From a virus: a stretch of DNA of 36,572 bases. Positions 1-36,572 of this stretch are shown here, piece by piece (position 1 is the first letter of the stretch; every line of letters begins with the position of its first letter). The notes below the pieces were generated by a model that saw only the letters and a list, made by a program, of their open reading frames with translations, was not told the origin of the DNA and searched no databases. The translations under genes were made by a program, and so were the position numbers. The stretch lies in IMG/VR virus record IMGVR_UViG_3300021440_000074, positions 1 through 36,572 of that record; one strand, written 5' to 3'.

Positions 1-147
1 GTGAGCGACCTGTGGGGCAACGTGAGCGACCTTCGGGGCAACGTGAGTGGCCTTCGGGGCGACGTGAGCGACCTGTGGGGCGACGTGAGTGGCCTTCGGG
101 GCAACGTGAGTGGCCTTCGGGGCGACGTGAGCGACCTTCGGGGCAAC
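1..147 (+). repeat. Seven tandem 21-bp units encoding a 7-residue repeat
   Basis: Seven back-to-back 21-bp units begin at base 1, each reading GTGAGYGRCCTKYGGGGCRAC. They encode V-S-(D/G)-L-(W/R)-G-(N/D). The period is a multiple of three and the variation sits mostly at fixed codon positions, so the repeat is kept at protein level. The array runs off the left edge, so the true copy number is unknown. Confidence 0.9.
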
Positions 148-225
148 GTTGATGATTGCGAAATTTCGGAAGAAGAAAGAAATAGATGGGTAGACGTCGA
201 AGATTTGATTAGGGAACAAAAATGA
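1..225 (+). CDS. Heptapeptide-repeat protein, 3' part only
   Basis: This open frame enters from the left edge and ends at a TGA at 223-225; the real start is outside the window. About 49 residues are VSxLxGx repeats. A non-repetitive acidic tail follows, beginning VDDCEISEEERNRWVDVEDL. Repeats of this kind, capped by a DDCEI-type tail, recur in phage proteins of unknown role and could fold as a small beta-solenoid, like pentapeptide-repeat proteins; that is inference. The stop overlaps the next ATG (ATGA), so the frame heads a translationally coupled run of small genes. The GTG at base 1 is only an internal valine codon and should not be taken as a start. Confidence 0.75.
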   Translation: MSDLWGNVSDLRGNVSGLRGDVSDLWGDVSGLRGNVSGLRGDVSDLRGNVDDCEISEEERNRWVDVEDLIREQK

Positions 226-386
226 ACTGCACCGGAAACTGTAGCCAAGGCCGCAAGACATGCGAAACACCGCTTGCTTGCGAGTTGGCCGAACAAGAGG
301 CAGACAAGAGCGTCACGCGCCTGTCAATCGCGCTTAGCATCGCCATTCTTTTGATGGCGCTTATTGTGGGAGCGGCACTGTCATGA
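222..386 (+). CDS. Small single-pass membrane protein, 54 aa
   Basis: The ATG at 222 overlaps the previous stop (ATGA) and the frame runs 54 codons to TGA at 384-386. The N-terminal half is polar and has four cysteines (positions 3, 7, 14 and 20). The C-terminal 20 residues are a clean hydrophobic segment, LSIALSIAILLMALIVGAAL, which predicts a C-tail-anchored or single-pass protein. The next gene again starts inside its stop codon. The tight coupling on both sides is the main support. I do not recognise a family. Confidence 0.65.
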   Translation: MNCTGNCSQGRKTCETPLACELAEQEADKSVTRLSIALSIAILLMALIVGAALS

Positions 387-616
387 AATGGCCAGACGGA
401 ACACCCAAATCACAAAACAATGCTTTTGACTGGCGCAGCACGGCAGGCCTGAGCATGGCCGCAGATCAGGTTGGCATCAACAACGGTAAAAATACATCGA
501 AATTTATCGAGTCGCAACGCGCAAGCGGAAAGGATGTTCGCGCAGTCGCCCGTATGGGGTCTGAGCACATCCTTCGGCAACGTCAAGTTATTGCATATTC
601 AAAGGCAAAAAAATGA
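383..616 (+). CDS. Hypothetical phage protein, 77 aa
   Basis: It starts in an ATGA overlap with the upstream gene and ends in another with the next one. The product begins MKWPDGTPKSQNNAFDW and is basic and soluble. It carries no motif that I recognise and no membrane segment. The sequence around residues 45-70 (RASGKDVRAVARMGSEHIL) could be helical. Membership of the coupled small-gene operon supports it being real. Function unknown. Confidence 0.65.
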   Translation: MKWPDGTPKSQNNAFDWRSTAGLSMAADQVGINNGKNTSKFIESQRASGKDVRAVARMGSEHILRQRQVIAYSKAKK

Positions 617-729
617 TTCAAGACTTTTTCAAAGCACTGAAAATCGGCTTTCGTGAGTTTCGCACGGCTTGGCGTAACCTCAAGTGGAAGCGCAAGTTTG
701 ATCTGACGGGTAAATTTTCACCTTTTTGA
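613..729 (+). CDS. Very small basic protein, 38 aa
   Basis: The ATG at 613 overlaps the preceding stop, and the frame encodes 38 residues ending at TGA 727-729. The product begins MIQDFFKALKIGFREFRTAW, is rich in Lys/Arg and aromatic residues, and reads as one amphipathic helix. It is the last link in the ATGA chain that starts at base 1; the next gene has its own ribosome site. Function unknown. Support is positional only, so confidence is moderate. Confidence 0.5.
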   Translation: MIQDFFKALKIGFREFRTAWRNLKWKRKFDLTGKFSPF

Positions 730-778
730 ATAGGTTTACCAGCACCTGTTAACGCTGGCATTTATAGGAGTATTTATC

Positions 779-1405
779 ATGGGTTTTGTAGCAACAGATT
801 CTGGCGGCGGCAACTTCAAGCGCGTACCACCCGGCGCATATATTGGGCGCTGCTATTCGTTGGTTGACCTTGGCACGCAGTTGTCAAGTGGTCAATATGG
901 CGAAAAGATGCAGCACAAGATCAAAATTGCTTGGGAGTTGTTCGGAGAGGACGAACAGGGCAACCCGCTTACCGTTGACGTTGACGGCAAGGAAATGCCT
1001 ATGACCATCAGCAAAAGCTATACGGTCAGCCTTCACGAAAAGGCGGGGCTGCGTAAAGACTTGGCGGCATGGCGCGGCAAAGACTTCACGGACGAAGAGG
1101 CTAAGGCGTTTGACGTGTCCAAGCTGATCGGCGCATATTGCATGGTCAACGTCACATCAAATGAAACGAACGGCAAGACATACACCAACGTGGCAGGGCT
1201 TACGCCATTGCCGGGCGCTCTGAAAAACTCCAAGCCAGCAGCAGTCCATGAGCATGTCGTTTTTGACCTTGACGCGCCCGATATGGAAGTATTCAACACC
1301 TTCCATGAAAAGCTGCAAGAGGCCATCAAGAAAAGCCCCGAGTGGGCAGCCCATCAGCGCAAAAACGGCACGGGCTTCGATGACATGGAAGATGCGCCCT
1401 TCTAA
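779..1405 (+). CDS. Putative phage single-stranded DNA-binding protein
   Basis: 208 residues, with TAGGAG about 10 nt before the ATG. The body (residues 1-130) is of mixed beta character with glycine-rich turns, fitting an OB-fold-like protein. The product ends in an acidic tail, DDMEDAPF, matching the D/E-rich, Pro-Phe-terminated tail that SSB proteins use to recruit partners. It is followed after 2 nt by a Gp157-family gene, a common neighbourhood for phage recombination and replication functions. The expected role is coating ssDNA during replication or annealing. The fold is inferred; the tail is seen. It could instead be an unrelated structural-type protein with an acidic end, but the position argues for DNA metabolism. 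Confidence 0.6.
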   Translation: MGFVATDSGGGNFKRVPPGAYIGRCYSLVDLGTQLSSGQYGEKMQHKIKIAWELFGEDEQGNPLTVDVDGKEMPMTISKSYTVSLHEKAGLRKDLAAWRGKDFTDEEAKAFDVSKLIGAYCMVNVTSNETNGKTYTNVAGLTPLPGALKNSKPAAVHEHVVFDLDAPDMEVFNTFHEKLQEAIKKSPEWAAHQRKNGTGFDDMEDAPF

Positions 1406-1407
1406 TC

Positions 1408-1902
1408 ATGACCTCACTCTATCAACTTTCTACCGAGTTGCGTGAGTCATTGGACAATGCCTTCGACCCGGAAACGGGCGAAGCGTTGCCAGTGTTCGAG
1501 GAACTCCGGGCGCTATGGGGCAGCAAAGCCCGTGACGTGGTTAGCTACATGCTGAACACTGAAAGCGATGCGATGCAGTGCAAACTAGCCATTGCACGAA
1601 TCAAAGCCATGCAAGAGGCACACGAGCGCAAAGCCCAGCGCCTGCGTGACTACATCCGCGAAAACATGGCTGCTAGTGGCGTGTTTGAGCTAAAGGCAAC
1701 TGACGGTACGTTTTGCGCGAAGCTGGCACTAGGCCGCGACGAAAGCGTAGAGCTAGACGAAGGCGTGGAGTGGCCGCTAGAGTTGTGCAACGAGCCTAAA
1801 CCGCCACTGCCAAGCAAGACAAAAATCAAGCAAGCAATCGAACGTGGCGAAGCGATTAAAGGCGCTCGCATCGTGCGAAAAGATAGGTTAACAATCAAAT
1901 GA
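1408..1902 (+). CDS. Siphovirus Gp157-family protein
   Basis: 164 residues. The N-terminal two thirds are mostly helical, with a charged stretch around residues 60-90 (MQEAHERKAQRLRDYIRENM). The C-terminal part has the family pattern of a short beta segment with conserved Leu/Asp, then a Pro-Lys-rich stretch and a final KxAIxxGxxxxGARIVRKxxLxIK signature. This fits the Gp157 family (PF05565), first noted in a Streptococcus thermophilus phage, where it was linked to phage resistance in the host. Its mechanism is not established. It sits directly after the SSB-like gene and overlaps the next gene by ATGA. Confidence 0.8.
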   Translation: MTSLYQLSTELRESLDNAFDPETGEALPVFEELRALWGSKARDVVSYMLNTESDAMQCKLAIARIKAMQEAHERKAQRLRDYIRENMAASGVFELKATDGTFCAKLALGRDESVELDEGVEWPLELCNEPKPPLPSKTKIKQAIERGEAIKGARIVRKDRLTIK

Positions 1903-2096
1903 AAATCACACTCTACATGGATGTTTATCCGGGGTTTGCCGCCCAATATGCAAACGCAATCGCAAACCCAACATGGGTGCTGTGCGATGGCCAAAAGCGC
2001 CTTAAATTTACCGTGGACATTCCAGACCACCTAATTCAGCCAGAGCATACGATGGAACTTCCACCAGTAACCGCAACAGAATGGAAGCAAGAATGA
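1899..2096 (+). CDS. Hypothetical protein, 65 aa
   Basis: It starts in an ATGA overlap with the Gp157 gene and ends in another. The product begins MKITLYMDVYPGFAAQYANA and looks like a small beta-rich domain. A later DGQKRLKFTVDIPDH segment resembles a beta-hairpin. No catalytic motif was seen. Similar small proteins beginning with a beta-strand are common in phage early operons; function unknown. Confidence 0.65.
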   Translation: MKITLYMDVYPGFAAQYANAIANPTWVLCDGQKRLKFTVDIPDHLIQPEHTMELPPVTATEWKQE

Positions 2097-2257
2097 AAAA
2101 AAGCATCATCGTGCTAATCGTCGAGCATAAAGACGACGAGGCCATCGTGGACAAAATCGCAAACCGCGTTTGGAATTTGGACGGCGTAGCGCACACCGTA
2201 GAGGCAAAGCTGATTTATCAGGAAAATAAGGGTAAACACCTATCGGATAAGCCTTAG
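2093..2257 (+). CDS. Hypothetical protein, 54 aa
   Basis: The ATG at 2093 lies in an ATGA overlap and the frame runs 54 codons to TAG 2255-2257. The product begins MKKSIIVLIVEHKDDEAIVD, a hydrophobic beta-strand followed by an acidic helix, ending in a lysine-rich tail. The last codons overlap the operator-like motif at 2228-2242, so the 3' end does double duty as control DNA for the next operon. Function unknown. Confidence 0.6.
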   Translation: MKKSIIVLIVEHKDDEAIVDKIANRVWNLDGVAHTVEAKLIYQENKGKHLSDKP

Positions 2258-2270
2258 ACCGTGTTACAGT
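2228..2270 (+). promoter_or_regulatory. Operator-like motif and candidate rightward promoter
   Basis: AAGGGTAAACACCTA (2228-2242) matches the motif at 28219-28233 and, less closely, at 35975-35988. Twenty-two nt on is a -10-like TACAGT (2265-2270) in the context GTGTTACAGT, identical to that of the promoter at 36018-36027. A good -35 is absent at the expected place, so the promoter may need an activator. The first ATG (2296) is 25 nt past the -10. Inference from motif recurrence. Confidence 0.5.
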
Positions 2271-2295
2271 AGAGGCATTAAAAGGAGTAATTGAA

Positions 2296-2712
2296 ATGAA
2301 AACCTATACAGCAGCAGAATTTGAGATTGAGTTTTACCGCGCCATGCATGAGTGGGCGAAAGGCGGCAAAAAGGGTGTTGATCCGCGCGAGAATTGGCAA
2401 AAGCATGTTTACTTGAGGTGGGTGGGTGACGATAGAACCCCATGCTTCTCTTTCGGAGAATACCGCTGGAAACCCGCCAAAAAGCGCACAGTCATCATCG
2501 ACGGCGTGGAGCTTGTTGTGCCTGAGACGGTTGCGCCGAAGGTTGGTGAGCGTTACTTTATAAGAGACTCCTATCCAAGTTCAGTAATGCTCTGGAAAGG
2601 GTGTGCTATGGAGATTTTGTGGCTGGGAGATGGACACATTTTCCTCACCGCCGAAGACGCTAACGCAATGGACGAAGCGCAGCGCAAACAGAGACTTGGG
2701 AGTGCAGCATGA
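2296..2712 (+). CDS. Hypothetical protein, 138 aa, first gene of an operon
   Basis: It has a strong AAAGGAG ribosome site, inside a 27-nt block nearly identical to the one before the gene that starts at 28111. The product begins MKTYTAAEFEIEFYRAMHEW. A middle beta section (VIIDGVELVVPETVAPKVGE) is followed by a C-terminal WLGDGHIFLTAEDANAMDEA segment. I recall that last pattern at the end of several accessory phage proteins, as if it were a shared module. It is coupled by ATGA to the next gene. Function unknown. Confidence 0.7.
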   Translation: MKTYTAAEFEIEFYRAMHEWAKGGKKGVDPRENWQKHVYLRWVGDDRTPCFSFGEYRWKPAKKRTVIIDGVELVVPETVAPKVGERYFIRDSYPSSVMLWKGCAMEILWLGDGHIFLTAEDANAMDEAQRKQRLGSAA

Positions 2713-2939
2713 GCGAAAAAGAAACAGGCGGGCCAGCGTTTCCCGTTCCACTTAATCCCGGCCAAGGCTGGCAGGGCATGTCGCCGTGTGACGGCATGAC
2801 CCTGCGCGACTATTTTGCGGCGAAGGCCATGCAAGGGTTGTTGGCAAATCAGCACCCATATCAAGCCAGCGACGAACATTTGTTTGCCCGTGCCGCTTAT
2901 GTGTTGGCAGACGCAATGCTGAAAGCGAGGGAAGCATGA
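2709..2939 (+). CDS. Small phage protein with GMTLRDYFAAKAMQ motif
   Basis: 76 residues, starting in an ATGA overlap. The core reads CDGMTLRDYFAAKAMQGLLA, then a helical end, AAYVLADAMLKAREA. This pattern (Gly-Pro-Ala-Phe-Pro near the start, then MTLRDYFAxKAMQ) recurs in many temperate and lytic phages of proteobacteria as a conserved hypothetical. It is soluble with no catalytic motif. Family recognition is from memory; function unknown. Confidence 0.75.
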   Translation: MSEKETGGPAFPVPLNPGQGWQGMSPCDGMTLRDYFAAKAMQGLLANQHPYQASDEHLFARAAYVLADAMLKAREA

Positions 2940-3112
2940 CCAAAACCCAATACATCGCGCACCTGCGCAGCCTTGGGCTTTGCAAGGATATGGCTGAGTG
3001 CATGGCGGGGCAGACTGCTTCACACCTAAGAATCCGTTACTACACAGCTAGAGGTGCTGTAATGTCTTTCGCAGTTTGCCCGCATCAATCATTGGAGGCC
3101 CGCTGTGCGTGA
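2936..3112 (+). CDS. Hypothetical protein, 58 aa
   Basis: It starts in an ATGA overlap with the 76-aa gene and ends 8 nt inside the next gene. The product begins MTKTQYIAHLRSLGLCKDMA, a basic helical start with two cysteines nearby (residues 16 and 22). The C-terminal part carries the ribosome site (TTGGAGG) of the ASCH-like gene, so the reading frame may owe some of its extent to that. No family recognised. Confidence 0.5.
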   Translation: MTKTQYIAHLRSLGLCKDMAECMAGQTASHLRIRYYTARGAVMSFAVCPHQSLEARCA

Positions 3113-3662
3113 AAAGCCAATTTTGTTTTCCGCCTCGATGGTTCGCGCCATATTGGACGGCAGCAAGACGCAGACGCGGCGGGTCTGCAAGCTCGAAATG
3201 CGCGGTGGGATGCCAGAGCCTGAGATGTCATCATTGCTCAAGTGCTGCCCCTACGGCCAGCTAGGCGACCAGCTTTGGGTGAAAGAAACCCACTGGGTTG
3301 ATGATGAAGACGGGTCGGTTTTGTATGCGGCCAATCCAGACGATTGGAATTTCGTTGAGCAGAACAAACACGAAACTGGATCGTCGCGTTACAACTGGAA
3401 GCCATCCATCTTCATGCCCCGCAAGCATTCGCGCATCACGCTTGAAATAACTGGCGTGCGCGTCGAGCGGTTGCAGGACATCAGCGAAACCGACGCACGA
3501 GCCGAGGGCTATCCCGCCGTGAACTTCAATCCAGCAAGGAACCAAGAGCACGATCAGGCACGTTACTGGTATCGCCTGTTATGGGAGCAGATCAACGGCC
3601 CCGGCTCATGGGAGGCAAACCCTTGGGTGTGGGCGATTGAATTTGGAAGAGTAACGGAATGA
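3105..3662 (+). CDS. ASCH/PUA-like phage protein
   Basis: 185 residues from a GTG start with GGAGG 8 nt upstream. The order is KPILFSASMVRAILDGSKTQTRR at residues 4-26, GDQLWVKETHW near 55, FMPRKHSRITLEITGVRVERLQDIS near 103, and a C-terminal NPWVWAIEF. These are the landmarks of a phage family with an ASCH-like (PUA-fold) core: the Lys-Thr-x-Thr-Arg-Arg stretch, a WVxE strand and a terminal VxEF strand. ASCH domains are expected to bind RNA or modified nucleotides. Some homologues carry a morphogenetic-protein label that I doubt. It overlaps the next gene by ATGA. Family sure, activity not. Confidence 0.75.
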   Translation: MREKPILFSASMVRAILDGSKTQTRRVCKLEMRGGMPEPEMSSLLKCCPYGQLGDQLWVKETHWVDDEDGSVLYAANPDDWNFVEQNKHETGSSRYNWKPSIFMPRKHSRITLEITGVRVERLQDISETDARAEGYPAVNFNPARNQEHDQARYWYRLLWEQINGPGSWEANPWVWAIEFGRVTE

Positions 3663-4258
3663 ACCACATTGAAGCAATGAAACAGGCGCTTGAGGCGCTT
3701 GAGAATGCGGAAGATCTTATTGAGCATCAATACACAGGAACAAGAGAAGCAATGTCCTACCTGCAAAACACGGCGGACGATGCGCAAGAGGCATTAACCG
3801 CCCTTCGCGCCGCCGTCGAGCAGGCAGAGAAGCAGGCGCAAATTGGTACGCTATCAATCTGGGTATACAAGGGACTCGTAAACTACGACTTCAGCTACAC
3901 GGGCAATCTGCCCGATGGTGATTACAAGGTCTACACCCACCCCGCACCAGCACAGCCAGTGCAGGAGCCCCACCCAGCCTGCAAGTCTGACATGCTGGTA
4001 AATAGTGGCGCTTTGAATCTTGCTCTAAACAGTTTGCGTCGAGGAACGCAGTCGCAAAAAGAAATTGCTGACGAACTGGAAAGGACAGCACAGCCAGCAC
4101 TCAAGCCGCTGAGTGATGCGCCGCTACACCTGCTGAATTTGGTGAAAGCGCTCGAAAGCGCATTTATCTCAACATGGCAATCGACGGCAGGCTGGCAAAA
4201 AGAACTTGACGCGGCCAGCGAATACCTCACGGCCCACGGCATCAAGGGGCAAGCATGA
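3659..4258 (+). CDS. Helical phage protein of unknown function, 199 aa
   Basis: It starts in an ATGA overlap. The N-terminus, MNHIEAMKQALEALENAEDL, is a helical repeat of small and acidic residues, followed by an ALTALRAAVEQAEKQAQ helix. The centre holds a Pro-rich linker (THPAPAQPVQEPHP) and the C-terminus is helical again. The MKQALEALE...ALRxAI layout is very common in accessory phage proteins and behaves like a mosaic module. No enzyme motif. Function unknown. Confidence 0.7.
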   Translation: MNHIEAMKQALEALENAEDLIEHQYTGTREAMSYLQNTADDAQEALTALRAAVEQAEKQAQIGTLSIWVYKGLVNYDFSYTGNLPDGDYKVYTHPAPAQPVQEPHPACKSDMLVNSGALNLALNSLRRGTQSQKEIADELERTAQPALKPLSDAPLHLLNLVKALESAFISTWQSTAGWQKELDAASEYLTAHGIKGQA

Positions 4259-4410
4259 GTAACTTCGGTTTTTGGTACGCCATTGCATTGTGTTGTATTG
4301 CTGGTGTTGCCCTTGAGTTCGGACAACAAGCGTCTGCTGCAATATTCTTAAGCTCAGTTTTTGTCATATGTGTTAACGAAATTTGCCATGCAATCAAGGA
4401 GAAAGCATGA
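4255..4410 (+). CDS. Small two-segment membrane protein, 51 aa
   Basis: It starts and ends in ATGA overlaps. The product begins MSNFGFWYAIALCCIAGVAL and then AAIFLSSVFVICV. That gives two hydrophobic stretches (about residues 5-21 and 27-40) with a short polar turn between them and a charged end (EICHAIKEKA), so a helical hairpin in the inner membrane is plausible. It lies far from the lysis genes, so I do not call it a holin. Function unknown. Confidence 0.6.
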   Translation: MSNFGFWYAIALCCIAGVALEFGQQASAAIFLSSVFVICVNEICHAIKEKA

Positions 4411-4907
4411 GCACGCCACCTAAACTGACGGATGAGCAGATTCTTGATGCTTTTTGCACCACTCCAAACATCAACCAGTTTGTCTCGGCATTTACAGCGG
4501 GCGCTCGCTTTACAGAAGCCGCCCGCGATGACCAATGGATCGAACACATCAAGTCAAATGGCTGGCGGCAATGCGCCGAAGGCCAAGGCGTGAGTCAGTT
4601 CTGCCCGCAGGCCGAGGAAATGGAGAAGAAGCTGCAAGCGCTTGAGGCGCAGCGGGATGAGTTGCTATCAGCACATGAGGCTTGCAAAGCCGCGAACACA
4701 ATTCTCATTCAAGACTGTGCTGCAACTTGCAAAGCGCAAGCCAGCGAACCAGCACCTAAGCGTGAGTGGGTTGGGTTGAGTGATGCAGACCGACAAGCTG
4801 CATTTGAATCAATGCCGGAAATGCTTGAAGGTTTTTTGAAAACATGGGGATGGCTCCATTTTTGCAAAGCTATCGAATCAAAACTCAAGGAACTGAATCA
4901 TGACTGA
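4407..4907 (+). CDS. Hypothetical protein with coiled-coil centre, 166 aa
   Basis: I start it at ATG 4407, not 4383: AAGGAG lies at the right distance and the start overlaps the upstream stop by ATGA. The N-terminus has TDEQILDAF, then a segment around residues 70-110 with heptad-like charged helices (AEEMEKKLQALEAQRDELLS). The C-terminus carries WVGLSDADRQAAFESMPEML. The LTDEQI... and WVGLxDxDR modules appear in many accessory phage proteins. Function unknown. Confidence 0.7.
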   Translation: MSTPPKLTDEQILDAFCTTPNINQFVSAFTAGARFTEAARDDQWIEHIKSNGWRQCAEGQGVSQFCPQAEEMEKKLQALEAQRDELLSAHEACKAANTILIQDCAATCKAQASEPAPKREWVGLSDADRQAAFESMPEMLEGFLKTWGWLHFCKAIESKLKELNHD

Positions 4908-5133
4908 ACAAATCTGCCAGCCAAACGGCTTGATGTTTGACAGGCTTGGGAACCCACGCAAGCGTTATGTGCGTATCAGTTTTGATGGCGCTAGCTGCGT
5001 ATTTAAGCCATCTGACGCCGATGCATTTTTGCGCATTCACGAAGAGGACGGTGAGGATATGAATTACACGACAGAAGACGTTTATCTGAGTCAGCAAGAG
5101 TTTGAAACACTTGTTGAGTTCACTGGATTTTGA
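4900..5133 (+). CDS. Hypothetical protein, 77 aa
   Basis: It begins MTEQICQPNGLMFDRLGNPR, with AAGGAA and a 16-bp stretch ending in the ATG (AAGGAACTGAATCATG) that is repeated exactly before the next small frame. It is acidic with two short beta-rich parts (KRYVRISFDGASCVFKPSD and TEDVYLSQQEFETLVEFTGF). It shares the pattern of an acidic helix then a YLSxxxFExxVE end with the gene at 35296-35478, suggesting distant paralogy. Function unknown. Confidence 0.65.
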   Translation: MTEQICQPNGLMFDRLGNPRKRYVRISFDGASCVFKPSDADAFLRIHEEDGEDMNYTTEDVYLSQQEFETLVEFTGF

Positions 5134-5145
5134 AGGAACTGAATC

Positions 5146-5193
5146 ATGGCAAATAAACACCACGATCATTTTATTCAGATGAATGGCACATGA
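5146..5193 (+). CDS. 15-codon leader frame before the PAPS-reductase gene
   Basis: ATG 5146 follows a copy of AAGGAACTGAATC at 5133-5145 and reads MANKHHDHFIQMNGT, then stops at 5191-5193. The next gene's ATG at 5190 overlaps that stop. The 254-aa gene has no good ribosome site of its own just upstream, so translation may be delivered by this short frame (coupling). The peptide itself need not have a function. It holds three histidines. Not proven; it could simply be a relocated ribosome site. Confidence 0.4.
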   Translation: MANKHHDHFIQMNGT

Positions 5194-5954
5194 TGGAACA
5201 TCTAATTTTTGCAAGCTACGGCAACGACTCGATTGCGCTGATTCAGTGGGCGCACGAGCGAAACTTGCCAGACGTTCATGTGGCGTACACCGACACCGGC
5301 TGGGCCGCTGACTGGTGGCCCAGCCGCGTTGCCCAGGCTGAGGCATGGGTGCTCTCGATTGGCTTTGTGCCACACCGCATAACCAGCGAGGGCATGGAAG
5401 CGCTAGTAGCCCGCAAAAAAGCGTGGCCGCGCGGCGGTGGCGGCAAATTCCAGTTTTGCACCGAGGCGCTGAAGAAGGAACCGGCCCGCGCGTGGTTGGC
5501 GCTGCATGACCCGGAAGGCGAAACGACGTGCCTGACCGGCGTGCGCCGCGAGGAAAGCGAGAACCGCCGCGATGCCCCCGAGCATGTGATTGCCAGTGAA
5601 CAACACGGTGGCCGCGAACTGTGGCAGCCGCTGGTGCGGCACACAGAGGCAGAGCGTGATGCGCTTGTGCTGAAAACACCTATTCCACTACTGCCATTTC
5701 GCTCGAAGGAATGCTACCCGTGTGTTAACGCGCGAAAGTCAGAATTGAGGATGTTGGACGGCGAAGCCCGTGACCGTGTTTATACGATTGAGGCGCGATC
5801 CGGTATCAACAGCAAAGGAAATGCCCGCGTTATGTTTAGCCCTTCACGACACGGCGGCGCAGTTGGTATTGATGCGGTGATTGAGGATGCAAAACACAAC
5901 ATAGACGACCTATTCCTAACTTCTGGCTGCTCAAGTGGATGGTGCGGTGGGTAG
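5190..5954 (+). CDS. PAPS reductase / adenine nucleotide alpha-hydrolase family protein
   Basis: 254 residues with a PP-loop-type start, SYGNDSIAL at 9-17, in place of the usual SGGKDS. It also has YTDTGW at 33-38, KFQFCTEALKK at 86-96 (Cys90), GVRREESENRR at 117-127, a CYPC pair (Cys175 and Cys178) and a C-terminal Cys247...Cys252. This is the layout of PF01507-type enzymes that activate substrates through ATP, with cysteines that may hold a metal or Fe-S cluster. In phages, relatives are discussed as sulfur auxiliary genes or nucleic-acid modifiers; the substrate is unknown here. No DndB, DndD or DndE gene lies nearby, so phosphorothioation is not supported. Confidence 0.8.
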   Translation: MMEHLIFASYGNDSIALIQWAHERNLPDVHVAYTDTGWAADWWPSRVAQAEAWVLSIGFVPHRITSEGMEALVARKKAWPRGGGGKFQFCTEALKKEPARAWLALHDPEGETTCLTGVRREESENRRDAPEHVIASEQHGGRELWQPLVRHTEAERDALVLKTPIPLLPFRSKECYPCVNARKSELRMLDGEARDRVYTIEARSGINSKGNARVMFSPSRHGGAVGIDAVIEDAKHNIDDLFLTSGCSSGWCGG

Positions 5955-5989
5955 AAGCAGTGCGCAACTTATACATAAAAGGATGAATC

Positions 5990-6172
5990 ATGGATAAAGA
6001 CGTTGGAATCGTGTTGGTCACTTTAGGTGCAGTGGCAATGTTGGCTATGGTGTGGACGGTTAGCTGGGCTAACGCGAAAGGAACTATTTCGACAGAGTGC
6101 CAGAAGCACGGCGCTTTCTATGTTGGCGAGAAAGTATTTGAGTGCAAGATCAGGGAGAAAAGCAATGGATAA
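5990..6172 (+). CDS. Small membrane-anchored protein, 60 aa
   Basis: It has AAAAGGA 7 nt before ATG 5990. Residues 6-28 (GIVLVTLGAVAMLAMVWTVSWA) form a single membrane segment, followed by a short polar tail with two cysteines (STECQKHGAFYVGEKVFECK) that could pair in the periplasm. The layout is an N-terminal anchor with a small exported Cys-containing domain. It overlaps the next gene by 8 nt. Such proteins are frequent in phage early regions, sometimes for superinfection exclusion; no direct evidence here. Confidence 0.65.
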   Translation: MDKDVGIVLVTLGAVAMLAMVWTVSWANAKGTISTECQKHGAFYVGEKVFECKIREKSNG

Positions 6173-6572
6173 AGACAAAGTGATTGAACTGGCGAAGCGG
6201 GCAGATTTGATTTTCGAAGAACCTCATTGCGATATGCCGTCGTTGCAGCGTTATTTGTTGGCACTTGAAGCCTTCGCCCAACTCGTGCGAGACGACTACC
6301 GCGCAGAGCTTCTTGCGGGGAGTGGGGAGCCTGTTGGTTATCTCGCATGGCGTGATGGCAAACCTTCGTGGGACGAAGACTGCGTTTGCAAAGACCCGGT
6401 TTATCCGGTCGATGAGACAGACGATAGAACGTCAAAGCCCATCTACACCGCCGAACAACTCGCAGCCGCCGTGCTGCGGGAACGGAATACATGCTTGGAA
6501 ATTGCAGATCAATTTGCTGACGCAGATCTGTACGCGTCAATGGTTTCAAACGCCATACGCGCAAGGAAATAA
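6165..6572 (+). CDS. Hypothetical protein, 135 aa
   Basis: I start it at ATG 6165 (MDKDKVIELAKRADLIFE), which has GGGAG 9 nt upstream; a longer frame from 6027 lies inside the previous gene and has no site. The N-terminal half is helical, the middle has GEPVGYLAWRDGKPSW, and the end (IYTAEQLAAAVLRERNTCLE then ADQFADAD) is a helical module that I recall at the C-terminus of many phage accessory proteins. Function unknown. It is the last gene before a structured gap. Confidence 0.7.
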   Translation: MDKDKVIELAKRADLIFEEPHCDMPSLQRYLLALEAFAQLVRDDYRAELLAGSGEPVGYLAWRDGKPSWDEDCVCKDPVYPVDETDDRTSKPIYTAEQLAAAVLRERNTCLEIADQFADADLYASMVSNAIRARK

Positions 6573-6580
6573 CTTTTTTC

Positions 6581-6695
6581 GCTAGGCGGCAACTGCGGTC
6601 ACTTTCGCTATGGGCGGCATAGCCATATGTCGTTACCTTTCCATAACATCCCATAGGATTGGGTTTCCAGTGCTTTAGTGGGCAAGCCGCCTAGC
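6581..6695. ncRNA. Candidate structured RNA or inverted-repeat element
   Basis: The gap 6573-6717 contains a perfect 10-bp inverted repeat, GCTAGGCGGC (6581-6590) and GCCGCCTAGC (6686-6695). It encloses a 6-bp hairpin, GCTATG/CATAGC, with a 5-nt loop (6607-6623). A run of six T precedes the left arm at 6574-6579, so on the minus strand the closing stem is followed by six A and does not look like a terminator. No open frame spans it. A folded RNA, an mRNA processing site or a small transposable relic would all fit. Confidence 0.4.
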
Positions 6696-6717
6696 ACCTA
6701 ACAATTGGAGTAACTAT

Positions 6718-6912
6718 ATGTCAAGAACTTACGCAGACGAACGAGGCGAGATTGCTTATAAAGCATACCAAAAAGCCGCATTGCAATTTGATGATGAAGG
6801 GCTTGCAGGACATGCGCTTGCGTGGCAAGACCTGCCAGAGAGCGACCGTGAATGCTGGATTGCAGCAGCAGAAGCTGTGCATCAAAATGCACTTTTGGGC
6901 GCTTTCCTGTGA
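6718..6912 (+). CDS. Hypothetical helical protein, 64 aa
   Basis: It starts after GGAG with good spacing. The product begins MSRTYADERGEIAYKAYQKA and continues with a WQDLPESDRECWIAAAEAVH helix; the xWxxLPExxRxxWxxAA pattern is typical of small phage proteins. It ends in TGATG, giving coupled translation into the next frame, which carries a related W-x-x-F/L-x-x-x-x-K/R pattern. Perhaps the two are a duplicated pair. Function unknown. Confidence 0.65.
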   Translation: MSRTYADERGEIAYKAYQKAALQFDDEGLAGHALAWQDLPESDRECWIAAAEAVHQNALLGAFL

Positions 6913-7091
6913 TGACTGCCACACCGCAGGATTGGGACGCGCCAGAATGGGCGAACGCATACTGCGTCCACGAATGGAAAAACTATATCTCCACGGAAGT
7001 GCAGCAAATTTGGCACTCATTCACAGACTATCAAAAGAAGGCGATTGCGCGACAAGCCGAAGAAAACGCGGAACGCGAAGAATGGGATTGA
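6912..7091 (+). CDS. Hypothetical protein, 59 aa
   Basis: I start it at ATG 6912 in the TGATG overlap; a longer frame from 6852 is inside the previous gene. The product begins MTATPQDWDAPEWANAYCVH and ends in an acidic basic-mixed helix (YQKKAIARQAEENAEREEWD). It is the last plus-strand gene of the right arm; a hairpin at 7103-7129 follows. Function unknown. Confidence 0.6.
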   Translation: MTATPQDWDAPEWANAYCVHEWKNYISTEVQQIWHSFTDYQKKAIARQAEENAEREEWD

Positions 7092-7100
7092 TGCAATAAA

Positions 7101-7129
7101 AAATCCCCCAGCCTTTGCAGGAGGGGGAT
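7101..7129 (-). terminator. Rho-independent terminator of the late leftward operon
   Basis: ATCCCCC (7103-7109) pairs with GGGGGAT (7123-7129). On the minus strand the stem is followed by TTTTTTATT, so it terminates transcription coming from the late genes. On the plus strand it has no U run, but the hairpin could still slow the rightward operon that ends 12 nt before it. It lies between converging genes, as expected. Confidence 0.8.
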
Positions 7130-7188
7130 AAGGGTTTAGCGAATGAAGGACACCAAACCAAGGAGACAGCATGAGCTGCGACCTGATT

Positions 7189-7602
7189 CTAACGCGAAAC
7201 ACCCTTAGATTTTTCAACCGTGCGCAAACTTCCAATGCCCAATATGCCAGTGAGAATCACCCACAGCGCCTCCGTGTCTAACATTGGTGGCGGCGTAAGG
7301 CCAGCGGGAACGTAGCCACCAGCCTGCAATACCGCCCATGCCCATACCAACATGGGGTAAAGGATGAACTGATACGCCATCGCCGCAACACCGCACCACC
7401 CCACGGCTGGCCTCCATCCCGCTACGAAAATGCTAGCGTGTTTGGCTTCCTCTTGGTTGACATTGATCTGGCCTTGCTGCAAATCGGCTTCAATTTTGCG
7501 CTGCTCTAAGGCTTGCCGCCCGCGCTCTTCGTCTGACGTAAACAAATCGTCAGCCACCTTGCCAACGGCATCAATTACGCCGCCCAAGCCTAAGATATTC
7601 AT
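7189..7602 (-). CDS. Holin, GTA_holin_3TM-like
   Basis: 137 residues from ATG 7602, which overlaps the endolysin stop (ATGA) and has AAGGGG upstream. A longer frame to 7632 is rejected. The order is MNILGLGGVIDAVGKVADDL, a charged helical stretch (EERGRQALEQRKIEADLQQ), FVAGWRPAVGWCG near residues 60-72, then two or three membrane segments (AAMAYQFILYPMLVWAWAV and LWVILTGILGIGSL). The RPxxGW motif and layout match the 3TM holin family PF11351. Its role is to open the inner membrane so that the endolysin can escape. Confidence 0.85.
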   Translation of the reverse strand: MNILGLGGVIDAVGKVADDLFTSDEERGRQALEQRKIEADLQQGQINVNQEEAKHASIFVAGWRPAVGWCGVAAMAYQFILYPMLVWAWAVLQAGGYVPAGLTPPPMLDTEALWVILTGILGIGSLRTVEKSKGVSR

Positions 7603-8102
7603 GCCAGCCCCTTGAATGTACGGTTTAACCACCCGCGAATGAATTTGACTTGCACAGGGTCACGGTTGCAAATATCGAGGTATCGCTTAATCTTGGCCAG
7701 CGCGTACAGTTGTTTGAACGTCTGTTCGTCAGCATCGCGCAAAGCCGCCATTGTCTTGTCGCCAAACACGCCATCAGGCGTTTGGTTAACGACGATTTGA
7801 GCGAGTTTTTTAGCTACGCTAGTCCCTGCGTTAACCCCGAAGTCAAAAATTGATTCTGCGATGGTTTGTGGCAGTTCATCGCCCCTTACAGCGTCCCAAT
7901 ACAGCGGTTTGTAGAAGGCCCGGACTAGCGATGCGTCTGGCAGTTGCCCAGCGTCAATAGCGTGCCACCCTTGCCACTGCGGGTTTTTGTTTCGTGCGAT
8001 GCCTGCGTAGGTTTGCCCGCCCGTGTCGCCCGAGACTTTGTGCAGCACGTAGCCGCCTTCTGATTTAATCGTTTTCTCAAACGCCTCAAGAAAATCAGCC
8101 AT
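7599..8102 (-). CDS. Endolysin, GH108-type N-acetylmuramidase
   Basis: 167 residues, started at ATG 8102 with GAGG 8 nt before it; a TTG two codons upstream is less likely. The N-terminus has EAFEKTIKSEGGYVLHK with the family's E-G-G-Y signature (Glu15 the likely catalytic acid), then GDTGGQTYAGIARNKNPQW. The C-terminal half has a VVNQTPDGVFGDKTMAAL peptidoglycan-binding-like repeat. This matches PF05838 followed by PF09374. It cuts the peptidoglycan glycan strand. No signal peptide was seen, so it should depend on the holin encoded next to it. Confidence 0.9.
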   Translation of the reverse strand: MADFLEAFEKTIKSEGGYVLHKVSGDTGGQTYAGIARNKNPQWQGWHAIDAGQLPDASLVRAFYKPLYWDAVRGDELPQTIAESIFDFGVNAGTSVAKKLAQIVVNQTPDGVFGDKTMAALRDADEQTFKQLYALAKIKRYLDICNRDPVQVKFIRGWLNRTFKGLA

Positions 8103-8104
8103 GC

Positions 8105-8251
8105 TCAATCCTCGAAACCGTTATAGATAAGAACAAACACAACCAGCAAGGCCATGAGCGTACCAAACGCCATGAACCAAAGGGTTGTGTAAATCAACCT
8201 AGCAGAATCAGCCAGAAAATCCACGGTAGTAGAAGCTACATTACTTGTCAT
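8105..8251 (-). CDS. Single-pass membrane protein of the lysis cassette, 48 aa
   Basis: The frame starts at ATG 8251, overlapping the 3' end of the upstream gene by 11 nt, and stops at 8105-8107, two nt before the endolysin ATG. It begins MTSNVASTTVDFLADSARLI and has one membrane segment (TLWFMAFGTLMALLVVFVLI). Position between a coiled-coil membrane protein and the endolysin suggests a lysis accessory protein, perhaps a second holin or antiholin. No family recognised. Confidence 0.6.
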   Translation of the reverse strand: MTSNVASTTVDFLADSARLIYTTLWFMAFGTLMALLVVFVLIYNGFED

Positions 8252-8459
8252 TTTCTATTTTCGTTTCCACGCGGACAATGCGTTTGTCAAGACCGTTGAT
8301 TCTCTCGTGGAGTTCGCCCGCTACTTCGTTCAGCGTTTCCACCATCTGATCTAGCTTCGTGACCACACGAGAGCCAATCCATCCGACGATAGCCGCCAAA
8401 AGGCCGAATAGCGTAGCAACAAGAGCCGCCGCGATTGTGAGTAGTTGCGTTTCGTTCAT
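8241..8459 (-). CDS. Membrane-anchored coiled-coil protein, 72 aa
   Basis: It starts at ATG 8459 with AAAAGG upstream. Residues 5-30 are one membrane segment (LLTIAAALVATLFGLLAAIV), followed by a charged heptad-rich helix (LDQMVETLNEVAGELHERIN) ending in RIVRVETKIENDK. The layout of an N-terminal anchor and a soluble coiled coil resembles phage lysis accessory proteins (Rz-like or class II holin-like), and it heads the lysis cassette. Role inferred from context. Confidence 0.65.
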   Translation of the reverse strand: MNETQLLTIAAALVATLFGLLAAIVGWIGSRVVTKLDQMVETLNEVAGELHERINGLDKRIVRVETKIENDK

Positions 8460-8469
8460 TGCTGCCTTT

Positions 8470-9039
8470 TCAAGTCCAAGAAATAACTACAGAGCCGTTT
8501 GCGCCGTTAGTACCTGCCGCAGCGCCGCCTTGTCCCGCTGTGCCTAAGCCACCACCACCGACGACGACTGTAATAGATGACCCAACGGTGAGGCCACCAA
8601 CAGTGTAGGTTTTGATGGCCTTGCCGCCGCCACCGCCACCGCCGCCAGTGAAGGAGCCAGCACCGCCCGTACCACCGACCGAGAAGTTTGCGCCACCAGC
8701 ACCCCCAGTAGAGCCGTCAACGCCGTTCGAGCCAGATGTATTGGTGTCGCCGCCAGATGCTGACCCGCCGGGGCCGAAAGAGCCATGCGTAGACACACTC
8801 GCATCTGCTCCATTACCTCCAAAACCGCCACCACCGGAAACCGTTGAATTGAAGGTAGAAGCAGACCCGGTTCCTGCCTGAACTGCGCCAGAGGTATTAC
8901 TACCGCCGCCGCCGCCACCAGCACCACCAATAGCGGTTGCGGTCAGTGTAGTGTATGAAGGTACGACAAAAGAATACGTCCCCGGTGTCAAATAAGACAT
9001 AGAACCGGGGCCACCGCCAAGAATAGTTGGTACAAACAT
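8470..9039 (-). CDS. Glycine-rich tail tip / receptor-binding adhesin
   Basis: 189 residues with poly-Gly tracts of up to eight residues separated by short Ser/Thr/Asn stretches. The order is an N-terminal PGTYSFVVPSYTTLTATAIG strand pair, the Gly-rich body (about 37-140), then AIKTYTVGGLTVGSSITVVV and a final NGANGSVVISWT. Gly-rich sandwiches of this kind form the variable tips of phage adhesins (as in the S16 gp38 type) and are often seen next to tail fibres. It follows the fibre gene by 1 nt. Receptor unknown; an exact repeat count is not informative without alignment. Confidence 0.7.
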   Translation of the reverse strand: MFVPTILGGGPGSMSYLTPGTYSFVVPSYTTLTATAIGGAGGGGGGSNTSGAVQAGTGSASTFNSTVSGGGGFGGNGADASVSTHGSFGPGGSASGGDTNTSGSNGVDGSTGGAGGANFSVGGTGGAGSFTGGGGGGGGKAIKTYTVGGLTVGSSITVVVGGGGLGTAGQGGAAAGTNGANGSVVISWT

Positions 9040-9040
9040 A

Positions 9041-10165
9041 TTAAACCGCGTTTAGACGAGAGCCCAAGTATTCGAGCGTGTTGCCTGCCCCGCCAATAAA
9101 GCTGAGAAAATCAACTTTATTGGCTGTCGTAGTCAGCGTAGGAGCACCAGCACTACCAAACTTATAGGCGGCATTCCATGTTGGCGTTCTGGAGCCTGTT
9201 GCATCCTGCGAAACTCGCATGATGTATAGGGCGTACTGTCGAATGTTAGTAGGTGCTGCCATATTCCTATTGCCTCCAAGTGTTACAGCTACGATCTGGC
9301 CGTTCGTATCAGCATTCCAGTTAATAGTTGCACCGTCTGTGAGAGTCCCGCTAAAGGGAACCTGTTGGGAGGTGTATGTAATAGAAGCTGCTGCGCCGTA
9401 CACAGGAACTGTGTCTACTAGCTGTACTTGCGTAGTACTGAGCATCCTCATGCGTGAGCGATGCGACGCGGGAATATCTCCACTCACCAAAGCTACGTAA
9501 GCGCCCGTGCTGTCTTGCTTGACAATGGCGGGGGGAGAGGCAAGGCCACTGACTTGCAGTGTCGCCGTGCTCGTATTGCCGTTGGTGAAGGTAACGAGAA
9601 ACTCCTGCCCCGCAGCGTATGCGGTGATTGCAGGGCTTGGCGTGATGGTGTAGGTGTTTGTCCCGCTGGCCGTGGCCGCGATGTAGGCGTTTGCTTGGAT
9701 AGCAGCAGACTCTCCACCAGTAACAAGCGCCTGTCCGTTTGCACGCTGATAAAACACTACTGCCCAGCCCGTGCCAGCTTGCGTAGGCACAGCACACAGC
9801 GCGTCACCTGCCGCCGTGGTGATATTCGCACCACCGGGTAAAATGAGCGTCGTGGCGTTATGCGTCAGAGTGAGCGCACCCGTGAACCGGATGATGCGCT
9901 CACCGGAATACGTCGCGCCAAAACTGGTGATTGTTGTCGTGCCTGACACCTCAACGAAAATCGAGTTTTGAGCGCCGATGTCGGTAGTAGTAGCAGACGC
10001 TAAAGTTACGGGCGCGGCCATGCCCTTGCCGTCTCTCAGCAGGGCGATAAAACTAGCGTGAGCGCGTTGCACATCATCCAATGCTTCGGGGCCGTCAACC
10101 GCACCATTAGGGAAGTTTGCGCTTGCAGTTTGCGATAAATCTGTGATACTTGTGGGCAGTGGCAT
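9041..10165 (-). CDS. Tail fibre protein
   Basis: 374 residues with GAGG 5-8 nt before ATG 10165. The N-terminal 60 residues begin MPLPTSITDLSQTASANFPN and continue with a DDVQRAHASFIALLRDGKGM helix, which I read as a virion-attachment domain. The rest is beta-rich and Thr/Ser/Ala/Gly-rich with repeated strand-turn units, ending in a compact C-terminal domain (FLSFIGGAGNTLEYLGSRLN). Position after the ejection-protein genes and before the Gly-rich tip gene fits a fibre. It contains no pectate-lyase motif, so I do not call it an enzyme. Confidence 0.75.
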   Translation of the reverse strand: MPLPTSITDLSQTASANFPNGAVDGPEALDDVQRAHASFIALLRDGKGMAAPVTLASATTTDIGAQNSIFVEVSGTTTITSFGATYSGERIIRFTGALTLTHNATTLILPGGANITTAAGDALCAVPTQAGTGWAVVFYQRANGQALVTGGESAAIQANAYIAATASGTNTYTITPSPAITAYAAGQEFLVTFTNGNTSTATLQVSGLASPPAIVKQDSTGAYVALVSGDIPASHRSRMRMLSTTQVQLVDTVPVYGAAASITYTSQQVPFSGTLTDGATINWNADTNGQIVAVTLGGNRNMAAPTNIRQYALYIMRVSQDATGSRTPTWNAAYKFGSAGAPTLTTTANKVDFLSFIGGAGNTLEYLGSRLNAV

Positions 10166-10182
10166 TTTTTACCTCGTTGAAT

Positions 10183-10335
10183 ATGGAACCTTGGCAAATA
10201 GCAATACTTATTAAACCGTTCGTAATCCTTGCAGTAATTGCTTTGCTTATTGGCGTCCGGATTTTGGTTATTAAATTTTTTCCAGAGTCAAAACTTAAAA
10301 ATTTATTGCTTCGACGCTGTTGGGATAAGCGATAA
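10183..10335 (+). CDS. Plus-strand small membrane protein inside the late region
   Basis: 50 residues from ATG 10183 on the strand opposite to all neighbours, filling the 137-bp gap between two late genes and overlapping the 3' end of the left neighbour by 33 bp. It begins MEPWQIAILIKPFVILAVIA and has a strong single membrane segment followed by a basic tail (KFFPESKLKNLLLRRCWDKR). The codons are A/T-richer than the genes beside it. I recall similar MxPWQxAxxIKP proteins in other phages, which is the main support. No good ribosome site is seen. Confidence 0.5.
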   Translation: MEPWQIAILIKPFVILAVIALLIGVRILVIKFFPESKLKNLLLRRCWDKR

Positions 10336-11988
10336 CATCATGCTTTGAGGAATTGCGCCAATTAGAGGATTGGCTGTTTTCCCGCGCTTGGCAATTTCTG
10401 CGGCAATCATCTCTGAGACAAGCTGCGGATTGTTTGCCAAAAGGTCGTCCATTGTGCCTAACAATTGATTGTTCACCTTTCGCCCAGCAAAAGAGCCGAC
10501 CATTGAAGCGCCTTTTGTAGCCATGTTCAGCAATGGAACTTTGCTTGCAACATCAAACAATCGCGCCGCTGTTGGGGCTTGCTGGGTGAAGTAATTTTCA
10601 AGAATGTTGTCTTGAGTCATTCTTCGATATGTTTGCGACCCAGTGCCTGCCCCACGCTTGGCAGATTGAGCGATAACGCTTGCATCATCAAGCAGCCCAC
10701 GGACTGAACTAATCTGTTCAGGAGACAGAATTTTTTCCATCTTTGCGCCGCTAAACCCAGTAGCCTGTCTAGCCACTGCGTTAGGGTCACGCATGGCACG
10801 GGCAAACATCTCGTAATTAAGGGATGCAGGCGCATCACCAGCAGTGGCGGGCAGCAGCTTATTGGACAAGGCTTGTCCGACTTGCATTTGATTGATTGGG
10901 GGGCTTAACTCGCGGAACTTCGCCGCGCCTTTGGCATAGTCTGGGCTGATTTTTGCAAGGCCGTTCATTAGGTCATCGCGCAACGTGATGTATTGTGTCG
11001 CTGTTGCATCATCCCCGGCTCGGACGGCTGTTCCAATCTTGCTATCAATCGCCTTTTTCACCCAATGCAAACCCTGCACGGATGTGGTGTCATCCATCGC
11101 CATGCCGCCTACTTTTGCAAGCTCTCTCGCCTTGGCGATTAAATCATCAGGCACACGGTTAGACAGTGCGCTAATCTCTGCCATCACGTCTGGCAAAATT
11201 GATTCGGATGGAATGCCTTTTGCTCGTGCCGCGTCGTAAAAAACGCCCGCCTCATCGCCGCGTTTGGCAATTGCCGCTGCAAGCGATTCAGGCGTGCCCG
11301 CCAACTCCCTCACAGGTGCGGCCATTGCATTACGGTTGCTTTGAGCCATTGCAGACAATGCGCCGCCCGGACGTTTGGCACCAATTGCATCTTCTATTGC
11401 AGCAAGCGCCTCACTGCCACTAGATTGCCCCGCACTGAATTTCACGCCGGGTGTTTTCGCCGCGTATTGCATGGGCGCAGGCTTGCCAGCAACATCCGCA
11501 AGCGTAGATGCAATAATCTTGTTTTGTCTGACAACTGGGTCATAAAGGCCAGCCTTCACCGCTTTGTACCCGCCAATCACAGCAGGCAAAGTACCGCCAA
11601 GAATCGCGCCACTTACCGCATTACCTAAACGCGATTCGTCTTTTGTGGTTGGCTGCAAGGCACCCAAGGCACCCCCAGTCAATGCGCCACCAAATACAGT
11701 ATTAACACCGGGAATCAACATCGTCGGAGCAGTAGCCGCGATGTTTCCTAGGATATTCCCCGTAATGCCGCCGCCTGTACGCATCAGTGGCGCATCCAAT
11801 CGACGCGAATCCTTCACCTCTTCCGGGGTGACAAGACCGAAAATTTGCCCAGCGCCGCGCCCCATATCAACAAACGCTTTGCCAACGCCAGCAAGCGCCT
11901 TCTCTCCAAAATTCATGCCCTCAGTCGGGTCGTAAGATTCTGGTTTTGCAGCCATTTTCCGAACGTCTGCTAGAGTGTAATCGGCCAT
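10303..11988 (-). CDS. Large internal virion / DNA ejection protein
   Basis: 561 residues, starting in a TAATG overlap with the gene before it and preceded by AAGGGG. The N-terminus, MADYTLADVRKMAAKPESYD, is polar. Residues about 80-150 are Gly/Ala-rich with hydrophobic stretches (NILGNIAATAPTMLIPGVNT), and the remainder is helical. The size, amphipathic Ala-rich character and place between other ejection-type genes and the fibre fit a protein carried in the capsid and delivered with the DNA (like P22 gp16/gp20). No lytic transglycosylase motif was found. Confidence 0.65.
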   Translation of the reverse strand: MADYTLADVRKMAAKPESYDPTEGMNFGEKALAGVGKAFVDMGRGAGQIFGLVTPEEVKDSRRLDAPLMRTGGGITGNILGNIAATAPTMLIPGVNTVFGGALTGGALGALQPTTKDESRLGNAVSGAILGGTLPAVIGGYKAVKAGLYDPVVRQNKIIASTLADVAGKPAPMQYAAKTPGVKFSAGQSSGSEALAAIEDAIGAKRPGGALSAMAQSNRNAMAAPVRELAGTPESLAAAIAKRGDEAGVFYDAARAKGIPSESILPDVMAEISALSNRVPDDLIAKARELAKVGGMAMDDTTSVQGLHWVKKAIDSKIGTAVRAGDDATATQYITLRDDLMNGLAKISPDYAKGAAKFRELSPPINQMQVGQALSNKLLPATAGDAPASLNYEMFARAMRDPNAVARQATGFSGAKMEKILSPEQISSVRGLLDDASVIAQSAKRGAGTGSQTYRRMTQDNILENYFTQQAPTAARLFDVASKVPLLNMATKGASMVGSFAGRKVNNQLLGTMDDLLANNPQLVSEMIAAEIAKRGKTANPLIGAIPQSMMLSLIPTASKQ

Positions 11989-13325
11989 TATTTCCCCTTA
12001 AATCCCATACCATCCCAAACGCCAATCTGACCATTGGGCAATGTGTAAGGCTCGCCTTTGACAAGGTTTTTAGCACTCGGATTATCTGGCAATTGCTTTG
12101 CGCTACCAATTGCATTTTCAGGGAATGCAGAGCCTCTCGAACGTGCAATCAGGTCGTTAATGATCTTGCGGTTAAGGTCTGGGCTATTTTTAACATCAGG
12201 CAATTGAATCCCATATTGGGCCTGCTCTTTATCAGACAAAGCGCCTTCGCCGGGAATCCTGAAAATCTTACGCATTTCCGTGGACATCTGTTCTTTTGCA
12301 TTGTCAAACTCTCGGGCGCTTTGTGAATTAACCACACGCCCAATCGAGCCAGACAAGCCCATAACACCGCCCTGAGTTGATTTATCAAGAATGCCATCTT
12401 TTGCCGTAAATTGGTTGCTCAAATACTCGATATTTCTAAGCGCAGCAACCTTACCGGCATTGGGAGTAACCGTTCCCAATGGGTTTTCGGCGGATGGAGG
12501 CCTCACCCACTGATCGCTACCAGCGTCATATTGCCACTTGCTGCCAGCTTGCGACTTGTTAAACGCGAATTGCTCACGCGAACGCGCATCGGCGGCAATC
12601 GCATCAGGGGACATCGTTGTTTTAACCTGAGACAAAGGCTTTCCGGTAAATTGGTCAATCCCTTGAATCGCGCCGCCTGTGTTTGCAAAATGCAGCTTTT
12701 CTGCGGGCGTGTATTGGCTAATGGTTTCTGTTCCATCCTCAGACATCATCACTGTGGCAATGCTTCCATCGGGCATTTTTACAGTGCGCGTGTCTGCCTT
12801 GAACTTTGGCCGAAACTTTTCGGCCATAGCGTAATACTGGTTTGCATGGTCAACAAGCCCTTGTTTTGCAAAGGTGTCGCCAATCGTCTTATAGGCCGTG
12901 AAGTTATCCGATTTAGGAGGGATTGCGCCTTGAACACTTGCCGTCTGTCCGATTTGTGGCTGTTTGGCAATTGCAGGCGCTCCAAGTTGGTACATTGATT
13001 CTTGCGTACTAACAGGAGATTGCGGCAAGCCTTGCTGTCCATAAATACCCTTGAGTACCTCACGCGCTTGTGCGTCTGCCTCTTGCTTGCGCTTCATTTC
13101 AGAAACGCTTAAGCCTAGCTGCTCGTTTTGCAGCTTGCGTAATGCGTCTTGATTGATTTGCTCATTCGCATTTGCGTACCCAGTCAGCCCCGCAACACCA
13201 GCGCGGCCAATGTTGTTCAATGGCGTACCACGTCGAGCGCCAGCCAAGCCACCAGCCACAGCAGCAAGCAAACCCTGTCCCTCGGGTGTTTTTACAAAGC
13301 CTGAAAAGTCATCAAGCAAGCCCAT
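11988..13325 (-). CDS. Internal virion / DNA ejection protein
   Basis: 445 residues from ATG 13325, two nt after the previous stop. The N-terminus begins MGLLDDFSGFVKTPEGQGLL and is followed by a Gly/Ala-rich AAVAGGLAGARRG stretch that could insert in a membrane. The middle has helical Gln/Lys-rich sequence (RKLQNEQLGLSVSEMKRKQE) and the end is LPNGQIGVWDGMGFKGK. It belongs to the run of four late proteins that I assign to DNA ejection on size, order and composition. The C-terminal GxxxVxDGxGFK-like end recurs in phage virion proteins. Confidence 0.65.
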   Translation of the reverse strand: MGLLDDFSGFVKTPEGQGLLAAVAGGLAGARRGTPLNNIGRAGVAGLTGYANANEQINQDALRKLQNEQLGLSVSEMKRKQEADAQAREVLKGIYGQQGLPQSPVSTQESMYQLGAPAIAKQPQIGQTASVQGAIPPKSDNFTAYKTIGDTFAKQGLVDHANQYYAMAEKFRPKFKADTRTVKMPDGSIATVMMSEDGTETISQYTPAEKLHFANTGGAIQGIDQFTGKPLSQVKTTMSPDAIAADARSREQFAFNKSQAGSKWQYDAGSDQWVRPPSAENPLGTVTPNAGKVAALRNIEYLSNQFTAKDGILDKSTQGGVMGLSGSIGRVVNSQSAREFDNAKEQMSTEMRKIFRIPGEGALSDKEQAQYGIQLPDVKNSPDLNRKIINDLIARSRGSAFPENAIGSAKQLPDNPSAKNLVKGEPYTLPNGQIGVWDGMGFKGK

Positions 13326-13326
13326 A

Positions 13327-13776
13327 TCAACCCCCTAAGAGTGATGCACGGCGGGCGCGTCGTTGCGATTCGTCTTGCATGCGTTGTTGTTCCATTGCTC
13401 CAATTTGCTGTGTCAATCCAGTGAGCGCGGGAGAGCCTGAATTTTGCATCACGGGCGATGCTTGAATGGGCTGTTGTTTGGGAGCAAGCAAGCCCTGAGC
13501 CGCGTTTGCAGCAGAAAAGATATTGCCCACGGGCTTGGCAATTTCAGCAGCGGATTTAACGCTTTCCATAATGCCGGGGCTAGGCGTTACCACGGTTGCC
13601 GGGACTGCCATGCCGCCCGCAGCAGGAGCCTGACCAAGCAAGCCACCAATAGCAGGCGCGGCCATGCCGCCTACAGCACCCATTGCAGCGCCTGCGAGTG
13701 GGTCTTTTTTGTTCAACAAGCCGCCTACAGCACTGCCGATAAGCGGGAAAAGGATTGCATCATCAAGGCCAAACAC
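13327..13776 (-). CDS. Gly/Ala-rich virion protein, 149 aa
   Basis: I start it at GTG 13776, which has a full AGGAGG 10 nt upstream and lies 1 nt after the preceding stop; the longer frame to 13842 runs back into that gene. The product begins MFGLDDAILFPLIGSAVGGL, then LAGAAMGAVGGMAAPAIGGL, two Gly-zipper-like hydrophobic stretches. The C-terminus is polar and basic (MQDESQRRARRASLLGG). A membrane-active ejection protein is the best guess, in line with its neighbours. Confidence 0.65.
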   Translation of the reverse strand: MFGLDDAILFPLIGSAVGGLLNKKDPLAGAAMGAVGGMAAPAIGGLLGQAPAAGGMAVPATVVTPSPGIMESVKSAAEIAKPVGNIFSAANAAQGLLAPKQQPIQASPVMQNSGSPALTGLTQQIGAMEQQRMQDESQRRARRASLLGG

Positions 13777-13777
13777 T

Positions 13778-14461
13778 TTATTTGCCTCCTCCTGATTGGG
13801 TTGTTGTTGATGTTGACCCAAGGTTGGAGCCAAACACACCACTCATTGCCGCCAATTGCTTGTAAGGCAGGTTTTGCGCGTCTTGGTATTGCTGATAGCC
13901 AAAATCCAAACCTTGCTGCGCTTGGTCTTGTTGCAGTTGACCGGCTTTGAGCAATTGCCCCGCGTCTGTGTACGCTTGATTGCCGTAGTTTTGAGCCATG
14001 CCCAACGCACTGAGTTTGTTCGCCTGGTCTGTGTTGTAGGCGTTTCCGTACATCGTTGACGCGGTATCACCCAAGCCTTTAGCCAGTTGCTCTTGTAAAC
14101 CAGCGTTACCGAATGAGCCACTGCCCATCGTTGCGTTGTTGTAGTTGCCAACGACGTTTTGCTGCGCCTTGTTCACCATTGAATCAAGGTAAGGGTTAGT
14201 GCCGCCGCCCATCAAACCCATAAGAGTCTCGTTGGCTTGCGTCATTACGGGAGACCCACCAGCCGCACGGTCTTGAATAGCTTGAATGCCAAGGTCTTGC
14301 GTGCTGTTAAGGTCTGCAAACCGTTGGTTTGTATATGGCGTAAAGCCTTGGCCTGATAAGCCAATTGCTTTTTGCGCATACGTCGAAGCCAACGGCTTCA
14401 ATTCGTCAGGGATTGATTGCACTGTAGTGGATGTACCACCGCCGCCACCGCCACCGCTCAT
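13778..14461 (-). CDS. Gln/Gly-rich virion protein, likely ejection protein
   Basis: 227 residues from ATG 14461, which sits in an ATGA overlap and has GGAGG upstream; the upstream in-frame stretch to 14560 is rejected. It starts MSGGGGGGGTSTTVQS, then IPDELKPLASTYAQKAIGLS, a middle with NPYLDSMVNKAQQNVVGNYN, and a Gln-rich helical end (GQLQQDQAQQGLDFGYQQYQ). Low-complexity, glycine-led proteins of this layout recur beside the ejection genes of podoviruses. Enzymatic role unlikely. Confidence 0.65.
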   Translation of the reverse strand: MSGGGGGGGTSTTVQSIPDELKPLASTYAQKAIGLSGQGFTPYTNQRFADLNSTQDLGIQAIQDRAAGGSPVMTQANETLMGLMGGGTNPYLDSMVNKAQQNVVGNYNNATMGSGSFGNAGLQEQLAKGLGDTASTMYGNAYNTDQANKLSALGMAQNYGNQAYTDAGQLLKAGQLQQDQAQQGLDFGYQQYQDAQNLPYKQLAAMSGVFGSNLGSTSTTTQSGGGK

Positions 14462-14865
14462 AGTGACACCTCCAAAGTTTCGTAAATAGGGGTAAACCCG
14501 CACTTCATGCGGTACAGACGCGCCTGCGCGGGTTTTGCAGCGCAACGAATACGAGAGCATCCGAAGGCTTTAGCAAGGGTTTTTAGCTCTGTAAAAAATT
14601 GTTCAAACTGCGCCCCAGTTGCAGACATTTCGCAAATGTGCAGGACGCGAAGGTTAGGCAGTTGGTCAACGCGAATAACACCCCATCCAACGGGACTATC
14701 CTCAACGTCCATACGGACAAGCGTTCTCTCACCACGAGACAAAATCAACTTGAGTTGGTCTGCTGTAATCTCCCCGCCGGACGCTGCGCAAGCATCAGCA
14801 AGACACGAAGCGCCTTCGCTCCATGCTTGGTCGATATGCATCGATGGTACGAGGATGAGTTTCAT
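14458..14865 (-). CDS. GNAT-like virion-operon protein
   Basis: 135 residues from ATG 14865 (TGATG overlap with the previous stop). It is beta-alpha alternating: TLVRMDVEDSPVGWGVIRVD, LRVLHICEMSATG, FFTELKTLAKAFGCSRIRC, and a RLYRMKCGFTPIYETLEV end. The last stretch resembles the final strands of the GNAT acetyltransferase fold (xxxY-x-x-x-GFxxxxxxLxV). T7 gp13, an internal virion protein, is also said to have a GNAT-like fold, so a structural or assembly role is possible. The usual Q/RxxGxG/A acetyl-CoA loop is not clear, so activity is doubtful. Confidence 0.6.
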   Translation of the reverse strand: MKLILVPSMHIDQAWSEGASCLADACAASGGEITADQLKLILSRGERTLVRMDVEDSPVGWGVIRVDQLPNLRVLHICEMSATGAQFEQFFTELKTLAKAFGCSRIRCAAKPAQARLYRMKCGFTPIYETLEVSL

Positions 14866-15155
14866 CAATTACCCGTCAAAAACCTACATTGCAGCCACGT
14901 TCCGGGTGTACCGCCTACTGTGCAAATCCAGCCAAACACCACGTATTTGCTGAGTGCAACACCGAGTTCAGCAGGGGCATTGTTGCGCACAAAATCACCC
15001 TGCTTAAACGTGCCTGTCGTTGGTACGGATTGTGCGCTCTGGTAAAGCGCCGCGATGCTGCCTTCACTCAGCGCGTTGACCTGCGCCGCTACTTCGCGCA
15101 TCCATTTCGCGGCCTCTGCATCTACGTTCGTCCGAGGGGATGTGCTGATCTTCAT
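14865..15155 (-). CDS. Small virion-operon protein, 96 aa
   Basis: It starts in an ATGA overlap with the gp10-like gene and ends in TGATG. It begins MKISTSPRTNVDAEAAKWMR, followed by a helix, then GDFVRNNAPAELGVALSKYV and a C-terminal WICTVGGTPGTWLQCRFLTG. The GDxVRNxxPxExG...KYVxxGWxCxxGGTPGTxxxxRxLTG pattern recurs at the ends of phage fibre-like and virion proteins as a compact beta domain. Probably a small tail or head-tail accessory protein. Confidence 0.65.
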   Translation of the reverse strand: MKISTSPRTNVDAEAAKWMREVAAQVNALSEGSIAALYQSAQSVPTTGTFKQGDFVRNNAPAELGVALSKYVVFGWICTVGGTPGTWLQCRFLTGN

Positions 15156-16051
15156 ACGTCACCCTCTTGGATTAGATTCATGCCGATGCCTGTAAGTGTG
15201 TGGTCGCCCGTAAAGGTGAAGTCACAGCGATGCCAGCGGCCAGAATCGAGCACGTCAAACTTGCCATCAGCCATAGTTGCAGCAGAACCAGCCGTTTCAG
15301 TTTCGCCAAGCTCTGCGGAGTGGTATGTTTCGATTGTTGCCACCGTAGGCTTGCGGGAGAATCTGCACCGCACTTTATCCATGAGCGTGTAAATATCGTC
15401 ATCTCCCACATACCATGCCTGCGCTGCACTCGTGCCCGCAGCGCCTGTGAGCAGTTGCAACTGGTGCGACGTGTTGAACAAGCCAAGAGACTGACCACCA
15501 GCCACCCAATAAGGTGAGTCAAACGGATAGTTTGGCAACCCATCGATCGTGGCTGATATTGTTGCGAGGTCATGAATCGTCATGCCCGCAGAGATGTAGT
15601 TCAGCACCGCCTCGCAAGGGATTGCCGCCGTGCCCCATTGCTTTGTCCCAACGTGGTAAACCAGCGCATGGTCTGGGCTTGTTGCGCTTGTGCTAGGGTA
15701 GAAAATCCAAACCCTGTTTGTCTTGCGATCAAAGATGCATTGTGTGCGGTAACGTGTGGCTGGGTTTGAGTTGGAAAAGAACCAATTCCTCACCATGCCA
15801 ACACCCAAAGGCGAAGGGCGCGAGCCGTCAAATAGCCAAAAATTATCCTTGCCCACAATGAAGTGAGCGCCGCCAATGTCGCACCAAGCATCTTGGCCAA
15901 TGCACCCAGCATCGCCGCCCGTGACTTGCTGCCAATCCCACACAACGCCTGTGCCTGTGTATTGGCCTAGGTAAATGGCTTTTTCTTTGTACGCCACTGC
16001 GTAATCACCCAATCTACCGCCAGCGGTAAGTCGTCCCTGCGTACTGACCAA
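15152..16051 (-). CDS. C-terminal part of the gp10-like protein (after an in-frame TGA)
   Basis: This frame continues the 16088-16600 frame without a shift; only a TGA (16088-16090) separates them. The nearest possible restart is TTG 16051, with no clear ribosome site. It reads GRLGDYAVAYKEKAIYLGQY, VVWDWQQVTGGDAGCIGQDA, then a repeated strand pattern (GGAHFIVGKDNFWLFDGSRP) typical of beta-propeller or P22 gp10-like packaged-DNA stabilisation proteins. The layout follows the SU10/P22-type adaptor gene, exactly where gp10 is expected. Whether it is made depends on readthrough, restart or a sequence error at the TGA. Confidence 0.7.
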   Translation of the reverse strand: MVSTQGRLTAGGRLGDYAVAYKEKAIYLGQYTGTGVVWDWQQVTGGDAGCIGQDAWCDIGGAHFIVGKDNFWLFDGSRPSPLGVGMVRNWFFSNSNPATRYRTQCIFDRKTNRVWIFYPSTSATSPDHALVYHVGTKQWGTAAIPCEAVLNYISAGMTIHDLATISATIDGLPNYPFDSPYWVAGGQSLGLFNTSHQLQLLTGAAGTSAAQAWYVGDDDIYTLMDKVRCRFSRKPTVATIETYHSAELGETETAGSAATMADGKFDVLDSGRWHRCDFTFTGDHTLTGIGMNLIQEGDV

Positions 16052-16087
16052 TCGGCCTGTATTCGCCTGCGTAGTGACGGTGGTTGT

Positions 16088-16600
16088 TCAGCCTGTCTCG
16101 TTGTAAAGCGCAGAGCACCACCACCTGTCGGGCGATGTACCATACGTGCCATCAACCGTATTGAGCGCCATCACGAAGCCGCCCACGGTGAAAACAATTT
16201 TTGCTTTAGGGGCAGTAGCAATTGCAGCGAATGCGCCCGAGGCAGAGCGTTGAATGGTATCGGATAGATTCGCAGCGATTGACGCATCACCAAACTGGCA
16301 AAAGCTCCATCGGGTGTCAGAGCCGCCCGTATAGGAACCAGCAGAAACATCAGTCCACGCACCGCCTGATAGCTCGTACAGCTTTGTAGTTGTTCCGGCA
16401 AAAACCCTGCGGGAGTCGTCCAGCTTTACAGCCACCGCAGCGCCAACACATGCAGCGGCCAGCGCGGGCGTACTTGCAGGGGTGATGCCAGTAGGCGCAC
16501 CAACGACCCCCACGTCAGCGGGGATGATGTTTTCACATGCAAGCAGGGCACCGGGCGTTGTTGGGTCTGCGTCCGGGGCAAAGCCAATCACTTTATCCAT
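16088..16600 (-). CDS. N-terminal part of the gp10-like protein, ending at an in-frame TGA
   Basis: 170 residues from ATG 16600 (TAATG overlap with the adaptor gene). It begins MDKVIGFAPDADPTTPGALL and carries the family's DDSRRVFAGTTTKLYELSGG strand pair. It ends at SPDRWWCSALYNETG followed by TGA. From remembered relatives, the segment should continue W-T-P-x-x-x-T-Q; here it is TGA then TTTVTTQ. The gene plus the downstream frame gives 482 codons including the TGA, close to P22 gp10 in length. Role inferred: sealing packaged DNA at the portal/tail junction. Confidence 0.7.
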   Translation of the reverse strand: MDKVIGFAPDADPTTPGALLACENIIPADVGVVGAPTGITPASTPALAAACVGAAVAVKLDDSRRVFAGTTTKLYELSGGAWTDVSAGSYTGGSDTRWSFCQFGDASIAANLSDTIQRSASGAFAAIATAPKAKIVFTVGGFVMALNTVDGTYGTSPDRWWCSALYNETG

Positions 16601-17187
16601 TATCGCGCCTTGATTTGTAGTGAGCCGATAGAGGGTTGCCCGCGCCGTTCAATGAAGCGTTTCACCGCGTCAAGCGCATCGCTCACCATAGGCGTAAGCC
16701 CTTGCACCATCATCGCGTTGCGGGTGTACTTTGCCCCCTCAAGGCATGAGGCGTAAAGATACAAGTCGGGAGCGTTTTCCAGCAGCCAATTGGTCGTGTT
16801 TGCGTCGCTCAGAGCCGTTAGTTTTGGCGTGTAGTACAGAGTTACCACCGTTCCAGTTGAAGCGCCTGCAATGCGGATTTGGCCATTCTCAAAGGCATAT
16901 TTCGTGGGCGTTGTTTGCCCCGTGTATGTCTCTGGCTCGTTTTGGTAGTCAAGCGCATAGGCCACGCCCTGATATGTCGCCGTGATTTTGTTCAGCGAAA
17001 GGAAGTCAACAGGCAAATCAGCGTATTCGCCCGTAGTGGTCAAGTCCGTGGATAGCTGCGAATCTTTGATGTTCAGCTCACGAAACAGATACGCCTCTGC
17101 GATGCTGATAAACGTGGGTACTTGCGCCGCCAAGTCTGTGCGATGCAGGTAGCTTGCCACCTGTGTTTTGAGTTCGCCGTAAATCAT
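16600..17187 (-). CDS. Head-tail adaptor (P22 gp4 / SU10-type)
   Basis: 195 residues from ATG 17187 in an ATGA overlap. The N-terminus, MIYGELKTQVASYLHRTDLA, is a helix. It is followed by VPTFISIAEAYLFRELNIKD, a beta segment (DYQNEPETYTGQTTPTKYAF), LYYTPKLTALSDANTTNWLL and a C-terminal helix (AVKRFIERRGQPSIGSLQI). The helix / beta / helix order and place between the capsid and the gp10-like gene fit the adaptor that joins the portal to the tail in P22 (gp4) and in SU10-type phages. Confidence 0.75.
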   Translation of the reverse strand: MIYGELKTQVASYLHRTDLAAQVPTFISIAEAYLFRELNIKDSQLSTDLTTTGEYADLPVDFLSLNKITATYQGVAYALDYQNEPETYTGQTTPTKYAFENGQIRIAGASTGTVVTLYYTPKLTALSDANTTNWLLENAPDLYLYASCLEGAKYTRNAMMVQGLTPMVSDALDAVKRFIERRGQPSIGSLQIKAR

Positions 17188-17507
17188 TTGAGGAACTTAT
17201 CAAAGGTGACAAAAGCGGTATTCTCACGCAGCCAGCAAACCATTGCTACCTTGCGCTCATCCGCTGATTTGTACTTGCTCACAATGTCCATATAGACCGC
17301 ACGGGGGATGGTGCCAATCTTGCGCCCATCGCCCCAGCGTTCGCCCGATGTAGCGTTGCGTTCAGCCTTGCATTCTTCCAGCATGGCCGATGCATCGAAA
17401 CTCTGAACCCTGACGGCTTGATCGCCCTCAAGAATCAGCTTATGACGGATGCCGTATTCGTCTACGCCTTCGTCAATTTCTACGTTTGCATCGAGTTCAG
17501 TTCTCAT
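17184..17507 (-). CDS. Hypothetical head-completion-region protein, 107 aa
   Basis: It starts in an ATGA overlap with GGAGG upstream and ends in another. It begins MRTELDANVEIDEGVDEYGI, with ERWGDGRKIGTIPRAVYMDI and a C-terminal VAMVCWLRENTAFVTFDKFL. The xERWGxGxxxGxIPxxxY core recurs in podoviruses between the capsid and adaptor genes. Likely a minor head or head-completion protein; no enzyme motif. Confidence 0.6.
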   Translation of the reverse strand: MRTELDANVEIDEGVDEYGIRHKLILEGDQAVRVQSFDASAMLEECKAERNATSGERWGDGRKIGTIPRAVYMDIVSKYKSADERKVAMVCWLRENTAFVTFDKFLK

Positions 17508-17794
17508 ACATCCTCCACGGGGGAGACTTGCATCACACCAGCGGAAGTTACTTGCAATCCTGCAATGTGTGTGCGGCCAAGCGTGGGGACAATCACCGAT
17601 TCAGCGGGATGAACCATCATGTCCGTGCTCACCGCAGTTTGTGCGCCAGTGCCCACACGAACGTAAGTGGCGGTAGTCACTGCGACGCGAATCAATCGGG
17701 GCACTGTGCCACCAGAATCCACGGGGATAGCGCCACCAGCCGATACGCCAGAAGTTGCAACGTTGATACCCGTCGCGTTGATTTGTAGTGCCAT
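17504..17794 (-). CDS. Small capsid-associated protein, possibly head decoration
   Basis: 96 residues, started at ATG 17794 (TTGGAG 7 nt upstream), not 17806. It begins MALQINATGINVATSGVSAG and is a small Thr/Val/Gly-rich beta protein (RLIRVAVTTATYVRVGTGAQ and VIVPTLGRTHIAGLQVTSAG). Its place directly after the capsid gene and its composition suit a decoration protein, but its small size and lack of a recognised family leave this open. Confidence 0.55.
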   Translation of the reverse strand: MALQINATGINVATSGVSAGGAIPVDSGGTVPRLIRVAVTTATYVRVGTGAQTAVSTDMMVHPAESVIVPTLGRTHIAGLQVTSAGVMQVSPVEDV

Positions 17795-17813
17795 GTCAAA
17801 CTCCAAATGAGGA

Positions 17814-17828
17814 GGGGTATTTCACCCC
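17814..17828. terminator. Hairpin between the capsid gene and the next gene
   Basis: GGGGT (17814-17818) pairs with ACCCC (17824-17828) around a 5-nt loop, within the 61 bp between the capsid stop and the next ATG. No U run follows on either strand. A partial terminator or an mRNA-end stabiliser that keeps capsid mRNA high is a common arrangement; here it is only a suggestion. Confidence 0.3.
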
Positions 17829-17855
17829 AAACCGGAAAGACGGTGCTATGTGGGA

Positions 17856-18830
17856 TTAGGGTGTCAAGTTAGTGATTTTGGCTTGTGCAGTAGGCGCACG
17901 GACTGTCAAGCAGCAGTCTGCCGTAATCAAAATCTTGTCACTGTCGCCAGTCTTTGCCAGAGCAGACTCTTGGAAGCCGTCGAGGAAGGCCATATCCAAG
18001 TAATCGGTGTTCAGCAAATACGCGGTATCGGAGCCGGACATGATGTAATGAGGCACGACGGTGATAGCACCGAAGTCACTCAGATACACGTCGGCGCCAC
18101 CGACCACAGTGCCTTGAGCCGCTTTGCCGTTTTTCACGTCAATTCGGTTTTGGGCAATGCTGGAAAACTGCGAGAACAGTTGCTTGTGAGCAGGAGACAA
18201 CACCAGCATTTCAGGCACTTCGCCAGACGTGACAAACACGTTTTGACAAGCGGTATCCAACAAAGCCTTCGTGAAGGTGCGGTTAGTACCAGCCGTGATT
18301 GCAGTAGTGGGAGCGCCCGAAGTCCAAGCAGCGGTTGCGCCAGCACCGTTATGCAAAGGGTTAGAAACGCACTGCACGCCCAAGCCGCCAGACTGACCCG
18401 CTACGGAAGTCGTAGCAGCGATAGCAACTTGAGTGGGAGACAATACCATCGCTTCAATGTCACGCTTGATAGCGTCCATCTCTTTAGCGCGGAGGTATTT
18501 CATTTCACTTGCGCGGCCTGCTTTTTTCACGATGTTCGCACGGCGGGAAACGCCGATAGTACCGTTGAAAATTTGCAGGTAGTTGCCGATGCGGTTGGTA
18601 GATGTTTGAGCGGCGGCTGTTGCGTCGTCGCCGTCAATCATCTTGTTAGCAGCACTCACCGCACGCAGCGCGTCAGTTTGCCACTCGTGGAAGTCGGTAG
18701 TAGCCTTCACGCGACCCATTGCCGATGTGACAGGGGTTTTTGCGGGAGAGGTGTTGTAGATGTTGTCCAGCAAGTCTTCGCGGTTGCCCTTGAGCGAAGC
18801 CTTCTGGTAGAGGTTGGTTGGGACTGTCAT
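17856..18830 (-). CDS. Major capsid protein (SU10/DUF5309 type)
   Basis: 324 residues beginning MTVPTNLYQKASLKGNREDL, which has the family's early LxDxIYNxxPxxTPxxSAxG region at residues 20-39. A FHEWQTDAL follows near residue 46, then GNYLQIFNGTIGVSRRANIV, a central beta section and a C-terminal ITADCCLTVRAPTAQAKITN. This is the pattern of the SU10-type major capsid family (PF17236), with an HK97-like fold. It lies after the scaffold gene and is followed by a hairpin. Very likely the main shell protein. Confidence 0.9.
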   Translation of the reverse strand: MTVPTNLYQKASLKGNREDLLDNIYNTSPAKTPVTSAMGRVKATTDFHEWQTDALRAVSAANKMIDGDDATAAAQTSTNRIGNYLQIFNGTIGVSRRANIVKKAGRASEMKYLRAKEMDAIKRDIEAMVLSPTQVAIAATTSVAGQSGGLGVQCVSNPLHNGAGATAAWTSGAPTTAITAGTNRTFTKALLDTACQNVFVTSGEVPEMLVLSPAHKQLFSQFSSIAQNRIDVKNGKAAQGTVVGGADVYLSDFGAITVVPHYIMSGSDTAYLLNTDYLDMAFLDGFQESALAKTGDSDKILITADCCLTVRAPTAQAKITNLTP

Positions 18831-18845
18831 GATTAAGACTCCAAA

Positions 18846-19811
18846 TTAAAGATCGGGTAAAGATGCTGCAAGGTCTCGCAGGCTTGCGCGTCCGCTTCTA
18901 AAGCGTTGCTGCACCTGTTCATCCTTGCGTACGTTTGTCGAGTTTTTCTGTTGCACTTTGGGAGCGTTTTGCACACTCTGCTTCACTGCGGGCTTTTGCG
19001 CCTGCAACTTACGATAGGCCAACGCATCGCGCAAGACTTTCACCTGTCGGCTGTCTAGGATGGTTGCCAAGTCTTCATTGTTGAAGCCGTAGGTTTTGGA
19101 AGCATCGCTGTACATCGCGGCCAGCGCATCACGATCAATGCCGTCTTTTTGCAGTTCTGCCCAAGTCTTTTGGTACATCTCTGCATGCCGCCTTGCTTGG
19201 GCTTCTTGCTGCATTTGCGCTTGTACTTGGCGCTCATGTGCAATCTGTCCATCAAGTTGCGCAACGACATTCGCAATCATTTGCTGGCGTTGGTTTTCAG
19301 CGACCCAAGCTGCAGGGTCAGTATGGGCGAGTTGCGCCATTTCCTGCTCACTGCGTAGCCCAGCCAATTGCACAATAGCCGCTCGACTTGCCTCGGTTTT
19401 TTGTGCGTAGCTCTGGCTGAACTCTTGGTATTTGCTTTTCAACAAATCGACGGCCTCAGCCTCACGGTGCGAGAGTTCCTGTGTCTTGCGGGTGTAATCC
19501 GCTTGACGTTGGTAGCCCTTGACCAATTCGGTTTCGGTGACTTCGACTTCTTGATTTGCGCCATCTTCGCCTTGGATGGTGACTTTCAGTTTGCGTTCGG
19601 GTGCAGGCTCGGCTTGTTCCTCGTCCTCGGGGGTATCCTCGGTCGATTCGTCCTGTCCGTCCGTGTCCGATTCGCCAGTGTCGCCATCTTCGGCGGTTGG
19701 TTCGTCGGTAAGGGCTTCATCATCCTGATCGCCTGATTCGTCAAGAGTGTCAGGCAGGAGAGAAGCCAAATCGCTCAAAGTACCGGGTGCATTGTCTGCG
19801 TGTCCGTCCAT
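18846..19811 (-). CDS. Capsid scaffolding protein
   Basis: 321 residues. The N-terminal 75 are extremely acidic (for example EDGDTGESDTDGQDESTEDT), then KLKVTIQGEDGANQEVEVTE, a long helical Gln/Glu/Ala-rich middle (EAEAVDLLKSKYQEFSQSYA) and a basic end (NVRKDEQVQQRFRSGRASLR). This is the usual scaffold layout: disordered acidic start, long helix, basic helix-turn-helix that binds the coat. It is encoded directly before the capsid gene. The ribosome site is weak. Confidence 0.8.
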   Translation of the reverse strand: MDGHADNAPGTLSDLASLLPDTLDESGDQDDEALTDEPTAEDGDTGESDTDGQDESTEDTPEDEEQAEPAPERKLKVTIQGEDGANQEVEVTETELVKGYQRQADYTRKTQELSHREAEAVDLLKSKYQEFSQSYAQKTEASRAAIVQLAGLRSEQEMAQLAHTDPAAWVAENQRQQMIANVVAQLDGQIAHERQVQAQMQQEAQARRHAEMYQKTWAELQKDGIDRDALAAMYSDASKTYGFNNEDLATILDSRQVKVLRDALAYRKLQAQKPAVKQSVQNAPKVQQKNSTNVRKDEQVQQRFRSGRASLRDLAASLPDL

Positions 19812-19903
19812 TTTTCGCTTTCAAAGTCTTGCCTTTGTCCCTAGACACCGGACATTAGCGCGGCGCATCTCTGCGTTCGCAATTAGGGCGGGTGTACGCC
19901 CGG

Positions 19904-20200
19904 TTAACCTACTTTTCGAAGCCACCGCTTGGCGATGGTTTCGTTACGTATCTTGTCATCCTCAATTCGTTGCTGCGATAGCCGCCCGTTTTGGACGAAC
20001 CCATTTAACAACGATTCAAACGTGTCTGTCAGCTTTGCCAGCTGAAGCAGCAGCAATTGCCCCTCAGTGTCTCGGATAGGGCAATCGCGCCACTTTTGCA
20101 CGACTGACTCTTTGAGCAACTGCATCGCCTCTTTGTATGCTGGGTTGTCCATGACAAGCGCAGCATCTTGAGCGCGTTTGATGTTTGCAAAATCATCCAT
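19904..20200 (-). CDS. Hypothetical helical protein, 98 aa
   Basis: It begins MDDFANIKRAQDAALVMDNP, followed by AYKEAMQLLKESVVQKWRDC and a Leu/Gln-rich helix (EGQLLLLQLAKLTDTFESLL), ending basic (RIEDDKIRNETIAKRWLRKV). It has no recognised catalytic motif. The DNPAYKEAM...KWRDCPIRDTEGQxxLxQLxKLxDTFES pattern is widespread in podovirus head clusters as a conserved hypothetical. A head-assembly chaperone is possible. The start has no clear ribosome site; it lies 7 nt after the repeat at 20207-20230. Confidence 0.65.
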   Translation of the reverse strand: MDDFANIKRAQDAALVMDNPAYKEAMQLLKESVVQKWRDCPIRDTEGQLLLLQLAKLTDTFESLLNGFVQNGRLSQQRIEDDKIRNETIAKRWLRKVG

Positions 20201-20206
20201 TGATAC

Positions 20207-20230
20207 ATTGTCCCAAGTGGTAAAGCGTTA
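20207..20230 (-). repeat. Intergenic repeat, copy 2 of a 24-bp element
   Basis: Read on the plus strand, 20207-20230 matches 25386-25409 at 21 of 24 bases (ATTGTCC...TGGTAAAGCGTTA). On the minus strand both copies begin with the TAA stop of the preceding gene and lie before the next gene. Two non-homologous genes share the same 3' extension, so the match is not coding descent. Confidence 0.7.
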
Positions 20231-20761
20231 GCACAAAAGCAACAAAACAGCCAAATCATCATCCTCGCGCCTACGCGCTTCAATGTCTTGCTGTATCTGT
20301 TGGGCAAGCAGAGCAATACGCGCAACCTCTGCCCAATTTTGCTCACTGACAAAGCCGTTTATCTGCTCGGGTATGGCAAGGGCTTTTAGCTGCGCCTCAA
20401 GCTCATCAATCCTGATAACTTCGTGGCTTACCGCTTCGTCAAGCGCTTTGTATGTGCGTTGTTTTAGTTTGCGCTTGGATTGCTTGCTTGCTGCCCTTGC
20501 ACGGTCAATCGCCTCTTGCGCTTTGGCCTCTGCGTCTAGCCATGCGTCTGCATCGTGTGCACTGTCAAATACGTGGATTTTCTTGCCGCGCCGCACATAC
20601 CAGCGCTTAATATCAACTTCGCCGCTGTAGGTCGTGGGCGTTGGCTCAGGGGGTGGGGTTGTTACCCATGTTTTAACAAATGGCTGGCCGTTGTATGCGA
20701 AATTCATCCCGCCAAGATCGACGGGGCTTGAGTCGAACGGTTGACCTTGATAGGCGTACAT
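20228..20761 (-). CDS. Hypothetical structural-region protein, 177 aa
   Basis: It begins MYAYQGQPFDSSPVDLGGMN and then FAYNGQPFVKTW, so the first 35 residues hold a duplicated YxGQPF unit. A short Pro/Thr linker (TTPPPEPTPTTYSGEVD) leads to a basic strand (KRWYVRRGKKIHVFDSAHDA) and a long charged helix (LDAEAKAQEAIDRARAASKQ). It follows the 140-aa-class gene directly (stop then ATG). The KRWYVRRGKxxxxF...AxAxL module appears in several phage virion genes. Function unknown. Confidence 0.65.
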   Translation of the reverse strand: MYAYQGQPFDSSPVDLGGMNFAYNGQPFVKTWVTTPPPEPTPTTYSGEVDIKRWYVRRGKKIHVFDSAHDADAWLDAEAKAQEAIDRARAASKQSKRKLKQRTYKALDEAVSHEVIRIDELEAQLKALAIPEQINGFVSEQNWAEVARIALLAQQIQQDIEARRREDDDLAVLLLLC

Positions 20762-21172
20762 TTACAGGCTCATTGCAAGGGTAAAAAGAGCATCCATTTC
20801 GGACTCGGTCTTGCCCATCGCCACACCGAATTGAACGACAAATGGGTCATAGCGGCTAAACTCCGTCGCGTATTCCCATCCGTCTTTTACTGACTGGTCG
20901 CCACTGTTTGCGACTGCATATTCAATCGCATCGCGCAGCCCTGTAGCGTTAAGCGCCTTGCGCATTTGCCACGCGCTGCACTTGAGGATGACGGTTTCGA
21001 CAGTTGGGTTTTGCAGGGCTTGCTGTTGCAATTGCTTGTCCACGGCTTGATCGACGGCCTCTTGTGTAGGCTCAATGTCGAACCATAAAAACAGGGCTTC
21101 GCTCGGGCTTGCAATAACGCGCACGCGCCATTGACCTGTGCGCTCTTGTTCTTTTTCAACAATTTGATACAT
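20762..21172 (-). CDS. Hypothetical virion-operon protein, 136 aa
   Basis: I prefer ATG 21172 (MYQIVEKEQERTGQWRVRVI): the GAGG at 21180-21177 is correctly spaced for it but too close to ATG 21178. It reads EALFLWFDIEPTQEAVDQAV, SAWQMRKALNATGLRDAIEY, then VKDGWEYATEFSRYDPFVVQ. The C-terminal W-x-x-A-xx-F-x-R-xx-PFV pattern recurs in tail-fibre-associated phage proteins of Siphoviridae and Podoviridae (a DUF-type domain with a W-RKxLNxxGLRDAI helix). Probably an accessory structural protein. Confidence 0.6.
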   Translation of the reverse strand: MYQIVEKEQERTGQWRVRVIASPSEALFLWFDIEPTQEAVDQAVDKQLQQQALQNPTVETVILKCSAWQMRKALNATGLRDAIEYAVANSGDQSVKDGWEYATEFSRYDPFVVQFGVAMGKTESEMDALFTLAMSL

Positions 21173-21180
21173 GGCCATCC

Positions 21181-23127
21181 TCAAGCAATTGAAATGTCGT
21201 CAACGTAACCGGAATAGGTCGTACCGCCCCAACACTCAGCGTAGAACTCCATCACGCCCTTTTGTGTGGGGGTGACGGTCACGGAAACTTGTTCCCATGT
21301 GTCAGCCGCTGCGGTCATGCTGGATGTGGTATCAGATACGCCAGTCAACTGCCCGCCAAAGCATTTCAGGCGCATTGTGAGGCCAGTGTTTGTCCGGCGC
21401 ATCCAAATTGATACGGTTTTGCTCACGCCCGCCTCAAACGCAAACGCACCCACTTTCAGGGGCAACGGGTAGGCACTTGAGCGATTCGCGCTCGTGGGAG
21501 ACAGCTTCCACGAAATGCCAGAGGCTGTATGGCGCACCGAAGTCTCGGAAGCGATTAGCCCCCCGTCCGTGTAGCCAAAGTGCGTATCAGTGTCGCCCCC
21601 CTCGTTCGTTGACCAAACGAATCCGTTTGAGCCAGCGACCTGCGCTGTGATTTTTGGAGATGCAAGCGTCGAGTTAACCAAGTAGTTGACTGAGCCGTTA
21701 TCGGAGTAAATTGCTGCCGTCCCGTTGTTTGTCGTTGAGCCAACTTCTAAGCGCGTCCCTGATGCAAGGGAAAATCCACACCCAGTACTGCCGTTATTTC
21801 GTGCAAACGAGACTTTCGCAGTCGGACAATTTCCCGCGCCGCCGAAGATGACGCCATAACTGCCATTCCCATTTGCATTCGACAAAACAAGGCTTGCGAG
21901 GCGACCAGACGAACACCAAACACCGGCGCTCTGGTTGTTGATCGCGTTTTTATATGCGACGGCCGCCGTGGCGACACCCGCCACAGATAGCCCTCTGTCA
22001 GAGCAGTTTGCAAGCGTGTGGCCGCCATAGCTCTTGCTCAAGCCGCCTCCGACGAGCACGCCTGTGTAGTACCGTACAAAAGACAAACCAGTCGTTGCGA
22101 TGAAGCTCTGCGAGTCGCTTAGCCCTGCGCCGAATCCGTTCAGGCCATCGAAGAATGTTTCGCCATCAACAAGCCCGGTAGCTATGTTGTAGCCGCCTGC
22201 AAAAGTAATGAGAGAGCCATCGGTGCCGCTGTCCATGATTTGCTGCACGACAGTGCCAGTCGCAGCTACAGCGATAGTCTTTGTCGTCTCACGCTTCCAT
22301 ATCGTGACCGATTCCGTTGTGCCCGTGTAGCCGCGCCCAGCGCCAGCCAGGCTATTGGTGTGGTTGTCAATCTCAAGCGTCGTACCGTTGATTGACTTGA
22401 GGCCAAACCAGCCCTCATCGCCTGTGTTTTTGCTGATCAAGCTGGACAGCGTCAACGAATCGGCTGCGCTTGAGGCTTTGCAAGCGATGATGTTGTCCAG
22501 CAAGACCGTGGGTGTTCCGGGGTCGCTCACCGCGTACAGCGCGACAGACTGGATAGATGCACCCAGAGCAGAGCCTTTATCAATTATCACCACTTGATAT
22601 TGACCAGTGCCAGGCACTGCGGGCACATCGAGCGTATCTACAGCAGTCGCGCCAAGCGCGTCAGAACAGAGTTTGATTTGCAGTTGGCCAGCGGTCAGCG
22701 CCGCTGTAGTGCGAATCCAAAAGCTCAGTTGCTGGTACGCGGAAAAGTCTTGCGCAGAGCCAAGTGGGTAGTACGCAGCAAGCCCCGTAGTAAACGCCGC
22801 ACCAAAGGCAATAGACGAGCAGTTTGCGCCCTCTTTTTTGTTCGTCGTATCGGTCGTGCAAGTGATGTTCGCCGCCGCAGTCCATGCGCCATCGAGATAC
22901 ACGTTTTTGGTCACGGCGGTAGTCAGCGTGACCGTGCGTGAAAGGTCGGTGAACTGCGCAGCCTGACCCAATGATGTGGGGTCTGGAGACTTGGCGATTT
23001 TGATCAAGTCGCCCGGAGCAATACGCGCCGCAGTTGCGCCCGTGGTCATGGTTTTCCACGCGAGCGCCCACGTAGAGCCATCGTTTGCGTCGTTGCCGTT
23101 TACGTAGTCGAGGTGGAATGTTGCCAT
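21181..23127 (-). CDS. Large beta-helix-like structural protein next to the portal
   Basis: 648 residues from ATG 23127, directly after the portal stop. The N-terminus, MATFHLDYVNGNDANDGSTW, followed by ATAARIAPGDLIKIAKS, is the entry seen in right-handed parallel beta-helix proteins (a DG(S/T)...PGD(L/V)I pattern). The body is Gly/Ser/Thr-rich repeats with NNxS and GG turns. The C-terminus (DTWEQVSVTVTPTQKGVMEF then YSGYVDDISIA) looks like a carbohydrate-binding beta sandwich. Its place between portal and scaffold genes is unusual for a tailspike; a head fibre or capsid-exposed glycan-binding protein would fit. No catalytic motif seen. Confidence 0.65.
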   Translation of the reverse strand: MATFHLDYVNGNDANDGSTWALAWKTMTTGATAARIAPGDLIKIAKSPDPTSLGQAAQFTDLSRTVTLTTAVTKNVYLDGAWTAAANITCTTDTTNKKEGANCSSIAFGAAFTTGLAAYYPLGSAQDFSAYQQLSFWIRTTAALTAGQLQIKLCSDALGATAVDTLDVPAVPGTGQYQVVIIDKGSALGASIQSVALYAVSDPGTPTVLLDNIIACKASSAADSLTLSSLISKNTGDEGWFGLKSINGTTLEIDNHTNSLAGAGRGYTGTTESVTIWKRETTKTIAVAATGTVVQQIMDSGTDGSLITFAGGYNIATGLVDGETFFDGLNGFGAGLSDSQSFIATTGLSFVRYYTGVLVGGGLSKSYGGHTLANCSDRGLSVAGVATAAVAYKNAINNQSAGVWCSSGRLASLVLSNANGNGSYGVIFGGAGNCPTAKVSFARNNGSTGCGFSLASGTRLEVGSTTNNGTAAIYSDNGSVNYLVNSTLASPKITAQVAGSNGFVWSTNEGGDTDTHFGYTDGGLIASETSVRHTASGISWKLSPTSANRSSAYPLPLKVGAFAFEAGVSKTVSIWMRRTNTGLTMRLKCFGGQLTGVSDTTSSMTAAADTWEQVSVTVTPTQKGVMEFYAECWGGTTYSGYVDDISIA

Positions 23128-25356
23128 TTATTGCAGTGGTTGAGTGCCAATAATACGCCCTGCTTCATCACGCACAATCGCATCGCTGCCACCTGCACGA
23201 CTCACACCTACAGGCTTGCCCGCTTCGTCGTAAATCACGACCTTGGGCGCATTCATGTGGTCGAACAGCGATTGCACGCCCTGCATGAGTTGCGCCATGT
23301 TTTGTTGCGATTGGATAAAGTCATCCGGAGGAACCCCGCGCAGCTTCATCTCTTCAATGTAGATTTTGACCTGTGCGTCGTATTCCGTTTTCCACTTGTC
23401 AAATTCCAGTTGCTGTTCAGCCTGTGCGTTTTCGTTCTGCGCCTTCATAACCTCACGCGCCGCGTCGCGTTGGTCGTTGCTCTCTTGCAGCTTGTATTGC
23501 ATGGCAATTTCGGCCTGCTTGATTTGCGCTTTCAACGCTTCAATCTCTTTATCGGCTTGCAGCTTCATCTGCTCGATTTGCAACTGCATTGGCGGTTGCT
23601 GCGGCTTTGGCTGCACTGTTGTCGGGTCAATTGCAAAGCTCTGCACGTCCTTAAACCCAGCGTTTTCGATCATCTTGCCAAACGTGTGATAAAGGTGTTT
23701 CGGCTCAACGATGCCCAACGCCATGCCCTCTCGTTGCAGACTCATGATCTGCATGAGTGAGGCGGCTTGCGCGGTCTTGTCGCCCGTGCCCAGCCCAACG
23801 TGGACTGTCATGTCGTATTGATCGCGCCACTCGTTCGGGTCGTACTCCACAAATTCATCACGCAAGCGGAAAGCCATCTTGTCGATCTGGCCGTCTGTCA
23901 ACGTCTTGAGGATGCCCAAGAAAATAGGCTTCACCAGTATCTCGGCAAAGATGCGTGCAATCAGTTCGATGCGTTGCGCCGCAGCGCCCATGTCGATCTG
24001 CCTGCCCGTTGCTGTGTTGTTCAGGCTGTCAGGGTTAAGCCCCATGCTTGTACGGGATACGCCTGTGCGGTTTTCTCGCATGCCCTGCACGTAGTCCAGC
24101 ATGGGCATACTTGAGCCAGCGGTAAACGGGACAACTTCATCGGTCACCGCCCCGGCTTGCTTGGCTCGGATGATGCCACCAATGCGCGAATCCAACAGGT
24201 CGTCGATGTTTGCCAATGGCGACCAATTGCTATCGGTCAGCACGGTCTTACGCGGGTTGTTGGTCAGCTTGAGATTGTCGAGCGTCTGACGCAAAATCTC
24301 AGTATGAATCATTTGCAGATCGCCGACAAGATCATGCATGCTCATGCCATCCCAGCGATGCGGGTTAAGCAATGGTGATGCCGTGGCGATAGGCACATGG
24401 GAGACAGGCTCACGCTTTAGGATGCGGTCAGCCAAGCGGTAAACGCACAAACGCTCTGCGATGCCGTCGCCGTCTGCGTCAGCCAGCACGTATTCCACGC
24501 GCAAAGTACCCTCGGCGGTAGAGTCGTCGCCATCGTCATCTTCGTCGTGGCTCACACCAAGTTTACCGATGTTCGCCAGATATTCGCCGTCGCCCGTGGC
24601 CTCTACGTCGCTTGCCCGCAGTTCTTTCGCGTCAACGTCCGTAAAGCCCATTTGCTTAAGATCAGACAATGTGACCTCATGCAGCCTGCACACGTAAGGG
24701 CAGTCTTGCAGCAGCGGGCTTGTCCACTCAGGCTCAATCAGTAAATCACCCGCGCTAAACGACTCTACCCGCACAATCGTACGCTTTTCTGTGCGCTTGA
24801 GCCTGCCCGCGTGTAGCTGTACAGGATTGCCCGTCGGGTCAATCACAGTTTCTGTGCTCACCTCGGATAAATCAGACTCATCCTCTTGCATCATCAGCGC
24901 CAACATTTCGTCCGTTGCGCCCTTGAACGGGTAGCTTGAGACGGTTTCGTTTGTCTCTTTATTCCACGTCACCGCACAATTGCCGCTGCTCAAAGCCTCT
25001 TTGAATGCCGTGTAAAGGATGAGGAAGCCATTGTTTTGCTTGTAAAACACGTAGTTACAAGCGTCTGTTGCTTGCTCTGCGCCCTGCACGTCATTGGCTC
25101 GGGACGGCTCAAAGCTCACGGCTTTGTCGGTACTTGTGAAGATTTTCAGCAGCTGCGGGAGCAACCACTCGACCGTATCTTGCACGTCGCTGGATACGAT
25201 TTGGCTCCAGCCCTCTTGCTCATTGCCGTATGGCTCGCGGTAGTACGCTTTTACAGCGGATTGACGCTTCAGCCCTAGCTCACCTTGCACATATTGCGCG
25301 GCGCGGCTCTCTTTGCTCTTGAGCAAATTCAGCAGTTCAAGATCATCCATTTTCAT
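23128..25356 (-). CDS. Portal protein, P22-like
   Basis: 742 residues, near the P22 portal length (725). It begins MKMDDLELLNLLKSKESRAA, with a GLKRQSAVKAYYREPYGNEQ near residue 27, VRVESFSAGDLLIEPEWTSP near 190, the family's HRWDGMSMHDLVGDLQMIHT stem region and NRTGVSRTSMGLNPDSLNNT. Residues about 570-700 are a long Gln/Glu/Lys-rich coiled coil (MQLQIEQMKLQADKEIEALK), as in the P22 barrel. It forms the dodecameric DNA gate at the tail vertex, working with TerL encoded just before it. The end carries a short repeated E-A-G-(K/R) motif. Confidence 0.9.
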   Translation of the reverse strand: MKMDDLELLNLLKSKESRAAQYVQGELGLKRQSAVKAYYREPYGNEQEGWSQIVSSDVQDTVEWLLPQLLKIFTSTDKAVSFEPSRANDVQGAEQATDACNYVFYKQNNGFLILYTAFKEALSSGNCAVTWNKETNETVSSYPFKGATDEMLALMMQEDESDLSEVSTETVIDPTGNPVQLHAGRLKRTEKRTIVRVESFSAGDLLIEPEWTSPLLQDCPYVCRLHEVTLSDLKQMGFTDVDAKELRASDVEATGDGEYLANIGKLGVSHDEDDDGDDSTAEGTLRVEYVLADADGDGIAERLCVYRLADRILKREPVSHVPIATASPLLNPHRWDGMSMHDLVGDLQMIHTEILRQTLDNLKLTNNPRKTVLTDSNWSPLANIDDLLDSRIGGIIRAKQAGAVTDEVVPFTAGSSMPMLDYVQGMRENRTGVSRTSMGLNPDSLNNTATGRQIDMGAAAQRIELIARIFAEILVKPIFLGILKTLTDGQIDKMAFRLRDEFVEYDPNEWRDQYDMTVHVGLGTGDKTAQAASLMQIMSLQREGMALGIVEPKHLYHTFGKMIENAGFKDVQSFAIDPTTVQPKPQQPPMQLQIEQMKLQADKEIEALKAQIKQAEIAMQYKLQESNDQRDAAREVMKAQNENAQAEQQLEFDKWKTEYDAQVKIYIEEMKLRGVPPDDFIQSQQNMAQLMQGVQSLFDHMNAPKVVIYDEAGKPVGVSRAGGSDAIVRDEAGRIIGTQPLQ

Positions 25357-25385
25357 CGGTTTGCGCCTTTTGAGCTATTCGCGGG

Positions 25386-25409
25386 ATTGTCCGAGATGGT
25401 AAAGCGTTA
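25386..25409 (-). repeat. Intergenic repeat, copy 1 of a 24-bp element
   Basis: The partner of the copy at 20207-20230 (21 of 24 identical). On the minus strand it begins with the TAA of the large terminase gene and ends 30 nt before the portal ATG. Confidence 0.7.
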
Positions 25410-26858
25410 GGCAACGTATCGGTTTTCACGGTATTTAATGGGCTGTACGGGCTTTGGCTTTGTGATCGCAAAGCGCCGCATCATGTACGCATAACGGGTT
25501 GCAGATAACAGATCATCGTCCAGCTTAACAATTTTCCCCTCTTTTCGGTGATACATCCGGAACTCTTGGAACCAGTCGTTTAAATTGCTGAAAACCTTGA
25601 ATCGCCCCGTCTGCATCCTATCCAGCAACTCCATAACACCAGCCTCAACGCCATTGCCACCAGTGCCCTCTTCCTCATTTTCGCTAGGAGGGTGGGTTGC
25701 TTTGTCGGCCAGCATGTCTAACCCTTGCGCCTTGTATTGATCGCGCAAAGCAAGTCCAGAGCCTTTATCGTGCTGCAATCCGTCATGCGGCCAAGCCCAA
25801 GGAAGCCATTCGCCCCAAGGCTTTACGGTTGCAGCAAAAAGCAAAGGCGTTTGCTCTTTTTGGCGATTCGCCGATGTGACATAAATAACGTCATCATCCC
25901 TATCCCAAGCAATCCGCACAGCAGCCGATGGATGGTCCCACCCGAAGTCAATTCCGCAGATTTGCACCCAATGCGCCGGGATTTCAAAAGGGGCAACAGT
26001 AATTAGCTCTTCGCTTACGGGGTAAATACGGCCACTGCCCAATGTTGGAATGCCTTTTGTCCTGGCCTCGCGCTCATGTGCGGGGTAGCTGGCAATAATG
26101 GCAAGGCGCTGCTCTGGCGTATAGTGTTCCGCATCCTCAATGGTCATTGAGGTGATATTACTGCCCTCGACTTTGTCGAGCAAAAACCGTTTTACCACGT
26201 TGCTCATGCCCTTCAGTGGCGTAAATGTCATGTACAACATCCCGCCCGTGGCGTTTGTACGGGTCAGGGCTTCGGTGTAAATATCTTCGTCCGGCTCTTC
26301 ATCCAGCCACACCAGATCGAGCGTTTCAGCCTGAAACTTTTCGCGCCCTTGGTCATAGCTCTTAAACCCCAGCAGGCTCTCGCTTGCCTGAATATCACCG
26401 CCGCCACCATGCCGAATGACCAGCGTATCAACTGCATCCGCAACGCCGCGCTTCATGGACTTGTCTTTAATCGCGTCTTTTGGGATTGCCCCAGTCCCTA
26501 TCGCGTTTGAGCGGCCACAAAGTACCCGCTGAACAGAATCCCTTGTTACTTCGCTTGTAACGCCCGCCGCCCATCCAGCCACGGCCTTATCAAAAACCCG
26601 GCCATGCCACCAATCAGGATAACGCCCGGTCAGGTGCATTGCTGTTTCAAACCCTGCGCTCCATGTCTTGCCAAGTTGATTGCCAGCCATGAGCAACCTC
26701 TCTCGGAAGTCTTTGCCAGACGCATGGAATAACGCCTGCTTCGCGTATGGCCGATAGTCTAATAATTTGTTTTCAGCCTTTCGCCGCGCTTTTTCTTTGA
26801 GCAACTCGTACAGCTCACGCTTTTCACTCACTGTTAAGCAGCTTGGCAAGTCGCTCAT
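25407..26858 (-). CDS. Terminase large subunit
   Basis: 483 residues. The ATPase has Walker A MAGNQLGKT at 57-65, Walker B DLVWLDEE at 181-188 and a TFTP coupling motif at 211-214. The nuclease begins at CGIDFGWDHP (Asp304), and a late acidic stretch, KLDDDLLSATRYAY, near 455 probably supplies another metal ligand. I keep ATG 26858 (GAGGA 9 nt upstream), which overlaps the small-subunit gene by 35 nt; a GTG at 26834 is a weaker option. It pumps DNA into the head and cuts the concatemer. The class (headful or cos) cannot be told from the sequence alone. Confidence 0.9.
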   Translation of the reverse strand: MSDLPSCLTVSEKRELYELLKEKARRKAENKLLDYRPYAKQALFHASGKDFRERLLMAGNQLGKTWSAGFETAMHLTGRYPDWWHGRVFDKAVAGWAAGVTSEVTRDSVQRVLCGRSNAIGTGAIPKDAIKDKSMKRGVADAVDTLVIRHGGGGDIQASESLLGFKSYDQGREKFQAETLDLVWLDEEPDEDIYTEALTRTNATGGMLYMTFTPLKGMSNVVKRFLLDKVEGSNITSMTIEDAEHYTPEQRLAIIASYPAHEREARTKGIPTLGSGRIYPVSEELITVAPFEIPAHWVQICGIDFGWDHPSAAVRIAWDRDDDVIYVTSANRQKEQTPLLFAATVKPWGEWLPWAWPHDGLQHDKGSGLALRDQYKAQGLDMLADKATHPPSENEEEGTGGNGVEAGVMELLDRMQTGRFKVFSNLNDWFQEFRMYHRKEGKIVKLDDDLLSATRYAYMMRRFAITKPKPVQPIKYRENRYVA

Positions 26859-27228
26859 TAAGTTGTTCCTCGGTCAAATCGACAAGCGTGGTTTTTTGGT
26901 CAATTTCAATTTTGTCGCCAAACTCACGCGGGTTTGTCTTACTGGCCTGCCACCGATAGTGTGATGCAAGCTCTCGTGCCTTTGCAAGCCCAAAGGGGTC
27001 TGCTGCGTTAGTGAGCACTTGCTCCGCTTTGTCAGCAAACGCCCTCGCGCTGGATAATCTGGCTTCGCGCACGCGTGCGGAACGGTCAGCGTCTTTTGCT
27101 ATCCAATTGATAAGCGTCCCCAAGCTACAGCCTAACTCTCTAGCGATGCTGCGCTGAGAGTCGCCGTCTGTGATTTTGTCGCACAGCCACTCAATATCAA
27201 CCGCATCAAGCATACTGCCTATTGTCAT
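26824..27228 (-). CDS. Terminase small subunit
   Basis: 134 residues, starting in an ATGA overlap. The N-terminal third has an HTH: ITDGDSQRSIARELGCSLGT then LINWIAKD, like the DNA-binding part of the phage small-terminase family. The middle helix (ARAFADKAEQVLTNAADPFG) and AKARELASHYRWQASKTNPR fit the oligomerisation region of the terminase small subunit family that starts with a Helix-Turn-Helix. It should recognise the packaging site and hand DNA to TerL, which overlaps it. Confidence 0.85.
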   Translation of the reverse strand: MTIGSMLDAVDIEWLCDKITDGDSQRSIARELGCSLGTLINWIAKDADRSARVREARLSSARAFADKAEQVLTNAADPFGLAKARELASHYRWQASKTNPREFGDKIEIDQKTTLVDLTEEQLNERLAKLLNSE

Positions 27229-27512
27229 GCGCTCACCTTAAATATGCTGCAAACGCCGTACAGCACCTTTGATGCTTTGGGCACTGTGTCTGCGTCTGCG
27301 GGTACGTAATAACGCGCTTGGCCGTCTCGCTGGGCTTTGATTGCCCCGATAAATGCGAGATTGTGCAGCGCGGCTCTTACTTGATTGTGCTGCAATCCTG
27401 TGGATTTTGCAATATCTTGGCGTGACGTGCTGCCGTCTTGGACGGCTTGGAGCACCCGTTGCATGACAGACGGGCGGGTTAGTGGGAGTGGGCTGTTTTT
27501 GCGCAGGGTCAC
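27225..27512 (-). CDS. Winged-helix DNA-binding protein
   Basis: 95 residues that overlap the small-terminase start by ATGA. Residues 13-55 read PSVMQRVLQAVQDGSTSRQD, then IAKSTGLQHNQVRAALHNLA, then FIGAIKAQRDGQARYYVPAD: three helices and a beta wing, the winged-HTH pattern of MarR/IclR-like domains without a ligand domain. Located ahead of the packaging genes. It may be a late-gene regulator or a packaging-site co-factor. The binding site is unknown; the motif at 28219-28233 is one candidate. Confidence 0.7.
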   Translation of the reverse strand: MTLRKNSPLPLTRPSVMQRVLQAVQDGSTSRQDIAKSTGLQHNQVRAALHNLAFIGAIKAQRDGQARYYVPADADTVPKASKVLYGVCSIFKVSA

Positions 27513-27530
27513 AATGTGCTGGATTTTAGC

Positions 27531-27713
27531 CTAGACATTCATCTCATAATTTTGGATTTCCCTCGCCTGAACACCTTTAGGGACTTCACATACCACTTCC
27601 CCTCGTTCATCCATCAAATATACGCCGACTTCGCCGATAAATGAGCGCAGACATTTGTGCGCTTTTACTTGAACTTCTGGCGTTGTGTATATCTTGTAAT
27701 ATCTCATTTTCAT
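27531..27713 (-). CDS. Hypothetical protein, 60 aa
   Basis: It has TAGGAG 5-6 nt before ATG 27713. It begins MKMRYYKIYTTPEVQVKAHK and has a second part, GVYLMDERGEVVCEVPKGVQ. It is a small alpha/beta protein without a recognised motif. It lies in the short leader operon between the candidate late promoter and the terminase genes. Confidence 0.6.
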   Translation of the reverse strand: MKMRYYKIYTTPEVQVKAHKCLRSFIGEVGVYLMDERGEVVCEVPKGVQAREIQNYEMNV

Positions 27714-27721
27714 TCTCCTAT

Positions 27722-28111
27722 TTAATCCAACGACGCGGCCAAAATAAATCCGCGCACCTTTATAGCCTGCGCCACGCTATAACATTGGAGCCAGTAGTCG
27801 CCTGACTCCATAAACTCGCGGTCAATCAGTGCGCCGTCTACGTAGACACCACCGCCGCGCACCTCAAATGCGCCCATGTTTGTGCCTACCCCACCGCTAT
27901 TTTTTAAGCGCACCACTTTTTGGTCTGCGTAAAGTCGCTCGAGCACATCCTCCCTCGATTCATTCGGGGTCATCTTGGCAACATGGGCAATCCACGTCTT
28001 TGTCTTGCCACTGCGGTTTTTTTCGCCCGCAGTGCAGCGCCCATCTACAGATGCTGAAATCGCGGCCTTTGCGCTCGCAAAGTGGATTTTGATCGTTTGT
28101 TGATATGCCAT
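27722..28111 (-). CDS. Hypothetical protein, first gene of the late operon
   Basis: 129 residues beginning MAYQQTIKIHFASAKAAISA, with AAAAGGAGTAA before the ATG in a block nearly identical to the one before the 2296 gene. It has a SGGVGTNMGAFEVRGGGVYV segment and a C-terminal QCYSVAQAIKVRGFILAASL. No enzyme motif. As the first leftward gene after the candidate promoter it might be regulatory, but no HTH was found. Confidence 0.65.
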   Translation of the reverse strand: MAYQQTIKIHFASAKAAISASVDGRCTAGEKNRSGKTKTWIAHVAKMTPNESREDVLERLYADQKVVRLKNSGGVGTNMGAFEVRGGGVYVDGALIDREFMESGDYWLQCYSVAQAIKVRGFILAASLD

Positions 28112-28193
28112 TTCATTTACTCCTTTTAATGCCTCGCGGAATTGCTTGGCACGTGTGTATTATTGAGCGCGAAACTGAACTGAAACTTACGCC

Positions 28194-28233
28194 AATGTAA
28201 AGATCGAAGATTTTTTACTAGGCATTTACCCTA
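28194..28233 (-). promoter_or_regulatory. Candidate late promoter with operator-like motif
   Basis: Read leftward, TAGGGTAAATGCCTA (28233-28219) is followed after 19 nt by a -10-like TACATT (28199-28194), the same hexamer as the leftward promoter at 35951-35946. The motif overlaps the place of the -35, so activation or repression are both possible. An alternative -10 (AATAAT, near 28160) is nearer the gene. The leader to ATG 28111 would be about 75 nt. Motif recurrence is the main support. Confidence 0.45.
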
Positions 28234-28263
28234 ATAGCTTTTGATTAGGCTCCCCGTCTGCCG

Positions 28264-28637
28264 TTGTCTCACATCAGCGTGTGGCCACTCGCACTATGCG
28301 ATGCCGGGGGCAAACTGCACAGGCGGGGAATTAAATTGCCCCGGCGGTTTGAGCATAGTTTAGAGGCTTGCCGGGGCTATGGGTTGATGGCGACCGGGTT
28401 GTCCCAATCCGACGCAATCGTTGCGCTTAACCATCACGGCTGCGGACTGTTAGCCCGACTCGGCGAGAGCAGCGGCTTTGTCGGTTCATACCTTGCTGCG
28501 TGCCGTTTATGCCAATCCGCGCCCGTGATAGCCCCAGCCTTTTACATCGCTGGGATGGATTGCGGTCTTACGAGTGGCTATGTTTCCCCTTTGGGAGATT
28601 GGCCACTAAGCCGCCGTGTTACTTTAGCACATCTTTT
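28264..28637. ncRNA. Structured, apparently non-coding gap between the resolvase and the late promoter
   Basis: No minus-strand frame of 60 codons or more exists here. Complementary arms include CCCAGC/GCTGGG (28533-28538 with 28549-28554), ATAGCCCC/GGGGCTAT (28528-28535 with 28373-28380), CCGTGAT/ATCACGG (28523-28529 with 28433-28439), CGCAA/TTGCG (28413-28425), TCGCA/TGCGA (28289-28301), TTGCCCCGGC with GCCGGGGGCAA (one bulge; 28336-28345 with 28303-28313) and AGTGGC/GCCACT (28573-28578 with 28602-28607). A 144-codon plus-strand frame from TTG 28264 to 28698 overlaps it. A large folded leader RNA, an ash-like plus-strand ORF or a decayed gene all fit. Confidence 0.4.
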
Positions 28638-29054
28638 TCATTTTTTCCATCCATTCCGATACCGCCAAGCCACCGCCGCCGCATCGCGCTCATGCTGATT
28701 GCTTCGCGTTACCCAGCCTGTCATCTTGCAGAATGCATCAGCGTCCATTTTCGCGCCCTTGCTCTTCGGGCTAATGCCCAGAGCGGGGATATTTTTGCGC
28801 CCGCATAGCTCAGTTATCAGCCTGCACCATGCGTCAATCTCACCAACGTTTCGGGCAATTTTGCACGATGCCGCCTTACTCGCAGCGGTTGACCAAACCC
28901 GGCTTTGTAGCCGCGAATCCTCAAAAACTACGCCCGTGGCCTCGTTGATAAAAGCGACAAGGTCAGCGGGGTGGATTGTCTCCAATAGCGTCAGTTTGCC
29001 CGCTTCGTACATTGCAATTCCAGTGCTTACACCGGGGTCTATGCCCAGAATCAT
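28638..29054 (-). CDS. RuvC-like Holliday junction resolvase
   Basis: 138 residues. I start at ATG 29054 (ATGA overlap, GGAG 9 nt upstream) rather than the GTG at 29078. It begins MILGIDPGVSTGIAMYEAGK with the first acidic residue Asp6 in GIDPG, then VVFEDSR with Glu45, and HERDAAAVAW with His121 and Asp124. These are the RNase H-fold metal ligands of the RuvC family. A usual RuvC is about 170 aa, so this is a compact phage form. It would resolve branched replication and recombination structures before packaging. Confidence 0.85.
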   Translation of the reverse strand: MILGIDPGVSTGIAMYEAGKLTLLETIHPADLVAFINEATGVVFEDSRLQSRVWSTAASKAASCKIARNVGEIDAWCRLITELCGRKNIPALGISPKSKGAKMDADAFCKMTGWVTRSNQHERDAAAVAWRYRNGWKK

Positions 29055-29350
29055 GCTATATGGCTCCATGTTTCGCACTGCGCTATCTTTTCGATAGTTC
29101 GCACATGCACGTTAAATTGCTTTGCAAGCGCATCATTGCTCAGGTTGTCTCGGATGTACTGACGCAACCTGTCACGCTGTCTTACGGCGCTTTTGATCGT
29201 CACAACGTCCAAATCTAGCAGCTTTGCTTGCGGTAGCTCTTGCCCACGCGGAGCAAGCTCTCTGGCGCGTTGCTGCCACTCATCGCGGGGCATTACGCCT
29301 TCGCGCCGCTCTCGGTGGCCTATGTGCTGTGCGTATTTGGTTATTGCCAT
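29051..29350 (-). CDS. HTH protein between helicase-methylase and resolvase
   Basis: 99 residues starting in a TAATG overlap with the helicase-methyltransferase gene and ending in an ATGA with RuvC. The N-terminus is basic (MAITKYAQHIGHRERREGVM). The C-terminal third reads DNLSNDALAKQFNVHVRTIE followed by KIAQ, a clear helix-turn-helix of the sigma/transposase type. Coupling to both neighbours suggests a DNA-targeting partner. No metal or enzyme motif. Confidence 0.7.
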   Translation of the reverse strand: MAITKYAQHIGHRERREGVMPRDEWQQRARELAPRGQELPQAKLLDLDVVTIKSAVRQRDRLRQYIRDNLSNDALAKQFNVHVRTIEKIAQCETWSHIA

Positions 29351-31647
29351 TATGCGGCCTCTGCGAATAGGTCATTTTGATTGTCGCTTTTGCTTGCTTC
29401 GTCAAGATTGCGACAAGCAATATCAAAATAAGACTTTTTCAGCTCAGCCCCAACGAATCGGCGTTTGCTTTTCAGACTGATGTACCCCTCAGACCCAATA
29501 CCCGCAAACGGCGAAAACACCAAGTCGCCGGGGTTGCTCCACAGCTCTACGCAGCGTTCAATCACGTCAAGTTGAAGCGGGCAAATATGGCGCTCTTCGT
29601 CTTTTTCCTTTGCCAATTTGTAGTTCAGCACGTCCGTCTGGTCAATATCAAACCACACGGGCGATGCGTACCGCTGCCAAACAGAGATCGAATACAAGCG
29701 CGTCTTTTCCTCTTCGCTTCGTGCGCGGCCCCAGTCTTTTGATTGTGGCGCGTTATAGCTGCTGCCAACGTAATCAAAGAATCGCTCACCGCCACGGGTC
29801 ACAGCGTCCCATTTATCCTCGTCTGCCCATTTACGCATAACGATGATGTAATCAGCCATGCCTTGACGCGATGCGCTCGAATCTTTGCAAAGTTGCTTGT
29901 AAAGCAACCCGTGGTTTTTGGTGCGCTGCATCTCGATTACAGGGTCTTTCCAGATCGTGACGCGGCTATGATACTGCCACCCCTTTGACTCGTACATCTT
30001 GATAATTTCGCCGGGAAAATCGCGCAAGCCCGCAGCGCCGTCACGCCCTTTGTACATGGGCAAGTCTTTGCAGTGGATTGCAGTCAGCCTCCCAGGTTTT
30101 GTAATCCGGTGAAGCTCTTCGGCCAAGTACGAGTAATGGCGCATAAACTTCCCATCGTCCGTACTGTTGCCCATGTCATATTCGGAATCGCTGTAAATGT
30201 AAAGATTGGAAAACGGCGGGCTATAGACGCTAAAACCAATTGAATCAGCCTCGATCATTCGTGCAACGTGAACACAATCGCCATGATGCAACGTCCAATC
30301 TTTGCCTTGTTTTGTCTCAAAATATGGCGTGTCGTTCATCTCTGACTCCTTTTTGTAGGCAATGGAAATTGCCTTGACCATCTCTGATTTCATGACGTTG
30401 TGTTTGGCCTCTTTTTCCTGAATGATGCTCAGAATTGAACGCTCAGAATCAGCGGCCATTACGTAACAATTAACCTCTTGTTTTTGGCCGAATCGGTAGC
30501 AGCGCCGAATGGCTTGGTAGTAGTCTTCGTAGCTATACGAAAGACCAACAAATGCCATGTTTCGGCAGTGTTGCAGATTCAAGCCCATCCCCGCGATGCT
30601 TGGCTTCGTGATCAGGACGCGGATTGACCCATCAATAAAACCGTCAAGACTCTTTTCTTTTTTGTCGATTGAATCAGATCCTCTCAAGTCAACCGCATCA
30701 GGAATAAGCCCCTTCAACGAATCAGCCTCATAGTTTGTATTGCACCAAACTAACCACGGTTCATCGCTTGCATTCACCAACTTTGCAACCTCAGCGGCAC
30801 GACGGCCAATGGTCAATCGCCCCTCTTTGTGTACGCTTGTCGCGTTGATTGTGACGGTGCGAAAAAGCTCACCCTCCGATGGTGGCAAACCATCAGTAGA
30901 AACTTCAACGAACTGTTGACGCAATGCAGGAAGGATGTACGCCGTGCCGTCATAGCCCAAGTCGGCAGGGTTTGACAGGCACACGCTCCACGTTGCGCAC
31001 CATTCCCAAAACTTGCCCGCTGCGTGCGGGCGAAGTACGTATGCGCCAGCTTCCATCGTATCGTTTTGGAAAAAACGCATAATCATCTCGTTGCTTGGCA
31101 TGATGCCCAAAAATGCGGCATGGTTGCCAAGCTCCAAGTAATCGTTAGGGCTTGGCGTGGCTGTACAGGCCAGCCGATATGGGACATTCTCACAAGCTGT
31201 AATCAACGCTTGCTTGGTTTTGCCCATGTAGCTTTTCAGGATTGAGCTTTCATCCAACACTACGCCAACGAATGTAGAAACGTCGAATTTATCAAGCATT
31301 TCGTAATTCGTGATGATGATGTTTTGCGTTACCTCTGACTGAGCGCGGCAGTATTGAATATCAATGCCAAATTTTTGAGCCTCATTCACGGTTTGATGCG
31401 CAACGCATAGCGGGGCAACAATCAGCACCTTCCCCGAAGTGTGTCGCCGCACCTGCTCTGCCCATGCTGTTTGCATTGCCGTCTTGCCAAGGCCTGTATC
31501 CGCAAATATCGCAGCACGCCCTTTCTTGCAAGCCCACGTCACAATCTCACGCTGGAAGTCGAACAACTTTTCATTGATTTGAGAAGGCTCAAACCCAAAC
31601 CAGTCGTTTTTCTCTCGCTTCGATTCAATAAAATCCGTGTATTCCAT
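29350..31647 (-). CDS. SF2 helicase fused to a DNA methyltransferase
   Basis: 765 residues. The N-terminal helicase has Walker A ADTGLGKT at 49-56, a DESS (DEAH-box variant) at 132-135, TATP at 162-165 and QAIRRCYRFGQ (motif VI) at 378-388. The methyltransferase begins near 437; SPPF at 476-479 is the (D/N/S)PPY/F catalytic motif, and FSPFAGIGSEG at 711-721 is the S-adenosylmethionine loop. Motif IV before I marks a beta-type N4/N6 enzyme. Helicase plus methylase in one chain recalls phage P1 DarB. Role inferred: protecting phage DNA from host restriction, or chromatin-like remodelling of incoming DNA. No specificity domain or nuclease is seen. Confidence 0.85.
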   Translation of the reverse strand: MEYTDFIESKREKNDWFGFEPSQINEKLFDFQREIVTWACKKGRAAIFADTGLGKTAMQTAWAEQVRRHTSGKVLIVAPLCVAHQTVNEAQKFGIDIQYCRAQSEVTQNIIITNYEMLDKFDVSTFVGVVLDESSILKSYMGKTKQALITACENVPYRLACTATPSPNDYLELGNHAAFLGIMPSNEMIMRFFQNDTMEAGAYVLRPHAAGKFWEWCATWSVCLSNPADLGYDGTAYILPALRQQFVEVSTDGLPPSEGELFRTVTINATSVHKEGRLTIGRRAAEVAKLVNASDEPWLVWCNTNYEADSLKGLIPDAVDLRGSDSIDKKEKSLDGFIDGSIRVLITKPSIAGMGLNLQHCRNMAFVGLSYSYEDYYQAIRRCYRFGQKQEVNCYVMAADSERSILSIIQEKEAKHNVMKSEMVKAISIAYKKESEMNDTPYFETKQGKDWTLHHGDCVHVARMIEADSIGFSVYSPPFSNLYIYSDSEYDMGNSTDDGKFMRHYSYLAEELHRITKPGRLTAIHCKDLPMYKGRDGAAGLRDFPGEIIKMYESKGWQYHSRVTIWKDPVIEMQRTKNHGLLYKQLCKDSSASRQGMADYIIVMRKWADEDKWDAVTRGGERFFDYVGSSYNAPQSKDWGRARSEEEKTRLYSISVWQRYASPVWFDIDQTDVLNYKLAKEKDEERHICPLQLDVIERCVELWSNPGDLVFSPFAGIGSEGYISLKSKRRFVGAELKKSYFDIACRNLDEASKSDNQNDLFAEAA
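30337..30352 (-). promoter_or_regulatory. Internal ribosome site for a methyltransferase-only product
   Basis: Inside the 765-aa frame, AAGGAGT (30352-30346) precedes in-frame ATG 30339 (codon 437) with a 6-nt spacer. A start here gives a 329-aa protein that begins MNDTPYFETKQGKDW and contains both methyltransferase motifs but no helicase. In the long frame the same bases encode KKESEM. Confidence 0.55.
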
Positions 31648-31658
31648 AAATCACCCAT

Positions 31659-31740
31659 AAAAAAAGGGCTTCACCTGCACTCTCCCCTTGCGGGGTTGGC
31701 CGAACGGTGTAGTACCGCCAGAGTGCATGTGAAACCCTAC
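31659..31740 (-). ncRNA. Structured 5' RNA ending in a terminator before the helicase-methylase gene
   Basis: Arms 31666-31683 and 31720-31737 pair over 18 nt with one wobble and one mismatch. Between them lie a CCCC-GCAA-GGGG hairpin with a GNRA tetraloop (31684-31695) and a second arm pair TGGC/GCCA with inner CGGT/ACCG (31697-31720). On the minus strand the outer stem is followed by seven U, and the helicase-methylase ATG comes 12 nt later. A -10-like TACAAT lies upstream. Transcription attenuator, riboswitch-like element or separate small RNA. Confidence 0.6.
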
Positions 31741-31768
31741 TACATAAACGCGGCCAAGCGCTAGATTG

Positions 31769-31778
31769 ATTGTAACAC
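31769..31778 (-). promoter_or_regulatory. Candidate promoter for the structured RNA and helicase-methylase
   Basis: Read leftward, GTGTTACAAT gives a -10 TACAAT (5 of 6 to consensus) at 31774-31769, overlapping the end of the upstream gene. No good -35 at 16-18 nt was found; TTGAAC is at 20 nt. It shares the GTGTTAC context with the promoters at 2261, 33267, 35957 and 36018. Confidence 0.4.
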
Positions 31779-32140
31779 TAAAGAAGCTCACCCAGTTCAA
31801 CAAGAGCACCATGCGCGGCCTCTTTTTTCCACGCTTTCGCCAGCAGCGGGTCGTTTGCAATGTCGCGCCACTCGCTCACCTGCCTCTCGTGCGCTGCGTC
31901 AAATGCCCTGCGCTTTTCCGCTTTTGGTGCGCCGCCAAAATCGAGCCATTCATGGCAAACATGGCAGCCCCACACGGTATATGCATCGCTTGCCTTCAAT
32001 CCGCGCCCTTTGCCATGCTCCAAAAAATTAGAGTGACAAGCCACCGTTGTCGTGCCATCGTCAAGCAGGCAGTTGTCCACAGCCATGAGCAAGCATCGTT
32101 CGCCCTTTGCGAGTTCGAGTAAGTTTTTATCGCGGCACAT
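31778..32140 (-). CDS. YbcO/DUF1364-like nuclease-family protein
   Basis: 120 residues from ATG 32140 (TGATG overlap). It begins MCRDKNLLELAKGERCLLMA, then CLLDDGTTTVACHSNF, GRGLKASDAYTVWGCHVCHEW and DAAHERQVSEWRDI. The Cys and His pairs in CxxCH and ACHSN fit the zinc and active site of the DUF1364 (PF07102) family, which includes YbcO of lambdoid prophages, an HNH-like nuclease. It acts in DNA recombination or repair in the same operon as RuvC. Followed by the promoter of the next unit. Confidence 0.8.
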   Translation of the reverse strand: MCRDKNLLELAKGERCLLMAVDNCLLDDGTTTVACHSNFLEHGKGRGLKASDAYTVWGCHVCHEWLDFGGAPKAEKRRAFDAAHERQVSEWRDIANDPLLAKAWKKEAAHGALVELGELL

Positions 32141-32478
32141 CACTGTGTAGCCCTCATTTCAATTCGTGCGCTTGCTTCACTACTTCGCAAAACTTCAATC
32201 CGCGCCTGCGCCGCCACCAAAGCCCAGCGCAACGATTCCTCGCGCTCTACGGCTGCGCGTATGCCGTCAAGGTGCGCCGTGTACTCTTCATGCGCGTAAG
32301 CCCATGCTTCGCGATCTACAGCGGTTTTTGCATCGCTTTTTGCCATCAGTATCGCCTTCAGGCTTTTACGGTATTCCTCAAGATAAATCCTATCGCCCTT
32401 GGCTTGGGCATAAGCCTTCGAGTTCCCCAAAATAAAGTCAACCGCTTGATGCGCATCTTTGATTGAGTATTCCTTCAT
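32140..32478 (-). CDS. Conserved phage protein, helical, 112 aa
   Basis: It starts in an ATGA overlap and ends in TGATG. It reads DAVDFILG-like residues (AHQAVDFILGNSKAYAQAKG), then DRIYLEEYRKSLKAILMAKS and a Glu/Ala-rich helix (EESLRWALVAAQARIEVLRS). The YLEE(Y/F)RKSxKAxLM and LRWxLVAAQAxIExxRSxEA landmarks recur across phages next to nuclease and replication genes. No catalytic motif; perhaps a recombination mediator. Function unknown. Confidence 0.75.
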   Translation of the reverse strand: MKEYSIKDAHQAVDFILGNSKAYAQAKGDRIYLEEYRKSLKAILMAKSDAKTAVDREAWAYAHEEYTAHLDGIRAAVEREESLRWALVAAQARIEVLRSSEASARIEMRATQ

Positions 32479-32807
32479 CGCTTGCGCCCCTCTTCAATCA
32501 AGTCAAGCAAATCCTCTAGAGTATTGATCTTTTTCAGTTTTTTATCATACCCGGCGGGGTGTTTGGCTTTGCCCATTTTGTTTTCCTCGGCGTACCAAGT
32601 CAGCCAGTCCAATTCATCGCCCAGCAATTCGCCAAGCGTAATTGTGTAGGACTCGAAAACCGCCCACATGGTTAAACCGTATGTGCCCCCATCCAAAGAC
32701 GCTCCGAAAATCTTGTTGATCACCTCTGTTTGCAGGTCAATATCGGCCTTCATCGAACGCCAGCATTTAAGCAAGATCAGGGCTTTTTCTCGGTCAGGGT
32801 AGGTCAT
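32475..32807 (-). CDS. Hypothetical phage protein, 110 aa
   Basis: I take ATG 32807 (MTYPDREKALILLKCWRSMK), with GGAG 7 nt upstream; the frame to 33026 is antisense-like extension through the previous gene. It continues FGASLDGGTYGLTMWAVFES then LLGDELDWLTWYAEENKMGK and a helical end (KINTLEDLLDLIEEGRKR). Small, mainly helical, with a tryptophan-rich middle. Conserved in phage replication regions as I remember it, but I cannot name a family. Confidence 0.65.
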   Translation of the reverse strand: MTYPDREKALILLKCWRSMKADIDLQTEVINKIFGASLDGGTYGLTMWAVFESYTITLGELLGDELDWLTWYAEENKMGKAKHPAGYDKKLKKINTLEDLLDLIEEGRKR

Positions 32808-33237
32808 GTCGTACTCCATCCGCATTTTCTGCACTTTTCGCGCAATCCAGCACCTCGAAAAATTCATCCACACCTTGCAGCCGGTCACGCTGCCAAACGC
32901 ACGCTTGCGCCGCAGCCTTTGCCTCTTCGTGGTCTTGCAAAAAACACCACTGCAAAAACCCCCGCCAAGCTTCGGGGTACGCAGAATCAAAACCATCAAT
33001 CTTTTTCCACTCGTGGCGTTCGCCAAGCCACTCCATTACGTCGCGCATCATGACGTGCCGCGTTCCTGTGGCAAAGCTCTGCCAGTTCGCGCGGCAAAAA
33101 TCCATAATCGCGCCGGGCGCATAGCTTGCCCGTCCAAGACCGTATCGCACAGCGCCCATGATGGCGATATTGAAATTCAGATCGTTGAACGGATTTGCTT
33201 CAACATATCGTTTCCCAGCTTTCACGTAGTACATCAT
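32794..33237 (-). CDS. Conserved phage protein with RYGLGRxSY motif
   Basis: 147 residues, with TAGGAG before ATG 33237. It begins MMYYVKAGKRYVEANPFNDL. The segment AVRYGLGRASYAPGAIMDFC then MRDVMEWLGERHEWKKIDGF recalls a widespread phage family with a (R)YxLGRxxY and a later R-D(V/I)xxWL. No known active site. It is the first gene after a candidate promoter (33258-33286). Confidence 0.65.
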   Translation of the reverse strand: MMYYVKAGKRYVEANPFNDLNFNIAIMGAVRYGLGRASYAPGAIMDFCRANWQSFATGTRHVMMRDVMEWLGERHEWKKIDGFDSAYPEAWRGFLQWCFLQDHEEAKAAAQACVWQRDRLQGVDEFFEVLDCAKSAENADGVRHDLP

Positions 33238-33257
33238 TTACTCCTATTTATGCATCC

Positions 33258-33286
33258 ATCGTAACACACTACGAAACCAAACGCAA
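33258..33286 (-). promoter_or_regulatory. Candidate leftward promoter
   Basis: Read leftward, -35 TTGCGT (33286-33281), 17 nt, -10 TACGAT (33263-33258) in the GTGTTAC context. The ATG at 33237 follows 20 nt later with a good ribosome site. It overlaps the 3' end of the LuxR-type HTH gene. Confidence 0.5.
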
Positions 33287-33478
33287 GCGCAATGCTTGCA
33301 CACCTAGCCATGCGGATGATTTGCCTTTTCCGTCCAGCTTTTTAACGACTTTCTCCACGATGTATTCGACTTGCTTGTGCGTTATGCCCATCTTTTGCGC
33401 CACGGTCTTGTGATAGTCACCGGAGCAGATTAGCGCGAGTACTTGGCGCTCCTTTAGCGTTAGGTTTGGCTGTCTCAT
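33269..33478 (-). CDS. LuxR/GerE-type HTH protein, 69 aa
   Basis: AGGGGAAA lies before ATG 33478. It consists almost entirely of one LuxR-type HTH: LTLKERQVLALICSGDYHKT, then VAQKMGITHKQVEYIVEKVV and KKLDGKGKSSAWLGVQAL. The LTxxExxVL...GxxxKxxAxxMxIxxxxVxxxxxxVxxKL pattern is the standard signature; there is no receiver or ligand domain. It overlaps the upstream gene by 62 nt in another frame. A free-standing DNA-binding regulator, possibly of phage promoters, is likely; LuxR-type proteins usually act as dimers and activators. Confidence 0.75.
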   Translation of the reverse strand: MRQPNLTLKERQVLALICSGDYHKTVAQKMGITHKQVEYIVEKVVKKLDGKGKSSAWLGVQALRLRLVS

Positions 33479-33707
33479 GTATTTCCCCTGTTTTGTACAG
33501 GCGCAAGATCAATTCTTTGTCGTGCCCCCACTCTGTCCATTGCTTGATGGTTTGCGCCCAGCGTAGGCGCATTGGCTCGGTGTTGCGGGGCTTTTTTGCC
33601 CATTCGGTGATTCGCGTCAAAGCCCTCGCCGCACAATGTGCGCAGCCAAGACTGTGACACTCGTAATATTCGTTCTCTTGGTGATTCGTGCAGTCTGTGC
33701 ATGTCAT
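33417..33707 (-). CDS. Cys-rich, probably zinc-binding protein, 96 aa
   Basis: It starts in an ATGA overlap at 33707, not 33737. The N-terminal 27 residues, MTCTDCTNHQENEYYECHSL then GCAHCAA, hold CxxC...C...CxxC, enough for one or two zinc knuckles. The rest is basic and helical (ALTRITEWAKKPRNTEPMRL). The last 60 nt overlap the HTH gene. DNA binding or nuclease assistance likely; small Cys-rich proteins like this are frequent in the ninB-ninH type regions of phages. Confidence 0.65.
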   Translation of the reverse strand: MTCTDCTNHQENEYYECHSLGCAHCAARALTRITEWAKKPRNTEPMRLRWAQTIKQWTEWGHDKELILRLYKTGEIHETAKPNAKGAPSTRANLLR

Positions 33708-33883
33708 GCCTTCACCATAAAAAACCGCCCGCCGCAAGCGTTACGCCACGTCACTAGATCGCGCTCTATCGCGTCTTGTAGGGCTTCGTTTACGCTTTCC
33801 CATGTACCGCCCATCGCATCAAAAATTTCCCATGCTTGCATCTGGCCGATTGCCAGTAGCTTTAAAAGTGTTTCGGTTCTCAT
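33704..33883 (-). CDS. Small winged-helix-like protein, 59 aa
   Basis: The frame starts in an ATGA overlap at 33883 and ends in another at 33704. It begins MRTETLLKLLAIGQMQAWEI and continues FDAMGGTWESVNEALQDAIE then RDLVTWRNACGGRFFMVKA: helix, helix and a hairpin, the outline of a small winged helix like those seen in phage early operons. Short but well supported by coupling on both sides. Confidence 0.6.
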   Translation of the reverse strand: MRTETLLKLLAIGQMQAWEIFDAMGGTWESVNEALQDAIERDLVTWRNACGGRFFMVKA

Positions 33884-34524
33884 TTGTTTTCCAAGAGTTG
33901 TGTTTTAACCATGTCCGCAAGGCTCAATTTGCCAATTGCAGTTTTGCCACCAGTCGCGCCGCCTTTGCACACAAGCCGCGCCCGGTCTACTTCGCCCACG
34001 ACTGAAGGCTTAGGCACTGGCAATCCCTTTCGTTCATAGTCGCTGTCTGGGCTACGGTCGCCAATCATCACTCGCGGATATTCAAAGCTGCCACGGTTTA
34101 CATAAGCCTTGTGCGCTTCGCAAAACCTGTGCTGTAGGTAGCTCAGGTCTTTTGTTTCGCCACGGCAAATCTTTGGCCAGCCCCCCATATCGTCAATCGC
34201 CGCATGAATTGCAGGGTCATCAAAAACCACGTCTGTGTAAGCCCCAACGGAACTCATGGCCTCTAGCACCTTTCCCCATGCCAGCGCCGCGCGGTCTGTT
34301 GTTGTTCCAGCCAAAGCCCGCACAATGTCCGCAACCTTTGGCGAAAATTGCCCCCGATCTGCGTCCATAGCGTGTTTCGTGAGGGCTTGGCTTACTTGGT
34401 CAAGGTCAAAGCCTTGGCACGCTTGCCACCACAAATCGAGAGTGAATTTTGATGCGTCTTGGCGGTAGTAGGCCAGTGCATCGGTTATCAGTTGGGCAAA
34501 CTCTGCCCGTTCATGTTGGCGCAT
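33880..34524 (-). CDS. DUF6475-like replication partner protein
   Basis: 214 residues from ATG 34524 (GGGGG upstream), not 34551. It begins MRQHERAEFAQLITDALAYY and includes LDLWWQACQGFDLDQVSQAL, then LAWGKVLEAMSSVGAYTDVV then FDDPAIHAAIDDMGGWPKIC. The FxDPxxHxxIxxMGGWxxx...xxxLxYxxxxFxxxY pattern is that of the DUF6475 family, which follows DUF1376 proteins in many phages. By analogy with lambda P it may help load the host helicase at the iterons; that is inference from gene order. Confidence 0.7.
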   Translation of the reverse strand: MRQHERAEFAQLITDALAYYRQDASKFTLDLWWQACQGFDLDQVSQALTKHAMDADRGQFSPKVADIVRALAGTTTDRAALAWGKVLEAMSSVGAYTDVVFDDPAIHAAIDDMGGWPKICRGETKDLSYLQHRFCEAHKAYVNRGSFEYPRVMIGDRSPDSDYERKGLPVPKPSVVGEVDRARLVCKGGATGGKTAIGKLSLADMVKTQLLENK

Positions 34525-35296
34525 GTGACCCCCTTGCCCATTCGTCGGCAACCTTACGATTTCGCGCTTCTAGCGCCTCTTGCTTGTTTAAGCTTGGTGC
34601 TTGTCCAGCGGGTTTACGCTGCGCATACCACCCTGCGTTAAAACCTTGCCATCCAAACTCACAACAAGCCTTCAATGCATCCTCCATTCCAATACCAGCC
34701 TTTTCAGCCTCGCGTTCAATGCCATCAAGAGCGGTTTTTGTAATCGCGGCTTTTTTCTCTTTCCTGAGTTTTACCCAGTCTGCCCAAACCTGTTCGTCAA
34801 CATCTTGGGGCTTGAGTGATGGTGTCGCGCTTGCGCGTGGCTTCTCCTCTTTTATTGGTTTATGGTTAATGGTTCTTGGTTTATGGTTCTTGGTTAATGG
34901 TTCTTGGTTAGGTGGCGAGTCGTGCATATCTCGTGACAATGCGTTAACGCTATGTGCACGACTCGTGCTTAATTGCTTACGCTTCGTTTCTCTATCAATG
35001 GCTATTTGCTTGTTTCTGTCTGCCATTGCGTGATATTCAAGCAAATCTGCAAGCACATCATCATGTGTAAATGTCCCATCGGCTGACTTAATAAAGTACC
35101 GATTCAAGACAAATTTTATGGCTTCAACTTCCTCGGCGCCGCTTGCCCAAAGCCATTGAACCGCCTGCTCCTCGGTTGGGAAGGCCTCACGGTCATAACA
35201 AGCATCAAGCAAAAGCGTGTAAACGCCGTGCTGCAAAAGAGTGAGCCTGCTAGTACGCTTGGCGTAATTGCCAATGTTGCGTTTGTAGTAGTGCAT
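34511..35296 (-). CDS. DUF1376 replication protein with iteron-bearing linker
   Basis: 261 residues from ATG 35296 (TGATG overlap). The first 70 residues, MHYYKRNIGNYAKRTSRLTL then LQHGVYTLLLDACYDREAFP, fit the DUF1376 (PF07120) domain found in phage replication proteins. A basic, polar linker (about 110-155) is encoded by the 14-bp repeats at 34869-34909. The C-terminus is a helical domain (VWADWVKLRKEKKAAITKTA then ALKACCEFGWQGFNAGWYAQ). It resembles lambda O in having DNA sites inside its own linker. It probably binds the origin. Confidence 0.75.
   Translation of the reverse strand: MHYYKRNIGNYAKRTSRLTLLQHGVYTLLLDACYDREAFPTEEQAVQWLWASGAEEVEAIKFVLNRYFIKSADGTFTHDDVLADLLEYHAMADRNKQIAIDRETKRKQLSTSRAHSVNALSRDMHDSPPNQEPLTKNHKPRTINHKPIKEEKPRASATPSLKPQDVDEQVWADWVKLRKEKKAAITKTALDGIEREAEKAGIGMEDALKACCEFGWQGFNAGWYAQRKPAGQAPSLNKQEALEARNRKVADEWARGSHAPT
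34869..34909 (-). repeat. Three 14-bp direct repeats (iterons), candidate replication origin
   Basis: ATGGTTCTTGGTT occurs at 34869-34881, 34883-34895 and 34897-34909, all exact, at a 14-bp period, preceded by a partial copy. As 14 is not a multiple of three, the copies are read in different frames and encode different peptides (NQEPL, TKNHK, PRTIN), so the DNA, not the protein, is what is conserved. The repeats lie in the linker of the DUF1376 gene, like the iterons in lambda O. Confidence 0.7.
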
Positions 35297-35478
35297 CACT
35301 CCACCCCAAGGGCTTCTAGAACAAGATGCTCTTTCTCTTCAACAATTATTTCAAATTGATGGGTGCTGAGATATACGGCACGTGTTTCGCCGTGTTCGTC
35401 TATCTGAGTAATGCAAATAAACCCTTGGCCATCACCTTCAACAGTTGTTTTGTACTCAATATTTAGATTCAAAGACAT
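35296..35478 (-). CDS. Hypothetical protein, 60 aa
   Basis: It starts at ATG 35478, with TGGAG 8 nt upstream; the frame to 35535 runs through the terminator and is rejected. It begins MSLNLNIEYKTTVEGDGQGF, then RAVYLSTHQFEIIVEEKEHL. It resembles the 77-aa gene at 4900 (end YLSxxxFExxVE). It lies directly after a hairpin terminator, so its transcription may depend on readthrough or antitermination. Function unknown. Confidence 0.65.
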   Translation of the reverse strand: MSLNLNIEYKTTVEGDGQGFICITQIDEHGETRAVYLSTHQFEIIVEEKEHLVLEALGVE

Positions 35479-35496
35479 GCAATTCTCCAATAAAAA

Positions 35497-35542
35497 TCCC
35501 CTAGGGCTTGCCGTTAGTACAAGTAACGGGGCCACTAGGGGA
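35497..35542 (-). terminator. Two-tier hairpin terminator in the leftward early operon
   Basis: TCCCCTAG (35497-35504) pairs with CTAGGGGA (35535-35542), and inside it CCGTTA (35511-35516) with TAACGG (35524-35529). On the minus strand TTTTTATT follows. It sits between the two short promoter-proximal genes and the replication gene block, so leftward transcripts would stop here unless readthrough is allowed. Confidence 0.75.
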
Positions 35543-35604
35543 GTCTTAAACCTTTAGCGTAACCATCTTGTACATGGCTATATCTAAAGGTTCACGGGTA
35601 AATT

Positions 35605-35802
35605 CTAACCGATTTCGGGCGGTCTGCCAAAGTAAACCAGCAGCTTTTCGCTGCGTTTTTTCGTGATTGTCCAGCCCCGAGCCTTCAAATCGGCAAGGCG
35701 CTTGTGCGGGCATACGCTGGGCAACGCCTCGCAAATATCAACGCTTGTAGCGCCGCGCTTGCGTTGTAGCAGTTTGCCAAGTCGTTCAAGTTGGGTTTTC
35801 AT
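35605..35802 (-). CDS. Helix-turn-helix protein, 65 aa
   Basis: It begins MKTQLERLGKLLQRKRGATS, then VDICEALPSVCPHKRLADLK and ARGWTITKKRSEKLLVYFGR. This is a compact HTH (IxLLxRxRGxTSxDIxExLPSxxPxKRLxDLKxRGW...), close to the HTH_39 (PF14090) type. It has a weak AAAGGTG ribosome site and overlaps the previous gene by 17 nt. As the second gene of the leftward promoter it is a candidate transcription regulator, possibly of the operators named here. Confidence 0.75.
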   Translation of the reverse strand: MKTQLERLGKLLQRKRGATSVDICEALPSVCPHKRLADLKARGWTITKKRSEKLLVYFGRPPEIG

Positions 35803-35938
35803 TTTTCACCTTTGCGTATTCTTTGAGAATCCAGCGTTCAAACCACTCGCGCCCCCGAGCCTTCATTACAGCTCGCAGTTTTGCCAAGTGCCCATTTTTC
35901 AACCGGACGGAGCCGACTTCAGAAGGTTGTGCATTCAT
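35786..35938 (-). CDS. Small basic protein, 50 aa, first gene of the leftward operon
   Basis: ATG 35938, MNAQPSEVGSVRLKNGHLAK then LRAVMKARGREWFERWILKE. It could be a small Arc-like or HTH DNA-binding protein, but no clear motif is seen. No ribosome site precedes the ATG, and the predicted transcription start falls at or next to it, so it may be translated from a leaderless mRNA. Upstream in-frame codons to 35974 would lie in the promoter and are rejected. Confidence 0.55.
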   Translation of the reverse strand: MNAQPSEVGSVRLKNGHLAKLRAVMKARGREWFERWILKEYAKVKNENPT

Positions 35939-35945
35939 GGGCGCT

Positions 35946-36027
35946 AATGTAACACGTAAAAAAGAAAAAGTCACTAGGGTTTATCCTAATAAAAAAACTT
36001 GTGCATGGGCTTTTCTTGTGTTACAGT
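35946..36027. promoter_or_regulatory. Divergent early promoters with a palindromic operator between them
   Basis: Leftward: -35 GTGACT (35974-35969), 17 nt, -10 TACATT (35951-35946). Rightward: -35 TTGTGC (35999-36004), 17 nt, -10 TACAGT (36022-36027). Between them is TAGGGTTTATCCTA (35975-35988), with TAGG/CCTA arms; it touches the leftward -35. One repressor there could control both directions. This is the arrangement of a phage control region, but no repressor gene was recognised. Confidence 0.65.
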
Positions 36028-36054
36028 TGAGCCATCAAACAACAGGAGTTAAGC

Positions 36055-36572
36055 ATGACAAAAGTGGAAAAAATCAATCCTTTCGCAGAAGATTTGGATA
36101 AGCCAAATCAAAAAACGATTATTGCCTACAAGGGCTTCGACCAAAACATGCAATGTCGCGGCTTCCAGTTCGAGGTTGGAAAGGCCTATGAGCATGAAGG
36201 CGAAGTGAAAGTTTGTGATGCGGGTTTTCATGCTTGCGAAAACCCGCTTGATGTTCTGGATTACTACCCGCTGGATTCTCGTTTTGCCATCGTCAAAGCG
36301 TCCGGTCAGATCAGCCGTGACGGCAACAAGATTGCAGCCGCATCGGTGATGATTGAAGCCGAGTTGAAACTGCCTGATTTCATCGCCGCATCAATCAATT
36401 ACATCAAGGCGGCATGCAACTTTGCATCTAAGCCTGTCGATGCCGCGTCGGGCGACTCCAGCAAGTTGGCCGCGTCGGGCGACTACAGCAAGTTGGCCGC
36501 GTCGGGCTACTCCAGCCAGTTGGCCGCGTCGGGCGACTACAGCAAGTTGGCCGCGTCGGGCGACTACAGCAA
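36055..36572 (+). CDS. DUF7666-like repeat protein, runs off the right edge
   Basis: It starts at ATG 36055 with AGGAG 7 nt upstream, and is open through the end of the window (172 codons seen). It begins MTKVEKINPFAEDLDKPNQK, then a domain with TIIAYKGFDQNMQCRGFQFE, VGKAYEHEGEVKVCDAGFHA and CENPLDVLDYYP. This resembles the phage family with a xxAYKGFDxxxxCRGFQ(Y/F)EVGxxYxxxGxxxxCxxGFHACExPLDV start (DUF7666 is my best label). Residues 130-172 are the 9-residue repeats. Position next to the divergent promoter makes it the first rightward early gene. Confidence 0.7.
   Translation, partial: MTKVEKINPFAEDLDKPNQKTIIAYKGFDQNMQCRGFQFEVGKAYEHEGEVKVCDAGFHACENPLDVLDYYPLDSRFAIVKASGQISRDGNKIAAASVMIEAELKLPDFIAASINYIKAACNFASKPVDAASGDSSKLAASGDYSKLAASGYSSQLAASGDYSKLAASGDYS
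36442..36572 (+). repeat. Tandem 27-bp units encoding a 9-residue repeat
   Basis: Four full units and a 23-nt partial unit at a 27-bp period (GCCGCGTCGGGCGACTACAG...), encoding AASG(D/Y)(Y/S)S(K/Q)L. The array continues past the right edge. Confidence 0.9.

Follow-up and report, generated by a model that had tools for sequence, protein, structure and literature searches.

An in-frame TGA at an invariant tryptophan position in the tail nozzle gene of an uncultured phage

The interrupted gene and its identity

The DNA examined here, hereafter the window, is an IMG/VR virus record of 36,572 bases from an uncultured virus known from one contig. Its minus-strand frame 16600-15152 comprises 482 codons with a single internal stop, a TGA at 16088-16090 that follows GGC and precedes ACA, just as a preliminary description of the sequence had it. 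The locus contains the following features:

15152..16600, minus strand: nozzle gene (gp10-like, packaged-DNA stabilisation), 482 codons interrupted once; its match to phrog_3287 spans the stop
16088..16090, minus strand: in-frame TGA at an invariant Trp position (residue 171), located by comparison with relatives
16091..16600, minus strand: upstream part, 170 codons from an ATG, matching phrog_3287 profile positions 38-184; the product if UGA terminates
15155..16087, minus strand: downstream part, an open frame of 311 codons matching phrog_3287 profile positions 196-514, changing at the pace of its relatives and lacking a good restart site
16600..17187, minus strand: upstream neighbour, a 195-aa virion structural protein (phrog_2941), intact
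14865..15155, minus strand: downstream neighbour, overlapping the true stop of the nozzle gene (ATGA), intact

Several lines of evidence bear on what this gene encodes. Translated through the stop, the gene gives a protein whose match to phrog_3287, a virion structural protein family of the head and packaging class, runs across the stop and covers profile positions 39-514 (E 2.4e-58); each half alone matches its own part of that profile. A 29-sequence profile searched against the PDB found 9nwi_Y (E 9.2e-34) and 8zkk_O, “nozzle gp16” (E 8.7e-32). The AlphaFold2 model of the protein has a pLDDT of 87.4, and the best 28 Foldseek matches to it are all phage tails. Aligned over the whole length, the model resembles tail chains of Pa223 (9nwi_Y, TM 0.85) and VP1 (8zkk_O, 0.82), as well as P22 gp10 (8eap_D, 0.61), so the predicted fold is one that the Pa223, VP1, and P22 nozzles have in common with this gene product from end to end. 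By profile and predicted structure, then, the gene product is a podovirus tail nozzle with the P22 gp10/Pa223/VP1 fold, which bears out the gp10-like identity proposed earlier.

The nozzles of T7 and SU10 are hexamers built around a seven-bladed beta-propeller, and the T7 nozzle retains packaged DNA (PMC6702177; PMC9509320). In the AlphaFold2 model, residue 171 is part of a stretch, mostly beta-strand, that extends ~100 residues beyond it. Since the residue sits inside this long stretch, termination at 171 would be expected to leave an incomplete propeller.

Conservation of the tryptophan and the state of the phage

Relatives of the nozzle gene consistently have tryptophan where the window has TGA. 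In a first set of relatives, the codon at the site is TGG in 37/37, and it is also TGG in closer relatives found via the major capsid protein, which have ≤70% nozzle identity. In a 53-sequence alignment reaching down to 27-29% identity, the residue is W in 52/52, and the window departs from the 29 near-invariant columns at one only, the Trp. Our widest set has TGG in 112 of the 113 distinct segments that cover the site; in the single exception (L087), the Trp occupies the next column, and a one-residue insertion lies alongside. No stops were found within the nozzle frames of relatives (119 distinct segments, 52,660 aa), so the internal TGA is a feature of this phage's nozzle gene and of none of the relatives examined. 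The preliminary description had placed the TGA at a Trp position and attributed it to a single-base change from TGG, and the alignments uphold both statements. The local pattern that it gave, (D)-W-T-P-x-x-x-T-Q, is correct only in part, as the T-Q end is not conserved; the relatives read (D/N)-(E/Q)-T-x-W-T-P-S/N-V. Residue 173 of this pattern is Pro in nearly all relatives and Thr in the window. Near-identical copies were also sought in a viral collection with two DNA patterns, and none was found, which is not evidence of their absence. Among the relatives, one nozzle gene (L169:2250-2960) carries an in-frame insertion of ~237 aa after nozzle residue 83, and this insertion resembles phage tail-protein modules (phrog_5939, E 4e-49).

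How long could the stop have been there? Measured on trees, the window stands no farther from several outgroups than its sister phages do, whether the codons before the stop or those after it are compared, and relaxed selection over the 311 codons past the stop is not seen in this comparison. Since these codons have kept their constraint, the sequences suggest one of three things: a very recent change, an error, or a continuing need for the full-length protein. The P173T change is a slight hint that constraint around the site may have been relaxed for some time, though it is a single site. As for why a tryptophan codon was hit, 48 transition-to-stop changes are possible in the nozzle gene and 30 of them fall in TGG codons, which makes a Trp place the likeliest random target. 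It is thus not surprising that a one-step nonsense change landed on a Trp codon.

No second lesion was found in the other genes that can be compared with relatives; for the left arm (1-8400), relatives suited to comparison are few. The comparison finds portal, terminase, scaffold, major capsid protein, and tail genes all intact. Further stops suggested by the damage scan proved on inspection by eye to be alignments overrunning gene starts or ends. Among the relatives, late genes show no internal lesions in ~91,000 aa, the six listed stops lying at gene ends. A decayed prophage would be expected to have several broken genes, and we found no further one wherever relatives are comparable. Relatives are present, apparently as prophages, in Variovorax and Polaromonas genomes, where they lie on large contigs.

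Other parts of the window merit brief description. The contig starts with a 21-base tandem repeat (1-168) and ends with a 27-base tandem repeat (36442-36549) inside a DUF7666 gene; given these repeats at both ends, the assembly probably broke at them and the contig is probably incomplete. GC-rich CCGCCGCCACC-type repeats at 8624-8651, 8903-8930, and 14439-14466 are common to two regions of minus-strand late genes. A 765-aa protein (29350-31647, minus strand) joins, in one frame, a DEAD/SNF2-type helicase in its N-terminal half and an N6/N4 DNA methylase in its C-terminal part. A PAPS reductase-domain gene (PF01507; 5190-5954, plus strand) matches the phage family phrog_424 at positions 161-350 only, out of 460.

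Explanations for the internal stop

One reading, for which the open frames kept in both halves speak, makes the locus two genes, with an N-terminal protein of 170 aa and a second of 299 aa starting from TTG 16051. However, this TTG, the earliest in-frame start beyond the stop, has no evident upstream ribosome-binding site (CAGGCGAATACAGGCCGA), so we see no plausible site for a restart. A protein beginning there would also omit residues 172-183, and the cut would fall within the propeller. Homologues divided into two separate genes, which the preliminary description had named as the observation that would count against it, are ruled out, since the gene is single and unbroken wherever a relative covers the site. 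We regard the chance that these are two genes as very slight. Slighter still is the chance that TGA means Trp throughout the phage (code 4). The TGA does occupy a Trp place, as in code-4 recoded phages, but those phages are recoded throughout (PMC11210395), whereas here a single codon is affected and TGA serves regularly as a stop. The 26 complete genes end in TGA (13) or TAA (13), and 110 TGG codons stand against one in-frame TGA. The window also has no suppressor tRNA, a criterion to be read with the caveat that such a tRNA is absent from some code-4 members. These counts bear out the preliminary description, which had excluded a genome-wide change of code.

Another reading is programmed or tolerated readthrough. 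Here a host tRNA-Trp would insert Trp at the UGA, and leakage would meet the low need for nozzle protein, six copies per virion. Of the bacterial stops, UGA leaks most, with Trp as the favoured residue (PMC11126739), leakage at UGA is ~12% in E. coli (PMC9481147), and nozzles are hexamers (PMC6702177). There is also a precedent in coliphage Qbeta, whose A1 minor coat protein is likewise produced by low-level misincorporation of Trp at a leaky UGA (PMC6526423). In Qbeta, however, the short product is the coat protein itself, whereas here it would be an incomplete propeller: the greater part of the nozzle fold is encoded beyond the stop, and the 170-aa product has no evident use. Leakage in two species of Pseudomonas is only 0.04-0.08% (PMC9481147). 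The region 3' of the stop shows no unusual folding that would indicate a stimulating RNA structure (z 0.41 and 0.07), and the window encodes no tRNA gene. Programmed readthrough would be marked by a conserved stop, and no relative has one, TGG standing at the site in all but one of the 113 segments; it thus has no positive support. In bacteria, UGA readthrough is reported to increase with a tRNA-Trp whose anticodon stem is short (PMC13092985), and such a tRNA could be a trait of the host here. On balance, we consider programmed or tolerated readthrough improbable.

The best explanation, which we hold to be very probably correct, is an isolated, very recent TGG-to-TGA substitution at the invariant nozzle Trp, present either as a real nonsense allele or as a consensus/base-call error. 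The sequences show the stop, the invariance of the Trp, and the lack of any other lesion in comparable genes; the recency of the change, the loss of function, and any leakage are what we infer. Between its two forms the chances are about even. A consensus sequencing or assembly error in a phage that truly has TGG, taken alone, falls a little short of an even chance. It is favoured by the nature of the record, a single contig from an uncultured virus, and by the intact and conserved remainder of the nozzle gene, but an error of this kind would have no bearing on the neighbouring P173T change. With a real nonsense allele, translation would mostly end after 170 residues, partway through the beta-propeller, and no nozzle would form. 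Leaky decoding of UGA by the host tRNA-Trp would then yield a little full-length protein carrying the original Trp, and whether this amount suffices would depend on the host. As this leak would restore the exact ancestral protein, limited viability may be possible in a leaky host.

Implications for phage tail genes

The stop is almost certainly no new way of reading the genetic code. It does call for caution in annotation, as gene callers can be expected to report two short proteins for what is one nozzle gene. A bolder idea is that the UGA in place of an invariant nozzle Trp is a stable feature of a dsDNA phage, which obtains the six subunits of each virion solely by leaky Trp insertion; we think this even less probable than readthrough in general, but if it were true, virion yield would depend on the UGA leakiness of the host. 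If the stop is real and fixed, the phage would be a natural experiment on the smallest supply of an essential tail protein with which a phage can survive.
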